A stretch of 64,000 nt of DNA, taken from NCBI GenBank assembly GCA_027621915.1, contig JAQCAD010000011.1, positions 1-64,000 on the forward strand, read 5' to 3'. Positions within the stretch are counted from its first letter, which is position 1. Each line of letters begins with the position of its first letter. The notes under the pieces are model-generated. The model worked only from the letters and a program-made list of their open reading frames with translations, was not told where the DNA came from and ran no database searches. Shown piece after piece: positions 1 through 64,000 of this stretch. Both the position numbers and the translations under genes were made by a program. Source of the stretch: Pseudomonadota bacterium (GTDB lineage Bacteria > Pseudomonadota > Gammaproteobacteria > Steroidobacterales > Woeseiaceae).

Positions 1-259
1 GACCACTTCAGTAAGTGGGGCTGTCACTGGCTGCAGTCGCTTGAGATTACGTTAAATCCCGCGACGGTCTCTATTGTTCGGCGACCAGTGAGAAACGCAA
101 GAGCCAGGGCGCCGGATCGGACGGAAAAATGAAGCTGGACGAGCCTCGTTTCCAGACCTCTATAATAGACGTATATTTTTGAATTTAAAGGGAAAAAACG
201 TCTCTGTTCAGCGACAGAAGGCGTTGCACGAATGCCTCGTGAATCGCAAAAAGTTGTGC

Positions 260-1288
260 TTAATCAGGGGGTCGCAAACCATCCGAGTAGAACATCACCC
301 CGTCGGCATCGATCACAATTCCTTCGTAATCCGGCAGTGTCGAAATCAGTCTCAGTCCCTGGTCGACGCCCATAATGAATACCGATGTCGACAACGCGTC
401 CGTCAGCACGGCATCCGGCCCGATAATCGTTGCCGAACGAATATCACCAGCCGGCGTGCCGGTCGATGGAACAATGATGTGGTGATAGCGCTCACCATCC
501 TCAATGAAGAATCGCTCATAGTCGCCTGACGTGGAGATCGCTTCATCCCCGAGCGGAATGGTAACGGCGACTTCGCCCTGATCTCGTGGATTCTGTACGC
601 CGACCATCCATGGCTGTCCCAGGCGATCCCCCAACAGCCGCGTGTCGCCGCCTGCAGTGACTCTCGCGTTATGAACGCCGAATCGCTGTGCGACTTCGAT
701 GCCTCGCTCGACTGCATAGCCTTTAGCGATCCCACCAAGATTGATACGTACGCCCGGCCGCAGAAATTTGATCGTGCCAGCAGTGCGGTCAGCTTCGACA
801 AAACGATAATTGATCAGCTGGACTTCGTCAGCGAGCGTTGCCGGGTCAGGTCGTTTGCCCGCGCGAAAATCGTAATGCTGTCCGACGCTATCGTAGGTGA
901 TATCAAATGCGCCGCGAGTCAGCACCGAGATGTCCAGGGACCGGAGTATCAGGCGAAACAGCTCGTCACCCGCTTCGACCGGCCGTTCGGCAGCATGCCG
1001 GTTGATCTCCGATATACGGCTGTCCTCGATGTACGTACTCATCAGCTGGTCGAGGCGTGCAACCTCTGCAAATATCGCGGCAACCGCCTGCCGGCCAACC
1101 ACGGGATCGTCATGCCACAGGTATACGCTGATTTCCGTACCCATGTGAGCCTGGGCCTCACCGATCCATTCCGCGAGCGAAGGCCTTGAAATTATTATGA
1201 TTGCTACCAAAACTACGGCTAGTGAAATGAATGGCGAGGGTTTATCCTTACTGCCAATACTCACTTGGGAGGTGGCCTGTGTCGTCAT
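260..1288 (-). CDS. apbE: FAD:protein FMN transferase (ApbE family)
   Basis: Predicted to attach FMN covalently to Thr/Ser of periplasmic flavoproteins, using FAD as donor. Visible family motifs are GGIAKGYAVER, AGGDTRLLG, STSGDYERFF, the HHIIVPSTGTPA segment and TDALSTSVFIMG near the end. A hydrophobic segment at about residues 20-38 is a signal peptide or anchor, so it should act outside the inner membrane. The ATG at 1288 is preferred over a TTG at 1318 because GAGG lies about 10 bases upstream. Its 5' end overlaps the start of the divergent lemA by 10 bases. The flavoprotein substrate is not in the window. Confidence 0.93.
   Translation of the reverse strand: MTTQATSQVSIGSKDKPSPFISLAVVLVAIIIISRPSLAEWIGEAQAHMGTEISVYLWHDDPVVGRQAVAAIFAEVARLDQLMSTYIEDSRISEINRHAAERPVEAGDELFRLILRSLDISVLTRGAFDITYDSVGQHYDFRAGKRPDPATLADEVQLINYRFVEADRTAGTIKFLRPGVRINLGGIAKGYAVERGIEVAQRFGVHNARVTAGGDTRLLGDRLGQPWMVGVQNPRDQGEVAVTIPLGDEAISTSGDYERFFIEDGERYHHIIVPSTGTPAGDIRSATIIGPDAVLTDALSTSVFIMGVDQGLRLISTLPDYEGIVIDADGVMFYSDGLRPPD
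1267..1272 (+). promoter_or_regulatory. Ribosome-binding site fixing the lemA GTG start
   Basis: GGGAGG six bases before the GTG at 1279. It decides between this start and an ATG at 1231, and lies inside the 5' untranslated region of the divergent apbE. Confidence 0.65.
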
Positions 1289-1869
1289 TTTTGATATTCC
1301 TCGCAGCAATCGCGGCAATCATTTTTTTCCTGATCGGAATCTATAATAGCCTGATCAATCTGAGAAATCGGGTAAAGAATGCCTTCGCCCAGATTGATGT
1401 TCAGCTCACGCGCCGATACGACCTCATTCCCAATCTCGTTGAAGCCGTCAAAGGCTACATGAAACATGAGCGTGAAACGCTGGAAGCCGTCATCAAAGCT
1501 CGTAATTCTGCGGCATCCAGCCTCGACACAGCCAAGCTTGACCCATCCAATGCAGCGGCGATGCAGCAACTTGGGCAATCCGAGGGGGCTCTCGGCGCAG
1601 CACTTGGCCGTCTGTTCGCCTTGTCGGAATCTTATCCTGATCTAAAGGCCAATCAGAACATGCTACAGCTTCAGGAAGAACTGACCAGCACCGAGAACAA
1701 AGTCGCCTTCTCGCGCCAGGCATTCAATGACGCTGTTCTCAATTACAACAACAAAGCTGAGAGTTTCCCGAACAGCATCATCGCGGGCATGTTCAACTTC
1801 GCACTGGCGAGCTTCTTTGAAATCGAGTCGCCGGAGAAACGTGCTGTACCGGAGGTCAAATTCACGTAG
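1279..1869 (+). CDS. lemA: LemA family membrane protein
   Basis: 196-residue LemA-family protein: one N-terminal membrane segment (about residues 3-21) followed by the typical helical region with LRNRVKNAFAQIDVQL and RYDLIPNLVEAVKGYMKHE. I chose the GTG at 1279 because a GGGAGG motif (1267-1272) sits at ideal distance and the membrane helix starts at once; an ATG at 1231 would add 16 residues without a site. LemA proteins often pair with M48-type membrane proteases, as here, and probably act with them in the envelope. The biochemical role of the family is not established. Confidence 0.93.
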   Translation: MSSFLIFLAAIAAIIFFLIGIYNSLINLRNRVKNAFAQIDVQLTRRYDLIPNLVEAVKGYMKHERETLEAVIKARNSAASSLDTAKLDPSNAAAMQQLGQSEGALGAALGRLFALSESYPDLKANQNMLQLQEELTSTENKVAFSRQAFNDAVLNYNNKAESFPNSIIAGMFNFALASFFEIESPEKRAVPEVKFT

Positions 1870-1924
1870 CCACATTGCCGCGGATATTTACCGTATTCGG
1901 TCGAATCGTACCTGACCCGCTGTC

Positions 1925-3829
1925 ATGAATTTTTTTGACGCACAGGACAAGGCCAAACGGGCGACGCGCTGGCTGGTAGTCGTATACGTCCTTTCGACTG
2001 CGCTCATTGTCGCCGGAGTCACATTGGTTGTCGCGGCGGCACTCTTTTCGTCGGAACTCGATAGCGGCGCTGATCCGGCGCTGCTGGCCTCGATCGCAAT
2101 CATCGCGACACTTTTTATCTTGGGCGCGAGCTTGTACAAGACCGCTGCGCTATCCAGCGGCGGCGGTCGTGTAGCGCTGGATATGGGCGGCACGCTGGTG
2201 CCGACCGATGTGACAGATCCCTTGCGCCGCCGCCTTCGAAACGTCGTTGAGGAAATGGCCATCGCTTCCGGCGTTCCGGTTCCGGAGATCTATGTGATGG
2301 AATCCGAAAGCGGCATCAACGCTTTCGCAGCAGGATTTACGCCAAGCGACGCAGCTGTCGCGGTGACCAGGGGCACGCTCGAGTTACTTACCCGCGAAGA
2401 ATTGCAAGGCGTTATAGCCCACGAGTTCAGCCACATCTTGAATGGCGACATGCGACTGAACATTCGCATGATGGGCGTACTGTTCGGCATCATGGTGCTC
2501 GGAATCATCGGCAGAATTATGCTTCGTGGGAGCCACTACACCGGATTCGGCGGCGGCCGCCGCGGCAAGAACGCCGGCGGGATCATGTTTATCGGTTTGG
2601 GCCTGACCATTCTCGGCTGGATCGGTGTCTTTTTCTCCAGGCTCATAAAAGCTGCAGTATCGAGACAACGAGAATTCCTGGCAGATGCTTCGGCAGTTCA
2701 GTTCACCCGACAAAATGACGGCATCGCCAATGCACTGAAGAAAATTGGCGGATACCAGCATCATTCCTACATTCAGCGCGCCGATCCAGAAGAAGTCAGC
2801 CACATGCTGTTCGCCGGCGGTACCGCTAAGATGGCGTCTCTGTTTGCAACACACCCGCCTTTGGCGGAACGAATCCGGGCGCTCGACCCGTCTTTTCGCG
2901 AGGGGGATTATCCGAACGTTAATCCGGATCGGCACGGTCAACCAGGCGCGTCCGAGCAGGCATCCGGATTTGCCAGCACCGCCCCTGTGTTCTCAGTACA
3001 CCAAAGCGCCACGATCGATGGCAGTGTTGCCGAATCGGCAGGCCAGCCGACACCGGCTCATATTGGCTACGCCGGTCGACTTCGCCGATCAATACCCGAG
3101 ACACTTTATGAAGCGGCACATTCGCCGAACGGCGCCTATTTATTGGCACTTGCCCTGGTCATTGATGCGTCAAGCGCCGATCGGCAAATCAGTATTATCG
3201 AAGGGCAGCTGGGCCAGGCGAGGGCAGTCCTCGTTCGACGATACTTTGATGAGCTGGAGAAAATCGGTGCCAGTTATCGCCTGCCGTTACTCGAAATCGC
3301 TTTTCCCGAGCTTAAGCAACGGCCTGCACCAAAACTCGAGTTCTTGCTTGGGCTGATTCGCCGCCTCATCGACATTGACGGGCATATCAATGTACGTGAG
3401 TTCTGCTATTACCGAATCCTTGCGCGCCAACTGGAACAGGCAATCGCGCCGACGGCCGCGCCCAGAGGCAATCGGGCGTCCAGATCTGCGGCTCGGCACG
3501 CAGCGGTGGACGTCATCCGGATAATCGCCGACCATGGACATCCGGACGCCGCCGATGCAAACGCCGCGTTCCGCGCAGGCATCGAGGTATTTGGCGAGTG
3601 GGCGAATATAGATCAAATGCCCGTCGTCGCCGGCCTGACAGTCACCAGGCTAGATGAAGCACTTGATATACTTAGTAAAATTAATTCTGCTGGCCGGCAA
3701 AGTATGGTCCAGGCGCTGACCCGGACGATTGCGCACGACAATAAGATTACCGCTACCGAGGCAGAGCTCCTTCGCGCTGTCTGTGCCAGCCTCGATATTC
3801 CGCTGCCACCAATCCTTCCGGACGCCTGA
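1925..3829 (+). CDS. M48 family membrane metalloprotease with long C-terminal extension
   Basis: Zinc metalloprotease of the HtpX type. Membrane helices lie at about residues 15-41 and 52-76. The zinc site HEFSH (H166, E167, H170) and the third ligand in REFLADA (E250) are intact, with two further membrane segments between them. HtpX is normally under 300 residues; here residues 300-634 are an extra, mostly helical region. Its end (KITATEAELLRAVCASLDIP) resembles a TerB-like helical domain, which is an inference. It follows lemA by 55 bases, a familiar pairing. A role in quality control of membrane proteins is likely; substrates are unknown. Confidence 0.92.
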   Translation: MNFFDAQDKAKRATRWLVVVYVLSTALIVAGVTLVVAAALFSSELDSGADPALLASIAIIATLFILGASLYKTAALSSGGGRVALDMGGTLVPTDVTDPLRRRLRNVVEEMAIASGVPVPEIYVMESESGINAFAAGFTPSDAAVAVTRGTLELLTREELQGVIAHEFSHILNGDMRLNIRMMGVLFGIMVLGIIGRIMLRGSHYTGFGGGRRGKNAGGIMFIGLGLTILGWIGVFFSRLIKAAVSRQREFLADASAVQFTRQNDGIANALKKIGGYQHHSYIQRADPEEVSHMLFAGGTAKMASLFATHPPLAERIRALDPSFREGDYPNVNPDRHGQPGASEQASGFASTAPVFSVHQSATIDGSVAESAGQPTPAHIGYAGRLRRSIPETLYEAAHSPNGAYLLALALVIDASSADRQISIIEGQLGQARAVLVRRYFDELEKIGASYRLPLLEIAFPELKQRPAPKLEFLLGLIRRLIDIDGHINVREFCYYRILARQLEQAIAPTAAPRGNRASRSAARHAAVDVIRIIADHGHPDAADANAAFRAGIEVFGEWANIDQMPVVAGLTVTRLDEALDILSKINSAGRQSMVQALTRTIAHDNKITATEAELLRAVCASLDIPLPPILPDA

Positions 3830-3982
3830 AAAAGCTCTGCGTCGCGGGTGAGTCGGCGCGTTAAATGGCGTATCATGTCTCGCGTGAGGCTGTGGCGGCT
3901 TCACACTCAACAGGTAAAGAGCTGTATGGCTTGGGCGGCCACAGCACGGCAACCAACATTCACCGTTGTGGGGAATAGAATC

Positions 3983-4786
3983 ATGCGTGTACGGCAAATC
4001 TCTCTTTTTATCATCCTGGCGTTCGTTTCGGCGGTGCCAGCCAATGCGGCAAGCAGCGAGGAAAACCGTGTTTCCGATGCCACGGATGTCCTTGATCAGT
4101 TCCTGCGCATACCGGAGCAGTCAATTCCACCTGCACTTTTGTCGCGTGCGTACGCTGTCGCTGTCATTCCGGGCGTCGTGAAAGTGGGTTTCGGCGTTGG
4201 ATTTCGCCGCGGCAAAGGCGTGCTTGTCGTACGGCAGGAAGACGGCAGCTGGAGCAATCCGGCGTTCGTTTCCCTGACCGGCGGAAGCTTTGGTTTTCAA
4301 ATCGGTGCTCAGTCAACCGACATCATTTTCGTATTCAAGACACGCAAGAGTGTGGACGGAATTTCTAATGGCAAGTTAACGCTGGGTGCAGATGCGTCGA
4401 TCGCCGCAGGTCCGGTAGGCCGGCAAACCGGCGTTGCTACTGACTTGGCGTTCAAATCCGAAGTCTATTCCTATGCGAGAAGTCGTGGCCTGTTTGCAGG
4501 TGTTGCCCTCGAGGGTGCCGGCGTGGCGATGGATCGCAAGGCGAACGCCGCCTTCTACGGCTCAGCCAGAATTACGCCAGAGCAGATTTTTGCCGGGTCC
4601 GGCAATGCAGCTCCCCGGCAAGCGAACAACTTCGTCCAGGTCCTGACGGCGCAAACACTTCGACTGCCGATGGGACCCGCGATGAATGCAGAATCGGCAA
4701 CGGTGCGATCGCAACAACCTCAACAGCAAAGAGAGTCTGAGGTACGCACCTATGGCATGAATAATCCGGATGAATCCGAGCAGTAG
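3983..4786 (+). CDS. Exported SYLF (YSC84-type) lipid-binding domain protein
   Basis: 267 residues with a signal peptide ending near VPANA-AS. The body matches the bacterial SYLF/Ysc84 family: RAYAVAVIPGVVKVGFGVG, the RRGKGVLVVR segment, GGSFGFQIGAQSTD and SEVYSYARSRGLFAGVALEG. SYLF domains bind phospholipid; the bacterial proteins are periplasmic or outer-membrane associated and of unclear role. The start is the ATG at 3983, where the signal peptide begins, with GGGGAA 8 bases upstream. The last 50 residues are Gln-rich and low in complexity. A terminator follows. Confidence 0.88.
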   Translation: MRVRQISLFIILAFVSAVPANAASSEENRVSDATDVLDQFLRIPEQSIPPALLSRAYAVAVIPGVVKVGFGVGFRRGKGVLVVRQEDGSWSNPAFVSLTGGSFGFQIGAQSTDIIFVFKTRKSVDGISNGKLTLGADASIAAGPVGRQTGVATDLAFKSEVYSYARSRGLFAGVALEGAGVAMDRKANAAFYGSARITPEQIFAGSGNAAPRQANNFVQVLTAQTLRLPMGPAMNAESATVRSQQPQQQRESEVRTYGMNNPDESEQ

Positions 4787-4826
4787 TAACGGCCGGCGGA
4801 CCTTTACCTGACTTGTAGAATTAATT

Positions 4827-4852
4827 AAGAGCGGCAATCGCCGCTCTTTTCT
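4827..4852 (+). terminator. Rho-independent terminator after the SYLF gene
   Basis: Perfect 9-bp stem AAGAGCGGC / GCCGCTCTT with a four-base loop (4836-4839), followed by a short T run ending TTTTCTTT. It lies 40 bases after the SYLF stop on the plus strand and separates that gene from the convergent lipoprotein gene. Confidence 0.85.
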
Positions 4853-4889
4853 TTGATGACTTAAGATGGCGCCAGACCAGTCTGTCCGG

Positions 4890-5474
4890 TCAACGAGGAT
4901 CGGCTTCCTGCCGTCTTTTTAGTTCTTCTCTAATCGCACTTAGATCCGTTTCGGGTTCGCGAGGAACTTCTTCGACTGCCGGTGCAGCCGGGTTCGCCAG
5001 CGGTTGTGATTCGACTGCCACGCCCGGCGCGTTACTTGAAGTTCCCGAATCGACCGTGTCGTTCACCGGGGCCGGCAAAACGGTTTCGCCGCCGCCAACT
5101 TGCGGCTGATCAAAAATACCCAGGTACTCCTGCTCTTCCCGGCGACGCTGTGCCTCAACCGCTCGCCGACGTGCCTCTGCGGCCGCTTCCTGGGTTCTGC
5201 GCAACGCCTGACGTTTTCGCTCTGACTGTCTTTCAAGCTCTTCACGTCGCGTTTTTACCTGGACTGCCTCAAGTCGATTTACAGCGTCCCTGGCATTTAT
5301 GCACTCGACGTTGTATCTCGATTCTGATCGATTCTGGGCGCACCGGACCATGGTCGCCTCCAGCAAGCGCGGGTTTTCCATGAATTCGGCAACAGTAACC
5401 GGCGGCGGCGGCTCACTGCAGGCAGCAAGCAACGTTAATCCACAAATGCAAATTGTGTGACGCGTCAGAATCAT
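4890..5474 (-). CDS. EexN-like lipoprotein with Arg/Glu-rich helix
   Basis: 194 residues from the ATG at 5474. The signal peptide ends in the lipobox LLAAC. Residues after the lipid Cys follow the pattern of the EexN family (TVAEFMENPRLLEATMVRC, then NVECINARDAV), known from conjugative entry-exclusion lipoproteins but also common on chromosomes. A long charged helix follows (about residues 75-115, rich in RREELERQ-type repeats), then a Pro/Ala-rich tail. No transfer genes are nearby, so a conjugation role is not supported. Family assignment is by pattern only. Confidence 0.6.
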   Translation of the reverse strand: MILTRHTICICGLTLLAACSEPPPPVTVAEFMENPRLLEATMVRCAQNRSESRYNVECINARDAVNRLEAVQVKTRREELERQSERKRQALRRTQEAAAEARRRAVEAQRRREEQEYLGIFDQPQVGGGETVLPAPVNDTVDSGTSSNAPGVAVESQPLANPAAPAVEEVPREPETDLSAIREELKRRQEADPR

Positions 5475-5673
5475 CAAAATTCGAATGTCATATAGACTCG
5501 GTTTTCTGGCCACCCATAGGCAGATTGCTGCATATCATAACATCGTGTCCCGCCTGCAAATTGTGGGCGAGTTCGCAATTCGGCTGGTGAATGCGGCGAC
5601 CATTCGCAAGCCCAACTGACAGTTTCGAAAATCCCGCGTCCGGGACGACGAGGAAAAGACCAGGGAGGTCTAC

Positions 5674-5871
5674 ATGAATAAGGCTTTACTAATCATAGTA
5701 TTATGCATTTTTCAATCCGGCTGCGCCGCACCGGCTTCAAGACAGCCGTCGGGGCCCGCGCTTTTGCAGTTCAACGAGCTTGCTGGCGAAATAATCGTTC
5801 GCCGGGAAACCGAGTCTGCGAAATCCACGTCTTCCCGGCCCGCCAATCGTTCGCCCGGCGATTCGTTGTAA
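5674..5871 (+). CDS. Small predicted lipoprotein
   Basis: 65 residues. The start is supported by GGGAGG about 7 bases before the ATG. A hydrophobic leader ends in the lipobox FQSGC, giving a mature peptide of only about 49 residues, polar and Ser/Arg-rich. It lies upstream of the MFS-acyltransferase gene on the same strand. No family recognised. The translation signals and lipobox are the whole case for it. Confidence 0.6.
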   Translation: MNKALLIIVLCIFQSGCAAPASRQPSGPALLQFNELAGEIIVRRETESAKSTSSRPANRSPGDSL

Positions 5872-5928
5872 GCACGCGGCCCGCCATCGTGTGAGACCAC
5901 TGCCAGCTGAAGTTGTTATAGTCGCGGT

Positions 5929-7812
5929 GTGTCAACTTCGAGCCAGTTTCGTCTCCTGAAAGAACGTCGATTCCTTCCGTTCTTCTTAACTCAATTTCTT
6001 GGTGCGTTTAACGACAATGTATTTCGCAACGGCCTGATCATCCTGGTCACATTTCAGGGTGTGCAGGTCGTCGGCCTGAACGCGAGTCAGCTTGCTAATA
6101 TTGCCGGCGCGGTATTCATATTACCTTTCTTCCTGTTCTCCGCCATTTCCGGCCAGTTCGCCGATAAATACGAGAAATCCCGGTTAATGCGTTTCGTCAA
6201 GAGCATAGAAATAGTTTTGATGATTGTCGCAGCCGTCGCGCTGATTAGTCACAGCTATTCGGTTCTGCTACTGGTCTTATTTCTGATGGGCAGTCAGTCC
6301 TCATTGTTCGGGCCGGTCAAATACGCCTACCTGCCGCAGCAACTGGCAACGAATGAGCTCGTCGGCGGAAATGCGCTGGTTGAATCGGGCACGTACCTGG
6401 CAATAATTTTCGGACTGATCGTTGGTGGCTTATCCGTCGCAGTCGATCCGGATCAGAATCTTGTCCTGGCATCCTGTTTGCTTGCGGTTGCGATACTGGG
6501 TTACCTCGCAAGTCGTGAAGTACCGCTTACGCGCGCCGTCGATCCGGAGTTGACGATCAATTGGAACGTCTGGACGGAGACCTGGAACATCATTGGCTTC
6601 GCTCGTGAAAACCGTGGTGTGTTTTTGGCGATTCTCGGCATTTCATGGTTCTGGTTTTTCGGCTCGGCTATTACGCTTCAAATTCCAGCGTATACGTTAG
6701 ACATTCTGCACGGAAACGAGGAGATCACGACCATACTGTTGGTGGCGTTCGCCGTTGGTGTTGGTATTGGTTCGCTGTTATGCGAACGCCTCTCTGGTCA
6801 CCGAATCGAGCTCGGCCTTGTGCCATTCGGCTCAATCGGCCTGACATTGTTCGCCGTCGATCTCTATTTCGCGCAGCCTGCAATGCATGTTGAAGCAGTA
6901 GATTCGATTGGCCAGTTCGTCAGACGCGACGGCAGCATCCGAATTCTGTTCGACATGGCCATGCTTGGCGCGTTCGGCGGGCTTTACAGCGTACCTTTGT
7001 ACGCGTCGATCCAACAGCGTGCGAAACGCCAGCATCTTTCGAGAATCATCGCTGCTACCAACATCATCAATTCATTATTCATGGTAATTGCAGCGGCATT
7101 CGTGATCGGATTGCTGGCAATTGGCCTGTCCATTCCTCAGTTGTTCATTGCGCTCGCCATCCTGAACGCTGTAGTAGCGATATACATCTATTCGCTACTG
7201 CCAGAATTCCTGATGCGTTTCGTCGCGTGGATGATCGTCAACACTCTGTATCGAATTCGCACGTCCGGCCGAGAGAATATCCCGGAAGAAGGCGCCGCGA
7301 TTATCGTCTGCAATCATGTCAGCTTTGTCGATGCGTTGATTCTGGGTGGTTCGATCCGACGACCAGTTCGATTCGTCATGTGGTTCAGGATTTTTGAAAT
7401 CCCTTTCATGAACTTCCTCTTTAAAAATGCGAAAGCGATACCAATTGCATCAGCAAGCGAAGATCCTGAAATACTGCAAAATGCGTTCGCGAAAATTGAC
7501 GATGAACTCGCTGACGGCAACCTGGTTTGCCTGTTCCCTGAGGGCGGCATCACGAGTGACGGCGAGATTCAGTCTTTTCGTACCGGAATCGAAAAAATTA
7601 TCGAGCGTCGGCCGGTACCTGTCATTCCGGTCGGACTAAGCGGACTATGGGGCAGCTGGTTTAGCCGGAACAGGAGCGGAGGTTTGCGCCGCCTTCCCGG
7701 CAAACTGTTCTCGCGTGTGGACGTGCGAATTGGAGAAGTCGTCAGGGGAAACGACGCCACCGCCCGCGGCCTGGAAAACCTGGTCAGAACCCTTCGCGGA
7801 CAAAAGCGCTGA
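5929..7812 (+). CDS. LplT-type MFS transporter fused to PlsC-type acyltransferase
   Basis: Two domains in 627 residues. Residues 1 to about 420 are an MFS transporter of the lysophospholipid-flippase (LplT) type, with FLTQFLGAFNDNVFRNGL near the start. Residues 430-627 are a 1-acyl-glycerophosphate-type acyltransferase with the HX4D site (H463, D468 in NHVSFVD) and FPEGG at 536-540. Known fusions import lysophospholipid and re-acylate it on the inner face; longer relatives add an acyl-ACP synthetase domain, absent here. Start is the GTG at 5929. The 3' end overlaps the convergent ATPase-WD40 gene by 29 bases. Confidence 0.92.
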   Translation: MSTSSQFRLLKERRFLPFFLTQFLGAFNDNVFRNGLIILVTFQGVQVVGLNASQLANIAGAVFILPFFLFSAISGQFADKYEKSRLMRFVKSIEIVLMIVAAVALISHSYSVLLLVLFLMGSQSSLFGPVKYAYLPQQLATNELVGGNALVESGTYLAIIFGLIVGGLSVAVDPDQNLVLASCLLAVAILGYLASREVPLTRAVDPELTINWNVWTETWNIIGFARENRGVFLAILGISWFWFFGSAITLQIPAYTLDILHGNEEITTILLVAFAVGVGIGSLLCERLSGHRIELGLVPFGSIGLTLFAVDLYFAQPAMHVEAVDSIGQFVRRDGSIRILFDMAMLGAFGGLYSVPLYASIQQRAKRQHLSRIIAATNIINSLFMVIAAAFVIGLLAIGLSIPQLFIALAILNAVVAIYIYSLLPEFLMRFVAWMIVNTLYRIRTSGRENIPEEGAAIIVCNHVSFVDALILGGSIRRPVRFVMWFRIFEIPFMNFLFKNAKAIPIASASEDPEILQNAFAKIDDELADGNLVCLFPEGGITSDGEIQSFRTGIEKIIERRPVPVIPVGLSGLWGSWFSRNRSGGLRRLPGKLFSRVDVRIGEVVRGNDATARGLENLVRTLRGQKR

Positions 7813-10800
7813 CTTCCGGTCCGCGCAATTTCAGAGTCCACTCGTCGATCAGGCCGGCCTTATTACCGAACAATGCCGGACTTTCCGAATAACTGAAATT
7901 GACCTCTGCCACTTTGGAATCGCTCGTCAGTATGAGAATCCTGTCGCCGGACTGACTTGCAGCACGGCTTTGCCTGGTCGCCTGGGATCCAGGCTGCTGA
8001 TTGAAAGCCATTCGCGAGCCGTTGGCCGATTTAGGGGCTCTGACGCTATCCGTCCAGATCAGGCCCAGTGGCGAAATCAGAGCCCGATGAATCCAGCGCC
8101 CGGTTTTTAACAGCACGCGCGATTCATTTGGGCTGAACGCCACGTCGGTCAAGGCTCCTGGCAATTCAAGAATTTCCGAACTGATCCGGCCATTGCCTGG
8201 ATCTAGCAGTCTTACCCGGTTGAGATCATCGACGAGCACAATTTGCTGTCGCGTAGAACCAATCTCGACCTTTCGGAGAGCGGTTTCACCCTGCCAGATA
8301 TTTCTCAGATTCCAACTGCCGGTTCGATCCACGAAAAGATTACGTAACGTTCCGCTCTCTCCGCCCAGGTACAACTGGCCGTCAGCCAAAAATGCGAGGT
8401 CCCAATGACTCTCACCCAGATCGATACTGGCAAGTTCAGTGCCTGTTTCCGTATCCATCAGCCAAACGCGTTGGTTACTCAAAACAGCGAGCTGACGGGA
8501 CGATGGCGAGAACTCCATCTGACCTGTCGAAGCGACCGACGACTTGCCGTAAAACGGCCGCGGCAGCCCACTTTGCACGTCCCATATTCGAATGCTGCCG
8601 TCTTCACCTCTGCTGGCGATCAAAGTGCCGTCGGTACTGAATATCATCGACCGGACTGCATCACGGTGCCCCAGAAAACTGATCTCCTCGTTGTCCGAGC
8701 CGACATCACGAACTGCCGTGCCAATTTCCTGGATATGGACATGCCCGGACCTGTCCCCAAACGCCATGCGATCGCCAACGCGCGAAATGGCGCTGACAAC
8801 AACAGCAGAACCAGCTGCATTCGGCTGGCTCGAGCCTGCCTCGGGCGATGTTTCCGCCAATACCACGGGTAAATTCCAGATCCTTGCGTAGCCACTCAAC
8901 CCGGCCGTGATGACCTGGATTTCGTCCGCACTAAATGTGAAAGTCTTCTCGACGCCGGATACCAGCCCGGGATCCAAAAGCGGTCCCGACGGTTTGCCAT
9001 CAATGCTTCGAACGACCTGCATTCCTTCGCGTTGATTGCCTGCCAGGAAGCGTGCACCGGACGGCGAAAACGCCATGTGCCATTCATCGCTGGCAGAATC
9101 CTGATACACAGGCGAGTCACCATGACTGGTTCGCCAAAGCGAAACACCCTGTTCGTACAAAATAACTCCGAGAGATTCACCGTCAGCCGACAGCAGAATT
9201 TCGCTCGGCTGGGATTCAAGATGGATTTGCGTCCTGAACTCACCGGTCCGAAGATTCCAGACCCGGACCGCCCGGTCAAAATCCGCAACTGCAACGGTTG
9301 TAGCGGTTGCATCGATGGACATCAGAGCCGGAATTCCGGCAACGTTCATCTCGGCAATAATACCGCCAGACTCAAATGACCAGACTTCGAACACCGTATC
9401 GGTATCGGTACTGTACGAAACCAGAAGATGCCGTCCGTCATCGCTAAGCAAAGTATTGCTGATAGCGGCACCAAGCTCGAGCACGGCTTCCCGACGTCCG
9501 TTATCGATTCGCCAAAGGTTGACAGAATTCTGCATCGACGTAACGAGGAATTCGGAATTGGCACTCAGTCCAACTACCTGCTCGTTCGCAGGAAGAGCAA
9601 TTGTTCGCGCGGCCTGAGCCAGATTAAGATCCCAAAGCCTGGCGCTATCGCTTTGCAGCGCTCGGGCGATCGCGTATCGCCCATCGGGACTGAACCACAA
9701 ATCTTTCGATGGTCGCTCCACCGGGTCAGGAATATCGAGCCCTCTATCGAAGCTTTCTACAACAACCTGCGAATTAAGACTGAGATTCCAGCTCACCAGG
9801 TGGCCTGACACGCCGGTCGCTTCGTCTCTCAGACTGAGACTCCAGGTTCCATTAAGCGCTTCACCGAGCAATGGCCTCAGTTGATCCTGAGAAATCCGAA
9901 CTTCCTCGTTTGCCGCCGAAGAGGCCTGTGAAAACTGGATATCAGTCGCACGACCGGACGGCGCAATCAGTTTCATGCGTATGTCGTCGAGTCGTGCATG
10001 ACTTACGTTCACGGTTAATCCGATCCTGGTCGCAGTCCCGCTTCTGTCCACAATTACCCGACGCACTAACGGAGTGACCTCAAGCGCTGACATGGTCCAG
10101 GTTTCTCGAGACTGAACGACACCACCGGCGTAAGACCACTGCATTATTTCGGCATCACGATGCCAGGTTAACTGCGCATTCTCGGTATCAATTACCAGAC
10201 CGTTAGCAGACGGGGCCGGTATGGTCGCAATTAATTGCGAATAGTCGTCGCCGACTAATGATGCCGCACGACGTCGTCGTTCCTGGGTGGTATCCGTCAA
10301 GGCCTCAAGCGAGGCCAGCAGCGCGTCATCACGGCGCTCGTCGCGCAAAGCGTAGTTAACCTGCCGATCCCAGAACGCTGCGGCAATGTCACTGGCAAGC
10401 GCAACGCCCCCCGGCAATGTCGCGGCATAGCGCGTTACCTCATAAATTTGTGGCCGGCTCACCGCCTCCCTGCCGCGGTTCTCGAGCACGGACTGGTACA
10501 TACGGTCTGCGGCCTCGACGTGACCTGGAAATGACCGAAGATTCTGGTAGGCGCTGGATACTGTTTCGAGATCATAGGTCGAGTTCGCCATGACCTGGAG
10601 ATAAGGCTTGGGCAGCAATTGAGTGTAAGCAAAAGGAATGGCCGTCAGAACAAATATGACCAGCGCCGCCACGGCCGGTCCCCGCCAATGCAACGGAAGG
10701 TTCTCGTTCGCCCATCGGGCAGTAAATACTGCCGAGTAAACGCGATTCCGGATTCTAAATTCGCCATTCGGATTCGCCACCACCAGGCCAATCGCCACGA

Positions 10801-11821
10801 GCTGACGATGCGCCGGTGACTCGGCGTCAAACTTCACCCTGATGCCCTTGCGAATCTGGCCATATAGCGTTAGCAAGGCTTCATAATTCTTGCTGTCGCT
10901 GAGCACGGTACGCTGCAACTGACCCAAGTGTGGCTCGCTGGTCAATGCAGCCTTTCCCGCGAGCTGTTGAAGTGCAAGCCGATCAACGTTCTCTTCAATT
11001 TTCGATTCGATCGGCTCTCGAGATACTGCTCGAGCAAGCTTTTGACTTAAGTATGGATGGCCATTCGTCCAATAATAGATTCGGTCAAGGGCGATCTCGG
11101 CGTCGACATTCGAAAGATTTAATTCAGTTGAAAAAATTTCAAGATCGGGGCGCTCAAAATCGTTCAACCTGATCTCGGTCGATATTGAAAACGGCGAAAG
11201 CTGCGAATCGCCGATAAGGCGTTGTGGATCGCAATCACCGACGGTAACGAATCCGAGGCGCCTGAATTCTGGCTCGATAGTGCGTGAACTGTATGCCACG
11301 CGAATACTTGCAAGCAGATGCTCGGTAAACGGGAGGTCAGCTATGTATTGAATTTCATCAACGAATACGACAGTTCTTTTCTCAATATTCTTAAGAATAA
11401 CCTGTAAATAGAATTCGACCAGTCGTTGTCGATTGCTGAGAAACGAGTGATCCTGCCACCAGGCTTGCAGGTCCGTCTTCAGACGCAACTGGCGCAGCAG
11501 CCGATACGCAATGCCGTAATACCAGCGGCCGGCATCCGAGCCAGCGTCGCGTTCTCCGATCTGAGCAAGATCGAGCACAGCGACTTTGAAGCCATTATTC
11601 TGCAAACGCGCGGATGTCGAAGCGATCAGGCTGGTCTTACCGCTACGGTCAGGTGCGCTGATGTGCGCGTACGAACCGGCAACAACGGTGTCGTATAACA
11701 GATCGTCCGCCGGGCGGCGCACGTAGCCAGGCTTGACCGCATGCAATGGAGTTCCAATACTGAAAAACTCGCCGGTCCTGTCCAGGACTTGCGCGGACTC
11801 ATTCTCTGATTCGTCTGTCAT
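7784..11821 (-). CDS. Giant membrane protein: AAA-like ATPase, P-domain and WD40 repeats
   Basis: 1345 residues. Residues 25-370 form an AAA_35-type P-loop ATPase: Walker A variant APDRSGKT (56-63) and Walker B VVFVDEIQ (151-158). A membrane helix follows (about 381-402), then a helical region. At about 585-685 lies a proprotein-convertase P-domain (INVTVNVSHARLDD-like segment at 601-613, then NGTWSLSLRDEATG and LVSWNLSL). From about 705 to the end WD40 blades repeat (SPDGRYAIAR, VRVWNLRTGE, IRIWDVQSG). If the ATPase is cytoplasmic, P-domain and propeller are periplasmic. Such NTPase-propeller proteins are signalling or conflict-type scaffolds; the function is unknown. Confidence 0.82.
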   Translation of the reverse strand: MTDESENESAQVLDRTGEFFSIGTPLHAVKPGYVRRPADDLLYDTVVAGSYAHISAPDRSGKTSLIASTSARLQNNGFKVAVLDLAQIGERDAGSDAGRWYYGIAYRLLRQLRLKTDLQAWWQDHSFLSNRQRLVEFYLQVILKNIEKRTVVFVDEIQYIADLPFTEHLLASIRVAYSSRTIEPEFRRLGFVTVGDCDPQRLIGDSQLSPFSISTEIRLNDFERPDLEIFSTELNLSNVDAEIALDRIYYWTNGHPYLSQKLARAVSREPIESKIEENVDRLALQQLAGKAALTSEPHLGQLQRTVLSDSKNYEALLTLYGQIRKGIRVKFDAESPAHRQLVAIGLVVANPNGEFRIRNRVYSAVFTARWANENLPLHWRGPAVAALVIFVLTAIPFAYTQLLPKPYLQVMANSTYDLETVSSAYQNLRSFPGHVEAADRMYQSVLENRGREAVSRPQIYEVTRYAATLPGGVALASDIAAAFWDRQVNYALRDERRDDALLASLEALTDTTQERRRRAASLVGDDYSQLIATIPAPSANGLVIDTENAQLTWHRDAEIMQWSYAGGVVQSRETWTMSALEVTPLVRRVIVDRSGTATRIGLTVNVSHARLDDIRMKLIAPSGRATDIQFSQASSAANEEVRISQDQLRPLLGEALNGTWSLSLRDEATGVSGHLVSWNLSLNSQVVVESFDRGLDIPDPVERPSKDLWFSPDGRYAIARALQSDSARLWDLNLAQAARTIALPANEQVVGLSANSEFLVTSMQNSVNLWRIDNGRREAVLELGAAISNTLLSDDGRHLLVSYSTDTDTVFEVWSFESGGIIAEMNVAGIPALMSIDATATTVAVADFDRAVRVWNLRTGEFRTQIHLESQPSEILLSADGESLGVILYEQGVSLWRTSHGDSPVYQDSASDEWHMAFSPSGARFLAGNQREGMQVVRSIDGKPSGPLLDPGLVSGVEKTFTFSADEIQVITAGLSGYARIWNLPVVLAETSPEAGSSQPNAAGSAVVVSAISRVGDRMAFGDRSGHVHIQEIGTAVRDVGSDNEEISFLGHRDAVRSMIFSTDGTLIASRGEDGSIRIWDVQSGLPRPFYGKSSVASTGQMEFSPSSRQLAVLSNQRVWLMDTETGTELASIDLGESHWDLAFLADGQLYLGGESGTLRNLFVDRTGSWNLRNIWQGETALRKVEIGSTRQQIVLVDDLNRVRLLDPGNGRISSEILELPGALTDVAFSPNESRVLLKTGRWIHRALISPLGLIWTDSVRAPKSANGSRMAFNQQPGSQATRQSRAASQSGDRILILTSDSKVAEVNFSYSESPALFGNKAGLIDEWTLKLRGPEVSAFVREGF

Positions 11822-11888
11822 GGGGTACGCTATTCGTCTCCTGGGCGCGGCCAGTTAGTGATGATTATCTGGCCGGTTCGAACATTCA

Positions 11889-12566
11889 ATGCGTGAGCAC
11901 GAAAATTTGCAAGCTTCTGCACCTAAGTTGTTGAAAAAGGACATATTTGGCCGAACTGACCTGTTGGTCATTGAAACGCGCCTGATCATCCGACGGGATG
12001 CGAGGCCCGCAAGGGTCGCTGTGCGATTTATCGCGCGTAAAATGCTGGAACGGGAAGCGCGGACACTGGCCCTACTTGAGGGTACGACAGGAGTTCCAGA
12101 TTTAATCCGGGTCGACAGGGACACGCTTGATCGCACCTACATAGAAGGACAGCCGATGCAGGATGGCAGACCTGCCGACCCTCGCTACTTTAAGGCGGCT
12201 GCGAAAATTCTTCGTCACTTACATCGACAGAACGTCGCACACAACGATCTCGCCAAGGAACCCAACTTTCTGGTCACCAGCGGGCGTCAACCCGCCATTA
12301 TCGATTTCCAGCTGGCGTGGTTTGCGCCAAGGCGTGGCGCTTTGTTCCGAATCATGGCGCGCGAAGACATCCGACATCTTTTAAAACACAAGCGGACCTA
12401 CTGCCCGCAACATCTCACGCGCCGCGAGGTCGAAATTCTGAACCACCCTTCGTGGCTGGCCCGAATCTGGATGCGAACTGCAAAGCCGGTCTATCTGTTT
12501 ATTACGCGCCGCCTCCTTAAGTGGCAGGACAGAGAAGGTACCGGCCCCCGAAGCCGGAACGAGTGA
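11889..12566 (+). CDS. RIO/Kdo-kinase-like protein kinase
   Basis: 225 residues with a compact kinase-like fold. The catalytic loop is HNDLAKEPN (D120) and the metal-binding motif is IIDFQ (D139). ARKMLEREARTLALLEG supplies the helix-C-like Glu. The short activation segment and the extra KEPN after the loop Asp resemble lipopolysaccharide-core and RIO-type kinases more than classical Ser/Thr kinases. The target is unknown. It is divergent from the ATPase-WD40 gene, 67 bases apart, so the two may share a regulatory region. Confidence 0.75.
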   Translation: MREHENLQASAPKLLKKDIFGRTDLLVIETRLIIRRDARPARVAVRFIARKMLEREARTLALLEGTTGVPDLIRVDRDTLDRTYIEGQPMQDGRPADPRYFKAAAKILRHLHRQNVAHNDLAKEPNFLVTSGRQPAIIDFQLAWFAPRRGALFRIMAREDIRHLLKHKRTYCPQHLTRREVEILNHPSWLARIWMRTAKPVYLFITRRLLKWQDREGTGPRSRNE

Positions 12567-12636
12567 AGTTGGCCCATCGGCAACTCCCAGTTATGATGCA
12601 GCTCGACAATCGAAATACGATCGAAAAGGATCACGC

Positions 12637-12885
12637 GTGACGTATTGCCACCAGCACAATCTTGTTGAACCCGATCAGGCGAACGCCGACAGAAAATTCG
12701 GTATCAAAGTCTCCCTGCCGCCAGGAGATACGTTTTCCCGCATGTTAGGCAACGATTGGTCAACACTTCACTGGTACAGGAGCGAAGAAGAGCGCGATAG
12801 CGAATTTGAAAGAATGGAGGTTCGCCACGGCTACTATCGCAAGACCGATACGCCGACGCAGATTCTGGAAAAGATTGTGCGCTAA
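12637..12885 (+). CDS. Small conserved-looking protein of unknown function
   Basis: 82 residues from a GTG with AAAGGA about 8 bases upstream. No signal peptide or membrane segment. It is charged and aromatic, with a segment WYRSEEERDSEFERMEVRHG that looks like a folded helix. It follows the RIO-like kinase on the same strand by 70 bases. Its stop overlaps the stop of the convergent patatin gene by 4 bases. No function can be assigned. Confidence 0.6.
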   Translation: MTYCHQHNLVEPDQANADRKFGIKVSLPPGDTFSRMLGNDWSTLHWYRSEEERDSEFERMEVRHGYYRKTDTPTQILEKIVR

Positions 12886-15113
12886 CGCCGCGGATCGCCA
12901 AGGGACAGGTAGAAACTGCTCTCCCCTGCTTCCGAGAATCCTGCGCCAAGGAGCAGCAATCCGACGTAAGTGTCGACGCCCGCAAACAAACTCCCGTTAA
13001 TAATCAAAGAATTGGCGCTGATGTCAGATCGATTTTGCCAGACATTACCGGCTTCGAGTGAGCCTCCCACATAGAGTGGCATATCGAAAAATCCACTTGA
13101 TGTGCCCAATTCACGGTAGTACATCAGGCGGACGAGCCCGGCATGAGGCCCGCTGATCTCGCCACGCGCAAGTCCGGACAGACGCAAGAAGCCGCCGAGC
13201 GGGAAAAAGTCCTGTACGCGATTGTCCGATTCGAACGTGGTCGCGTACTCAATTCCGACCTGCGTCGTGTTTCTCTCATCTTTACCCCAAGACCACACTC
13301 TGTCGATCGTCGATTGAACGGCTTCGAAACGGCTGTCTGCCCCAAGCCCCTCTCTCGACAGTAACCACTCGACATTTGCCCGGATACCATTTTTTGGAAT
13401 TTCTGCATTGTCCAGCGTATCGACACTAAAACGCGCGAATACGCCGCCATCCTCGAAATCGATTGTCGGCAAGGACGAGTCGCCTACCTTGGCGCGAGCC
13501 TCACCGACGCCGCGGGATGCACCAATTCGAAATTCACCCCAACGCCCAAGCTCGCGTCCGATGTCGAGGCCGAACTCCGCTTCCGATACCCGATAACGAG
13601 CGATGCTTGCATCGTCCGCGTAGACATTCAGATTTCTCTGCTCGATCCTTACCCTGGGCGCGACGAAGTATCGTGAATCAAAGCTCAGTGGCTGATAAAA
13701 CTCCGATTCAAATCCCGGTTCCGTGCCAATCTGCAAATCGTGGCGCCATTCCGCGCCCAGCGCATTGATGCCGGTCATGGTCAGCCGGGTCGCCAGATTG
13801 AACGCAGTCGATCCTTCGAAATCATCTTCAATTAACAAGGCAAACTTCAGAAAGTTTGGCCCCCACCCCTTGGCCCGGGTTTCGAACTCCACCCCCGTCT
13901 GGTCTCCATCCTTAACGACCTGGTAACCAACACTCTCAAATGTGTTCAGCCCGTAAAGATACCCGGCGTCGTCTGCCAGTTTGCCCGGATCAACGACGTC
14001 GCCAGTTTCGGTTTTCAATCTCGCTGCGAGCACCCGTTCCGATAGCGGACCATTGTCAACGACACGAATAAAATCAATGACTATCGGGTCTCCAGGCGCG
14101 ATTTCCCTAGCTGCCCGATGCTCCGCATACTCGTCTTCTGCCATGGATAACGGCAGAAGATCGCTGATCTTCGCAGTAGTCGCGGCCGCACCTGGTGCAA
14201 TGGTTTCTCCGATCCGGGTGAAGTTTGTTGATCCGTGGATTCCAAGATCGGGGCGGATAAGAATGTCCCCGTTCCGAAGGTCTTGCAGTTGTCGCCGCGT
14301 TTCCTTGCGAATCAATATGGTCAGCATTTGCTCCGTGATTGCCAGCGCTGACAGCAGCTCCTCAGGCGGGTAAAGCGGGAATTCAACATCGACGGCGATG
14401 ACAATATCTACACCCATGTCCCTGATCGCGCTGACCGGAACGTTACCGACGAGCCCGCCGTCAACGAGCGTATGTCCATCGACAACCACCGGAGAAAACA
14501 GACCCGGCGCAGACATGCTTGCGCGGGCGGCAAGCGCGAGGTCGCCTCCGGACATTACATACGCTTCACCCGTCTCAATATCAGATGCCACCGCACGAAA
14601 CGGTATAGGTAGCTGATCGAAGTCGTGGACATCCGACACGTGCAGCAGTTGTTCGCGCAGGATCAGTTGCAACTTCTGCCCCTGGATCAGTCCCTTTGGT
14701 AACTGAACTTCACCGTCCTTCAGGCCGAGTTCGAACTTGACCGGGAATGCGGCATCATCCTGCTTGCGGCGAAAAGACAAATCCCGCCGTGGAGTCGAAT
14801 CTTCAAATGCATCCGCCCAGTCAATCGACAGAACCAGGTTCTCCAGCTCATCCGGAGTTTTTCCAGCAGCATAAAGGCTGCCTACAATTGCCCCCATGCT
14901 GGTGCCCGCAATGGCGTCGATCGGAATTCGCAGGCGCTCGAGTTCCCTTAAAACGCCAATATGCGCGGCACCACGCGCCCCGCCACCACCCAGCACCAGC
15001 CCTATGCGGGGCCGCTCATCTTGTTTCTGCTCTGGCGCTTCCGCCGCGACTGCCAGCGATCCAACAATAATCGGGACGATGGTCATGAGATAACGGAACA
15101 TTGACGTATTCAT
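12882..15113 (-). CDS. Patatin-like phospholipase with outer-membrane barrel (PlpD type)
   Basis: 743 residues. After a signal peptide (to about residue 24), the patatin domain has the oxyanion loop GGGGARG (42-48), the nucleophile elbow GTSMG (S72) and the second dyad residue in DGG (D218). A POTRA-like segment (about 340-430) and a C-terminal barrel of the BamA/surface-antigen type follow, ending in alternating beta strands. This is the type Vd autotransporter architecture, in which the barrel exports the lipase. The ATG at 15113 is chosen; a TTG two codons upstream is less likely. Confidence 0.9.
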   Translation of the reverse strand: MNTSMFRYLMTIVPIIVGSLAVAAEAPEQKQDERPRIGLVLGGGGARGAAHIGVLRELERLRIPIDAIAGTSMGAIVGSLYAAGKTPDELENLVLSIDWADAFEDSTPRRDLSFRRKQDDAAFPVKFELGLKDGEVQLPKGLIQGQKLQLILREQLLHVSDVHDFDQLPIPFRAVASDIETGEAYVMSGGDLALAARASMSAPGLFSPVVVDGHTLVDGGLVGNVPVSAIRDMGVDIVIAVDVEFPLYPPEELLSALAITEQMLTILIRKETRRQLQDLRNGDILIRPDLGIHGSTNFTRIGETIAPGAAATTAKISDLLPLSMAEDEYAEHRAAREIAPGDPIVIDFIRVVDNGPLSERVLAARLKTETGDVVDPGKLADDAGYLYGLNTFESVGYQVVKDGDQTGVEFETRAKGWGPNFLKFALLIEDDFEGSTAFNLATRLTMTGINALGAEWRHDLQIGTEPGFESEFYQPLSFDSRYFVAPRVRIEQRNLNVYADDASIARYRVSEAEFGLDIGRELGRWGEFRIGASRGVGEARAKVGDSSLPTIDFEDGGVFARFSVDTLDNAEIPKNGIRANVEWLLSREGLGADSRFEAVQSTIDRVWSWGKDERNTTQVGIEYATTFESDNRVQDFFPLGGFLRLSGLARGEISGPHAGLVRLMYYRELGTSSGFFDMPLYVGGSLEAGNVWQNRSDISANSLIINGSLFAGVDTYVGLLLLGAGFSEAGESSFYLSLGDPRR

Positions 15114-15218
15114 ACGCAACTCTTTGTAATTGAGCCAATCAAAGGCATGAAGATTATAATATCGGCTGAGCGTCCCGGATTAACCGGGTCGACCAGCCAT
15201 CATAAAGTGAGTTTACTA

Positions 15219-15419
15219 ATGGCCGAACCAAAATGTCCGGATTGTGGTGAAAGCGGAATCGATAAAGTCGTGTCTTCAGCGAGCAAGGAACAGTCCAAAG
15301 AACGCCGACCGTGGTTTTATGTCGCACATTGCGACAATTGTGGCCATGTCTACGGCGTCTTTACAAAACATGTGTTCGGAAAGAGCGGACCTCAACTCAT
15401 GATTGAAAAAAGAAAATAG
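15219..15419 (+). CDS. Small zinc-ribbon protein
   Basis: 66 residues with two Cys pairs, CPDCGESG near the start and CDNCGHVYG in the middle, forming a probable single zinc ribbon. The ATG at 15219 is chosen because it opens directly onto the ribbon; an in-frame ATG at 15147 would add 24 unrelated residues. Divergent from the patatin gene. The segment ASKEQSKERRPWFYVAHC between the Cys pairs is basic. Function unknown; nucleic-acid or protein binding is possible. Confidence 0.65.
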   Translation: MAEPKCPDCGESGIDKVVSSASKEQSKERRPWFYVAHCDNCGHVYGVFTKHVFGKSGPQLMIEKRK

Positions 15420-15442
15420 ACAGCCTGTCCGGGAGTAGACAC

Positions 15443-15964
15443 TCAGAATCCCGAATTTTCTTTCATCCAATCGATTTCCTGCGGAGTGGAAAGACGTCCA
15501 AGGATCTCGTTCCGGTGAGGGTATCGACCAAATTGATCGATGATTGCTTTGTGTTTCACCTCGTAAACCAGGTTTGGCGTTTCTCGAAACAACTCGAGCG
15601 CCTTTTCATGAACCCGCACAGATTCGCTGTGCATATACGGCATGTACAGGAATACCCGCTGCGCAATGTCCAGCCGCTTATCATCACCGCTTCGGACGGC
15701 TTCCTGCGCAAGCGCCAGGGCGAGATGATCTGCAGCGAATGATTCGCGTGTGCCGCGAAACATATTGCGTGCAAATTGATCCAGGACGATGATTTCGGCC
15801 AGGCGACCTGAGGCAGTATCTCTGCAGTCCGCTGTCTCTCCGGCAACTACCTGGTAATAGGTCGCTTCAAACTTCTCCTTTATTTTGGCATCAAGTACAT
15901 CGGATTTTTTGTACCAGTCGGCTGGTGTCAGCGTGTGAAACCAGAATTCAAGAATTTTTTCCAT
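15443..15964 (-). CDS. DUF924 family protein
   Basis: 173-residue helical protein that matches DUF924 along its length: FWFHTLTPADWYKKSDVLD, EIIVLDQFARNMFRGT, VFLYMPYMHSES and KHKAIIDQFGRYPHRNEILG. The family has a TPR-like fold and no known activity. It stands alone and convergent with the zinc-ribbon gene; its start region faces the peptidase remnant at 15974. Confidence 0.9.
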   Translation of the reverse strand: MEKILEFWFHTLTPADWYKKSDVLDAKIKEKFEATYYQVVAGETADCRDTASGRLAEIIVLDQFARNMFRGTRESFAADHLALALAQEAVRSGDDKRLDIAQRVFLYMPYMHSESVRVHEKALELFRETPNLVYEVKHKAIIDQFGRYPHRNEILGRLSTPQEIDWMKENSGF

Positions 15965-15973
15965 ATCGATTCT

Positions 15974-16150
15974 ATGCCTCCCAATACAGTCAATGTCTAT
16001 AGTGGCAAAAGTACATTAGTGCTGAAAGCCGGCAGGCCGGTTGCCTGTTTCGAGCTCGAAAACGGCGGCCACTCGCTTGAGAGTCGTGATCGAATTACCA
16101 TGATATCCGAACTGGAGTCGTTCCTCTCTGCCCATTTGACGAAGCAATAG
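15974..16150 (+). pseudogene. Remnant of an S9 (prolyl-oligopeptidase-type) peptidase C-terminus
   Basis: An open frame of 58 codons whose middle and end match the extreme C-terminus of S9 peptidases: KAGRPVACFELENGGHSLES, then a RITMISELESFLSAHL helix. In the family this is the strand and loop that carry the catalytic His (here GGHS), followed by the final helix. The preceding catalytic domain with the nucleophile Ser and Asp is absent; upstream sequence is the DUF924 gene on the other strand. Most likely a gene fragment left by deletion. Translation as a small protein cannot be excluded. Confidence 0.6.
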
Positions 16151-16249
16151 ATCGAACTGCCGCGATTCCGGGAAACTATCCATCGAGAAGCGAATGGATG
16201 TTTTCGGAAGGTGGCAATGTAGTTCTTTTTTTGGTACCACCGGGCGCAT

Positions 16250-17830
16250 TTACACGCGAAACTTCGCACTGTAATTGCGTAATTCCAGCAATTGTCGATT
16301 ACGTTCGACCTCACTCCAGCCTGCCTCGACGGCGGCGATTGATGCAATCTCGTCAGCCAGGGAAAGTCCCTGATCCGGACTCAACCCGATCATCATCCGA
16401 CGATGCAAAATATCGGTCAGATTGACAGCCATTTCCTCGCGCATGACAAACGCCACTTCTGCCGCAAGGACTGTCTTTTGGGAATCCATCCACACGACTG
16501 AATCTCCCGGTGATTCAAAGAGCTCAGTCGCCCGGCTGCCGTAGATTCCGATGAGCCGTGTCACGCACTCCGCGGACAGATGCGGCATCGACTTCAATTG
16601 TTCTGCCGCGTCATCGAGGCCGATTCCACCCGGAAGATATTGGGATCTCGTCGTACACGGCGCTGCGGTCACACCAGACAAGCGTACGGCAGAATCGACG
16701 GCCTGCTCCGCAAGGTTGCGATAGGTCGTGAGCTTACCGCCTATGATGGAGATCAAACCGAACGCGTCATCCTTGTGCTTGTAAATGATGTGTTTGCGAG
16801 TGATCGCGGATTCAGGGCCCTGATCGTGCCTCGGCAGCGGGCGCACACCTGCGTAGGCGAAATGGATGTCCGCCGATGACAGATTTGCCGTCGGAAATAC
16901 ACGATTGGTTTCGCTCAGCAGGTAATCGATCTCTTCCTTTCCGGGCGCGACATCCGCGGGGTCGCCGTCGAATCGAATGTCAGTCGTACCGATCAGATAC
17001 TGGTCGTTCCATGGAAGAATGAAAAATGGCCTGCCGTCTTCGTGCGCTTCGACGTAAAAAGCCGATCGAGGCGCCCCGTCAAATTTACCTACGACGATAT
17101 GGCTACCCTTGGTGCCGCCCATAAATTTCGGCATCTTCCGATTGACGATACCGAGCACCGAATCGACCCAGGGACCGGAGGCGTTAATGATTACTCGCGC
17201 GCTGACTTCGAAATTCGAGCCACTTTTTAAATCGACATACTGCAATCCATTAACCGTACCGCGGCGAACCTCTATGCCTGTAACAGGGCAGTAGTTTTTT
17301 ACTTCAGCACCTGCAGCCCTGGCCGCAATGACGTTTTCAATCACCAGTCGTTCGGCAAATGTAACCTGCGCATCATAATATTGAGCGCCGCCTAGCAGGC
17401 CTTCTCGACGCAGTCCAGGCTCTTCGCTTAGTAGTTCGTCGCGACTCAGCATTTTGTGTGGCGGGATTTTCTTGCCAATGGACAACAGGTCATACGCAAT
17501 CATGCCCAGGCGAATGATAAACTTGCTGCGTTTACTGTCCTTGTAGATGGGTATGTTTAGTCGTAAGCGGGTGACCAGGTGACTTGCGACGCGGCGCAGT
17601 CGTCGCCGTTCGTGCAATGACTCGAAAACCAAGGGGATTTCGGCGTATTCCAGATATCTGAGGCCGCCATGAATCAGTCGACTGGACCAACTGGTCGTGC
17701 CGCTGCCGAAATCGTTCATTTCAAGCAGCAGAACACGAAGCCCACGAAGCGCCGCGTCGCGGGCAATCCCGGCGCCATTGATGCCTCCACCAATGACGAC
17801 GACATCATAGTCGACGCTATCGATCGCCAT
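16250..17830 (-). CDS. glpD: Aerobic glycerol-3-phosphate dehydrogenase
   Basis: 526-residue FAD flavoprotein oxidising glycerol 3-phosphate to dihydroxyacetone phosphate and passing electrons to quinone at the inner membrane. Visible: dinucleotide site GGGINGAGIARDAA, SSRLIHGGLRYLEY, SARVIINASGPWVD, FAYAGVRPL and GLISIIGGKLTTYR. Its ATG overlaps the proA stop by one base (TGATG), so it is translationally coupled as the last gene of ilvN-proB-proA-glpD. glpK lies 30 kb away (48240). A glycerol gene in a proline operon is unusual. Confidence 0.97.
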   Translation of the reverse strand: MAIDSVDYDVVVIGGGINGAGIARDAALRGLRVLLLEMNDFGSGTTSWSSRLIHGGLRYLEYAEIPLVFESLHERRRLRRVASHLVTRLRLNIPIYKDSKRSKFIIRLGMIAYDLLSIGKKIPPHKMLSRDELLSEEPGLRREGLLGGAQYYDAQVTFAERLVIENVIAARAAGAEVKNYCPVTGIEVRRGTVNGLQYVDLKSGSNFEVSARVIINASGPWVDSVLGIVNRKMPKFMGGTKGSHIVVGKFDGAPRSAFYVEAHEDGRPFFILPWNDQYLIGTTDIRFDGDPADVAPGKEEIDYLLSETNRVFPTANLSSADIHFAYAGVRPLPRHDQGPESAITRKHIIYKHKDDAFGLISIIGGKLTTYRNLAEQAVDSAVRLSGVTAAPCTTRSQYLPGGIGLDDAAEQLKSMPHLSAECVTRLIGIYGSRATELFESPGDSVVWMDSQKTVLAAEVAFVMREEMAVNLTDILHRRMMIGLSPDQGLSLADEIASIAAVEAGWSEVERNRQLLELRNYSAKFRV

Positions 17831-19110
17831 CAGGGTCGTGTTTGACCGGAACCACGAACAATATATTTGTAGCTGGTCAATTGTTCTGTACCAACAGGAC
17901 CTCGCGCATGAATGCGACCCGTCGCAATACCGATTTCGGCGCCCATCCCGAACTCACCACCATCCGCAAACTGAGTCGACGCATTGTGCAACAGAATTGC
18001 ACTATCGACTTTCGCGAAAAACTGCTCCGCAGCCTCCGGGCTCGACGCCACGATGCACTCGGTATGACCAGATCCAAATTCAGATATGTGTTTTGCGGCA
18101 GCCTCCAGATCAGCAACGACACGTACGGAGATGATTGCGTCGAGATACTCTGTCGACCAGTCTTCGTCTGTTGCCGCAACTGTCGTCGGCACGAGTTGCC
18201 GAACGACCTCATCACCACGGACCTCGCAACCGGCAGCGATAAGCGCATTGCAGACGAGCGGTACCAGTCGATGTGCCGCCTCCGCATCGACGAGCACCGT
18301 TTCCGCAGCGCCGCATACGCCCGTTCGACGCATCTTCGCATTCAGCGTAATTTCAGTGGCCATTTTCGGATCGGCAGATGCGTGCAGGTAGACGTGGCAG
18401 ATGCCCTCGAGGTGGCCAATTACCGGGACTCGCGCCTCCTGTTGCACTCGCCTGATCAGGCTCTTACCGCCACGCGGCACGACAACATCAATGTACTCTG
18501 CCATCGACGACAGCAAGTAACCCACGGCAGCACGATCGGTTGTTGGTATCAATTGAATGGCATGCGGGTTAATGCCGGCTTTCCTTAGCCCGGCGACCAG
18601 GCAATGATAAATAGCCTGGTTGGAGTGAAAGCTCTCGGAACCACCTCGTAGTATCACGGCATTTCCGGATTTCAAACAAAGTGCTGCGGCATCGGCAGTT
18701 ACGTTGGGACGACTCTCGTAGATAATGCCTATGACACCGAGCGGAACACTAACGCGCTGAATCCTCAGTCCGTTCGGCCGCTCCCACTCTGCAATCACCC
18801 GGCCCAGCGCATCAGGTAATCCGCAAATCGTCAGGAGCCCGTCCGCGATAGATCTGATTCTTTCATCGTCAAGCGCGAGTCGATCAAGCAAGGCCGGTGA
18901 CAGATTAGCCGAACGGGCCGCATCCATGTCCTTGTTGTTTGCCGCTCTGATTTCGTCCCTCTGGGCGATAATAGCCGCGGCGGCCGCTTGCAAAGCCGCA
19001 TTTCTGATTTCTACGACGGTCCCGGCCAACTCACCGCCAGCCGCCTTTGCCGCAACGCCGATACCGTCCATCAACCCTCGGAGCGACTCTTTTTCAGAAG
19101 CGTCCGTCAT
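17830..19110 (-). CDS. proA: Glutamate-5-semialdehyde dehydrogenase (gamma-glutamyl phosphate reductase)
   Basis: 426 residues. Second step of proline synthesis: reduces gamma-glutamyl phosphate with NADPH. Recognisable segments are [33 protein letters not shown], the [15 protein letters not shown] segment holding the catalytic Cys, and [12 protein letters not shown]. The start overlaps the proB stop by 4 bases (ATGA), consistent with coupled translation of the two enzymes, which pass a labile intermediate. Confidence 0.97.
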
Positions 19111-20231
19111 GTTCGAGCAAACAAAACCATGTCATCTCTGTGAACCAGAACAGATCTGCCCCGATATCCCAGTATTTTCTCGATCTGGTCCGAGCGACAG
19201 CCTTTGATTGCCGTAGCTTCAGCGCTGGAATAGGCTGCAAGGCCGCGACCAAGCTCTACCCCGTCGTGTCCGATAATCATGACCGCATCTCCGCGATTAA
19301 ACTGACCAGCGACTGTGGTGAGGCCGACCGGCAACAAACTCTTTCCAGCCTTTAAAGCTGCAGTCGCGCCCAGATCGAGCATAAGCTTGCCTCTGACTTC
19401 AAGAATGCCGGCGAGCCACTGCTTGCGAGCTGCGGCCGGCGATGACGACGCCGTAAAAGTCGTATGTCGGCCACCATTGAATAATGCATTGAGCGGCCTC
19501 TCGACTGCACCACTCGCGACGATGGTGGCGCATCCCGCTAGCGTCGCGATACGCGCGGCCTGGAGTTTGGTTTGCATCCCGCCACTCCCGATCGTTGATC
19601 CTGCGCCGCCCGCCATACGCATATGTTCATCACTGATCGAATCGACGACGTCAAAATATTTCGCGTCCGAATTCGCCCGTGGATCTGCACTGTAGAAGCC
19701 GTCCACGTCAGAAAGCAGTATCAGGCAATCCGCCATCACGGTCTGCGCTACCCTGGCGGCGAGCCGGTCGTTGTCGCCATATCGTAGTTCATCGGTCGCG
19801 ACAGTATCGTTCTCATTAATCACGGGAACGATTCCGAACTCCAGCAACTTCTCGAGCGTACCTCTCGCATTGAGAAAGCGACGTTTGATTTCCGTATCAT
19901 CCGGTGTCAGCAGTATCTGCGCTACCTTGATGTCGTGACGGGATAACGCATTCTGATATGCGTGGACGAGCTGAACCTGCCCCGCCGCAGCAGCCGCCTG
20001 CAATTCTTCGAGCCGGGCTCGCCTGCGATCGATTCCCAGTACAAGTGCGCCTATCGCAACTGCGCCGGAAGTAACGATCAGGACCTGATGACCGTTATTA
20101 CGAAGAATATTTACATCATCAGCGAGATCATCGAGCCATTTGCGGTTGAGTTGTTTTCGCTCATCGGCCAGTAGCGTCGAACCTATCTTGATCACCAGTC
20201 GGCGCAAGTCGCCAAGTACGGGATTTGCCAC
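19107..20231 (-). CDS. proB: Glutamate 5-kinase
   Basis: 374 residues: amino-acid-kinase domain (about 1-260) followed by a PUA domain, the usual ProB architecture. Motifs: [40 protein letters not shown] and [15 protein letters not shown]. First step of proline synthesis, usually inhibited by proline. GTG start at 20231, 9 bases after the ilvN stop, so probably co-transcribed with ilvN. Confidence 0.97.
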
Positions 20232-20240
20232 GTTGACGCC

Positions 20241-20762
20241 CTAACCGGTTAGCCGGTGATGCCTAGCATACGATGACAGAGTAACCTCTCCCTTGGACAC
20301 CGCAACGCTGCCGCTTCTCGCGACGGCAGAAAGTTCGCCTATTCGTCCCGCGGCCCGTACAAATTCATCGATCATTGCAGGTTTGCCTGTGAGCTGAATG
20401 GTGCAGCTGATTTGTGCATCGTCGAGAATGTCGGCGCCGAACTCTTTCGCCAGCCCGATCACCTTGGCGTAACCTCCGGTCTGCAACTTCAATTTCAGAA
20501 TTGCAAGTTCGCGTTCAAAGTGTTCGCCGAGCGTCATGTCATGAATATTGACGACATCAACCAATTTCGCCAGCTGGGTATTGAGCTGGGCGATCGCTTT
20601 ATCCGACCCGGAAATAACCAGCGTAACCCGCGACACTAACGGGTCATCCGTTGGCGCCACGTTGAGCGTGTCGATGTTGTAGCCGCGATTCGAAAATAAT
20701 CCTGTCATTCGAGTCAGGGCACCGACTTCATTTTGCAGAAGAACAGATATTACATGTCGCAT
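20241..20762 (-). CDS. ilvN: Acetolactate synthase small (regulatory) subunit
   Basis: 173 residues with an N-terminal ACT domain (NEVGALTRMTGLFSNRGYN, then TLNVAPTDDPLVSRVTL) and the C-terminal ALS_ss region. It binds the large subunit and confers valine feedback control. Length and sequence fit the IlvH/IlvN type. Unusually, it is divergent from its large subunit (20922) instead of downstream of it, and it leads the proBA-glpD operon. Confidence 0.96.
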   Translation of the reverse strand: MRHVISVLLQNEVGALTRMTGLFSNRGYNIDTLNVAPTDDPLVSRVTLVISGSDKAIAQLNTQLAKLVDVVNIHDMTLGEHFERELAILKLKLQTGGYAKVIGLAKEFGADILDDAQISCTIQLTGKPAMIDEFVRAAGRIGELSAVARSGSVAVSKGEVTLSSYARHHRLTG

Positions 20763-20849
20763 TGGCGGCTCGTTCAGGGATCCGGCGTTTAGGTGCGGAT
20801 GAAACCATTGGCAGGTCGACCAACGGATGATGTTGGCGCACTTGGTCGC

Positions 20850-20866
20850 TTATTGCAATGCAATAA
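20850..20866. promoter_or_regulatory. Perfect 17-base palindrome between ilvN and ilvB
   Basis: TTATTGCA-A-TGCAATAA: two 8-base arms around one central A. It lies about 88 bases upstream of the ilvN start and 56 upstream of the ilvB start, where a shared operator would be expected. The regulator is unknown. An Lrp/AsnC-type or other dimeric regulator of branched-chain synthesis would be reasonable, as inference. Confidence 0.5.
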
Positions 20867-20921
20867 CATTTAGTAAACACTCCACAGAAATCCGGCACTT
20901 ACGAAACATTCCGAATAGACC

Positions 20922-22772
20922 ATGTCTACAGAGCTCGACGCCAGTCCGATGAAAAAACACCCACTTGCGGGTACCCGAATGAGCGGCGCCGACGTCGTCG
21001 TGCAGGTGCTTGCCGATGAGAACGTGGATACTTTATTTGGCTACTCGGGCGGCGCCATTCTTCCGACTTATGACGCTGTTTTTCGTTTCAACGACAAGCA
21101 CCGACTGCCCAATGGCAAATCACCGATGTCACTCATCGTTCCGGCGAACGAGCAAGGCGCGGGATTCATGGCGGCCGGTTATGCCAGAGCCAGCGGGAAC
21201 GTAGGCGTTGTCATGGTGACTTCAGGACCTGGTGCCACTAACACAGTGACGCCAGTTCGGGACTGCATGGCAGATTCCGTGCCTATAGTCGTTATCTGTG
21301 GACAGGTTCCAACACACGCAATCGGCACCGACGCGTTTCAGGAGGCACCGGTTTCCGCAATTATGGGTGCGATTGCCAAACACGTGTTCCTGGTGACCGA
21401 TCCGACTCGACTGGAGGCTACGATCAGGTCGGCATTCGAAATCGCGAGAACAGGTCGGCCCGGCCCCGTCGTCATCGATATCCCAAAGGATGTGCAGAAC
21501 TGGGAAGGCGAATTTACCGGCACTGGTTCGTTGCCTCTGCATGGATATCGGGCGAGGTTGCATAGTGTTCTGAATAATCGCCTGGATGACCACGCATGTG
21601 AACGTTTGTACAAGATGCTGGCCGAATCCGAACGTCCATTGATCTACGCCGGAGGCGGTGTCATCAATGGCAACGCGACGAAGCCAATGCGGCGTTTCGC
21701 CAATGCTCACGGAATACCCGTCGCAACGACGTTGATGGCGCTCGGCGCAAGCGACACGAAACATCCACTGTCACTACACATGCTTGGAATGCACGGTACC
21801 GCATTCGCAAATTACGCGGTGGAGGACTGCGATTTCCTGATCACCATCGGAGCCAGGTTTGATGACCGGGTCGCGGGCGATCCGAACAACTTTGCACCAA
21901 ACGCGAAAAACATCGCGCACTTTGATGTCGATGTATCCGAGATCGGCAAGGTGAAGAACGTCGACTGGCATCACATCGGTGTGCTTTCAAGAGATCTGGA
22001 TGACTTGCTGGCATACGGCGAGCGAATCGCTTTTCGAAAAGATTTTACGAAGTGGCATGCGGAAGTCGCCAACCTGAAAGATAAACACCGTATGAATTAC
22101 GATCGGGAAAGTGAGCTTATTCAACCGTATGCCGTCATTGAAGAGATAAATCGACTTGCAGGCGGACAGGCGATCATTTCCACAGGCGTCGGACAACACC
22201 AGATGTGGGCTGCCCAGTATTTTGATTTCAGGGAACCTCGCCTTTGGCTAACCTCCGGCAGCATGGGAACGATGGGCTTTGGGTTGCCGGCCGCAATCGG
22301 TGCACAATTCGCGCATCGGGATCGCCTCGTCATCGATATTGATGGCGACGGCAGCATGCGAATGAATATTGGTGAACTGGAAACAGCGACCACCTACGGA
22401 CTGCCGATAAAAGTTGTCGTTTTCAATAATTTTGGAGACGGCATGGTTCGCCAGTGGCAGAAGCTGTTTTACCAGGGGCGCATGTCTGGTAGCGATAAAT
22501 CACTGCACAGGAAGGATTTTGTCAAGACTGCGGAAGCGGACGGATTCAAGTTCGCGAAGAGGCTGGATAACAAAGACGACCTGCAGGCTGTCATCAAAGA
22601 ATTCATCGACTTTTCCGGGCCAGCATTCCTGGAGGTCATCATCGATCCCGATGCGGGCGTTTATCCAATGGTCGGACCCGGGTTGAGCTATGCGAAAATG
22701 ATAACCGGGGACTACATCGTTAGCCGTGATACACCGGACGACGAGCAACCGGGACCGAGTGAGATGTTTTAG
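20922..22772 (+). CDS. ilvB: Acetolactate synthase large (catalytic) subunit
   Basis: 616-residue ThDP enzyme making acetolactate or acetohydroxybutyrate, the first common step of valine, leucine and isoleucine synthesis. Seen: the ThDP-activating Glu in VPANEQGAGFMAAGYARA, SGPGATNTVTPVRDCMADS, the middle FAD-binding domain with GARFDDRVAGDPNNF, and the ThDP/Mg motif GDGSMRMNIGELETA. About 25 extra N-terminal residues precede GADVVVQVL. It is divergent from ilvN. No attenuator leader peptide was recognised upstream. Confidence 0.96.
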   Translation: MSTELDASPMKKHPLAGTRMSGADVVVQVLADENVDTLFGYSGGAILPTYDAVFRFNDKHRLPNGKSPMSLIVPANEQGAGFMAAGYARASGNVGVVMVTSGPGATNTVTPVRDCMADSVPIVVICGQVPTHAIGTDAFQEAPVSAIMGAIAKHVFLVTDPTRLEATIRSAFEIARTGRPGPVVIDIPKDVQNWEGEFTGTGSLPLHGYRARLHSVLNNRLDDHACERLYKMLAESERPLIYAGGGVINGNATKPMRRFANAHGIPVATTLMALGASDTKHPLSLHMLGMHGTAFANYAVEDCDFLITIGARFDDRVAGDPNNFAPNAKNIAHFDVDVSEIGKVKNVDWHHIGVLSRDLDDLLAYGERIAFRKDFTKWHAEVANLKDKHRMNYDRESELIQPYAVIEEINRLAGGQAIISTGVGQHQMWAAQYFDFREPRLWLTSGSMGTMGFGLPAAIGAQFAHRDRLVIDIDGDGSMRMNIGELETATTYGLPIKVVVFNNFGDGMVRQWQKLFYQGRMSGSDKSLHRKDFVKTAEADGFKFAKRLDNKDDLQAVIKEFIDFSGPAFLEVIIDPDAGVYPMVGPGLSYAKMITGDYIVSRDTPDDEQPGPSEMF

Positions 22773-22779
22773 CAGGTCA

Positions 22780-24090
22780 CTAGGTGCTCTTGTCACTCGT
22801 CGGCAGACCGACAATTCTGTTTCTTCCTTTGTGCTTTGCCTGATACAAGCGCGTATCCGCATCGCTCAGAACGCTTGTTCGACGTGAATTAACGCCGACT
22901 TCTGCTATTCCGAAACTGATTGTGATGTTAATGCCATCAGCGATACTCGACCAGTTCATTTTTTCGACGGCATTTCGTATCTGGGAACAAATTTGTTCAG
23001 CAAATTCCGCATTCGTGTCAGGAAAACACAAAAGAAACTCTTCTCCACCGTATCGCGCTACGACGTCCGTTTTGCGGCATCGATTTACGAGGATTTCGGC
23101 AACCCTGCGGAGGACCTCGTCCCCGGCTGCGTGTGAGTAGCTATCATTGACTTGCTTGAAATGGTCGATATCTGCAAGCGCGATAGTGAACTCCCGATCG
23201 TGGCGTTTCGAGCTTTCTATTTCGCGCTGCAAAAAATCGTCCGCATAGCGCCGATTGAACAATCCCGTTAGTTTGTCGTGCGTTGCCTGACGCTCCAGTT
23301 CAAGCGACTTGATTCTGAGCTCTTCTGTCCTGGCGTCTACCAAAACCTCCAGCTTCGTTCGCATGTCGGCATATTGTTTCAGCACGAGCATGCCGAGGCC
23401 CATTGCAAAAAGGAAAAGCGCGAAAATCGGGAATTCCATCCTTGCGAACACGATCGCTACCAGTATTGCCAGCGGCACTGACGCGAGCTCGACTCCTACG
23501 GAAAAAATATTCAACATTGATAACGGATCTTTCTTTCGCAGAAACATCATCGCTGCCATGAAACCGTCGTTCATGACCTGCATACTGAGCATCAGCAACA
23601 GCAATAGCCCTCCCACACGCATGTCGAGGTTCAGTAGTGGAATCGGGCCACCCAGATAGGCAAACAGGGATCCACAGGAAAGAATGACCAGAATCGTCAT
23701 ACCGGCGTTATGAAACGATGCCGTCGCAACGTCACGTGGCGTTACACCTCTCCAGATGCGATGAAGTGGATAAATCAGCGAGGCGAGCCCGTTTATCCAG
23801 GCGGCATCAACCGGCCCGAGGACAAGGATGCTGGAAATTTGTGCGACCCGATCGAAGGAAACATGGCCGAATCCGGGCCGTGCGTATCCCATCGTGATCG
23901 TAAAAATTCCGAACACGAGAAAAAAAAGTGCCGTCCCCCAACTGAATTGGCCGACGAGTATGCCGACTCGCGTTGCAATGAAATACAACGCAGTCATAGC
24001 TACCGCGAATGACGTCAATGCGAACACCAGGTCGGCGCGCCATACTGTCTTGTCGACCGCTGGTTCGCTATTTGTCATTTCAGTTTCCAT
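22780..24090 (-). CDS. Membrane-bound diguanylate cyclase (GGDEF)
   Basis: 436 residues. Residues 15 to about 240 hold seven or so membrane helices, a possible sensor of unrecognised type. A short coiled linker (EELRIKSLELERQATHD) leads to a GGDEF domain starting at KLTGLFNRRYADDFL with active-site RYGGEEF. The signature is intact, so c-di-GMP synthesis is expected. An RxxD inhibitory motif was not evident. The gene is convergent with ilvB, 7 bases between stops. Confidence 0.93.
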   Translation of the reverse strand: METEMTNSEPAVDKTVWRADLVFALTSFAVAMTALYFIATRVGILVGQFSWGTALFFLVFGIFTITMGYARPGFGHVSFDRVAQISSILVLGPVDAAWINGLASLIYPLHRIWRGVTPRDVATASFHNAGMTILVILSCGSLFAYLGGPIPLLNLDMRVGGLLLLLMLSMQVMNDGFMAAMMFLRKKDPLSMLNIFSVGVELASVPLAILVAIVFARMEFPIFALFLFAMGLGMLVLKQYADMRTKLEVLVDARTEELRIKSLELERQATHDKLTGLFNRRYADDFLQREIESSKRHDREFTIALADIDHFKQVNDSYSHAAGDEVLRRVAEILVNRCRKTDVVARYGGEEFLLCFPDTNAEFAEQICSQIRNAVEKMNWSSIADGINITISFGIAEVGVNSRRTSVLSDADTRLYQAKHKGRNRIVGLPTSDKST

Positions 24091-24211
24091 ATCAAAACGA
24101 TAGTGACTGCTGGCGATCGTATTGACTGCCTAGTGCCTCACAATTTCCGTCCCGGATAAAAGTTCCGGACTAACGCGCGATCGAAAGCGCGTTTGGCAGG
24201 AGCTTATCAAT

Positions 24212-24239
24212 TTGACATAAGGCAGTCTGGCCTTATCCG
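24212..24239 (+). promoter_or_regulatory. Possible promoter with overlapping inverted repeat
   Basis: TTGACA (24212-24217) is followed 16 bases later by the weak -10 candidate TATCCG. The spacer holds the inverted repeat ATAAGGC-6-GCCTTAT (24217-24236). It lies about 100 bases before the lipoprotein start at 24336. The -10 match is poor, so this is tentative. Confidence 0.3.
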
Positions 24240-24335
24240 TGATCGTTGTCACTCCGTGCTCCGCTCGACCCGAATAGACTCGGACAATCTAGCGAGGGCT
24301 TTTCGTTGCCCGCGCCCGACACTCTGGAGTACGCC

Positions 24336-25343
24336 ATGAATCGCCGATACGCAATCTTCCTGTCCGCTTCATTGATAATGTCTGCATGTGATGGCGGTGC
24401 AGGATTTACCGGCGCTGCGGGTCAGCCGCCCGGAAGTACGCCGGATCCGCTCGGGCTTAACGCTGTCAATGCCAGGCAGGCCGCCAGCGTCGCCTTTGGT
24501 TCGACATTGAAATCCATTGGAACCGGTCAGTTAATTGGTGGCAGCGCAATTGCATCCTCACCGTCGAATGAGTTTCAGAAGCCGCAGCTGCAACGATCGA
24601 TGTCCGGTCTGCTCGCGCGCGCCGCCCCAAAACTTCCCGGAGGCCCTGCAACCGCGCCGATTGGCCCTTTCACAGAACCTTGCCTGGTAGACGGGATGTT
24701 AGATATTTCGGGCGATCTTGCGACCGGCCTTCCATACAGCGTTGGCGACACAATTAACGTCGACGCCACAGATTGTGACGATGGCTTTGGTGAGGTGGTG
24801 AACGGCAGAATGGAAATAACCGTTACCGCCTACTCAGGCGATATATTGTTTGGACCAACTTATCTTATTGAAATGTCCGTGTTGCTCATCGACTACGAAG
24901 TGGCGACTGCGGCAGATACCATCGTGACTAACGGAGATGCAACCGTACTATTTGACACGACCGGCGACCCGCTTATCACGATGTCGATCAGCGGAAGTTC
25001 GTTGAATACAACGTCACTCGGCAGCTCGGAAACAATCAGCAATTTTCTTACCAGTCAGACCGTCGATATCAGCATCAGTCCTGAACCATATACGCTGGCT
25101 GCGTCCGGAACTGTCGCGAGCTCACTACTTGCAGGCTCGATCAGCTATACGACAACCGTAACCTTCCAGGGAGCGGGTGCCAATAATCCTTTTGCAGGTG
25201 AAATGCTGATCACCGGCGCGAATGGTGGTGCGGTCAAGCTCATCGCCCTGGACGAAATCAACGTTCGCATCATGACTGATGCCGATGGCGACGGAACATT
25301 TGAATCGACGGAAGATACTACCTGGGCCGATATCACCTCGTAA
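24336..25343 (+). CDS. Predicted lipoprotein of unknown function
   Basis: 335 residues. The ATG at 24336 has GGAG seven bases upstream and opens a signal peptide ending in the lipobox IMSAC. The mature protein is Gly/Thr/Ser-rich and largely beta-stranded, with a Cys pair around EPCLVDGMLDIS and DATDCDDGFGEVV. It ends in an acidic segment DADGDGTFESTEDT that resembles a calcium-binding loop. No family recognised. Probably an outer-membrane-anchored surface or periplasmic protein. Confidence 0.75.
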   Translation: MNRRYAIFLSASLIMSACDGGAGFTGAAGQPPGSTPDPLGLNAVNARQAASVAFGSTLKSIGTGQLIGGSAIASSPSNEFQKPQLQRSMSGLLARAAPKLPGGPATAPIGPFTEPCLVDGMLDISGDLATGLPYSVGDTINVDATDCDDGFGEVVNGRMEITVTAYSGDILFGPTYLIEMSVLLIDYEVATAADTIVTNGDATVLFDTTGDPLITMSISGSSLNTTSLGSSETISNFLTSQTVDISISPEPYTLAASGTVASSLLAGSISYTTTVTFQGAGANNPFAGEMLITGANGGAVKLIALDEINVRIMTDADGDGTFESTEDTTWADITS

Positions 25344-25402
25344 CAGGCGCGCCAAATCCGGCGGTATGAGGTTATCATCGACGTTTTAGGGAACGTAAAA
25401 CG

Positions 25403-25822
25403 ATGTCCTCAGCCAAATTTCGCGGAAGCTGTCTTTGCGGCGCGGTCAGCTACGAGATAACCGGTACTCCTTTCGATTTTTATCACTGTCACTGTCTGCG
25501 CTGCCGTAAAGCGAACGGAACAGGACACGCAAGCAACGTACTCCTTAAACCCGACACTGCGACCTGGATTTCCGGCGAAGAGAATATTGGCGGATTCAAG
25601 ATTCCGGACGCCAAGCGATTCCGGACAGCATTCTGCAAAACCTGTGGCAGTCCCTTGCCCAGAGTCGCGCCGGACCTGAGTATCGCGGTGATTCCCGCCG
25701 GTTCGCTCGATGGCGATCCGCCGTTGCAACCAACCGCCAGGATTTTCTGGGACTCGAGGGCCGACTGGTCATGCGACACGGGCAAAATTCCCACCTGGCC
25801 AGAATACCCGCAGAAATCCTGA
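25403..25822 (+). CDS. GFA family zinc protein
   Basis: 139 residues of the glutathione-dependent formaldehyde-activating enzyme/CENP-V fold. Cys residues at SCLCGAV, HCHCLRCRK and FCKTCGS form the family's zinc-binding set. AGGGA lies about 10 bases before the ATG. Most members have no proven substrate, so formaldehyde activity is not claimed. Confidence 0.9.
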   Translation: MSSAKFRGSCLCGAVSYEITGTPFDFYHCHCLRCRKANGTGHASNVLLKPDTATWISGEENIGGFKIPDAKRFRTAFCKTCGSPLPRVAPDLSIAVIPAGSLDGDPPLQPTARIFWDSRADWSCDTGKIPTWPEYPQKS

Positions 25823-25913
25823 TTCGTAATGCGAGCGTCGTTGTTGCCAGCGACATAACTCGGTATTCTGCCCGGCCAGACAAGAAACAAACGATGATGT
25901 TGGAGTACAACCC

Positions 25914-26723
25914 ATGAGCCACAACAAACTAATCTTAATTTTGGCCGGGTCAGCCTTATTGCTGACAGCTTGCGGTCAGTCAGAAACGGATACGCCGGCA
26001 CCAGCTGAACCCGCGGCGGCCGTTGAAGCAACCGCCATGCCTTCGATGATGGACCTTGGAGCAGCGCTCGCTACCGCTGATCGATCGGACGAAGACAAGG
26101 CCAGGGACGCTGGTCGCAAACCTGCCGAAGTACTTGAATTTCTTGGAATCGTACCCGGTATGAATGTGGTCGATCTGATGGCAGCCGGTGGCTGGTATTC
26201 CGAAGTGCTGTCAATTGCCGTCGGCGAAGGCGGCTCTGTCGATGCGCAGAACTCGCCGCTGATCCTGAGTTTCCGCGATGGAGCCTACGGCGTGGCGCTC
26301 AGCGAGCGCATTGGTGACCGCCTGAGGAATGTCACACGAGTAGACTCGAACTGGGCAGAACTCGGTGCTTCTGGCGCGCAGTATGATGCCGCCTTGTCGG
26401 CTTTAAATATTCATGACGCTTATTACCTTGAATCGCCGGAGGCTGCTGCACAAATGCTCGCGTCCGTCTATACCGTGTTGAAGCCAGGCGGCGTCATGGG
26501 GATCATCGACCACGTGGGTGCCGCAGACGGCGACAATGGCTCGCTCCATCGGATCGAAAAAGCGCTGGTGGTCAAATTGGCAACCGCTGCCGGATTTATG
26601 CTTGAAGGCGAAAGCGACATACTTGCGAACGGTGAAGATGATCACACGCAAGGCGTATTTTCGGAAGGTATCCGCGGTCAAACCGACCGGTTCCTGTTGA
26701 GCTTTCGCAAGCCGGCAATGTAG
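25914..26723 (+). CDS. Methyltransferase-like lipoprotein
   Basis: 269 residues. A signal peptide with lipobox LLTAC is followed by an Ala/Pro linker and a class I methyltransferase-like domain from about residue 60: VPGMNVVDLMAAGGWYSEVL resembles the SAM-binding motif I, and LKPGGVMGIIDHVG motif IV/V. Methyltransferases are normally cytoplasmic because SAM is; an exported lipoprotein form is a known but unexplained family. The expected acidic residue at the end of strand 2 is not obvious. Enzymatic activity is therefore uncertain. Confidence 0.82.
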   Translation: MSHNKLILILAGSALLLTACGQSETDTPAPAEPAAAVEATAMPSMMDLGAALATADRSDEDKARDAGRKPAEVLEFLGIVPGMNVVDLMAAGGWYSEVLSIAVGEGGSVDAQNSPLILSFRDGAYGVALSERIGDRLRNVTRVDSNWAELGASGAQYDAALSALNIHDAYYLESPEAAAQMLASVYTVLKPGGVMGIIDHVGAADGDNGSLHRIEKALVVKLATAAGFMLEGESDILANGEDDHTQGVFSEGIRGQTDRFLLSFRKPAM

Positions 26724-26732
26724 TGCTCCGTC

Positions 26733-26761
26733 GGCTGCCGTGGTCGAAAGCCACGGCAGCC
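26733..26761 (+). terminator. Strong hairpin after the methyltransferase-like gene
   Basis: Perfect 11-bp stem GGCTGCCGTGG / CCACGGCAGCC with a seven-base loop (26744-26750), starting 10 bases after the stop codon. No T run follows on either strand. It may terminate transcription, protect the 3' end, or lower expression of the transporter gene that starts 35 bases later. Confidence 0.5.
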
Positions 26762-26795
26762 ATTCGGTATTGCGCAGCACAGTAACAGCGTCCCG

Positions 26796-27641
26796 GTGAT
26801 AAGGGCGATCGCCTGCACTTCCGTCGCAATGCTCGCTTTCGCGGGCAACTCGATCATTTGCAGACTTGCCCTTCGAGACGCTGAAATTGATCCTGCGAGC
26901 TTCACCTCGATTCGCCTGGTCTCCGGGGCCGCTACGCTGATACTGATTTTTGCCGCAATGCGGCGTGGCCAATCGCCGCAAACTCACGGCAGCTGGGCAT
27001 CCGCGGCGATGCTTTTTCTTTATGCGATCTGTTTTTCCTATGCGTATGTGTCACTGAGTGCCGGCGCGGGCGCCCTGATATTGTTCGGTTTTGTCCAGGC
27101 AACGATGATCACAATTGGAATCTGGTCTGGCGATCGACCGAGTACGATGGAATGGCTGGGTTGGATAGTCGCGATTGGCGGTCTGGTCTGGCTGCTTCTG
27201 CCGGGCGTAGCAGCGCCGCCAGCGGCAGGCGCCGCATTGATGGCTATCGCCGGCGTCGCATGGGGAATTTATTCAATCCGCGGCCGAAGCGAATCGGATT
27301 CACTGGCATCCACTACGACCAATTTCACGCTGAGCGTGGTCATGATTCTGATACTGACGGCCGTTACGTTTTCGGGCGCAGAGTTTTCGCAACGGGGAAT
27401 CACATTGGCCGTGGTGTCCGGCGCGCTAACGTCCGGGCTGGGCTACGTCACCTGGTACGCGGCGCTCGAATTCTTAAGTCCCATGCGAGCCGCGCTGGTG
27501 CAGCTGTCGGTTCCGGCCATAGCATCGTCAGGCGGTGTACTGCTGCTGGACGAAACCCTGTCTTTTCGATTGATAATCTCTTCAGGGCTCGTACTGGGCG
27601 GAATCAGCCTGGCTCTGACCCAAAAATCATCGCGGCAGTAA
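26796..27641 (+). CDS. DMT superfamily (EamA) transporter
   Basis: 281 residues, about ten membrane helices in two EamA repeats. Recognisable: LAFAGNSIICRLALR in the first repeat, WLGWIVAIGGLVWLLLPG between repeats, and YAALEFLSPMRAALVQLSVP in the second. Inner-membrane exporter or importer of small metabolites; the substrate cannot be predicted. GTG start at 26796 with AGGG-like sequence weak or absent, so the start is less sure than the body. Confidence 0.88.
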   Translation: MIRAIACTSVAMLAFAGNSIICRLALRDAEIDPASFTSIRLVSGAATLILIFAAMRRGQSPQTHGSWASAAMLFLYAICFSYAYVSLSAGAGALILFGFVQATMITIGIWSGDRPSTMEWLGWIVAIGGLVWLLLPGVAAPPAAGAALMAIAGVAWGIYSIRGRSESDSLASTTTNFTLSVVMILILTAVTFSGAEFSQRGITLAVVSGALTSGLGYVTWYAALEFLSPMRAALVQLSVPAIASSGGVLLLDETLSFRLIISSGLVLGGISLALTQKSSRQ

Positions 27642-27813
27642 GTCGTCATCCGCACGTGCCTTCCGGTATTATGTGAACCGGCGCAAGGAACTAACGGCGC
27701 AAATACCACAGAGTAAAGAATGAAAAGTGCCCTTGGCGCCGGTCGCAGCCCTGAGATTTGCTCAAAATAGAAGCTACGGCGCCTGACATGGAACCCCGGA
27801 CTATCGAAAAACG

Positions 27814-28578
27814 ATGCTGATAACACCGAACAAACAAGACCTGAACAAGATCGTGGTCATCAATCCGAAGGGCGGCTGCGGTAAGACGACGTTGTCGACC
27901 AACCTGGCCGCTTATTTCGCCATGCGCGGCCCCATCCCGGCGGTTATGGATTGCGATCCGCAAGGCTCGAGCATGACCTGGCTTGAACGGCGACCCGATT
28001 CGAAAGCGCCCATACACGGAATTGCCGCGTTCAAACGAACGATGCAGGCAACGCGCAGCTGGCAGCTGCGCGTACCTCAGGAGACTACCAATCTGATCGT
28101 TGACTCACCGGCCAGCCTGACCCACGACGATCTCAGAGAGGTCACGCGAGACGCGAGCAGCATCCTTGTTCCCGTGATGCCATCGTCAATCGATATTCAC
28201 GCCGCTTCACGATGTATTGCCGATTTGTTACTGGTCGCCAAAATTGATCGCCGTGATTGAAAACTCGCCGTGGTCGCCAACCGTACGCGGAAAAACACGA
28301 AGAGCCTTGGTAAACTGATGCGCTTTCTCGATTCACTGGGCATCCCGATCATCGCGGTGTTACGTGACAGTCAGAACTTTGTACACGCCGCAGAGGATGG
28401 TATTGGAATCTGCGAAATGAAACCTTACAAGGTGAAGAAAGACATGGAGCAGCTCGAGCTAATCATCGAGTGGCTTGATGGCTGGCAGAACCGCCGGTAT
28501 CAAACGTCTGATACCAGCATCATTCAACAATCGCCAAATGTGACTTTGTTTCGAAAACCAGGGGTTGGCTCGAACTAG
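27814..28578 (+). pseudogene. ParA-family ATPase interrupted by an in-frame TGA
   Basis: 254 codons of an orphan ParA/MinD-type ATPase. Residues 1-148 contain the deviant Walker A KGGCGKTT and the switch region MDCDPQGSSMTWLE. A TGA at 28258-28260 stops this frame in DLLLVAKIDRRD; the same frame then continues as KLAVVANRTRKNTKSLGKL to 28578 with no gap or shift. Family members read straight through here, usually with a charged residue. A single C-to-T change from CGA would explain it. The gene is either a recent pseudogene or carries a sequencing error. No parB is adjacent. Confidence 0.88.
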
Positions 28579-29549
28579 CTACCGGACGCCTGGATGGACG
28601 CAAACATTTCCGCGTCGATATTTCCACCACTCAACACGATTACCGTCACTTTCTCGCGCGTATCGATTTTGCCTTTCAGGACCGCTGCAAGTGACACAGC
28701 TCCGCCCGGCTCGACGACCAGTTTCAGATGAGCGAATGCGAAGCGAATGGCGTCCCTTACGTCATCGTCACTAACCAGTACGCCACTACTTAACAAATCC
28801 TTATTGATGGAAAACGTAATCTTCCCAGGCGTCGCCACCTGGAGTGAGTCGCAAATCGACCGTGCTGTAACGTCCACCTGCTCACGTTTTCCCGAGACCA
28901 ACGACCGGCAGGTGTCATCGTATTGTTCCGGCTCAACCGGGTGCACCGCGGTATTGGCTAACTGACTGCAAATCGCAATTGCGCATCCGGCTGTCAGGCC
29001 GCCACCACTGCAGTTAATTAATACCTGATCCGGCACGACGCCAGCTTCCTTGCATTGTTCGACAATTTCCAGACCAACGGTTCCCTGGCCAGCTATGATG
29101 TGTTCGTGATCGTACGACGGAACCACTTCACAACCGCGTTCAGCGGCCATGGCCCTCGCGATGGTTTCCCGGTCGCCCGTATAGCGGTCGTAAAGCACTG
29201 TAGTCCCGCCCAGCTTGCGCGTGTTTTCAATCTTGATCCTTGGCGCATCTTCGGGCATGACTATTGTGGTCTCTATGCCCAGGATTGTCCCCGCCGCGGC
29301 AACAGCTTGTGCATGGTTCCCTGACGAAAATGCGATCACGCCTCGCGCTGCCTGCTCGGGCGTTAACTGGCTTAAAAGGTTATACGCGCCGCGAATTTTG
29401 AATGAACCAATCCGCTGCAGGTTCTCTGCTTTAATCAATACCTTGCCACCGACCATTTCATTCAATGCGGGGGACGAGATCAGCGGCGTTCGCACGATGA
29501 TTGGTTTCAGCCTTATCGCGGCCGCTTTTATGTCATCCAGATCGACCAT
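28575..29549 (-). CDS. Threonine/serine ammonia-lyase (PLP)
   Basis: 324 residues of fold-type II PLP enzyme. The PLP lysine is in GSFKIRGAYN, SSGNHAQAVA binds substrate, and the glycine loop is NCSGGGLTAG. It deaminates threonine (or serine) to 2-oxobutyrate or pyruvate. The C-terminal ACT regulatory domain of biosynthetic IlvA is absent, so it resembles catabolic TdcB-type or short IlvA enzymes; with ilvB and ilvN nearby, a role in isoleucine supply is possible. The ATG at 29549 has GGAGG nine bases upstream. Its stop shares CTAG with the parA stop. Confidence 0.92.
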   Translation of the reverse strand: MVDLDDIKAAAIRLKPIIVRTPLISSPALNEMVGGKVLIKAENLQRIGSFKIRGAYNLLSQLTPEQAARGVIAFSSGNHAQAVAAAGTILGIETTIVMPEDAPRIKIENTRKLGGTTVLYDRYTGDRETIARAMAAERGCEVVPSYDHEHIIAGQGTVGLEIVEQCKEAGVVPDQVLINCSGGGLTAGCAIAICSQLANTAVHPVEPEQYDDTCRSLVSGKREQVDVTARSICDSLQVATPGKITFSINKDLLSSGVLVSDDDVRDAIRFAFAHLKLVVEPGGAVSLAAVLKGKIDTREKVTVIVLSGGNIDAEMFASIQASGS

Positions 29550-29550
29550 G

Positions 29551-29892
29551 TCAGAGATCCTCCGCAAGCCGATCTATCTTGGCGGCACAGATGAAGTCGT
29601 TATCCGACAACCCATTGATCGCATGCGTTCGATACATGACATGGCAACTGCCATAGTTAACAATGAGTTCCGGGTGGTGGCCTTCAACTGTCGCAATCCA
29701 CGCGACCGCATTGACGAACGCAATCGTCCTGCTGAACGCCCGGAATTCGAACTGTCGCTGAATACTTTCTGCCGCCTCGTCGAGCGTCCATGCGTCATCC
29801 AGCGCTTCCATCCGCTGGTTCGCCTGCTCAATCGTCAGCTTTGCGACGCCACCTTCACAGGGTTTGCATTTCCTTTTCGCCCAATCTTCCAA
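29551..29892 (-). CDS. phhB: 4a-hydroxytetrahydrobiopterin dehydratase
   Basis: Pterin-4a-carbinolamine dehydratase, recycling the cofactor of aromatic-amino-acid hydroxylases. The active site is in the segment EGHHPELIVNYGSCHVMYRTH, read here as EGHHPELIVNYG and the following VMYRTH, with WTLDEAAESIQRQFEF before it. A TTG at 29892 gives 113 residues, the normal family size; the only upstream ATG would begin inside or before the terminator at 29953-29988. No hydroxylase gene is adjacent. It ends one base before the threonine dehydratase start. Confidence 0.88.
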   Translation of the reverse strand: MEDWAKRKCKPCEGGVAKLTIEQANQRMEALDDAWTLDEAAESIQRQFEFRAFSRTIAFVNAVAWIATVEGHHPELIVNYGSCHVMYRTHAINGLSDNDFICAAKIDRLAEDL

Positions 29893-29952
29893 TTTCGTAA
29901 TCTCGTGCCAGACAGCTAGCGCCTGACTATAAGACCTCTGTAACAGACTGGC

Positions 29953-29988
29953 AAAAAAAATGCCGGCCCTCAATGAAACGGGGCCGGC
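29953..29988 (-). terminator. Rho-independent terminator between the OmpA-like gene and phhB
   Basis: On the minus strand: GCCGGCCC stem, an 11-base loop region, GGGCCGGC, then A and eight T residues. It lies about 60 bases after the OmpA-like stop. It insulates phhB and the threonine dehydratase from upstream transcription and argues for a phhB start below 29953. Confidence 0.9.
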
Positions 29989-30045
29989 GAGGCGGAGACT
30001 CATTTCAGAGTCGCGGGGTATCAATTCCTGGTTAATGAGACGTCT

Positions 30046-30768
30046 TTAGCGAGGGTTTGACGCAAACGACGGTGTGTTGCCCGTGTAAAGTGTCAAACTG
30101 ACACGGCGCTCCAATGCATAGCTGTCGTAGGTCGCGTCGGCGGCAGGTGATTCTCCATGCGCGCTGATCGTAATGTTCGACGCCGGAATGCCGTTCCTGA
30201 TCAGCACGTCACGAACATGTTCGACACGAAGTGCGGACAATTTCTGGTTGTAGGCTTCGTCACCTCTTTCGTCGGCAAAACCGTCCAGACGAACCTGGAC
30301 TTCCGGATTTCCAGAGATGCTGGCGGCAAGCTGGCTGAGCCTGATTCCCGTCGTATCCGCGAGAACATGTTCGTCGGTGCGGAAAAGAAGATCCATCTCG
30401 ATTCCAGCCGCAAGCAACGCGAGCAATTCAGGCTTTGCCATGTCCCGGGCCTGACGCAACTCGACATCGGTCGAACGGAGCTCCGCCCTCAATGACGAGA
30501 TATCACCTTGTAACGTTTCTACCCGTGCTAGCGATCCAGAGAGCGACACTGACAATGAATCCACTTTTTCACTTTTTTTGCCGTATTCGTCACCGAACTT
30601 GCCTCCAAAAGCCGCACCGACTATGACTCCGACGGGGCCGCCGACCGCGCCGCCTATAACGGCCCCAATGCCGACCCCGGTGCTTTCCTCCCTGGACGCA
30701 CGTTCGGCAAACGCAGGGGCCGCAATGACACTGACCAACAATCCAAACAGAATGGTTTTCTTGAACAT
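30046..30768 (-). CDS. OmpA-family protein with glycine-zipper segment (PdsO-like)
   Basis: 240 residues. Signal peptide (cut near APAFA-ER), then a glycine-zipper membrane-like segment GIGAVIGGAVGGPVGVIVG, a coiled coil (about 65-115) and a C-terminal OmpA/MotB peptidoglycan-binding domain (VRLDGFADERGDEAYNQKLS, then ALRVEHVRDVL). This order resembles PdsO proteins of the proteobacterial sortase system, but no sortase or sortase substrate is in the window. The ATG at 30768 has GGAGGAATTGC about 9 bases upstream. It lies downstream of the vWA genes, 127 bases apart, with its own terminator. Confidence 0.87.
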   Translation of the reverse strand: MFKKTILFGLLVSVIAAPAFAERASREESTGVGIGAVIGGAVGGPVGVIVGAAFGGKFGDEYGKKSEKVDSLSVSLSGSLARVETLQGDISSLRAELRSTDVELRQARDMAKPELLALLAAGIEMDLLFRTDEHVLADTTGIRLSQLAASISGNPEVQVRLDGFADERGDEAYNQKLSALRVEHVRDVLIRNGIPASNITISAHGESPAADATYDSYALERRVSLTLYTGNTPSFASNPR

Positions 30769-30894
30769 AGCAATTCCTCCGAAATTCGATAACCCGTGTC
30801 GGGTCGTCTTCGGAATCAATTACACAATCACAAGGGGCTCTGCTCGAGGCAGGAAGGTGTCAGGGTGACGATCAAATCTGGCGAAAAATGGCAG

Positions 30895-31890
30895 TTAGCG
30901 GCTACCCTCGGTTAGCGCCACGAAAGTGCCACCATTGCGGTCGCACATCACTCTCATCAGCCCGGCGAACTTTTGAGAACTCGTCGAAGGGCCCTTTCCC
31001 GTGAATCCCAGTGGAAAGCCAATGGCATGGATGCGCACGCGTCGATCCCCATTCTCGTCTTCGATATTGAGCTGATCGATCTGGTTCAAAACAGATTCCA
31101 TAGAACCGCCCTGAAAATCGTCACCGAAGACATAGACGCTGATTTTCTTGTCCGGCGCCCAGAAAGTTTCAATGGCATAGGCGATTCCGTCAGACGGATT
31201 GCTATCGCTGAAATCCTGCCACTGACGCATTTGATTCGTGATGGCCTGCCTGACCTGTGGCGAATCCTCTATCCATGTTCCGCCGTACTGCTTGAACATA
31301 TAACTACCGTTATCGTTCATAATCTGCAGACCTTTCACCTTCGGGTAGGCGTTCAGGACCTGCGACAATTTTTCCTCAACCCAGGTCCATTTGGACTGCA
31401 TACTGCCGGACGTGTCGATGACGAACAGAATGTATTCGCTATCAACGGGAATGCCACCGACCGCGTCGTCCGGCGCACGGCGAAACGGACCCAGATTCAA
31501 CATCTCCTCCGTGAGTCGCTGACGCGCCGCACGCAGGTCTCCTTCGTCTATATTCAGCATCGGGTCATCCACATTGATCAATGCATACTGACCCTGAACC
31601 TTATCCAACTCCTTTTGCAATGTTGTCATTCGCATTTTGGTTTCCGATGTGTCGAGCTGCACTCTGCCGAGCGCGCGATTCATCACCAGGGTTTCGCCGC
31701 GAATATTAAACAACTCTTCCTGCAGCCTGGCTATCAGCTGTGCAAGATCTTCATTTGTTTTTTCAAGAATTACCGGTTCATAGATCTTGCTGAGCACCAG
31801 CAACAGAATAATTGCGCCAAATCCGCAGCAAATACAGTCAAGAAATGACAGACTGAATACTTCAACATCTGCACGTCGGCGCCTTGCCAT
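30895..31890 (-). CDS. vWA protein with ExbD/TolR-like N-terminal helix (copy 1)
   Basis: 331 residues. A basic start (MARRRR) leads to one membrane helix (about 11-36) with FSLSFLDCICCGFGA; D18 sits where ExbD/TolR proteins have their proton-carrying Asp in PFID. A coiled coil (about 40-105) and a vWA domain follow, with MIDAS motif DTSGS (159-163) and, later, a conserved FGDDF. By positive-inside rule the vWA domain is periplasmic. The start overlaps the stop of the upstream vWA gene by one base (TAATG). Last gene of the nine-gene cluster. Partner and ligand unknown. Confidence 0.85.
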   Translation of the reverse strand: MARRRRADVEVFSLSFLDCICCGFGAIILLLVLSKIYEPVILEKTNEDLAQLIARLQEELFNIRGETLVMNRALGRVQLDTSETKMRMTTLQKELDKVQGQYALINVDDPMLNIDEGDLRAARQRLTEEMLNLGPFRRAPDDAVGGIPVDSEYILFVIDTSGSMQSKWTWVEEKLSQVLNAYPKVKGLQIMNDNGSYMFKQYGGTWIEDSPQVRQAITNQMRQWQDFSDSNPSDGIAYAIETFWAPDKKISVYVFGDDFQGGSMESVLNQIDQLNIEDENGDRRVRIHAIGFPLGFTGKGPSTSSQKFAGLMRVMCDRNGGTFVALTEGSR

Positions 31891-32987
31891 TACGGCCAGT
31901 CCTTACTAACACTCATGAACGACCCTCCGGTCTGATACGCCAAAAGCCAGTATGCGATCGCCGCAGAATAATCTCCTTCCATAGGGTACAGAAGAATATT
32001 GATCGGTACGCCAGGGGGCAGCGTTTCGATCGCTCCGTAGTGATATCGGAGCCGTTCTGCGCCGGTAACCATACCTCGAGCAGCCTGTGGCGAATCCATG
32101 GTCGGCAATCCATCTGCCAGTAAAATGACATTGTCTGGCGGCGGATTCAGACTGGTAATCACTTCATAAGCCGCTTTCATATTGGTACCGTCCTGCGGAA
32201 CTGTTCGGCGCAATAATCGTATCGCTTCATCGACTTGTTTTCCGTCCCCCACCTCAAGCCAGATATTCTCACTACCTTTCAGTACCGGTCGTGCCTCTTT
32301 GTTGAATGTATAAATCTGAAACCGGCTGTCCGGAGGAAATTGCGCAGATAACCAGTCTACGCTTGCGACCGCCTGTCGCCATTTCAAGGATCGCAATTTG
32401 TTAGCATCCGGCAAATTGCGGCGACGCAGAATATTGACAATTTTCCGATCGAGCATGCTGGCAGAACTATCGACGAGAATGAGAATGCGCTGGCCGCCGA
32501 CTTTGAGACCTGTAAGGTATTGCCTGTCTCCATTTCCTACAAAAGATCGCACACGGCTTCCTGCCTCTTCTCGTTCCTGCTCCATGGCCAGAAGTCTCTT
32601 CTTCTCTTCTTCCAGAGATTTGATATCCGACTGCAGTTTTTCTACTCGCTCGATTTTTGCCAAGGTTACTTCGTCATACTGCTCGAGTTCCTTTTTCAAC
32701 TTTTCGATTAGCGCAATGATCTGCGCGATTTGATCTTCGGCGCGGACTTTTTCATCTTCAAGACGATCCATTGTATTCCTGGCCAAAACCAGGTTCTTGC
32801 GTTGCTCCAGGATCTCGAATTCCAGTTTGACCGTTTCGGCTTGCGCTTTTTCGGGCGGAGTCTCTGACTCGTGGACAACCTGAGAATTGATAATCATGAA
32901 GAACAGGATTACGGCGCCGAAGCCACAGCTCATGCAGTCGAGAAACGACATGCTGAACACTTCCATTTTTCGTCGGCGTCTAGCCAA
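31890..32987 (-). CDS. vWA protein with ExbD/TolR-like N-terminal helix (copy 2)
   Basis: 365 residues, paralogous in layout to its downstream neighbour: MARRRR start, membrane helix with FSMSFLDCMSCGFGAVILFF (D17 aligned with the ExbD Asp), a longer coiled coil (about 50-145, heptads of Glu/Lys/Leu) and a vWA domain with MIDAS DSSAS (173-177). The vWA part includes NVILLADGLPTMDS and a C-terminal ILLYPMEGD. It overlaps the Hsp70-like gene by 8 bases. The two proteins could form the dimer that inserts in an ExbB-type ring; that is inference. Confidence 0.85.
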   Translation of the reverse strand: MARRRRKMEVFSMSFLDCMSCGFGAVILFFMIINSQVVHESETPPEKAQAETVKLEFEILEQRKNLVLARNTMDRLEDEKVRAEDQIAQIIALIEKLKKELEQYDEVTLAKIERVEKLQSDIKSLEEEKKRLLAMEQEREEAGSRVRSFVGNGDRQYLTGLKVGGQRILILVDSSASMLDRKIVNILRRRNLPDANKLRSLKWRQAVASVDWLSAQFPPDSRFQIYTFNKEARPVLKGSENIWLEVGDGKQVDEAIRLLRRTVPQDGTNMKAAYEVITSLNPPPDNVILLADGLPTMDSPQAARGMVTGAERLRYHYGAIETLPPGVPINILLYPMEGDYSAAIAYWLLAYQTGGSFMSVSKDWP

Positions 32988-34356
32988 TTTTCTCGTCCGT
33001 CACGATAGTTTTGATTAATTGAAATTCATACCCGGGCGAACCGATTCGCAAGGTGTCGCCCACTTGTAATATTGACGAACCGTCTACCCGGTGACCGTTT
33101 AGAAATGTGCCGTAACGGCTTTGGTCCTCAACCACGCATTGACCATTTTTTCTGGCCAGCGTGCAGTGCCGGCGCGACACGCCCGGCATATCGGTTGCCA
33201 GCGCGACGAATCGATCTTCCACACCTTCCTCTGACCCGATAATCAATGGTGAATTCCCGATTGCATAGGCGTTGTGGCCAAATAACAGGTGCGTGGGCAC
33301 ACCAGCATCGGTACTCCTGACCGTATGCTGAGCGATATCAATCGACGACTGGTCCCAAGGCAATTGACGCAACAGGCTGACACCTTGCGCTTGTGTCGAA
33401 CTGGCGCGGCAACGCGCCAGAGCGCCTCGAGCCGTGGCGCCAGGCTCCAGCACAAACACTTCCCCACCAACCTTAGCTTTCAGAAGGTCGGTCAGGCCCG
33501 GCAGCCGCGCCGTGCGGTCAGTTACCTGGATTGCGGGCAAATCCTCTGCCCGATAAAGCGCGCGTAGCGTGGTTGTAATCCGCTGATAGACAGGTGCGGC
33601 GGCGCCGATTAATGCCAGTGATTCGATAGTCGCCTCGTACGTAACGCCGCGAGACTCAAGCTGCAACTGGACACGACTCTGGCGCGAGGCCTGGTCGACC
33701 CATCCGCCGAGCCGGTCGAGCACCATTTGTTCGGATTCGGCCTGGTGCAACGGATCGAAGCGCGATTGTTGGACGAATACTTCGGCGATTGCTTTGAGCC
33801 ATGCATCGTTAAGCGCGTTAATCCCTGCGTTATTCAATACTTCGGACCGGTCGATCTGTGCCATTCCAGGCTGTGCAAGGCGTGTCAGCATCGCCTGGTG
33901 CAACCCGAGATCAACGTGAACCGGAATTGCACCCGAGTACTCTCGCCGCGTTGCGGCGACCGCCGCGTCAACCATTGCCACAATCGGCAAGTTCAACTCA
34001 CCGGCGATACCGAGAAACAATCCAAGCGTCTCACCGGACATGAATGCCGGCACCGCGACGATCAGCTCACTGACGCCGTTGCCTCCCGCTGCCCAAATTT
34101 GTTCAAGCTGGCGACTTACAAGATCGGCGGCGCTCAAGTGGCTGAACCGGCGGTCCGACAACGGAGTCGTATTCAGTTCGGACCAGAAACTGTGTTGTAC
34201 CCGTCTCGGATCGATTCGGGCATGAGAAAATGCCTCGTTTCCTGTCGCCAGGCTACTGTCCCCAAGATAGGCAAACCCTGGTTCCCGGTAAGCAATGCGC
34301 TCCCCGTCCGAGAGCGTAATGCCGGCGTCATTCAGATGTATCGCCAGGCGACTCAT
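32980..34356 (-). CDS. Hsp70-like (actin-fold) protein with C-terminal FHA domain
   Basis: 458 residues. Residues 1 to about 330 resemble a divergent Hsp70/actin-type ATPase: LAIHLNDAGITLSDG at the start, ELIVAVPAFMSGE, IVAMVDAAVAATRREY and VHVDLGLHQAML in the expected order. The C-terminal 100 residues are an FHA domain (GVSRRHCTL, then VEDQSRYGTFLNGHRV), which binds phosphothreonine. No membrane segment, so cytoplasmic. It would read phosphorylation by the cluster's kinase. The ATG at 34356 is preferred to a TTG at 34380 that overlaps the channel gene. Confidence 0.8.
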   Translation of the reverse strand: MSRLAIHLNDAGITLSDGERIAYREPGFAYLGDSSLATGNEAFSHARIDPRRVQHSFWSELNTTPLSDRRFSHLSAADLVSRQLEQIWAAGGNGVSELIVAVPAFMSGETLGLFLGIAGELNLPIVAMVDAAVAATRREYSGAIPVHVDLGLHQAMLTRLAQPGMAQIDRSEVLNNAGINALNDAWLKAIAEVFVQQSRFDPLHQAESEQMVLDRLGGWVDQASRQSRVQLQLESRGVTYEATIESLALIGAAAPVYQRITTTLRALYRAEDLPAIQVTDRTARLPGLTDLLKAKVGGEVFVLEPGATARGALARCRASSTQAQGVSLLRQLPWDQSSIDIAQHTVRSTDAGVPTHLLFGHNAYAIGNSPLIIGSEEGVEDRFVALATDMPGVSRRHCTLARKNGQCVVEDQSRYGTFLNGHRVDGSSILQVGDTLRIGSPGYEFQLIKTIVTDEKIG

Positions 34357-34376
34357 TTCGTGATTGCCCTGATTTC

Positions 34377-35177
34377 TCAATCGCCCTTCATGTGGCGAAT
34401 CAACTTATCGTCCAGGTAATTCTTGCTGTCGAAAACCAGGCGTTCCTGCAATAGTTGCAGCTGGTAGACCAGGAACATCAGGAAGATGCTGATCAAAAGT
34501 GCGATAAATGTGGAGTTAAATGCCACACCGAGGCTCTGGGTAACGCCGGCAATATCGCCCTGAACGGCTTTGTCCGCCTGGGCAAGCGCTTCGCCAATAC
34601 CCCGCACGGTCCCGATGAACCCGATTGACGGGATCGCCCATGAAATGTACCGGATCATCGACAACTCTGACTCCAGCCGATCCGCTTCAGATTCAAAGAC
34701 GATGTTTGTACTGGTTGAGACGTCCTGAATACTTCGAGTCGAATTGAACCGTCTCAACGCGTTGACCAGTGCACGTGGCAACAACATTCGCCTCCGCTCG
34801 CCCGGAAGCGCCTCCACTTGCCGAGCAAACTCCCGCGTATCCTCGGGTAGTATCCGCATTCCCTCTGCAATCGGGATGAGCTCGATATCGAGCAGATTTC
34901 GCTCCTGGATTATCTCCTTGGCTTTGTAAGTCATGATGGCAAGCGCCCAGAACATCAGGATGAAACAGGATTCCTGCTCAAGGTCTTTTATCAATATCCA
35001 GGTCGACCGATCTCGTATGTAGTCAGGATTTGCTTCCGCTTCGATCGCCTGCTGCGCCAGCACCTCGGTCGCATTCGGGCGAACTATTGATACGTAGAAC
35101 GCATGAACAACGATTATTGCAATGATCAATGCGAATAACTGATAAACAAATTCGACCGGAATATTTTTTTTCTTCAT
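34377..35177 (-). CDS. MotA/TolQ/ExbB-family channel protein
   Basis: 266 residues with membrane helices at about 10-32, 70-84, 176-195 and 218-242. The family signature is SIGFIGTVRGIGEAL (184-198). Helices 3 and 4 with a large cytoplasmic loop before them are the MotA/ExbB layout; four helices are closer to MotA than to three-helix ExbB. These proteins form pentamers around two ExbD/MotB helices and convert ion flow into motion. No ExbD or MotB gene is present; the two vWA proteins downstream supply matching helices. Confidence 0.9.
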   Translation of the reverse strand: MKKKNIPVEFVYQLFALIIAIIVVHAFYVSIVRPNATEVLAQQAIEAEANPDYIRDRSTWILIKDLEQESCFILMFWALAIMTYKAKEIIQERNLLDIELIPIAEGMRILPEDTREFARQVEALPGERRRMLLPRALVNALRRFNSTRSIQDVSTSTNIVFESEADRLESELSMIRYISWAIPSIGFIGTVRGIGEALAQADKAVQGDIAGVTQSLGVAFNSTFIALLISIFLMFLVYQLQLLQERLVFDSKNYLDDKLIRHMKGD

Positions 35178-35229
35178 TTAATGTTTCTCTCGGGCAGTTG
35201 CCAGAAACGACCCTTGCACTACCGCTTCT

Positions 35230-35502
35230 TCAGATGTTCGAAGGAAAAGGAATCGGCTCATCGGCCGGAATTTCTTCGCTCGGCACGAAATCGTCTTCAT
35301 CTTCCTCATAGGTTTGATCGTCCAGTTCATCGTCACCAACATCGTAATTTACATCCTCCGATTGAGTTTCGGTCACGACATCGTCGACAACTTCTTCCGG
35401 CGCGGATGACATTGCAGGTTCATTCCCGGAATTCTCCTCCTGCGACCAGGAGGCTGCTGCAAGGAAAACCAGCATCGTCAGGCTTATCAAATACTTCGAC
35501 AT
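35230..35502 (-). CDS. Small highly acidic exported protein
   Basis: 90 residues: signal peptide (about 1-20, ending AAASWS-QE), then a mature part in which roughly every second residue is Asp or Glu, for example DDELDDQTYEEDEDDF. No Cys, no aromatic core. It lies between the PEGA-FGE gene and the channel gene in the same strand and order. It could bind cations or a basic partner in the periplasm. No family recognised; the translation-initiation region is weak. Confidence 0.6.
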   Translation of the reverse strand: MSKYLISLTMLVFLAAASWSQEENSGNEPAMSSAPEEVVDDVVTETQSEDVNYDVGDDELDDQTYEEDEDDFVPSEEIPADEPIPFPSNI

Positions 35503-35534
35503 GATTGTCTCGCTTCAGGATTACCACATAGTCA

Positions 35535-35555
35535 TTGGACAAAATCGATGTCCAA
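35535..35555 (-). other. Small hairpin between the PEGA-FGE and acidic-protein genes
   Basis: Inverted repeat TTGGACA / TGTCCAA with a 7-base loop, just after the PEGA-FGE stop. No T tract. It could tune expression inside the operon; it could also be chance. Confidence 0.25.
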
Positions 35556-35568
35556 ACATCCGCAGTTT

Positions 35569-38010
35569 TTACTCTACATTCCTCGCAATGCGGAAGCCAA
35601 CATCCGGTCGACCATTGGAGCCGAAATCACGGTATCCGAGCCGAAGCTCCAGTATTCCGGAATGCATCCAGCTGGATCCCCTTATTACCCGATTCGAGCC
35701 CCGCGCCGGTCCGCGCGGGTCACTCACCGGGTCGGACTGGCCAGGTGTCGGCACGGAATAGTAGTCCTGCACCCATTCGGCAACATTGCCGCCGCCATCG
35801 AAAATTCCGAGGGAGTTGGCCGGAAACGTTCCGACGGGAGCGGTGGAGGCATAACCATCGTCCCACCCGGGCAGAATCGACGGAACAAGCGCACTGGCGG
35901 ACTTGCCAGCGTAGTTCCCGCTGTCACGACGCGGGGGCATTCGATCTCCCCATGGGAAGACGGTGGCGTTCGGTCGCGCCTCATACCGAATGGCCCAGAC
36001 CCATTCGGCCTCGGTAGGTAGCCTGTAACCATTCGGCGTCGGACTTACGGGCTGCCATCGCTCAAATATCTTCTCGTACGCTGGCGTCAATCCTTCCTCG
36101 GCACTCAACCAGTTGCAGTAGTCGACCGCGTCCTCCCAGGTAACATTGACGACCGGGTTCATATCACCGGCAAGTGCTACGTGTAGTGCACCGCCCGAAT
36201 CATGTCCTGATCGGAAGCGTCGAAATTCCCGGTTGCTCACTTCCGTGGCGCCGATGTAATAGGGCTTCGTCACGATTACCGGCAGCAGTACCTCGTTTGC
36301 CCTCCTGCCCTGCTCACGCCTTGATGTACCCAACACAAATTTGCCCGCTTCGACGCGTCGTAACTCCTGTCCTTGCGATGTCGTGATCGAGCGAGCCGTA
36401 CTTTGCGCGACAATGTCAGCATCCGAGAGCAGTCGGACCTGGATGGTCTGGGGATAGCCGGGTCGTGGCGTCACGCTCCTGGCAAACGTTGCGTAACCGC
36501 CTTTCTTCACTTCCAGCTGGTGTGGCGCCGACGAGAGCCGGAGGGTCACTGTGCCGCTGCCTCTCGCCTGACCATCAACATAAACCGTCGCATCACCTGG
36601 CAGTACCGCCACGGTCACCTCACCGACTCTCGCCGTCATATCGACAGTTATTTCTTCGGATGCCGCCGCCGCCAGTCGGACCTGCCGGGAGGTCGATCCA
36701 TAGCCTGCCTTGGACAGCCCGATGTCATAGTTGACGTCGGGTGATAATGCGATCGTCACCGGAGACTGGCCGCGGTAACGACCGTTCACGCTGACGTTTG
36801 CACCGCGTGGTATCGATAAAACACGAAGCTGCGCGTTTGCAGGTTCCAGCTCGACCGTTGGCAAAACCTGATCAGTGTTGGCTACCGCCTCCACCGTACC
36901 GTCCCACGCTTTGTAACCGTCCCTGATCAGGCTCAGTGAATGAGACCCTTCCATCAGTTCCAGGCGCATGGGCGTTTCGCCGATCTGTGTCGTACCTTGA
37001 TATACCGCGGCACCTGGCGGTGACGAAGTTACATCCACATTCGCCCATAACGGTACGAGCTGAACATCGAGTTGCTGATGCAATCCCAAACCTGGTACAG
37101 CCAATCGCTGCGAAAACGGCAGGAATCGATCTGCAGTCACCGACACAGAATGTGTACCGGGTTCAAGTTGCAGCGGTCCATATGGCGCGCGCCCGACGCG
37201 CGTATCATCGACGGTCACAAACGCCTCAACCGACGGCTCTGTCGAGATCGTCAACTGACCTGGCAGCTTGCGCATTTCGATGATGACTGTCCTGCTTGGA
37301 GCTTCATTGACCTGCAGACTTTGCGCGACGTCGTAATACCCTTCCTTTTTGACATTAACTGTATAGGTACCTTGCCGCATCAGAATCCGCTCGCCGACTG
37401 GCATCTTGAACCAGCCACCTTTAATGGATATTTCATCCATCCCGGCCGGCTGCACATCGAACTGGATCGACTTCGACGTGAACAGCAACCAGGAAATAAT
37501 TACCAGGACTGCTACGGCTCCACCGACGACTGTTTGCCATTGGAATCGGGACGATTTCGATGCTGTCGGAGCAGTCGCTACGGCACGCCGAAACGCCGTG
37601 GCGACGATGGTCTCCTCTGCCAACGATGCAGATTTGTCGGCCAATTGCGGTGGTTTGGTTACGTAGGCACTGCCCTCGAGTTGAACGCTGAGCCGGAGAA
37701 CCCCGTCAGCCTCGCCAACCAACACACGGGACCCGAAATACTCCAGTTCATCTCCCGCAATCAATTTTCTCGATGCGTTTAGCGCTTCGCCATTTATCTT
37801 CAATGTCCCGGATGCGCCTACCGGTTGAACGAACGGCTCCCCGTCCAGTTCGTCCAGCAATGCGACCACGCTGTTTCCCGGACCCGGCAATCTAATCTCG
37901 CAATTGGTGCCAGTACCCAAACGCAGGGGCAACTTGCCCGCGTCGAGGCGGCGTTCACCGACGCTGTCACGCAGGATGACGGCACTAAATTTCAAATTTG
38001 TTCCTCGCAC
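35569..38010 (-). CDS. FHA-like, transmembrane, PEGA-repeat and FGE-fold protein
   Basis: 813 residues. N-terminal FHA-like domain (about 8-105: LPLRLGTGTNCEIRLPG, then GTLKINGEAL), membrane helix 161-178, then about five PEGA-type beta repeats (180-530; VTVDDTRVGRAPYGPLQL, VSVNGRYRGQSPVTIAL and VYVDGQARGSGTVTL are clear). Residues 548-813 are a formylglycine-generating-enzyme/SUMF1 fold (NPVVNVTWEDAVDYCNWLSA, YRLPTEAEWVWAIRYEA, RGSSWMHSGILELRLGYR). The catalytic Cys pair of true FGE, expected within that last segment, is absent. So it is probably a periplasmic binding module and not an enzyme. It overlaps the kinase gene by 19 bases. Confidence 0.9.
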   Translation of the reverse strand: MRGTNLKFSAVILRDSVGERRLDAGKLPLRLGTGTNCEIRLPGPGNSVVALLDELDGEPFVQPVGASGTLKINGEALNASRKLIAGDELEYFGSRVLVGEADGVLRLSVQLEGSAYVTKPPQLADKSASLAEETIVATAFRRAVATAPTASKSSRFQWQTVVGGAVAVLVIISWLLFTSKSIQFDVQPAGMDEISIKGGWFKMPVGERILMRQGTYTVNVKKEGYYDVAQSLQVNEAPSRTVIIEMRKLPGQLTISTEPSVEAFVTVDDTRVGRAPYGPLQLEPGTHSVSVTADRFLPFSQRLAVPGLGLHQQLDVQLVPLWANVDVTSSPPGAAVYQGTTQIGETPMRLELMEGSHSLSLIRDGYKAWDGTVEAVANTDQVLPTVELEPANAQLRVLSIPRGANVSVNGRYRGQSPVTIALSPDVNYDIGLSKAGYGSTSRQVRLAAAASEEITVDMTARVGEVTVAVLPGDATVYVDGQARGSGTVTLRLSSAPHQLEVKKGGYATFARSVTPRPGYPQTIQVRLLSDADIVAQSTARSITTSQGQELRRVEAGKFVLGTSRREQGRRANEVLLPVIVTKPYYIGATEVSNREFRRFRSGHDSGGALHVALAGDMNPVVNVTWEDAVDYCNWLSAEEGLTPAYEKIFERWQPVSPTPNGYRLPTEAEWVWAIRYEARPNATVFPWGDRMPPRRDSGNYAGKSASALVPSILPGWDDGYASTAPVGTFPANSLGIFDGGGNVAEWVQDYYSVPTPGQSDPVSDPRGPARGSNRVIRGSSWMHSGILELRLGYRDFGSNGRPDVGFRIARNVE

Positions 38011-40373
38011 TGGACGACAATGGGTTGCATTTCGATCTCGGGCGCGACCCGGAATTCAACGCGCACGTCGCGATAACCGGAGCGGATACCAACAACGACG
38101 TAGTTACCGGGTCGCAAATCCAGATCGTAAGTAGAAAACATACCGTATTGACCTACCTTGAATATGGCGACATTCGTCATGTTGTCGGATACGAGTCGAA
38201 CAGGCAACGGAGTCGCCGCCCTTTTGAGCAAACGAGACAGTTCGTTCTTCTGATCCAGAAGTCGCGGACCTATTGGCTGCATACGGGTTATATCCAACAA
38301 GAGCGCGGTCGCGTTATTCATGGTTACCGGGTCACTCAATGTATCCGGGCTATTGATAAACCCGGCGAGGCGAGCGTGCAACGTAGAACGAGAACTCGCC
38401 ATTGCAAGTCCCGCATTCGCGAACTGCAAATCGGAATCGATCTTCAGAATGTCCTGGTAAATCGTCACGGAAGTTTCCCATTGCTCGGCAGCATCGTAAG
38501 ACAATGCCTCATTCTCGAGTCGTCTGATATCGAACAGCCTGACTTCCTGGTCTACCTGGAGCAGGCCATCAGTCGGTTGGCTGGACGATGAGTCGAGAAT
38601 TCTTGCGGCATTGAATGCGGCACGAGCACTGTCAAAGTCAGTCGCCTTCAGCGCCTCGAACCCTTCGGTCATACGTTGCTCGAAAGTCAGCTGCTTAATC
38701 GCCCGATTAACCCGAACCAGGCCAGCCGCCGCCGGCTCCCACTTCGCATCGAGTTCAAGTGCCTTCTCAAAGGCGAGCCTTGCCGCACTGAGTTCCAGGT
38801 CGTTCTCGAAATCAGCTGCCTGATCCATCAATGAAAGTACCGCCTGGAGATTCGTTGCGCGCAAGAGGCCAGCTTCGGCCTCACGATTACCTGGCGTAAT
38901 CGATGTCGCGAGATCAAACAATCTGACAGCCTCTCTGTGATCGTTGGCTTCGAACGCCGCTGTCGCGGCGGCCAGGGTTTCGTCGAAAACGCGATCGATG
39001 CGATCGAAGAACGGCTCAAGCATTTTGCTCGCGTCCCGATACCGACTTCCGGCGAGCTCGTAGTTTCGGCCGAGATAGGCCCGGTCACCCTCTCCATAGA
39101 CATCGACCGCATCAAGGTAATCCTGGCCGCCCCAGCGATCGATCGCCCGAAAACGCAGTCTTTCCAGTTGCGACAGCAGGTCGCCAAGTGCATCGTCGGT
39201 CATCGCTTTTATTCTGACCGCATCTTCCCCTGCAGTGCCGGTGACATTTTCACCCAAAGACGTAGTACCGGCAGGAAATGAACCACCTGGCACTGAAGCG
39301 ACTTCATCGACCGAAGGGTCAACGGCGATGACCGACGCCGAATCATTTGCCGGCGCTGCGGCGCCGGTCACCGGGGACGAATCACCAGCAACAAACTGCG
39401 GAAGCACAAAAACAATGGCTAGAAATAATAAAAGGGCAGTCGCGAGGCCACCGATAATAATCTTGGGCGAGATTCCCGCCGCATCGTGGCGCGCACTTGC
39501 AAGGTCAGCCACGGCCGGGATGCTGCGCTTCAGAACCGGTTCCGTCGCCACAGATTCGACGACTTCATCCTTTGCACCGGCCCCTGTCACGAAGCGAGCA
39601 GGCGCTGGTCCCGGTGCGAACCCTGCGGCAGACAGTCGCGCAGCAACGGTTTCGGCGGCAGGCCGGCGCCGGGCGTCGCTGGCAAGCATGCTGTTGAGCA
39701 AGTCCTTAAGCGCGACTGGTATCACGCCTGTGTCACCTGGCATTGAATCATTACTGGCGCCAGGGGGTAAGCCAGTGAGCAACTCATGAATCAACACGCC
39801 AAGCGCATAAATGTCATCGGCCGCAGCAGCGGGCTCGCCAGCCCGTTGCTGGGGACTGCTGGCGATCTCAGTACCTCCGCCCGAAACCTCAACTTCGCCT
39901 GGCAATGAGGAGACACCGAAATCTACAAGGTAGGGCAGCCCACGACTATCCAGTAAAATATTGGCCGCCTTGATGTCACGATGAACGATACTTTTACCGT
40001 GCGCATAGCGTAATGCGTCCGCGATGAGTCCGATCGGTCGAAGGCACTCCTCAGGACGACTCCGCGTGAGCACACTTAGGTTGGTATTGCCAACATACTG
40101 CAAACTATAAAATGCGCCATCCGGATCATCGTGAAATTCAAACACTCGCACAATGTTGGTGTGCATAAGCCCGCTGCCGATTCTCCACTCACGATTAAGG
40201 AGAGACCTGGCTCCGGGGTCCGACGACGCCTCGCCAGAAAGAACTTTCAATGCAACACTTGACTGCGTCTGGCTATCGGCTGCCAACCAGACTTCCGCCA
40301 TACCGCCTGCACCCAGCTTGCGGGTCAGTGTATATCTGCCCGCGAGGCGCATACCTTCAATGAGGATCCGCAT
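37992..40373 (-). CDS. Transmembrane Ser/Thr protein kinase with periplasmic repeats
   Basis: 793 residues. Hanks-type kinase at 12-265: GAGGMAEV (21-28), K43 in ALKVL, HRDIKAAN (131-138) and DFG (151-153) are present. The activation segment has SPQQ in place of the usual SPEQ. Membrane helix at 314-337, then a helical TPR-like region (about 395-710) and a C-terminal PEGA-like beta segment (LRPGNYVVVGIRSGYRDV). The kinase is cytoplasmic and the repeats periplasmic, so it could relay envelope state to the FHA proteins encoded beside it. Substrates are unproven. Confidence 0.93.
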   Translation of the reverse strand: MRILIEGMRLAGRYTLTRKLGAGGMAEVWLAADSQTQSSVALKVLSGEASSDPGARSLLNREWRIGSGLMHTNIVRVFEFHDDPDGAFYSLQYVGNTNLSVLTRSRPEECLRPIGLIADALRYAHGKSIVHRDIKAANILLDSRGLPYLVDFGVSSLPGEVEVSGGGTEIASSPQQRAGEPAAAADDIYALGVLIHELLTGLPPGASNDSMPGDTGVIPVALKDLLNSMLASDARRRPAAETVAARLSAAGFAPGPAPARFVTGAGAKDEVVESVATEPVLKRSIPAVADLASARHDAAGISPKIIIGGLATALLLFLAIVFVLPQFVAGDSSPVTGAAAPANDSASVIAVDPSVDEVASVPGGSFPAGTTSLGENVTGTAGEDAVRIKAMTDDALGDLLSQLERLRFRAIDRWGGQDYLDAVDVYGEGDRAYLGRNYELAGSRYRDASKMLEPFFDRIDRVFDETLAAATAAFEANDHREAVRLFDLATSITPGNREAEAGLLRATNLQAVLSLMDQAADFENDLELSAARLAFEKALELDAKWEPAAAGLVRVNRAIKQLTFEQRMTEGFEALKATDFDSARAAFNAARILDSSSSQPTDGLLQVDQEVRLFDIRRLENEALSYDAAEQWETSVTIYQDILKIDSDLQFANAGLAMASSRSTLHARLAGFINSPDTLSDPVTMNNATALLLDITRMQPIGPRLLDQKNELSRLLKRAATPLPVRLVSDNMTNVAIFKVGQYGMFSTYDLDLRPGNYVVVGIRSGYRDVRVEFRVAPEIEMQPIVVQCEEQI

Positions 40374-40390
40374 AAAGCGTTAAGCCGAAC

Positions 40391-41632
40391 TTAGCCGGAT
40401 GGTTGTTGTGGCAATGCCGATCGCTCCGGGTTGCCAACCTGAATGCTTTCGGTAAGCCCCGTCTCAGTTTCGTAGATTTCGCGGAGCAGTTTGCGCCAGC
40501 TCTCGTACTGCGCCTCAGCAGTCCCTGTCAGTCTCAATGTTTCGCCCTGTACGTCGACTACCATCGGTGCAGCTTCAGCAACAAATGACTCGGACAACTC
40601 CTTGATTTCTTCGCGATGAACGCTTGCGGAACGATATTGAGAGAAAGAGTTGACAATCGTATTCCAGCCTTTGTTAATCGCAACGGACTGCGCAATTCTG
40701 CCGGGATCATAATACGAGCTGTCGGTATTTACAGTGGCGGAACCAACCACGACCGCCGCGCCAATAAGTGCCTTCCTGATAGCGGCCTGGCGCGACTGAC
40801 GATAAGCGACAGATTGCTCGCGTGTACGTTTGCGCCAACCTTCATATGGCAGCGCGATGCCGTAGTAAAAATTTGCGTAATGTTCGTTCAAAGTGTCCAC
40901 AACCAGTCGATCCCTTTCGCGTATCTGGCGCAATCGATCAACCATTGGGTCGTTTTCGGCTGGAAGCCGCTGAGCAGAGACCCGCCCATCGTCGCCAGAC
41001 TGCAGGTAATCGGTGTAGACGTCAGGGACCATGTCGGCAAAAAATTTCAATTCGGAAACCTGGCGAATTCGAGCGATATCCTTGGGATCAATAGTCAGTG
41101 CGTACGCGTGCAGATCATTCGCGAAGTCATTGAACAGCTTTTGATAGGGGTCCTGCGTGCGATCGCGATAGTCTGCATAAGACGAAATACCGGTCTGCAT
41201 CGAATAGGTCTTCTCGAGCCAGTGGCGTCCGGTCGCGTCCTGCGCGTTCAGCCGCAACACGGCAAACTCGCCATCGGACTCTTCGATAACACCGGTTATC
41301 AGGACGTCGGTAGACACCTGGCTGGTAGGAATAACCCTGACTGCCCCCCAGAACCCCGTGCCCTGAAGCGTCGTTTTGATGTGAAATGGAATGTAGCGAG
41401 CCTCGGCGCTTCGCACTTCAGGATAGATCCGGGTTTTTTCTGCGTCATTGTCTTCGGGAACGCCCGAGTCGAAATTCAATATCCCGACATCGAGTAACAA
41501 GCTTTCTGAAATCTGCAGCGATGCGACATCCAGATTGGACGTTTCTGCATGAATCACTTCGGAGACCGTGCAGCCTGACGCGAGGAACACGCTGATTACA
41601 CCAACAATTAGCAGTCGCAGATACTTTCTCAT
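40391..41632 (-). CDS. Lipoprotein of the kinase-vWA cluster
   Basis: 413 residues from the ATG at 41632, which opens a signal peptide with lipobox LASGC; an upstream TTG at 41671 overlapping the previous stop is the alternative. The first 150 residues (LLLDVGILNFDSGVPEDND, then DVLITGVIEES) recall CsgG/FlgO-type envelope lipoproteins, a low-confidence resemblance. A helical region and a short hydrophobic stretch (KALIGAAVVVGSATV) follow, then a Gln/Pro tail. It lies 17 bases before the kinase gene. Probably an outer-membrane part of the complex. Confidence 0.75.
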   Translation of the reverse strand: MRKYLRLLIVGVISVFLASGCTVSEVIHAETSNLDVASLQISESLLLDVGILNFDSGVPEDNDAEKTRIYPEVRSAEARYIPFHIKTTLQGTGFWGAVRVIPTSQVSTDVLITGVIEESDGEFAVLRLNAQDATGRHWLEKTYSMQTGISSYADYRDRTQDPYQKLFNDFANDLHAYALTIDPKDIARIRQVSELKFFADMVPDVYTDYLQSGDDGRVSAQRLPAENDPMVDRLRQIRERDRLVVDTLNEHYANFYYGIALPYEGWRKRTREQSVAYRQSRQAAIRKALIGAAVVVGSATVNTDSSYYDPGRIAQSVAINKGWNTIVNSFSQYRSASVHREEIKELSESFVAEAAPMVVDVQGETLRLTGTAEAQYESWRKLLREIYETETGLTESIQVGNPERSALPQQPSG

Positions 41633-41667
41633 GTCGTCAGAACTGTTTTTCTTCACCCGCAATTTTA

Positions 41668-42645
41668 TCAAAAATCATTATACATTCGATATTCTTCCCA
41701 AAGCCTCTCTCGCAGCACCGGGTCATCTTCCGACAACGCAGCTTCGCGTAATTGCTTTGCGACGATATCTTCACTGACCAGGTCAGGAATATCGTCCGGC
41801 GTACGTGCCTTGATTTCTTCTTCGCTCATACCGCCAATGGATGCTGCGCGTTCATCCGGCGGACCAGCCAACGTCCCGGCCTCACCGCCACCTGACGCGC
41901 CACCGCCACTCCCGGTACCGCTGCCGCCCTGCGAGCCCAGACCAACGCGACCACTTCCTGCGCCTCCGCTGGCACCACCGCCAAAACCTTCGGTATTTCG
42001 CCCGGCTGTGGAGATTTCGCGCTGTTCATCGGCCAGCACGCCGTCAAAGTCGCCGACCGATTCGTCGAGTGTTTTCTCCAGCCTTGCTTTTCGGTCGGCC
42101 TCACTTTCACCCGGGATCTGACCGACACTGCCATCACAGTTGTCGTCAGGTCCACCCCAGCCACCGGTACCTCCGGCAGCAGGATCACATTCTGTACCCG
42201 TCATGTTCCCGCCGGCACCACCTGCGCCGCCAGCACCGGGAATCGGGCCGCTAACACCGCGGATCTGCCCACCGCCATCGCCGCCGCCTACAGCACCAGA
42301 ACCGCCGCCACCTGCAGCACCACCGGAACTGCCGCCCGATGAGCCACCTGACGACCCGCCTTCTGCGCCGCCTGACGACCCGCCCGGCATGCCACCACCC
42401 GACATACCGCCACCCGACATGCCGCCCGATGAGCCACCGGACGAGCCACCGGACGAGCCACCGGACGAGCCACCGGACGAGCCACCCGAAGAACCGCCCG
42501 AAGAACCGCCGGACGAGCCACCCGAAGAACCGCCGCCAGCTGAATAACCGACCGCGCAACCGCCAAGGATTAGCACCGCCCCGGCAACGATCATTCCGAG
42601 TCGAACTTTCCGCAGAAATGAATTATCTAGGCTGACCAAGTTCAT
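41668..42645 (-). CDS. Gly/Ser-repeat lipoprotein, first gene of the cluster
   Basis: 325 residues. Signal peptide with lipobox LGGC, then an array of nine SSGG units (residues 40-75), further Gly-rich stretches with Met (MSGGGMSGGGMPGG), a Cys-containing segment (GTECDPAAGG, PDDNCDGSVG) and a charged helical C-terminus (EADRKARLEKTLDESVGDFD and VAKQLREAALSEDDPVLRE). Such Gly/Ser spacers let a lipid-anchored domain reach across the envelope. AAGG precedes the ATG. Its stop overlaps the next possible start. Confidence 0.75.
   Translation of the reverse strand: MNLVSLDNSFLRKVRLGMIVAGAVLILGGCAVGYSAGGGSSGGSSGGSSGGSSGGSSGGSSGGSSGGSSGGSSGGMSGGGMSGGGMPGGSSGGAEGGSSGGSSGGSSGGAAGGGGSGAVGGGDGGGQIRGVSGPIPGAGGAGGAGGNMTGTECDPAAGGTGGWGGPDDNCDGSVGQIPGESEADRKARLEKTLDESVGDFDGVLADEQREISTAGRNTEGFGGGASGGAGSGRVGLGSQGGSGTGSGGGASGGGEAGTLAGPPDERAASIGGMSEEEIKARTPDDIPDLVSEDIVAKQLREAALSEDDPVLRERLWEEYRMYNDF
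42421..42528 (-). repeat. 12-base tandem repeat coding SSGG
   Basis: Nine adjacent 12-base units (plus-strand form CCGGACGAGCCA and CCCGAAGAACCG variants) inside the Gly/Ser lipoprotein gene. Unit number is a multiple of three bases, so slippage would change spacer length without a frameshift. Confidence 0.85.
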
Positions 42646-43100
42646 CGCCTTACCACCTTGTTGAGTATCTTAAGTTCCCCACAACCGATCGATGCCGCGG
42701 ACGGGGGCCTGTCACAATCACGTTATGCCAATTTGGAGAGAGATTCCGGCGCATTAGTTCCATCAATCCCGTCGTACGGCAAATACAATTGCTGCCACCT
42801 GATTCACTGTGACCATAATACGCGCTCGGCCCCCTCCGCAACTGCCTTTCATTCGAAAGCGATCGCCTGAAATTGCACGCCACGTACAATTCGTCACTGC
42901 ACTTGTAACTGATTGTTTTTTATAGCGACTTGTCGAGCTATTGACTGACCGCAACCGCACAGGATGGGCTGGGCTTCGGGAACCATCGGCGAATTGTCGG
43001 CGCGCCGACTTTACATAGCCAAGCGACCCGGACAACCTGACCGATCAGCTCGCTGAGTCGGTCAGGCGTCCGGGGCCACGGTCCTGGCAAATCGGCGAGG
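42646..43100. other. 455-base gap between the cluster and cpxP
   Basis: No convincing gene. A 90-codon minus-strand frame exists at 42763-43035 but lacks family features. The gap should hold the promoter of the nine-gene cluster and the 3' end of cpxP. The only clear structure is the hairpin at 43036-43066. Confidence 0.5.
43036..43066 (-). terminator. Hairpin downstream of cpxP
   Basis: Stem of 9 plus 5 base pairs around a one-base bulge (CCTGACCGA-TCAGC against GCTGA-GTCGGTCAGG, loop of two bases), 35 bases after the cpxP stop. No T run follows, so termination would be weak or factor-dependent. Confidence 0.4.
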
Positions 43101-43634
43101 CTAGCGTTCGCTGCGCCGGGAATCGTCATGGTCGCGATTGCGTTGTCCGCGCGCGCGCTGTTTTTCCATTGTCCCGGAGAGTTTTTCCTGTTGCTCCGGC
43201 GTCAGAATCGCATGGACTTGCACGCGGATCCGGCCTCTTAGCTCGGTGGACGCGGCGGCGATTTCGCCGCTCTCTGCTGCAAGGTCCGCGAGCTTCAGAT
43301 TGTATTCGGGATCATTGACATCAAGCGTTCGTGTGGCTATGCGATGCGCTTCTTCTTTTTCCCGCAATGATTCGAATTCCGGTTTCGCGGTCAACATGAC
43401 ATTGCTGACTTGCTCGGTTTGGGATTCGTCCAGGTCGAGCCGGCGAGTCATCATTTCGATCATTTGATCAGGCGCCAAGCGCGCGCCCCTGTCACCTCTA
43501 TGTTGCATGCGTTGGCCGTGTTCGCCGCTGTGTCCGGAATCCGTTTGTTCCTGCGATATCGCGACTCCTCCTGCCAGAGATAAGGCCACCAATGTGGATA
43601 GAATAGCTTTGTGTTGAGTTTTCACTTTATGCAT
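43101..43634 (-). CDS. cpxP: CpxP/Spy-family periplasmic chaperone
   Basis: About 177 residues: signal peptide (to near AIS-QE), His/Arg-rich start, then two LTXXQ-type helices (MIEMMTRRLDLDESQTEQV and HAILTPEQQEKL). CpxP binds the sensor CpxA and misfolded periplasmic protein. It is divergent from cpxR, the standard Cpx arrangement. The ATG at 43634 abuts a GGAG; a GTG at 43625 has better spacing and may be the real start. Confidence 0.88.
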   Translation of the reverse strand: MHKVKTQHKAILSTLVALSLAGGVAISQEQTDSGHSGEHGQRMQHRGDRGARLAPDQMIEMMTRRLDLDESQTEQVSNVMLTAKPEFESLREKEEAHRIATRTLDVNDPEYNLKLADLAAESGEIAAASTELRGRIRVQVHAILTPEQQEKLSGTMEKQRARGQRNRDHDDSRRSER

Positions 43635-43827
43635 CTCCAATTTCTAAAGGCCCCCGATTTGTCCGCTGCTGCGGCCGCTTTCGAGACAGCTTATCCCTGA
43701 TCCTGTAGGCAAACGTTAATGAACGCTTTGATTCTGCCAAGATTTGTCAAGTCCCGGGGTGAGCCGTTGCACTGCCTCTACCATTGGCGGACGATGACAA
43801 AAGACGTGGACGACATTGAATTCAGAC

Positions 43828-44529
43828 ATGAGTACGGTACAGAAATCAGCGAATATTCTCCTGGTCGACGATGACCGTGAACTGGGCAAGATGCTCAGCG
43901 ATTTCCTTGCCGCTGACCACCTCAAACTGACAGTCCGGAACACGGGAGAAAACGGACTTGAGGAATTCTCAAAGCGTAATTTCGACCTCCTGATTCTCGA
44001 TATCATGATGCCGGGCATGAGCGGGCTCGACGTGCTGAAAAAGATTCGTCAAACCAGTGGAGTACCGATCATTATGCTTACCGCTCGCGGGGACGATATT
44101 GATCGTATTATCGGGTTGGAGTTCGGCGCAGATGACTACCTGCCAAAACCATTTAACCCCCGCGAATTGCAGGCCCGAATCAAAGCAATCTTGCGACGCG
44201 CCAAACCTGCACTGAATGAATCCCGAGTTTTGTCTCTCGGCGACATCTACCTCGATACGCGGACCCACCGCGCCAGAGTCAACAGCGTGGAACTCGAATT
44301 GACCGGAACGGAATTCGAAATCCTGAAGTGCCTCCTTGAGACGCCGGGACAGGTTGTGGACAAGGAACACCTTAGTGAAAGAGCGTTGGGCCGCAGGCTG
44401 CTACCTTATGATCGAAGCGTTGATACCCACATCAGCAATCTGCGGGGCAAGCTGGAAAGGGCGGGCAACAAAAACGAGACCATCCAAAATCAACGCGGCG
44501 TCGGTTACCTGCTGATTCCGGGTAGCTGA
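43828..44529 (+). CDS. cpxR: OmpR-family response regulator (CpxR-like)
   Basis: 233 residues: receiver domain with the acidic pair LLVDDDREL, phospho-acceptor Asp in LLILDIMMPGMSG and K in YLPKPFNPREL; then a winged-helix output domain ending NQRGVGYLLIP. Order and sequence fit CpxR, the regulator of the envelope-stress response. ATG at 43828 preferred; a TTG at 43816 is possible. cpxA follows by 11 bases. No clear CpxR box was identified in the divergent region. Confidence 0.9.
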   Translation: MSTVQKSANILLVDDDRELGKMLSDFLAADHLKLTVRNTGENGLEEFSKRNFDLLILDIMMPGMSGLDVLKKIRQTSGVPIIMLTARGDDIDRIIGLEFGADDYLPKPFNPRELQARIKAILRRAKPALNESRVLSLGDIYLDTRTHRARVNSVELELTGTEFEILKCLLETPGQVVDKEHLSERALGRRLLPYDRSVDTHISNLRGKLERAGNKNETIQNQRGVGYLLIPGS

Positions 44530-44540
44530 GTTGATGAACG

Positions 44541-45905
44541 ATGCATAGCCTCTTTCTTCGTTTCTTCCTTTCGTTCTGGCTGGTAATGGGAATCATCATT
44601 GGCGCAGCGGCGACCGGCGGGTTCTGGTATGCCGAGCGCGTCCGCGAGTCGATTGATGACTTTCACCTGGGCGATTCGATGCTTGGCGCGAGCGCCGCGC
44701 TGGAAACCGGCGGGCGATCCGGGCTCATCAACTGGCTCAGGAACTTTCCGAAGACGCGGGGCGTCACGTTGTACATCCTTGATGACAAGGGAAACGACAT
44801 ACTTCAGCGCCAAATTTCCACCGGGGTTTCAAGAGCATATCGACGCGACCGGGAACATGCTCGTGTGTGGGATTCCGGGCACGCCGAACCGCGCAATATC
44901 AGGCGCCCTCGCCATCTGCCGCAGCTTGTGGGCGTTGGCGGCGACACCTACACATTCTTCGTCTCCGCCTCACGCATCCCGGAAGCAATATGGGGAAGCA
45001 CCGATATCCGGCTGTTGTTGTTGATATTCGCGCTGCTTGTAAGCGGAGCGGTTTCTTATGCGCTTGCAATGGCAATAGCCCGTCCTGTCAGGCAGCTGCG
45101 CGACGCGACCGTCACACTGGCTGATGGCAACCTGAAGGTGCGCGTCGCAGATTCGATCGGCAAACGTCGTGACGAATTTGGCATGCTGGCACACGATTTC
45201 GATTCGATGGCATCGAAACTTCAGCGCGCAGCGGAACAGCAAATCGAGTTGTCGAGAAATATTTCACATGAACTGCGCTCCCCACTGGCGCGAATGCGCG
45301 TCGCGGTCGAACTTGCCAGGAGAAAAGCAGGCGAGCTTTCGGAATTTGAGAGACTGGACATTGAGGCAGAAAGACTCGACGCCCTTATCGGTCAGATTTT
45401 GAGTTATACAAAGCTGGACGCAAATCCGAGCCGTGACTCCAAGAAAATTGATCTGGATGAAGTCATCAGCGAGGTTGCGGAGAACGTCAATTTTGAGTGC
45501 AAGGCTAATCGCGCGAATGGCGTAACCGTTGTCGCCGATATAGAAAAAAGCGTGCAGATCATCGGACACTACGAGGTGTTGGTCAGCGCGGTTGAAAATA
45601 TCGCGCGAAACGCCGTGCGCCATAGCCCACCCAATGGCGTAGTTCGAATCACTCTTGGCGTGCAAGGCTCTGACGCCAGTATTGAAATTACTGATGATGG
45701 AAAGGGTGTGGCGACGGAAGACCTGGCGCGACTATTCGATCCCTTTTTTCGTACACGGGAATCGGCCGCCGAAGAGGGCAATGGCGGCACCGGACTGGGC
45801 CTCGCAATCGCCAGACGTGCGGTTGAGCTGCATAACGGACGTATCGTGGCTCGCAATGGCGACAGCGGTGGCCTGTGCGTCCTGATTACGCTGCCGGGTG
45901 CCTGA
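44541..45905 (+). CDS. cpxA: Envelope-stress sensor histidine kinase (CpxA-like)
   Basis: 454 residues: membrane helix near 7-27, periplasmic sensor of about 130 residues, second helix near 155-175, HAMP domain (ARPVRQLRDATVTLADGNL), H-box ISHELRSPLARMR, N-box NIARNAVRHSPPNG, and G-boxes EITDDGKGV and GGTGLGLAIARRAVELH. All kinase motifs are intact. Partner of the adjacent CpxR-like regulator. Confidence 0.92.
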   Translation: MHSLFLRFFLSFWLVMGIIIGAAATGGFWYAERVRESIDDFHLGDSMLGASAALETGGRSGLINWLRNFPKTRGVTLYILDDKGNDILQRQISTGVSRAYRRDREHARVWDSGHAEPRNIRRPRHLPQLVGVGGDTYTFFVSASRIPEAIWGSTDIRLLLLIFALLVSGAVSYALAMAIARPVRQLRDATVTLADGNLKVRVADSIGKRRDEFGMLAHDFDSMASKLQRAAEQQIELSRNISHELRSPLARMRVAVELARRKAGELSEFERLDIEAERLDALIGQILSYTKLDANPSRDSKKIDLDEVISEVAENVNFECKANRANGVTVVADIEKSVQIIGHYEVLVSAVENIARNAVRHSPPNGVVRITLGVQGSDASIEITDDGKGVATEDLARLFDPFFRTRESAAEEGNGGTGLGLAIARRAVELHNGRIVARNGDSGGLCVLITLPGA

Positions 45906-46014
45906 CACTTCGAGCAATCCGCTGGCCGGGATTTAAGGCACGCACACGACAGGAAAAAAGCGGTCGAGCCACCGTAGCGGACGCCTGAGAACATCAGACC
46001 AGGCAAACGCCCGG

Positions 46015-46824
46015 CTAATAGGGCTTCCTGAACAAAATGACAGAAAGATCATCCGGCTTGCTCGGCTGGTGTGTGGATTCGACCGTCATCCTCCTTCTCG
46101 CCAGTCCGGTAACAGATTGCAGGGCTTCGGCCAACGGGCCCTTCCTGATTAGCTCGCAGATCTCGTGGTTGTGAAGATTGTCCGTCAGGCCGTCACTTGC
46201 CAGCAGAACGGTATCTCGTGGCTGCAGATGAACTTCGGCTCCCATATCGATTCGCATATCGCTGGTGCCGATCAGGTTCGAAACCAGGTGGCGTTCCTCA
46301 TGATGCAATGCGTCGCGATGATCAAGGAAGCCCGCCTCTACTGCGAATCCGGTCGGCGAGTGCGCCATCGTTTGCGCCCGAACCCGACCACGTTGACCGA
46401 CAATCATGGATTTCGAATCGCCTACCTGGTAACTCCTCGCACTGAGGCCGTCTATCGTCATAACAGTCATCGTCGTCGCTGAGCCGTTACCCATTGCAAG
46501 GACTGCTTTGTTGGCCGCTTCTATTCCGTTCAGGATCGCAGTCCGCAGGAGCATTGTCTCGTGCATCGCCTGGTTCAGGGATGCCTCCAGGGATCGAACA
46601 GCTGTTTGCGACGCTCGTCGGCCGCCGGGCAGTCCACCCGCCCCATCCGCGATAGCGAGTACGACTGCTGCAGGTCCATAGGGTATCGCGGCAACACAAT
46701 CTTCGTTTTCGGTCGTCTTATCCGGCGACGGAGCCGTATACGCGACCAGCGATCCTCCCCCGATTTTCGCATCAAGTCGATGCGACTCAGTTGCGCCGTC
46801 AAGCACAATGGTGTCGTCGATCAT
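46015..46824 (-). CDS. PP2C-family protein phosphatase
   Basis: 269 residues of PPM fold: NEDCVAAIPYG, LAIADGAGGLPGGRRAS (metal-binding Asp), ARSYQVGDSKSMIV and LLASDGLTDNLHNHEI carry the family's metal and phosphate ligands. Dephosphorylates Ser/Thr. It overlaps the zinc-ribbon kinase gene by 4 bases, a coupled kinase-phosphatase pair. It may also reverse phosphorylation by the kinase at 37992; that is inference. Confidence 0.93.
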   Translation of the reverse strand: MIDDTIVLDGATESHRLDAKIGGGSLVAYTAPSPDKTTENEDCVAAIPYGPAAVVLAIADGAGGLPGGRRASQTAVRSLEASLNQAMHETMLLRTAILNGIEAANKAVLAMGNGSATTMTVMTIDGLSARSYQVGDSKSMIVGQRGRVRAQTMAHSPTGFAVEAGFLDHRDALHHEERHLVSNLIGTSDMRIDMGAEVHLQPRDTVLLASDGLTDNLHNHEICELIRKGPLAEALQSVTGLARRRMTVESTHQPSKPDDLSVILFRKPY

Positions 46825-48116
46825 TTTTCTACCGGACTACTGCACCAGGCACAGTAGTTCCAGTATTCGTTGACTATTCCCCAGCGGCACGACGGGCACT
46901 TGGCTTTGCTGTGTTCAATCTTCCAGGGCTTCTTGACCTTCACGCGACACCACGGGCAATAACGCATGAAGGGCATTAACGGTTCGCGGCAGCTGTGATT
47001 GGCGCATTTACTCGTATAACGCTTATCGGTAAATCGCCGATTTGTCTCGACTTCGAATCCAGCGCCATAGCACCACGCACAGTAGTGCCAGTCTGTTTTA
47101 ACACCTCGCTCGCAGCGAGGGCACACCGCCGGCATGTTTGTGTCCGTTCCTCGTGACGGATGCTCGACACCACACCAGGGGCAGCCTTGCATACTCTCGG
47201 AAATCGGGCCGTCACACTTACGACACGTCTGGTCCGTTCCGAGTTCGTGCTTGAACTGCTTTTGAAACTCTTTCCATTGTAGCTTCTGCCAGGACGCACT
47301 ATAGCTCGCCGTTTTTCTCTTTTTCCTGGTGGACCTTCGGCTACTCTTTTTTTCGGAGCGTTTTTGCACTTTGCAAAAGGCGGCATGCATTTCAATAGCA
47401 TTCCGATAGCGGTCTGCGGGATCGAGTGCAATCGCCTTCTTGAGAACTTCAGCAATTTCTCGCCCGAAACGCGAGCACAGTTGCTCGTAACCAACCATGG
47501 GCCATTTGTATGGCCACTCCGGTAACTTGCCTGAGAACAGCCGGTACAGCACAAGGCCAATAGAAAACACGTCCGACTGAAACTTTGGCCGACCCATCGC
47601 CTGCTCGGGGGATATGTAGTCGATCGTGCCGGAACCTGACGCTTTCAGCGTCCTTAAACTGATCTTCGCAAAGCCGAAATCCGCCAGTTTAAGTCGATTC
47701 CCCGGGAACAGGATAAAGTTCTCCGGCTTGATATCACAATGGATAATTTTTCTTTCGTGCGCATGAGCTAGCGCAGCCAGTGCCTGGTCGGCAATACTTA
47801 ACGAGAGTGCCGCTGACATCCGCCGCACGATGCGATCGGCAAGGGACTCTGTCCCCAGTTCCATCGCGATCACAAATTTGTCGTCTATGAAGCTGGCGTC
47901 CAGCACTGCCAGTATATTGACATGATTCAGTCGGGTCGCTATCTGAACTTCACGCAGAAAATCCTCGTGCGAAACTTTATGGTCTGCTTTCGGAATTTTC
48001 AGCGCGACGTGTGTCTTATGAATTGTATCTGCTGCCCTGTATACGTCCGCCAACGGTCCTGAAGCTATGCGACTGAGAATGCGATATTTTCCGAGTTTCT
48101 GCCGGGTCCTGATCAA
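46821..48116 (-). CDS. Ser/Thr protein kinase with four C-terminal zinc ribbons
   Basis: 431 residues. Kinase domain 10-260: K40 in VALKIPK, catalytic HCDIKPEN (126-133), DFG (146-148), ISPEQ (158-162). The Gly-rich loop ASGPLADV is degenerate. A basic linker (RRSTRKKRKT) leads to about 140 residues with four zinc-ribbon-like modules, each ending in CxWC: CPWCG, CAWCY, CPWCR and CAWCS. No membrane helix. The only nearby start is a TTG at 48116. Kinase plus PP2C recalls TerY-P modules, but no TerY gene is adjacent. Confidence 0.92.
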   Translation of the reverse strand: MIRTRQKLGKYRILSRIASGPLADVYRAADTIHKTHVALKIPKADHKVSHEDFLREVQIATRLNHVNILAVLDASFIDDKFVIAMELGTESLADRIVRRMSAALSLSIADQALAALAHAHERKIIHCDIKPENFILFPGNRLKLADFGFAKISLRTLKASGSGTIDYISPEQAMGRPKFQSDVFSIGLVLYRLFSGKLPEWPYKWPMVGYEQLCSRFGREIAEVLKKAIALDPADRYRNAIEMHAAFCKVQKRSEKKSSRRSTRKKRKTASYSASWQKLQWKEFQKQFKHELGTDQTCRKCDGPISESMQGCPWCGVEHPSRGTDTNMPAVCPRCERGVKTDWHYCAWCYGAGFEVETNRRFTDKRYTSKCANHSCREPLMPFMRYCPWCRVKVKKPWKIEHSKAKCPSCRWGIVNEYWNYCAWCSSPVEK

Positions 48117-48239
48117 AGAATTAGATTTCCAAAAAGGGTTAACGAGTCAGAGCCGAATAATTGTTTGCATTCAGGACTGAAGTCAAGCGCAATAAAATTG
48201 CCGAAATATGATCGACAAAAAACATCGCCGAAAGAATTT

Positions 48240-49724
48240 TTAGCTGAACACCCTGCTGACCGCAATCTGCCATCCAGCGTAAAGTTCGGCGCGTCGCTGC
48301 TCAGTCATGTCGGGCTCAAATATACTGTCACTCGCCCAAAATGATCTGATCTCATCAACGCTCTGGAAGACTCCACATTGGAGCCCCGCAAGATACGCCG
48401 CTCCAAGCACGGTCGATTCTGTATTTTTTGGTCGCTCGACTGGCAATCCCAGAATACTCGCGAGGAACCTGAGGAACCAATCATTCGCTACCATGCCGCC
48501 ATCAACGCGAATGATGGTCGGCCGAATACCATCTTCAGCCATGGCATCAATCAGGTCCCTGGTCTGATACGCCACCGCCTGCAGAGTCGCGGTTACAATT
48601 TCTGCTCTGCCACTGTCGCGCGAAAGACCAAGAATTGCACCGCGTGCATCTGGATCCCAATACGGGGCGCCCAGGCCGGCAAATGCAGGAACGACGTGCA
48701 CATGGTCGATGACGCCAGTCGAGTTCGCGATCGCCTCGGCTTCCGCAGCTGAATCCACGATTCCCAGCTGATCTCGCAACCATTGAATAGCCGAACCAGC
48801 AACGAAAATGCTGCCTTCAATACCATAGGTCACCTTGCCACGGAGTCTGTAAGCGACTGTGGTTAGCAAGTTATTTTTTGAATGAAGCGCAGTTGAACCT
48901 GTATTTGCGATCACAAAACACCCGGTACCGTAGGTACTCTTGGTCATACCTGGTTCAAAACCTGCCTGGCCAATTAACGCCGCCTGCTGATCTCCCGCAA
49001 CTCCACAAATTGGAATCCGCGCGCCAATTTCGCCTGAATCAGTTACCCCGTAGTCGGCGGCGCAGTCTCTTACGTCCGGCAGCAATGCACAGGGAATATC
49101 AAACAAATCCAGCAGTTCGGCATCCCATTCCTGCGTGTGAATATTGAAAAGCAGTGTTCGCGAGGCGTTGCTTGCATCGGTGGCGTGAACCCGGCCACCG
49201 GTCAACCGCCAGAGCAGAAAACTGTCAATCGTGCCGAACGCGAGCCGACCCGCCGCCGCACGCTCACGTGAACCTTTCACATTTTCAAGAATCCATCGAA
49301 TTTTCGTTGCCGAAAAATAAGGGTCCAGGCGCAACCCGGTTTTTGCGCGCACTGACGCTTCCTCGCCCGCTTCCGTCAGTTCGCGGCAGTAGTCCGCTGT
49401 TCTCCGATCCTGCCATACGATCGCATGGTGGATGCATGCGCCGGTCCCGCGGTCCCAGATGAGAGTCGTCTCTCGTTGATTCGTTATGCCGAGACCTGAA
49501 ATCGACACGTTTCCTGCATCCTTCAATGCCTGCCTGGTGACATCGACCACCGAGCGCCATATCGCCTCCGGGTCGTGCTCGACCCAGCCGGGCTGTGGGT
49601 ATTCCTGCGGAAACTCCTGCTGCGCACTGGCAATCACGCGCACGTCGCGATCGAAAATTACCGCGCGACTACTGCTGGTACCCTGGTCGATGGCCAGCAA
49701 ATACTGGTTATCAGTCGCGATCAC
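48240..49724 (-). CDS. glpK: Glycerol kinase
   Basis: 494 residues, complete FGGY kinase. [17 protein letters not shown] opens the ATP site; [24 protein letters not shown] and [11 protein letters not shown] line the glycerol site; [14 protein letters not shown] and [15 protein letters not shown] follow. Makes glycerol 3-phosphate, the substrate of GlpD (16250). GTG start at 49724, three bases after the thioesterase stop, so it is the last gene of aacS-thioesterase-glpK. No glycerol facilitator gene is in the window. Confidence 0.97.
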
Positions 49725-49727
49725 TTA

Positions 49728-50233
49728 CTACTCCGAACTCACACTAAACAATGGATTGGCGATCCTCATTTGCCTGCCTGCCTCGGGCGGCCAAACCTGG
49801 TCGGTTTGCCGCTCCGAAAACTCGCGAATCCGGGCCAGTATTTCATTGGCCCACGGGGATACTCGTCGCGAATCAAGGCTGACGTGCAGATTCATCCACT
49901 CTGCCGTCGCGGCGAGCGATCTGCTATCCGCATGATACAAACGCATGAACTGATGAATACGCTTCTCGTCAAAACCAAGAATTTGCGACGTCACAATGTA
50001 TGGATCACCTTCCAACAGCTCACTTCGATAAATCACATGACTTTCGACCGCGAAGGTCGAGCCTCGCGATTTCTTCATGTATTCATTCGTGATGCCGAAT
50101 TTTTCCCACAAACTGTCGACGCCGTGGTCGAAGGCCAGAATATAGAAGGCAACGTTCATGTGATCGTTGGAATCGATCCATTCAGCAAGAACACTGCCTT
50201 CATGGACTATTGTCCCGAGCAGACTCCCGGTTC

Positions 50234-50237
<4 letters not shown>
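49728..50237 (-). CDS. Hotdog-fold acyl-CoA thioesterase
   Basis: 169 residues of the 4HBT hotdog fold. The active-site helix starts at WIDSNDHMNVAFYILAFDHG, with the Asp/His of the 4HBT type, and HVIYRSELLEGDPYIVTSQI gives the central strands. Its ATG overlaps the aacS stop by 4 bases. The link to acetoacetyl-CoA synthetase suggests hydrolysis of short or beta-oxo acyl-CoA; the same pattern occurs in carnitine-linked thioesterases. Confidence 0.85.
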
Positions 50238-52171
<1,934 letters not shown>

Positions 52172-52294
52172 GCTCACTGCCTCTTGAATTTGAAATATGT
52201 CGTTTGACGGGCGAAGACTTGTCTCAGCGACTGGACAAGGCACATACTGCCTGCCTTGCTATTATGACCATTTTACAGAACTGAAGGATAATTC

Positions 52295-52873
52295 GTGGGC
52301 TTGAAAGGGATACTCATTATCGCGGCCGCCGTTGTTGCGACGATCATCTGGCTGCTTCGCGACAAGCTCCGAAGTAAGCAGATTCCGGCCGCCCTTCGGC
52401 CCGGCAACCGGTTGCCAAATTTCACGGCGCTCGACGAGCAAGGAAACAGTATCGAATCGGGCACGCTGCGCGGTTCCGCAGCCGTACTCTTGTTTGTACG
52501 CGGTACCTGGTGTCCGTTCTGCAGCAAGCAGGTCGCAAACCTGACGAAATATTACAAAGCCATTAACGACGCTGGTGCGAGGCTAGTACTCATCACACCC
52601 AAACCGTTGCAGACAACCCGGCGGGTAGGAGATTTTTTCCAGGTTAAATTCGAATTCTGGCTGGACGAATCGCTCGCGATCGCAAAGTCGCTCGGCCTGA
52701 TGATGGAGTCGGCTGTACCGGACGAATATCGTGACGAATACGGAGAAGACACTATCTGGCCAACTTCATTGGTTGTCGATGCGGACGGCATCATTCGCCA
52801 TACGGAGCTATCGCGTTTCATTGCGGATCGACCAAACCCCGAAAAACTACTGGCAATCGTTAAGAAAGTGTAA
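52295..52873 (+). CDS. Membrane-anchored redoxin (AhpC/TSA-like)
   Basis: 192 residues: GTG start, membrane helix (about 5-21), then a thioredoxin-fold domain with the CxxC motif TWCPFCSKQ. LPNFTALDEQGN and LVVDADGIIRHTELSRF are typical of peroxiredoxin-like proteins. The N-terminal anchor places the domain in the periplasm, if N-in. Thiol oxidoreductase or peroxidase; the substrate cannot be chosen. Confidence 0.87.
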   Translation: MGLKGILIIAAAVVATIIWLLRDKLRSKQIPAALRPGNRLPNFTALDEQGNSIESGTLRGSAAVLLFVRGTWCPFCSKQVANLTKYYKAINDAGARLVLITPKPLQTTRRVGDFFQVKFEFWLDESLAIAKSLGLMMESAVPDEYRDEYGEDTIWPTSLVVDADGIIRHTELSRFIADRPNPEKLLAIVKKV

Positions 52874-52910
52874 AGGAACAGCGCCTTGGCGCTTGAATGT
52901 GACATCACAA

Positions 52911-54533
52911 ATGATTCAAAAACAACTGTTCATAATCTGCCTGGTCGTGGCCTGCAGTTCACCCTGTTTCGCCGCTGCTGAATCCGGTCGGCCGAATATT
53001 CTGCTGATCGTCGCCGACGATCTGGGTTACGCCGATCTGGGCGTTTACGGCAGTGAAATTGAAACGCCTAATATCGATGCACTTGCCGCTGGCGGCATGC
53101 TATTCACTCAATTTCATACTGCACCGATGTGTGCACCGTCGCGTGCGATGTTGCTGTCCGGAAACAATAATGGAATTGCAGGAGTTGCCAGCCAGAATCG
53201 ATTCGGGTTGCTGGGGGCACCATTCCCCGGTTACGAGGGAAGCCTGTCTGATCGCATCGTACCCTTACCTCGGTTGTTGACGTCTGCAGGCTACGACACT
53301 TACATGGTTGGCAAGTGGCATCTCGGATTCGAGCCCGACCAGAGTCCGTACGCCGCGGGATTCAAGAGGTCCTTCAGTGTGCTGGCCGGGGGCGGAACCC
53401 ACTTCGACAGTCTCGGCTTCTACGAAGGTGGCGCGCTCTATCGTGAAGACCAGGATCTGGCAGATTACCCCGACGGCAGGTATTCGACTGATTTCTACAC
53501 CGACAAACTTATTGAATACATCGATAAAGACAGGCAAGACGGACGGCCGTTCTTTGCCTATGCCGCATACACGTCGCCACATTGGCCGCTTCAGGTACCC
53601 GACGATTACCTGACGCTGTACAAAGGGTACTACGACGATGGCTATGACGCCCTTCGCGAGAGACGTTTCGACTCGCTTAAAGAAGCCGGCATCATTCCGG
53701 CGGATTCCGAATTGCCACCACGCAACAATGCAATAACGCCGTGGGCCGATCTGACCGCCGAGCAAAAACGTAGCGAATCCCGGAAGATGGAATTGTATGC
53801 GGCCATGCTCGACAACCTTGATGACCACGTTGGGCGTCTTATCCGTTATCTCAAGGAAAACGACCTCTACGGGAATACATTGATCGTATTTATTGGCGAT
53901 AACGGGGCCGCAGCGGAGGATTATTACAACGAAGTACCGGATGCCGCGTACACGCCTTATCTGCGCAGGCATTTTGATAATTCATTCGAGAAGATGGGCA
54001 CCGCTGCTTCATTTGTTTCATACGGTGCACAATGGGCCGAAGCCGGTTCGGCTCCGTTTCAACGCCATAAGGGTTACCTTCGCGAAGGTGGCATTGTTGC
54101 ACCCATGATCATCAGCGGCGCCGGAGTTTCCGAATCAGCCGTGATCGACTCGAACTACGTCACCGTCATGGACCTCGCGCCGACTTTCCTGGCGTATGCT
54201 GGCGGCTCGTATCCGGATGACGGAAAGGTCATGCCCATGCTTGGAGAAAGTATGGTTGATCTTCTGGGCGGTGAGACAGACGCGGTTCACGACGACAACT
54301 ACGTGACCGTAATGTCACATCGCGGTCGCGCGTTGCTTCGACAGGGCCGATGGAAGATCGTCACGATGGATGGTCCATTTGACGAGTCTAAATTCGAACT
54401 CTTTGACGTCGTCGCGGATCCGGGTGAGACCAACAATCTGACCGGAGCCGAACCGGAAAAACTGGCGGAAATGATCGGTATCTGGCGAGTAGAACGGAAA
54501 AAACTGGGAATTGTTCTGCCGGAAGATCTTTAG
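52911..54533 (+). CDS. Exported type I sulfatase
   Basis: 540 residues. Signal peptide (to about AAA-ES), metal site ILLIVADDLGYADLG (D36, D37) and the formylglycine motif CAPSR (C74), which needs an FGE for activation. MVGKWHLGF and IVFIGDNGAAAEDYY add the other metal and sulfate ligands. Hydrolyses a sulfate ester, probably of an algal or animal polysaccharide. A GTG at 52899 is an alternative start. The stop overlaps the leucine dehydrogenase stop by 4 bases. No working FGE gene is in the window. Confidence 0.93.
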   Translation: MIQKQLFIICLVVACSSPCFAAAESGRPNILLIVADDLGYADLGVYGSEIETPNIDALAAGGMLFTQFHTAPMCAPSRAMLLSGNNNGIAGVASQNRFGLLGAPFPGYEGSLSDRIVPLPRLLTSAGYDTYMVGKWHLGFEPDQSPYAAGFKRSFSVLAGGGTHFDSLGFYEGGALYREDQDLADYPDGRYSTDFYTDKLIEYIDKDRQDGRPFFAYAAYTSPHWPLQVPDDYLTLYKGYYDDGYDALRERRFDSLKEAGIIPADSELPPRNNAITPWADLTAEQKRSESRKMELYAAMLDNLDDHVGRLIRYLKENDLYGNTLIVFIGDNGAAAEDYYNEVPDAAYTPYLRRHFDNSFEKMGTAASFVSYGAQWAEAGSAPFQRHKGYLREGGIVAPMIISGAGVSESAVIDSNYVTVMDLAPTFLAYAGGSYPDDGKVMPMLGESMVDLLGGETDAVHDDNYVTVMSHRGRALLRQGRWKIVTMDGPFDESKFELFDVVADPGETNNLTGAEPEKLAEMIGIWRVERKKLGIVLPEDL

Positions 54534-55579
54534 CGACCCTCGGCAATTATCCTTCTTGCCAGCTCGTCAGCTACGACGTTAGTCGGTTTGCCGCTTGCCG
54601 CGGATTCTTCGAATATTCCGGTCAGCCTTGGACCAATCGCCGCGACCCTGTCCCACACTTCGTCGTCGCTCGCATCAGCATAGTATTCACTGGCGACATT
54701 GATTATGCCGCCACCATTAATAACATAGTCCGGCGCATAGAGGATGCCCGCCTCGTGAATTCTTTGACCATCTTCCCGCGTTTCAAGCTGATTGTTCGCA
54801 CCACCAGCAATGATTTTTGATCGAAATTTTGGAATGGACTGTTGGTTGATGATCGCGCCAAGTGCACAGGGTGCGACGACATCAACTTCCTGCGACAAAA
54901 TATCTTCGAGTGCAACGCCGGTCCCTTCAAACTCGTCAGCGATTCTTTGCACGCGACTGTTGTCGATATCTGCCACGACGAGTCTGGCGCCCGCTTCATA
55001 CAGATACTCGCAGAGATGATATCCAACGTGCCCTACGCCCTGTACAGCAACGGTAACGCCATCCATGCTTTCCTTACCCAGCTTGTAAAGAACTGCTGCT
55101 TCCATGCCTTTGAATATGCCAAAGGCCGTTTTCGGAGAAGGATCGCCACCCGCCTGCCCTTTCTTCCGGGACAGTCCCGCTACGAACTTGGTTTTGCGAG
55201 CTACCTTTTCCATGATGTCGACGCTCATACCGACATCTTCAGCTGTCACATACGCACCGCCCAGTTGATCAACGAACTCGCCGTAGCGCTCATACAGGGC
55301 GTCACTTCCGTCGAAGTCCGGCGTCTTGATTATCACGGCCTTGCCACCGCCGAACTTCAGGCCCGCCATTGCGTTTTTGTAACTCATACCTTGCGACAGG
55401 CGCAGTGCATCATGAAGTGCCTCATCGTCTGATGCGTACGACCAGAGACGTGTTCCGCCAGCGGCAGGCCCGAGCGCAGTAGAATGAATTGCGATAATCG
55501 CCTTCAGGCCGGTAACGGCATCGTGGCAAAAGACGACGCGCTCATGGGCATCGAACCATGAATCTTCGAAAACGGCCAT
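54530..55579 (-). CDS. Leucine dehydrogenase (Glu/Leu/Phe/Val dehydrogenase family)
   Basis: 349 residues. Reductive amination/oxidative deamination of branched-chain amino acids with NAD. Seen: GPAAGGTRLWSYASDDEAL, MSYKNAMAGLKFGGGKAVI with the catalytic Lys, YVTAEDVGMSV, and the dinucleotide site VAVQGVGHVGYHL. NVASEYYADA is typical of leucine dehydrogenases, but valine or phenylalanine preference cannot be ruled out. It stands alone on the minus strand. Confidence 0.92.
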   Translation of the reverse strand: MAVFEDSWFDAHERVVFCHDAVTGLKAIIAIHSTALGPAAGGTRLWSYASDDEALHDALRLSQGMSYKNAMAGLKFGGGKAVIIKTPDFDGSDALYERYGEFVDQLGGAYVTAEDVGMSVDIMEKVARKTKFVAGLSRKKGQAGGDPSPKTAFGIFKGMEAAVLYKLGKESMDGVTVAVQGVGHVGYHLCEYLYEAGARLVVADIDNSRVQRIADEFEGTGVALEDILSQEVDVVAPCALGAIINQQSIPKFRSKIIAGGANNQLETREDGQRIHEAGILYAPDYVINGGGIINVASEYYADASDDEVWDRVAAIGPRLTGIFEESAASGKPTNVVADELARRIIAEGR

Positions 55580-55724
55580 GGATTTCCTGTGAGTGAGAGT
55601 TAGCTAAAGTGCTGGATGTCAGATGAGTTTACCGACAATTGCTTTTGTGCCGCGCGGATTCTAGCACCGACATCTCAGTACGTCATATCGGGATTGGCCG
55701 CAGATTGGGGGAATCGCAACCTGC

Positions 55725-56420
55725 TCAGAACGGTACGTTGACCGCTTTGCACAGAAACGCCATATAACCTGCTGCGGCCTTGAATGCTGTCTCCACATTC
55801 TGCTGAAATTTGGGGCTCAGCGGGTCTTCAGGTTTCATGTTCTTCACGGCAATGAAGTCCTTGCGCATGATATCCGCGATCTGCGAATGCGCCTTGTCGA
55901 ATCCTCGCGGTGGACGCGACAGCACTTCACCACCAAGACTGAAATGACGTCTAAACGTCTTGTCGTCCCGAACGCGCTCCCATTCAGCCGGCTTATCAGA
56001 AATTCGCTGGCGAATTCCCCGCAGAGCATCCGGTGCCGGACGCCACATCCCGGCGCCAAGAAATACCTGGTCAGGATCAATGTGCACGTAATAACCCGGA
56101 GCATGAACATCCTTTGCCTGTTCATGTCTGAATTGAATTCCGATATTTGTCTTGTAAGGTGTCTTACTTTTCGAAAATCTCGTATCCCGATAGACGCGCA
56201 TCAATGACCCCCCCATGCGCTTCGGGACAGCTGTGAAATGCGGTGCGAATTCTGCCAACGGACCCTGCATGGATTGAATGAAGCGAAGTGCGACATCGAG
56301 TACCTGCGCCTCGTAGCGGGCCTTGTTGTCGTTAAACCAGTCGCGGTTATTGTTGTTTTTGAGCTCCGTCAAGAATGCGACGGTCTCCGGGCCAAATTTC
56401 GCGTAACGCTCCGCGGTCAT
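55725..56420 (-). CDS. DUF2461 (TIGR02453) family protein
   Basis: 231 residues that match DUF2461 end to end: FLTELKNNNNRDWFNDNKARYE at the start (here split as FLTELKNNNN and RDWFNDNKARYE), RVYRDTRFSKSKTPYKTNIG and GYYVHIDPDQVFLGAGMW. Function unknown. It follows the small protein at 56430 by 9 bases on the same strand, likely one transcript. Confidence 0.92.
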   Translation of the reverse strand: MTAERYAKFGPETVAFLTELKNNNNRDWFNDNKARYEAQVLDVALRFIQSMQGPLAEFAPHFTAVPKRMGGSLMRVYRDTRFSKSKTPYKTNIGIQFRHEQAKDVHAPGYYVHIDPDQVFLGAGMWRPAPDALRGIRQRISDKPAEWERVRDDKTFRRHFSLGGEVLSRPPRGFDKAHSQIADIMRKDFIAVKNMKPEDPLSPKFQQNVETAFKAAAGYMAFLCKAVNVPF

Positions 56421-56429
56421 TCTTCTTCC

Positions 56430-56813
56430 TCAGCAGGATTCAAGATCAGCGTCAGGGTGCGGAAACATATCCGACTCGTCTTCTCCATCGCGTGGTGCCA
56501 GGCACGCGAAATCTTTCTCCACCAGGATAGTTAGCTGGTCTCCATCATCCAGTGATTGGCCGGAGGTAATAGACACTTGTTCAGATTCGGCCCACTGACT
56601 GATGTCCAATTGTGGAATGCGAACGGTCAACACGTTATTCGAAATATGCGCCTCGGGCTTAACAGTAGCCGGCGAACTTTCCAGCACATAGTCGAAGGAA
56701 TTGCTGCCGGCAAACTGCACTCGACCTTTGACGAGGCCAGTTGAGTTTACGGCCTGAACTTCAGACTGGCTCAGGCGAAGTCGAATCGAGTTGTCGCGAA
56801 TACGGAGTTTCAA
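56430..56813 (-). CDS. Conserved-looking small protein (possibly DUF7009)
   Basis: 127 residues, no signal peptide. MKLRIRDNSIRLRLSQSEV and the following beta strands look like a short conserved family met beside DUF2461 genes; I recall it as DUF7009, not verified. An acidic tail (PRDGEDESDMFPHPDAD) ends the protein. Probably co-transcribed with the DUF2461 gene. Confidence 0.65.
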   Translation of the reverse strand: MKLRIRDNSIRLRLSQSEVQAVNSTGLVKGRVQFAGSNSFDYVLESSPATVKPEAHISNNVLTVRIPQLDISQWAESEQVSITSGQSLDDGDQLTILVEKDFACLAPRDGEDESDMFPHPDADLESC

Positions 56814-56919
56814 GAATAAATGACTTTATTATTTTTCCGACGCTATTTAATCACGAAAAATGACCGGTAACGACACATTAAATTGCTCCGATCGGTCAAG
56901 ACCGGCCATTTGGCGCGCG

Positions 56920-59190
56920 CTATTGTTGCAAGGCCAGCGACAGGTCTCGTATGGACTGAACGTCGGGATACCGGGCAGCCAAGCTTTGCACTATTTCGCG
57001 CGCATCGTCATTCCGACCCAGATCACGCAGTATGGTTGCCAGGGCCCACTGGATATCAAAGTCGGCTGGAAAATCGTCCATACCGCGCATTAACAATTCA
57101 ACCGCCGCGTCAGACTCGCCAAACGAATTTAAAGCGACAGCATAGACGTACAGAAAGCGGGCGTTCGCTGTTTGCAATTCTGCCGCATGCCTTAACTCAT
57201 CGAGGCCCTCTTGCGCCCTGTTGTTACGAACGAGCAACAACCCCAGGGCATGGTGCAAGGCAGCTTCATCGGCAGCCAGCTCGATACCCTGTCGTAGTAA
57301 CACCTCCGCGTCGTCGTCACGGTTCAATTGTCGATACAGGTCCGCAAGGTTCGCGCGTTGTCCAACTGAGCGTGGATCGAGGCGCAATGCGGTTTGGAAC
57401 TCTGCCTCACCAAGGTTTGTATTGCCCGCCGCAGCGTAAAGACTGCCCAGATTGCCATGCGCTTCCGGACGTTCGGCATTTGCCCCTCGTGAGTCGACAT
57501 ATTCCTGTTCCGCAACAGCAAATGCGCCTTCAAATCGAGCGTCAAGTAACCCACGCATTGGAGAAATAATACCGACTGCTTCTACACGAATAGCCAGCAA
57601 TCGATCCTGAAGTAGCGGCGCTGCCCAGCCGACTACCAGGTCCTCCGGCAAGCCTGCAAGTGCACGCAATGCGCCCAGTCGGACAAACGGATCGGCGTCG
57701 GCCAGCGCGGATTGAATGACCCTCGCGATATCCTGGGAATACGGGGCTCGCAGCTCCGACAAAGCCGTCCCCCTGGCAATGCCTGGAACTGAACGATCGT
57801 TAATTGTTGCGATCAGTGACCCATTGGCCTTGGCCATTCCCGCTCTCGCTGCATGGATTGCAATTCCATAATGACCCGGCCGATTCTGGCCATACCAGTC
57901 TTCCGTGGCAGACATTGCCCATTTTGCGTTCTCATTGGTGTGGCATTGATTGCAGGCATTTGGTGAACCCGTCGCAATCGTCAAATCCGGACGTGGCCGG
58001 CGAAAGCTGTGGTCCCGTCGTCCATCGACCACCATGTAGTCGCGCGAGGGCATGTGGCAATCGACACAGCCAGCCGACTCAGCCTTGTGATGGTGATGGG
58101 CGGCGCTCGCGAAGCGCGCCGGCAAGTGACAGGTTGCGCAGATATCGTTGGGATCAGACCCGGTTCGCAAGACACCGGAATGTGGTTCATGACAATCGCT
58201 GCACGACACGCCGGCCTGGTACATACGACTCTGTACGAATGATCCGTAGACGTATACCTCGTCGCGGATCTGCCCGTCTGCGAAGTAGAGCCCGTCGTCC
58301 AGGAGTACCGGCGAATGCGTTGCGAACAGCGATCGACCGAATTCATAATTTGCAGCAACAACCGAGCGGCGCGAATGACAGCGGCCACAGGCTTCCGGCT
58401 GAGCCGGAAGTCGCGTTCGAAGCTCGCTGCGGGAAGCGATACCGGTGTCGGAACTCATTTCCCAGACCGCTCTGCCCTGATCGTCCAGATCGGTCAGCAG
58501 GCCCATGCTGCTGGAGAATTCACCAGCTTCCGCCTGTATGACATGATTTGAAGCCGGACCATGGCATGCCTCGCAGCTGACATTGATCTCAGTCCACGTC
58601 GTATCGTAGCTGTCTTCGACGACGCTGTAGTTCTTCGCGAGATTTGTCGAATGACACTCTGCACACATGAAATTCCAGTTTTGCTGCCGGCCGGTCCAGT
58701 GCAATTCGTCGTCATGCAGGATTGGTTCGTTCGGATACAGGTGGAACCAACGCTGGCCGCCCTGCTCCCGGTCGCGCGAATCCCAGGCGATCAATAATGG
58801 CTGCAATCGACCGCCAGGAAACTCAATAAGGTACTGCTGAAGCGGCGTCACCCCGAACGTGTATTTGATGGGAAAGTCCTGCAACTCGCCATCAGCGTTC
58901 TCCGTGCGGACGAAGAATCCGCCGTCACGAATGAAGAAGGTGCTCGTTATCTCAAAGTGTCGAAATTCCACACCGGAAAAATCGCCGAGAACTGATGCTG
59001 GCGTCGCGTGCTGCATCGCACGCGCATGATGCGAATCCTGCCAAAGTTCGAATTCAGGCCCGTGACAGCCCTTGCAGGACGCAGCGCCGGTGTATGCCGG
59101 TGACAAATCGGAGATCTCGACAGACGGCTCACCCGTCGGGCCGCATGCAGCGCCCAGAAGACATGCTGCGAGCAGACCAATCTGTCGCAT
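56920..59190 (-). CDS. Octahaem cytochrome c fused to TPR repeats (lipoprotein)
   Basis: 756 residues. Signal peptide with lipobox LGAAC, then eight CxxCH haem-binding motifs: CKGCH, CAECH, CEACH, CGRCH, CSDCH, CATCH, CVDCH and CNQCH. HEAT-like and TPR repeats follow (about 480-756; ERPEAHGNLGSLYAAAG, RANLADLYRQLNRDDDA). The pattern with KYTFGVTPLQQYLIEFPGG is seen in a class of periplasmic cytochromes of unknown partner. ATG at 59190 preferred over one at 59223. Electron transfer in the periplasm; donor and acceptor unknown. Confidence 0.9.
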   Translation of the reverse strand: MRQIGLLAACLLGAACGPTGEPSVEISDLSPAYTGAASCKGCHGPEFELWQDSHHARAMQHATPASVLGDFSGVEFRHFEITSTFFIRDGGFFVRTENADGELQDFPIKYTFGVTPLQQYLIEFPGGRLQPLLIAWDSRDREQGGQRWFHLYPNEPILHDDELHWTGRQQNWNFMCAECHSTNLAKNYSVVEDSYDTTWTEINVSCEACHGPASNHVIQAEAGEFSSSMGLLTDLDDQGRAVWEMSSDTGIASRSELRTRLPAQPEACGRCHSRRSVVAANYEFGRSLFATHSPVLLDDGLYFADGQIRDEVYVYGSFVQSRMYQAGVSCSDCHEPHSGVLRTGSDPNDICATCHLPARFASAAHHHHKAESAGCVDCHMPSRDYMVVDGRRDHSFRRPRPDLTIATGSPNACNQCHTNENAKWAMSATEDWYGQNRPGHYGIAIHAARAGMAKANGSLIATINDRSVPGIARGTALSELRAPYSQDIARVIQSALADADPFVRLGALRALAGLPEDLVVGWAAPLLQDRLLAIRVEAVGIISPMRGLLDARFEGAFAVAEQEYVDSRGANAERPEAHGNLGSLYAAAGNTNLGEAEFQTALRLDPRSVGQRANLADLYRQLNRDDDAEVLLRQGIELAADEAALHHALGLLLVRNNRAQEGLDELRHAAELQTANARFLYVYAVALNSFGESDAAVELLMRGMDDFPADFDIQWALATILRDLGRNDDAREIVQSLAARYPDVQSIRDLSLALQQ

Positions 59191-59316
59191 ACATCTTTTC
59201 GTAACACCTGACACAAACATCATGGACTCTTCGGACAGCCTGGATTCTTACAAATTTCCCAGTGTCGCATATGACACGCTGCTGTCGCCCCGGTCCGGAT
59301 GGAAACAGTTAAGGAC

Positions 59317-59336
59317 GGTTAGCACTGAGGCTAACC
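59317..59336 (-). terminator. Hairpin after the cold-shock gene
   Basis: Perfect 7-bp inverted repeat GGTTAGC / GCTAACC, 6-base loop, 8 bases after the cspA-type stop on the minus strand. There is no T run, so termination is a guess. Confidence 0.35.
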
Positions 59337-59344
59337 AGCCGAAA

Positions 59345-59557
59345 CTAGTCGGCCATGACGTTTTCCGCCTGCGGTCCTTTCTGACCCTGTGTTACTTCCA
59401 TGGACACTTTCTGCCCTTCTTTCAGGGTTTTGAATCCTTCCATCTGAATGGCACTGTGGTGAACAAATACATCCTGTCCGCCTTCGCGCTCGATGAAACC
59501 AAATCCCTTGTCGTCATTGAACCACTTGACGGTCCCACTTACTCTATCGCCTGCCAT
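59345..59557 (-). CDS. Cold-shock domain protein
   Basis: 70 residues, the whole length of a CspA-type protein. RNP-1 KGFGFIE and RNP-2 DVFVHHSAI are intact. Binds single-stranded nucleic acid and acts as RNA chaperone. AGAGGT lies about 7 bases before the ATG. The 5' untranslated region contains a 6-bp hairpin (59579-59596). Several paralogues usually exist, so a letter suffix is not given. Confidence 0.96.
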
Positions 59558-59819
59558 ATCTACCTCTTAAATATTGCGCGCCGGCGGCAACCGGCGTTGA
59601 ACAAGTTCGCTTGTCGCGAAACTCCGCACATCTTACCCATAAATTTACCGTCAGGCCCGATATTTTGATTTGCGACTGTCAGGAATCTCGACAACTACGC
59701 CAAATCGCATAAGAGCCGGCCCCGGATTTCCTAGAGTTTTCGCGACTTGCGTAACTAAAGTACCCGCAATTGCACGGGAGCTGAAAGTCCGGTGTGACAC
59801 GTCCGCGTACAGTTTTCTT

Positions 59820-60929
59820 CTATAGCCCGATCGCATCGATGAGCGGCTTCGCAAATAACGAAATCAGCGTGAGACTCACACCACCGATAAGTACGGCCGC
59901 AAAAAGCCCAAGCAGGAATGGTCGCGCGCCAATCTGGCGCAGGCCCGAGAACATAGACGTGAGGCCTACGGCAGCCATTGCCAGCAGTAAACAATTTTCG
60001 GCGGTACTCCGTACAAATGTCACCAGGGCGATCCAATTCGTCTGATCCATGATGCCGAATGCACGATCACCAAAATCGCCGACCGTGCGCAACGCCGACA
60101 TTAGTGCAAAACCGATGATGAACCACGGAATCAGCCTCCACCAGCGTGCGTCACGCGCCGATGAATCCGCGCCTCGATCCGACCCATAAAGAATTCCCAC
60201 CACGGGGATCACGGCGATCATGCAAAGATTCCGGACGAGCTTGGTTACTGTCGCAATATCCAGCGCGACCGGCGCATTGTATTGCGCCTCGTACATCAGA
60301 CCGGCGCCGGCAACCTGTGCGGTTTCATGAATGGATGTGCCCAGGAACAGGCCAGCCAGAGCCGGCTCGTTCGCAAACAGGTAGTGCCCCAGTATGGGGT
60401 AGAAAAACATGGCTACCAGTCCGAATAACGTGATGCAGGCGATGGAATAGGTCACCTCGGACTCATTGGCTTTGATCAGCGGCGCGGTGGCGACGATTGC
60501 CGTTGCTCCGCAAATACTTGTGCCGACAGCGATCAGTCCACTCATTTGCCTGGACAGATTGAGGTGACGACCGAGGACCCCGACCACGGAAAGGCCAACC
60601 GCGATGGCCACAATGACAAAAGGCAACGCAACCAGGGTGAATCGTCCTGCACCCAAAAGACTCAGACGAATGCCGAGTAACATGATGCCGACCCTGAGAA
60701 TTGTGGACGAACAGAACCGCAGCCCCAGGCCCAACCCCGGCGGGAGCCTGATGACGTTGGCGACGATCATGCCCAGGACTATCGCCATCATAATGTCACT
60801 GACGGGACTTTTCGCGAAACCGAGCACGGACTCACCGAACCATTGCGCCACGTGCCCGGCGGCGTAGGAAATAACGACGGCCAGCGTTATGCCAGCCCAC
60901 CAGAGCGGGTTTCTGAGACTATTGATCAA
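59820..60929 (-). CDS. yeiH: YeiH family putative sulfate exporter
   Basis: 369 residues with about ten membrane helices. Family segments: AIVLGMIVANVIRLPPGLG, ILRVGIMLLGIRLSL, GTSICGATAIVATAPLI and LFLGTSIHETAQVAGAG. Often called a sulfate exporter, with weak experimental basis. TTG start at 60929 directly upstream of the membrane region. 32 bases after the lldD-like stop; possibly one transcript. Confidence 0.9.
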   Translation of the reverse strand: MINSLRNPLWWAGITLAVVISYAAGHVAQWFGESVLGFAKSPVSDIMMAIVLGMIVANVIRLPPGLGLGLRFCSSTILRVGIMLLGIRLSLLGAGRFTLVALPFVIVAIAVGLSVVGVLGRHLNLSRQMSGLIAVGTSICGATAIVATAPLIKANESEVTYSIACITLFGLVAMFFYPILGHYLFANEPALAGLFLGTSIHETAQVAGAGLMYEAQYNAPVALDIATVTKLVRNLCMIAVIPVVGILYGSDRGADSSARDARWWRLIPWFIIGFALMSALRTVGDFGDRAFGIMDQTNWIALVTFVRSTAENCLLLAMAAVGLTSMFSGLRQIGARPFLLGLFAAVLIGGVSLTLISLFAKPLIDAIGL

Positions 60930-60961
60930 TTAATATATGTCCGTATTTTGCGGAGGCTCGA

Positions 60962-62134
60962 TCAGCGTCGTTGTATGTATTTTTCGCCGAGTTTTTGCAC
61001 GGAATTGCAGCCGAGAAGCGCCATGCTACGTTCGACTTCGGAGCGAAGCAAACCCAGTGCACGTTCTACGCCCGGTTGTCCACCAGCGGCAAGACCAAAC
61101 AGGTAACCGCGCCCGATACTGCACGCAGTGGCTCCGAGCGACAACGCCTTGATTACGTGTGTCCCGCGTCGCACGCCACCATCGCAAATGATTTCCAGTC
61201 GGTCACCCAGGGCAGCGGCAATCGGGGCGATGCAGTCGACCGGTGCTGGTGCGGTTTCCAGCTGTCTCCCACCGTGATTGGACAGCATGACCGCGGTCGC
61301 TCCGGCATCGACGGCTTTTTTTGCGTCACCGACCGTCTGTATGCCTTTTATCACCAGTGGACCATCCCATTGGCTGGCCAGCCACTCAACGTCTTTCCAG
61401 CTGATCGATCGGTCAAACTGGCTGTTGACGTAGGCCATGACACCGTCACTTATTTCGTTTGAAGCACCTGGACTGCTCGTTACATTGACCATGTCGAACC
61501 CGGGCTGGAGAATCGCGCGGATCGTCCATGGAAAATGTCGGGCATAGCTGAGTACGCTTTTCAGGTTCAGTTTCGGCGGCATGCCAAATCCGGTGACCAG
61601 GTCTCTTTCGCGATTGCCCGCGACCGGCGTGTCCACCGTCAGGCACAGCGCATCGTATTTCTGCTCTTTACAACGTGTCACAAAGTCTTTTGTAATGCCG
61701 CGGTCCTTAAAAATGTAAACCTGGTACATTTTTGGTCCGCTTGAAATAGCTGCCACAGCTTCGATCGTCGTTGTGCCCAATGTAGACAAACTGTAAATCG
61801 TTCCGAATTTATGCGCTGCACGGACGACAGCCGGCTCCGCTTCGTGATGAAACAATCGTGAAGCGCCGGTAGGTGCAAGAAATACCGGCCATTCAATTTT
61901 TTGCCCAAGTACAGTCGTCGCCATGTCGATTGTGCTGACATCTGACAGCTGTGTCGGCAGCAACTCGTAATCGTTGAAAGCGTCGGTATTTCGACCAAGC
62001 GACAATTCGTCATCCGCCCCTCCGTCCAGGTAGTTGAAAACCGGCCATGGCAAATTTCGTTTTGCAAGCTCACGAAGATCGGAAATGTTGTTGCAGTCCG
62101 CAAGTCGCTTTTGAACGATTGATTTAGTTCGCAT
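60962..62134 (-). CDS. FMN-dependent alpha-hydroxy-acid dehydrogenase (LldD-like)
   Basis: 390 residues, TIM-barrel flavoenzyme. FNYLDGGADDELSLGRN, PVFLAPTGASRLFHHEAE, TVDTPVAGNRERD and SNHGGRQLETAPAPVD (catalytic His in NHGG) are the lactate-dehydrogenase/glycolate-oxidase motifs. Oxidises an L-2-hydroxy acid, probably lactate, and passes electrons to quinone or another acceptor. Substrate specificity cannot be settled from sequence. The start overlaps msrQ by 11 bases. Confidence 0.92.
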   Translation of the reverse strand: MRTKSIVQKRLADCNNISDLRELAKRNLPWPVFNYLDGGADDELSLGRNTDAFNDYELLPTQLSDVSTIDMATTVLGQKIEWPVFLAPTGASRLFHHEAEPAVVRAAHKFGTIYSLSTLGTTTIEAVAAISSGPKMYQVYIFKDRGITKDFVTRCKEQKYDALCLTVDTPVAGNRERDLVTGFGMPPKLNLKSVLSYARHFPWTIRAILQPGFDMVNVTSSPGASNEISDGVMAYVNSQFDRSISWKDVEWLASQWDGPLVIKGIQTVGDAKKAVDAGATAVMLSNHGGRQLETAPAPVDCIAPIAAALGDRLEIICDGGVRRGTHVIKALSLGATACSIGRGYLFGLAAGGQPGVERALGLLRSEVERSMALLGCNSVQKLGEKYIQRR

Positions 62135-62717
62135 GAGAATTAATCTTTTTCCGCTTCCACACCCGATAGAATTCTAATGATAGCAGCACGAGAAAGTGAA
62201 TCAGTCCCGTCATGAAATCAAACGCTACAAAGATCCAGTGAATAAAGCTCAGTAGCGCCGCGAAATACACCCAGCGATGGATTTTTTTCCAGGTACGCTT
62301 GAGTCGACGAACGGATGTGTCATTACTGGTGATCGCCAGGATGATGAATATCATTAGCGCGACCCATCCTGTCCACATCGAGAAATCCGCCGCTTCTCTG
62401 ATCACCAGGTCGAGAGTCTGCTTCCGGTCCAGGTATATGAGCGTGTGCAACGTCGCGTATACGAATGAAGCTACGCCGAAGTATCGTCGCCGTCGCAGCA
62501 TCCAGGACGGCCACACGGCGTCGGGAAACATCAGACGCAGCGGTGTAATTGCCAGCGTAACAATCAACAGGCGCGCTGATAGCTCGCCGGAGACATGAAG
62601 CATTTCGCCATAAAAAAGATCGCTTGCTCGCCAGGCATTGGCCAACCAGAAGATTGGGCAGGCAAGGATCAGCCACAGCAGGAACCTGGAATTTAGAATT
62701 CTTGTCAGGCGGTCCAA
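62124..62717 (-). CDS. msrQ: MsrQ-type haem-binding membrane subunit
   Basis: 197 residues of the ferric-reductase-like membrane fold with about six helices; His residues in FVYATLHTLIYLD, WKKIHRWVYFAALLSFIHW bind haem. MsrQ passes quinone electrons to the periplasmic methionine-sulfoxide reductase MsrP. No msrP gene lies on either side, which is unusual. TTG start at 62717, set by GGAGGGG just upstream. Confidence 0.85.
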   Translation of the reverse strand: MDRLTRILNSRFLLWLILACPIFWLANAWRASDLFYGEMLHVSGELSARLLIVTLAITPLRLMFPDAVWPSWMLRRRRYFGVASFVYATLHTLIYLDRKQTLDLVIREAADFSMWTGWVALMIFIILAITSNDTSVRRLKRTWKKIHRWVYFAALLSFIHWIFVAFDFMTGLIHFLVLLSLEFYRVWKRKKINSHAN

Positions 62718-62902
62718 ATTCCCCTCCGCGAAACCTGAGCGACGCTACGATAACCCGGCTTCAAGTCTGCACGGATTAGTCAGCCCGATACAGTGTTCGC
62801 CAGAAAAATATTCAGGTGCGACATTTAATGGTTGACGGACGCACGTTTGCGGCACCAATATTCGGGTCAACGTACGCGATCATTATTAACAGGACGATAA
62901 TT

Positions 62903-63346
62903 ATGAAAAACCTTGTAGCTGCATTGCTGCTGGCGCTTGTTGGAACGCTTGGACCCGCAATGTTGATTGCCGATGATGGAATTCTGAACGCCAATACTGC
63001 TACGGCAGAAGAACTTGCCGCCATCCCTGAGATGGACGAATTCCTGGTCCAGGCCGTAATCAACAATCGACCTTTCGGCACAATCAGCGCGCTCAACGAG
63101 CGGTTGGGGGCCGACCTCAGTGACGAAGAGCTACAGGGGTTGTATGCACATGTATTTGTGCCAATCAATCTCAACACTGCGGATGAATCAGATATTCTCT
63201 TGATTCCCGGGGTCGGCAGTCGCATGGCGCACGAATTCGAGGAATACCGTCCGTACACGAGTATCGAGCAGTTTCGCAAAGAAATTGGAAAGTATGTCGA
63301 CGAAGCTGAGGTTGCCAGGCTCGAACAATACGTCACATTGGAATGA
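62903..63346 (+). CDS. Exported helix-hairpin-helix (ComEA-like) protein
   Basis: 147 residues. Signal peptide (to about LIA-DD), then two helix-hairpin-helix-like units: LNANTATAEELAAIPEMDEF and LNTADESDILLIPGVGSRMA. The second is a clear DNA-binding ComEA motif; the first lacks the usual GIG turn. The ATG at 62903 has AGGA about 7 bases upstream. ComEA proteins bind DNA in the periplasm during uptake; other competence genes are not seen. Confidence 0.85.
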   Translation: MKNLVAALLLALVGTLGPAMLIADDGILNANTATAEELAAIPEMDEFLVQAVINNRPFGTISALNERLGADLSDEELQGLYAHVFVPINLNTADESDILLIPGVGSRMAHEFEEYRPYTSIEQFRKEIGKYVDEAEVARLEQYVTLE

Positions 63347-63412
63347 CGTCGGGTTGACCGTTCGTCTAATGCGCTTTACGGTGCGCCAGTGATGGCTGCG
63401 ACTGACTGCTGA

Positions 63413-64000
63413 ATGCAATACACGGGATATGACTTGCCGCCAGGTGGTGGTGCCGCGAAACGAGCTACCATTGCCTGGCTAACACTCGGGCTTGTATCAC
63501 TTATTCTTGCCGGCATTTTTTCGCTGCTTTTGGTGCTCGCGCGAACGCCGGTGATACAAGGCTGGATTCCGTTCCTCGATTTTTTCCATGTATCCCTGGT
63601 CGTACATGTGACGTTGTCGGTACTGATCTGGCTACTGTCAATTTCCGCCGCACTCTGGAGCCTCTGCTCGGCCCGTGAGAACATCCTTTGGGATCGACTG
63701 TCCTTTATTGCCGCTGTATTTGGAACGTCAATAATTGTCATCTCACCGTTTGCCGGAGCCGGAAACCCGCAAATGAGCAATTATGTTCCGGTATTGCAGC
63801 ATCCGCTGTTTTTCGCCGGCCTTGCCCTGTTCGCATTCGGCATATCAAGCCATTTGACTCGCACATTATTATCGTGGCGTGGAATTGGCGTAGCGTTGAA
63901 TGGCAGCACCGCCTTGCAGGCCGGTGTAATGATCTCGGCCATCGTTACCGGGATTGCACTTTTCAGTATCGTTGTTTCATGGATTGGCATTCCCGAGGGG
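63413..64000 (+). CDS. Haem-copper-oxidase subunit I-like protein, cut by the window end
   Basis: 196 codons from an ATG at 63413 with no stop before the window ends. It has a short N-terminal tail, then membrane helices: about 22-44, 58-84 and further ones. The second helix begins FFHVSLVVHVTLSVLIWLLS, the pattern around the low-spin haem His of cytochrome oxidase subunit I-type proteins. Relatives are described as cbb3-like or alternative oxidase subunit I. The catalytic helices with the copper ligands lie beyond the window. No gene for other subunits is visible. Confidence 0.7.
   Translation, partial: MQYTGYDLPPGGGAAKRATIAWLTLGLVSLILAGIFSLLLVLARTPVIQGWIPFLDFFHVSLVVHVTLSVLIWLLSISAALWSLCSARENILWDRLSFIAAVFGTSIIVISPFAGAGNPQMSNYVPVLQHPLFFAGLALFAFGISSHLTRTLLSWRGIGVALNGSTALQAGVMISAIVTGIALFSIVVSWIGIPEG

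Follow-up and report, generated by a model that had tools for sequence, protein, structure and literature searches.

The window, a 64,000-nucleotide stretch of DNA from a Woeseiaceae gammaproteobacterium, carries nine open reading frames on the minus strand (30895-42645), and the nine genes listed in a preliminary description of this DNA are all present as described. In transcription order they encode two lipoproteins (lipo1 and lipo2), a transmembrane kinase, a PEGA-FGE protein, a small acidic exported peptide, a MotA-type channel subunit (MotA), an Hsp70-FHA protein and two vWA proteins (vWA1 and vWA2), separated by gaps of -4, 17, -19, 66, 52, -4, -8 and -1 bp. A gene-order comparison bore out the proposal that these genes form a single conserved cluster: the order is kept, and of 66 distinct loci whose flanks are complete, 54 carry the whole nine-gene set, which exceeds chance. 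The cluster is kept in many marine and sediment bacteria. A MotA homologue was found in 34 of 37 Woeseiaceae genomes, the three genomes without it being 77, 67 and 65% complete. Across a sample of 370 genomes from the class, 29 contained MotA at E < 1e-50 and 341 had no match; a vWA relative was present in all 29 MotA-bearing genomes (31 genomes in total) and lipo2 in 25 of them (26 in total). A separate search for MotA reported 572 relatives, of which 80 were listed. One genome (G246) had MotA on a separate contig from the vWA pair.

The channel subunit is of the MotA/TolQ/ExbB type (34377..35177, minus strand; Pfam MotA_ExbB, 5.5e-14). Its T190 and T223, which by comparison with TolQ/ExbB presumably face the pore, are invariant in 61 of 61 aligned rows, and its profile had no match among solved structures at E 0.001. 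The proteins vWA1 (31890..32987, minus strand) and vWA2 (30895..31890, minus strand) each consist of a transmembrane helix, a coiled coil and a vWA domain with a MIDAS. The helix contains Asp17 in vWA1 (codon 32937..32939, minus strand, within the motif SFLDCMSCGFGA) and Asp18 in vWA2 (codon 31837..31839, minus strand, within SFLDCICCGFGA). This Asp is found in 53 of 54 vWA1 rows, the sole exception being a sequence which begins downstream of the position, and in 52 of 52 vWA2 rows; the DxSxS motif is invariant in all 54 and all 52 rows. The Pfam vWA matches are weak (1.6e-5 and 0.0081, both below the curated cut-off) and the vWA2 profile matched solved structures only through coiled coils. 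In a tree containing 34 rows of each, vWA1 and vWA2 were reciprocally monophyletic (support 99 and 97), which identifies them at the sequence level as ancient paralogues, with one of each per cluster. They occur together in 104 of 109 loci; the five loci without an adjoining vWA2 belong to one lineage, and the single genome checked has vWA2 elsewhere. ExbD/TolR matches in the host genome lie on contigs C11, C31, C89 and C91, with none on the cluster contig C74.

As both vWA proteins have an ExbD/TolR-like N-terminal helix with a conserved Asp, these helices very probably serve as the axle in a 5:2 motor of the MotA type. The preliminary description had proposed an ion-driven motor with vWA proteins in the place of a ZorB/TolR-type subunit; both claims are supported, and the conserved transmembrane Asp strengthens the second. 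From these features we infer a 5:2 stoichiometry, a vWA heterodimer and ion flow. Williams-Jones et al. 2025 (PMC12204202) have already predicted a motor core of this kind in print; in the parts of the paper available, their TPH-vWA motors have a TolQ-like gene, TM-vWA genes that mostly come in pairs, no tolR/exbD gene, and a conserved helix Asp and pore Thr. The same traits were found here: the tolQ-like gene adjoins TM-vWA genes with no tolR/exbD at the locus, the vWA pair is heterologous, and the helix Asp and pentamer Thr are conserved. This was the only report of a motor-vWA core returned by a literature search which had preprints and most subscription journals outside its scope. In the available parts of PMC12204202 the kinase, PEGA and forkhead domains and phosphatase are not named; to what those parts cover we add the lipoproteins, the Hsp70-FHA protein, the acidic peptide and the kinase-FHA co-loss, so that the remaining machine and its switch appear to be new.

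Zorya ZorAB also has a MotA-type channel with a B subunit whose periplasmic domain is altered, and the Zorya-like motor suggested in the preliminary description stands insofar as vWA takes the place of ZorB; the associated role in phage defence is unsupported. It is extremely improbable that the cluster is a Zorya-type anti-phage system. The MotA-type subunit is a distant match to the PADLOC ZorA model (17 bits, E 5.7e-4) and scored only 14.9 of 500 bits with the NCBIfam ZorA model, while the kinase part matches the PADLOC PD-T4-6 models at 154.8 bits, a match which may be general to Ser/Thr kinases. However, a PADLOC search of ten proteins found no ZorC, ZorD or ZorE and matched ZorB only in the OmpA-family neighbour (16.9 bits), vWA replaces the OmpA-type domain with no peptidoglycan-binding domain identified by Pfam in the vWA proteins, and the near-universal presence of MotA, a core gene of the family, is unlike the distribution of patchy defence islands.

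Tol-Pal resembles the cluster in its TolQ-type pentamer, in the likeness of a lipo2 domain to the N-terminal domain of TolB, and in the presence of an OmpA-family glycine-zipper protein (30046..30819, minus strand; PF00691, 3.7e-13), a possible Pal-like anchor whose gene starts 75 bp after vWA2 and adjoins the cluster in 26 of 66 loci. Unlike Tol-Pal, the locus is without TolR, TolA, the TolB propeller and Pal. The channel subunit scored 31.2 of 221 bits with the TolQ model, the contig is without ExbD/TolR, and the TolQ/ExbD/OmpA group of the host lies apart, on contig C91; we therefore do not assign the cluster to Tol-Pal.

The putative periplasmic partners of the motor include lipo1 (41668..42645, minus strand), a lipoprotein with a long Ser/Gly-rich linker and a conserved, helix-like C-terminal tail (DDIVARQLREAA..E.DP.LRE.LWEEYR); the lipoprotein Cys30 and the tail are conserved at 80% or more in 89 sequences. 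The second lipoprotein, lipo2 (40391..41671, minus strand), gave nothing above cut-off in Pfam, NCBIfam or PADLOC. Its predicted structure (AF2 pLDDT 84.8) has a PelC/CsgG/TolB-N/FlgT fold at about residues 44-200, followed by a long helical hairpin (residues 242-313 and 323-366). Residues 44-200 aligned to FlgT, PelC, CsgG and TolB with VIA-align Z scores of 10.6 to 8, and families absent from these fold listings may also be relatives; the best Foldseek match was TolB at E 6.9e-3, with none under 0.001. On this structural model lipo2 has a PelC/CsgG/TolB-N-type lipoprotein domain. The small acidic exported peptide (35230..35502, minus strand) has a signal-peptide-like start, a variable acidic linker and the C-terminal tail F-x-P-[ST]-E-x-[IV]-x-x-D-x-x-[IV]-x-F-P-x-[DN]-I-COOH (35233..35289, minus strand), in which, among 107 sequences, F at -19 is found in 104, P at -17 in 102, P at -4 in 107 and I at -1 in 105. 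In 62 of 66 loci the PEGA and MotA genes flank a homologue of the peptide.

PelC and CsgG form outer-membrane rings, and these proteins could be read as a secretion or assembly device in which the acidic peptide or lipo1 is driven by the motor through such a ring made of lipo2. The similarity of lipo2 to PelC, CsgG and the FlgT/LPHT ring (Z 10.6 to 9) and the fixed tail of the peptide fit this idea, which we nevertheless regard as very unlikely: no pore-forming part was identified, the PelC-type fold also occurs in the non-channel lipoproteins PqiC and TraT, and the peptide is small and acidic.

The remaining three proteins combine signalling and periplasmic domains. The Ser/Thr kinase (37992..40373, minus strand; PF00069, 4.3e-29) contains HRD and DFG, a transmembrane segment at residues 305-323 and a periplasmic TPR and PEGA-like part. 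The next protein (35569..38010, minus strand), described earlier as FHA-TM-PEGA-FGE, does have the transmembrane segment (residues 160-178), PEGA repeats (Pfam 2.2e-46, over five stretches) and an FGE fold (3.1e-39), but its N-terminal domain had no Pfam FHA match and no S-R-x-H motif in the consensus and, on its sequence, is FHA-like only. Catalytic FGE needs an active-site Cys pair; among 108 sequences the FGE domain has no Cys in 18, one in 88 and two in 2, so the pair is missing in nearly all (106 of 108) and we rejected a catalytic role. The last of the three (32980..34380, minus strand) has a C-terminal FHA domain (Pfam, 2.7e-13) and, according to its predicted structure (pLDDT 90.3), an Hsp70 nucleotide-binding-domain fold, which aligned to DnaK with a Z score of 29.8 over 323 residues at 3.2 A. 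The earlier label Hsp70-FHA is thus right as to fold and FHA; Pfam found no Hsp70 match, and the phosphate loops are degenerate, the glycine-rich loops being replaced by D-A-G-I and H-L-D-L-x-L-H in the consensus of 86 rows. GGT or GTT occurred in the loop stretches examined in 1 of the 86 rows, and an active Hsp70 ATPase was rejected.

An FGE fold or an FHA-TM protein beside a 5:2 motor is also found in the gliding systems, GldK/PorK with GldLM of Bacteroidota and Agl-Glt of Myxococcus. The FGE domain resembles PorK/GldK (NCBIfam 90.9 bits, below the cut-off of 350; PDB PorK, 3e-10), and no flagellin was found in the host genome. The cluster shares with Agl-Glt, as far as the available part of PMC3169522 goes, a TolQ-type motor, an FHA-TM-periplasmic protein (GltG) and the TPR proteins of Glt. 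We consider it unlikely that the motor serves behaviour at the cell surface (gliding, adhesion or surface-adhesin movement) in the manner of Agl-Glt or GldLM-GldK, because the AglQ/AglS-type ExbD subunits which are part of the Agl motor are missing at the locus, the nine genes encode no beta-barrel or large adhesin, and reduced genomes of 1.3-2.0 Mb retain the cluster. No GldM/AglS-type B subunit was found, GldM having been looked for in the NCBIfam search only, and we did not class the cluster with either gliding motor.

PpkA of the type VI secretion system (T6SS) carries vWA and TagR carries the FGE fold. The T6SS threonine-phosphorylation pathway (TagQRST-PpkA-Fha-PppA) shares with the cluster a transmembrane kinase, an FHA reader, a PP2C phosphatase and an outer-membrane lipoprotein, according to the available part of PMC10482370. 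In contrast to that pathway, the kinase and FHA of the cluster appear wired to a motor, and T6SS wiring was rejected for the host, in whose genome (95.14% complete) no VipB match was found while an E. coli control matched.

We found that the kinase and the FHA domain are lost together. Of 89 scored loci, 47 have both, none has the kinase without FHA, 3 have FHA without the kinase and 39 have neither (Pagel test: LR 47.3, p 1.3e-9, with about nine changes of each on the tree; the fit used a FastTree tree with a midpoint root, and one of the rates reached its limit). A first pass with regular expressions over 93 loci, one of them set aside, had given 38, 3, 8 and 43 in the same order, and alignment-column scoring gave 46, 0, 4 and 39. 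Four of the 93 loci (L084, L119, L135 and L156) were dropped because the kinase gene was cut or unscored. After the exceptions had been viewed, L032 and L131 were re-scored as kinase-positive, since there a gene of its own immediately upstream encodes the kinase domain, and L128 became kinase-negative when only the cluster's own kinase was counted, which gives the final figures. FHA in the kinase-negative L163, from the cultured marine bacterium Pseudomaricurvus alcaniphilus, is borderline (4 of 6 residues), and L055, L057, L059, L154 and L166 are short homologues without a kinase domain or aligned catalytic residues, scored as kinase-negative. The PEGA protein keeps its FHA-like N-terminal domain in 47 of 47 kinase-positive loci and lacks it in 25 of 38 kinase-negative loci.

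Because an active cluster kinase is absent from 42 of 89 loci, FHA being gone in 39 of these 42, and the Hsp70-FHA protein is absent from 7 of 66, the switch is not general. Phospho-regulation, as proposed in the preliminary description, is therefore retained as a control layer which lies outside the universal core. We rejected a universal phospho-switch, some homologues of the kinase gene having no kinase domain; a kinase from elsewhere in the genome may act where the cluster kinase is absent. Loci without kinase and FHA retain the motor, the vWA pair and the lipoproteins, in order, so that signalling to the kinase cannot be the sole purpose of these parts. This makes it distinctly unlikely that the cluster is a mechanosensor in which ion flow tensions the vWA heads against the outer membrane and the kinase reads changes in tension, despite the large periplasmic TPR/PEGA part of the kinase and the fact that kinase and FHA stay together.

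In our reading the cluster encodes an envelope motor from which the phospho-switch can be detached. We give an even chance to its being an inner-membrane 5:2 rotary motor, driven by the PMF (or sodium), which works mechanically on the outer membrane. Five MotA-type subunits would surround an axle made of the vWA1 and vWA2 transmembrane helices, and ion flow past the paired aspartates would turn the axle and the two periplasmic vWA heads. Through their metal-ion sites the heads may catch lipo1, a flexible tether, lipo2, which would bring its TolB-N/PelC-type domain and long helical arm, and the acidic tail peptide. Placed around the motor, the PEGA-FGE and TPR-PEGA membrane proteins could act as its sensing arms. 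In lineages that have the kinase, including the host, this enzyme would read the periplasmic state and phosphorylate a threonine close to the motor; the FHA domain of the inert Hsp70-like scaffold would bind the phosphothreonine and change motor activity, and PP2C would reset the switch. The output would be upkeep of outer-membrane integrity, or coupling of the outer membrane to the wall, beside Tol-Pal; since most of the class had no MotA match at the threshold used, any such role would be lineage-bound. More tentatively, and at somewhat less than even chance, the cluster could represent a third general route beside Ton and Tol by which the inner membrane powers the outer membrane, with a rotary motor on an obligate heterodimeric vWA axle whose two heads grip outer-membrane lipoproteins and an ancestral phospho-layer (kinase, dead Hsp70 with its FHA, and PP2C) lost in one piece on several occasions.

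Nutrient uptake, envelope constriction, gliding, secretion, defence and swimming all run on known 5:2 motors. If our reading is true, a family common in the sea and in sediments has one more among its core genes, which turns on an axle of two unlike subunits and comes with its own phospho-switch. From sequence alone, the joint loss of kinase and FHA points out which protein reads the switch and opens it to testing, and lineages with and without the switch offer a natural comparison of the same motor gated and ungated. A putative class of function is also given to five genes which lacked one (lipo1, lipo2, the acidic peptide, vWA1 and vWA2).

An associated pair comprising a second Ser/Thr kinase with a double zinc ribbon and a PP2C phosphatase (46015..48116, minus strand) sits beyond a Cpx-like operon, and in 19 of 66 loci a PP2C gene shares the strand of the cluster and lies no more than 10.5 kb away. 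Distant relatives have a MotA-like protein paired with FHA and PP2C genes and, on long enough contigs, also with vWA and kinase genes. In each of two genomes of reduced size (1.3 Mb, 81% complete, and 1.6 Mb, 84% complete) the only two MotA/ExbB proteins were that of the cluster and one of TolQ size.

All nine genes of the cluster were confirmed to run in one direction on the minus strand, from 42645 down to 30895, with neighbours overlapping or separated by short gaps as the preliminary description had it. Their order is lipo1, lipo2 (both lipoproteins), TM kinase, FHA-like-TM-PEGA-FGE protein, acidic exported peptide, MotA-type channel, Hsp70-like-FHA protein, vWA1 and vWA2. The source genome is a draft of 3.56 Mb which is 95% complete, and among the best 80 of 572 relatives of its cluster MotA the nearest named ones are Woeseiaceae records, with 95 to 89% identity. 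MotA was present in 53 of 60 relatives searched: 34/37 genomes of the family, the three without it being 77, 67 and 65% complete, and 19/23 other genomes of the order. A class sample of 370 genomes gave MotA matches in 39 at E 1e-8, 29 of these with E below 1e-50.

Gene content was compared in 140 loci with MotA (130 with distinct MotA), consisting of 60 loci no longer than 20 kb and 80 named loci, the latter being the best 80 of 572 relatives and therefore biased towards close kin. Full flanks were available for 70 loci, 66 of which also had a strong MotA. Co-occurrence of the nine genes in relatives had been proposed as a check on the cluster, and the full set was found together in 54 of these 66 loci. 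Individually, lipo1 was found in 63, lipo2 in 63, PEGA-FGE in 65, Hsp70-FHA in 59, vWA1 in 65 and vWA2 in 63; the kinase-gene count (65) takes in homologues without a kinase domain, and that of the acidic peptide (62), which was sought with a profile from closer relatives, depends on both position and score. The flanking OmpA and PP2C genes were found in 26 and 19 of the 66 loci, respectively.

In the window, the OmpA-family gene (30046-30819) comes next after vWA2; its product has a glycine-zipper and scored 117.6 bits against the PdsO (sortase-associated) model, under the cut-off of 152.2. Upstream of the cluster, a second Ser/Thr kinase gene with a double zinc ribbon overlaps a PP2C gene (46015-48116), and a pair of this kind lies immediately upstream of lipo1 in several relatives (e.g. 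loci L107 and L116) and downstream of vWA2 in others (L089, L126 and L128). Between the pair and the cluster, a CpxP/LTXXQ-like gene is divergent from a CpxR/CpxA-like pair (43101-45905), and Cpx-like genes occupy the same place in several family members (L071, L072, L074, L075 and L078). The window also holds a ParA/CbiA-type ATPase ORF (27814-28578; Pfam 5.7e-12 for its first part) with an in-frame stop near 28258, which is either natural or a sequence error.

The association also holds beyond gene order. MotA (as a single sequence), lipo2 and vWA2 (both as alignments) were each searched over 370 class genomes with the same handles, full identity of the samples being assumed and genomes without a match being mostly unlisted. 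Proteins of vWA2 type were found in 31 genomes, among which fall all 29 with strong MotA; the other two are G400 (partial vWA2) and G088 (weak). Matches to lipo2 came from 26 genomes, including 25 of the 29 (all except G134, G246, G332 and G335), and in G246 MotA is located apart from the vWA pair. The sole genome with lipo2 and without MotA, G224, retains a remnant (L171) in which the lipo2 and kinase genes are both broken; the rest of the cluster, including any vWA2 match, was not found there, as if the cluster had been lost as a unit. Two genomes (G043 and G056; L037, L038 and L039) carry both the usual cluster and a paralogous one, in which no Hsp70-FHA or acidic peptide was found.

The text of Williams-Jones et al. 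(PMC12204202) predicts a motor-vWA core whose function it describes as unknown. In its running text, "kinase", "forkhead", "phosphatase" and "PEGA" do not occur, and "FHA" appears a single time, referring to FhaC. The motor described there has a transpore helix and a conserved Thr ring, with which the cluster proteins agree. Both vWA1 and vWA2 begin with a basic stretch followed by a helix S-F-L-D-x-x-x-C-G-F-G-A, whose Asp is present in 52/52 vWA2 rows and 53/54 vWA1 rows (the 54th starts downstream of it in the ORF call used), and T190 and T223 of MotA are invariant in 61 rows. The metal-site motif DxSxS is invariant in vWA1 and vWA2 alike. No ExbD/TolR match was found on the contig of the cluster. 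Other contigs of the genome give five such matches, four of them above cut-off, and the genome has five MotA/ExbB proteins, cluster MotA included. Because the Asp/Thr pattern fits the published motor and the contig gave no ExbD/TolR match, vWA1 and vWA2 very probably serve as B subunits. In a tree with 34 sequences of each and two distant proteins, vWA1 separates cleanly from vWA2 (support 99/97). Of 109 loci with at least 1.5 kb downstream, 104 have vWA2 together with vWA1. The other five (L033, L138, L141, L143 and L145) resemble one lineage, and in G047, the sole genome of it checked, vWA2 is on another contig. This retention of one vWA1 and one vWA2 even if unlinked argues for an axle that would be a vWA1-vWA2 heterodimer.

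The predicted model of lipo2 (pLDDT 84.8) shares a fold over residues 44-200 with FlgT (Z 10.6), PelC (10.4), CsgG (9.5) and the TolB N-terminal domain (9.3), and a helical hairpin comes after it. With Foldseek alone, the top match was TolB at E 6.9e-3, and none fell under 0.001. Many proteins with this fold form rings in the outer membrane or periplasm, so that lipo2 would by analogy be the natural outer partner. The acidic peptide has an almost fixed tail (P at -4 in 107/107, I at -1 in 105/107), which looks like a docking peptide needing a free C-terminus.

In its family the cluster is a core gene set, kept also in seven reduced genomes of 1.3-2.0 Mb (G015, G025, G029, G031, G033, G041 and G048). 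Two of these, G031 (81% complete) and G029 (84%), show only two MotA/ExbB proteins, cluster MotA and one of TolQ size; the remaining five show four. This retention points indirectly to upkeep rather than a luxury such as defence. On that basis we favour a cluster that would work on the outer membrane, the main rival being that it serves surface behaviour instead.

In many lineages the kinase gene retains its TM and periplasmic part while the kinase domain is missing or degenerate; in L032, L131, L132 and L136 the kinase domain is its own gene immediately upstream of a TM-TPR/PEGA gene, which is a fission of the kinase. After re-scoring, 89 loci were counted: FHA was intact in 47 and absent in 0 of those with an active cluster kinase, and present in 3 and absent in 39 of those without. 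As 32 of the 47 belong to one clade, the independent evidence is about nine changes of each character on the tree rather than 89 loci; a dependent model was preferred over an independent one (LR 47.3, p 1.3e-9). In the PEGA protein, the FHA-like N-terminus was likewise kept in 47/47 loci with active kinase and missing in 25/38 without. The plain reading is that FHA would read what the kinase writes, and that the cytoplasmic layer is detachable from an envelope machine which is retained. The Hsp70-like protein has the Hsp70 nucleotide-binding-domain fold in its predicted structure (Z 29.8) and, its phosphate loops being degenerate, is probably a scaffold carrying FHA. Distant MotA-like relatives (L061-L065) have FHA, PP2C and, on long enough contigs, vWA and kinase genes, which suggests an old origin of phospho-control, followed by later loss. 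In that family the MotA-like protein adjoins a stand-alone FHA protein and/or PP2C, and the longer loci (L061 and L062) encode trypsin-like/FHA proteins, a kinase and a single vWA with helix S-A-L-D-L-F-A-S-A-L-G-A.

The cluster also occurs in one genus outside the class but within the phylum (7 genomes), where no Hsp70-FHA was found in the two genomes examined. Records labelled Acidobacteriota (Thermoanaerobaculia, Sulfomarinibacter) carry it as well (L135, L144, L154 and L166). For both vWA1 and vWA2, L135, L144 and L166 form one clade within the gammaproteobacterial tree, a placement that would fit transfer of the cluster. These records are metagenome bins and may be misbinned, though all three agree.
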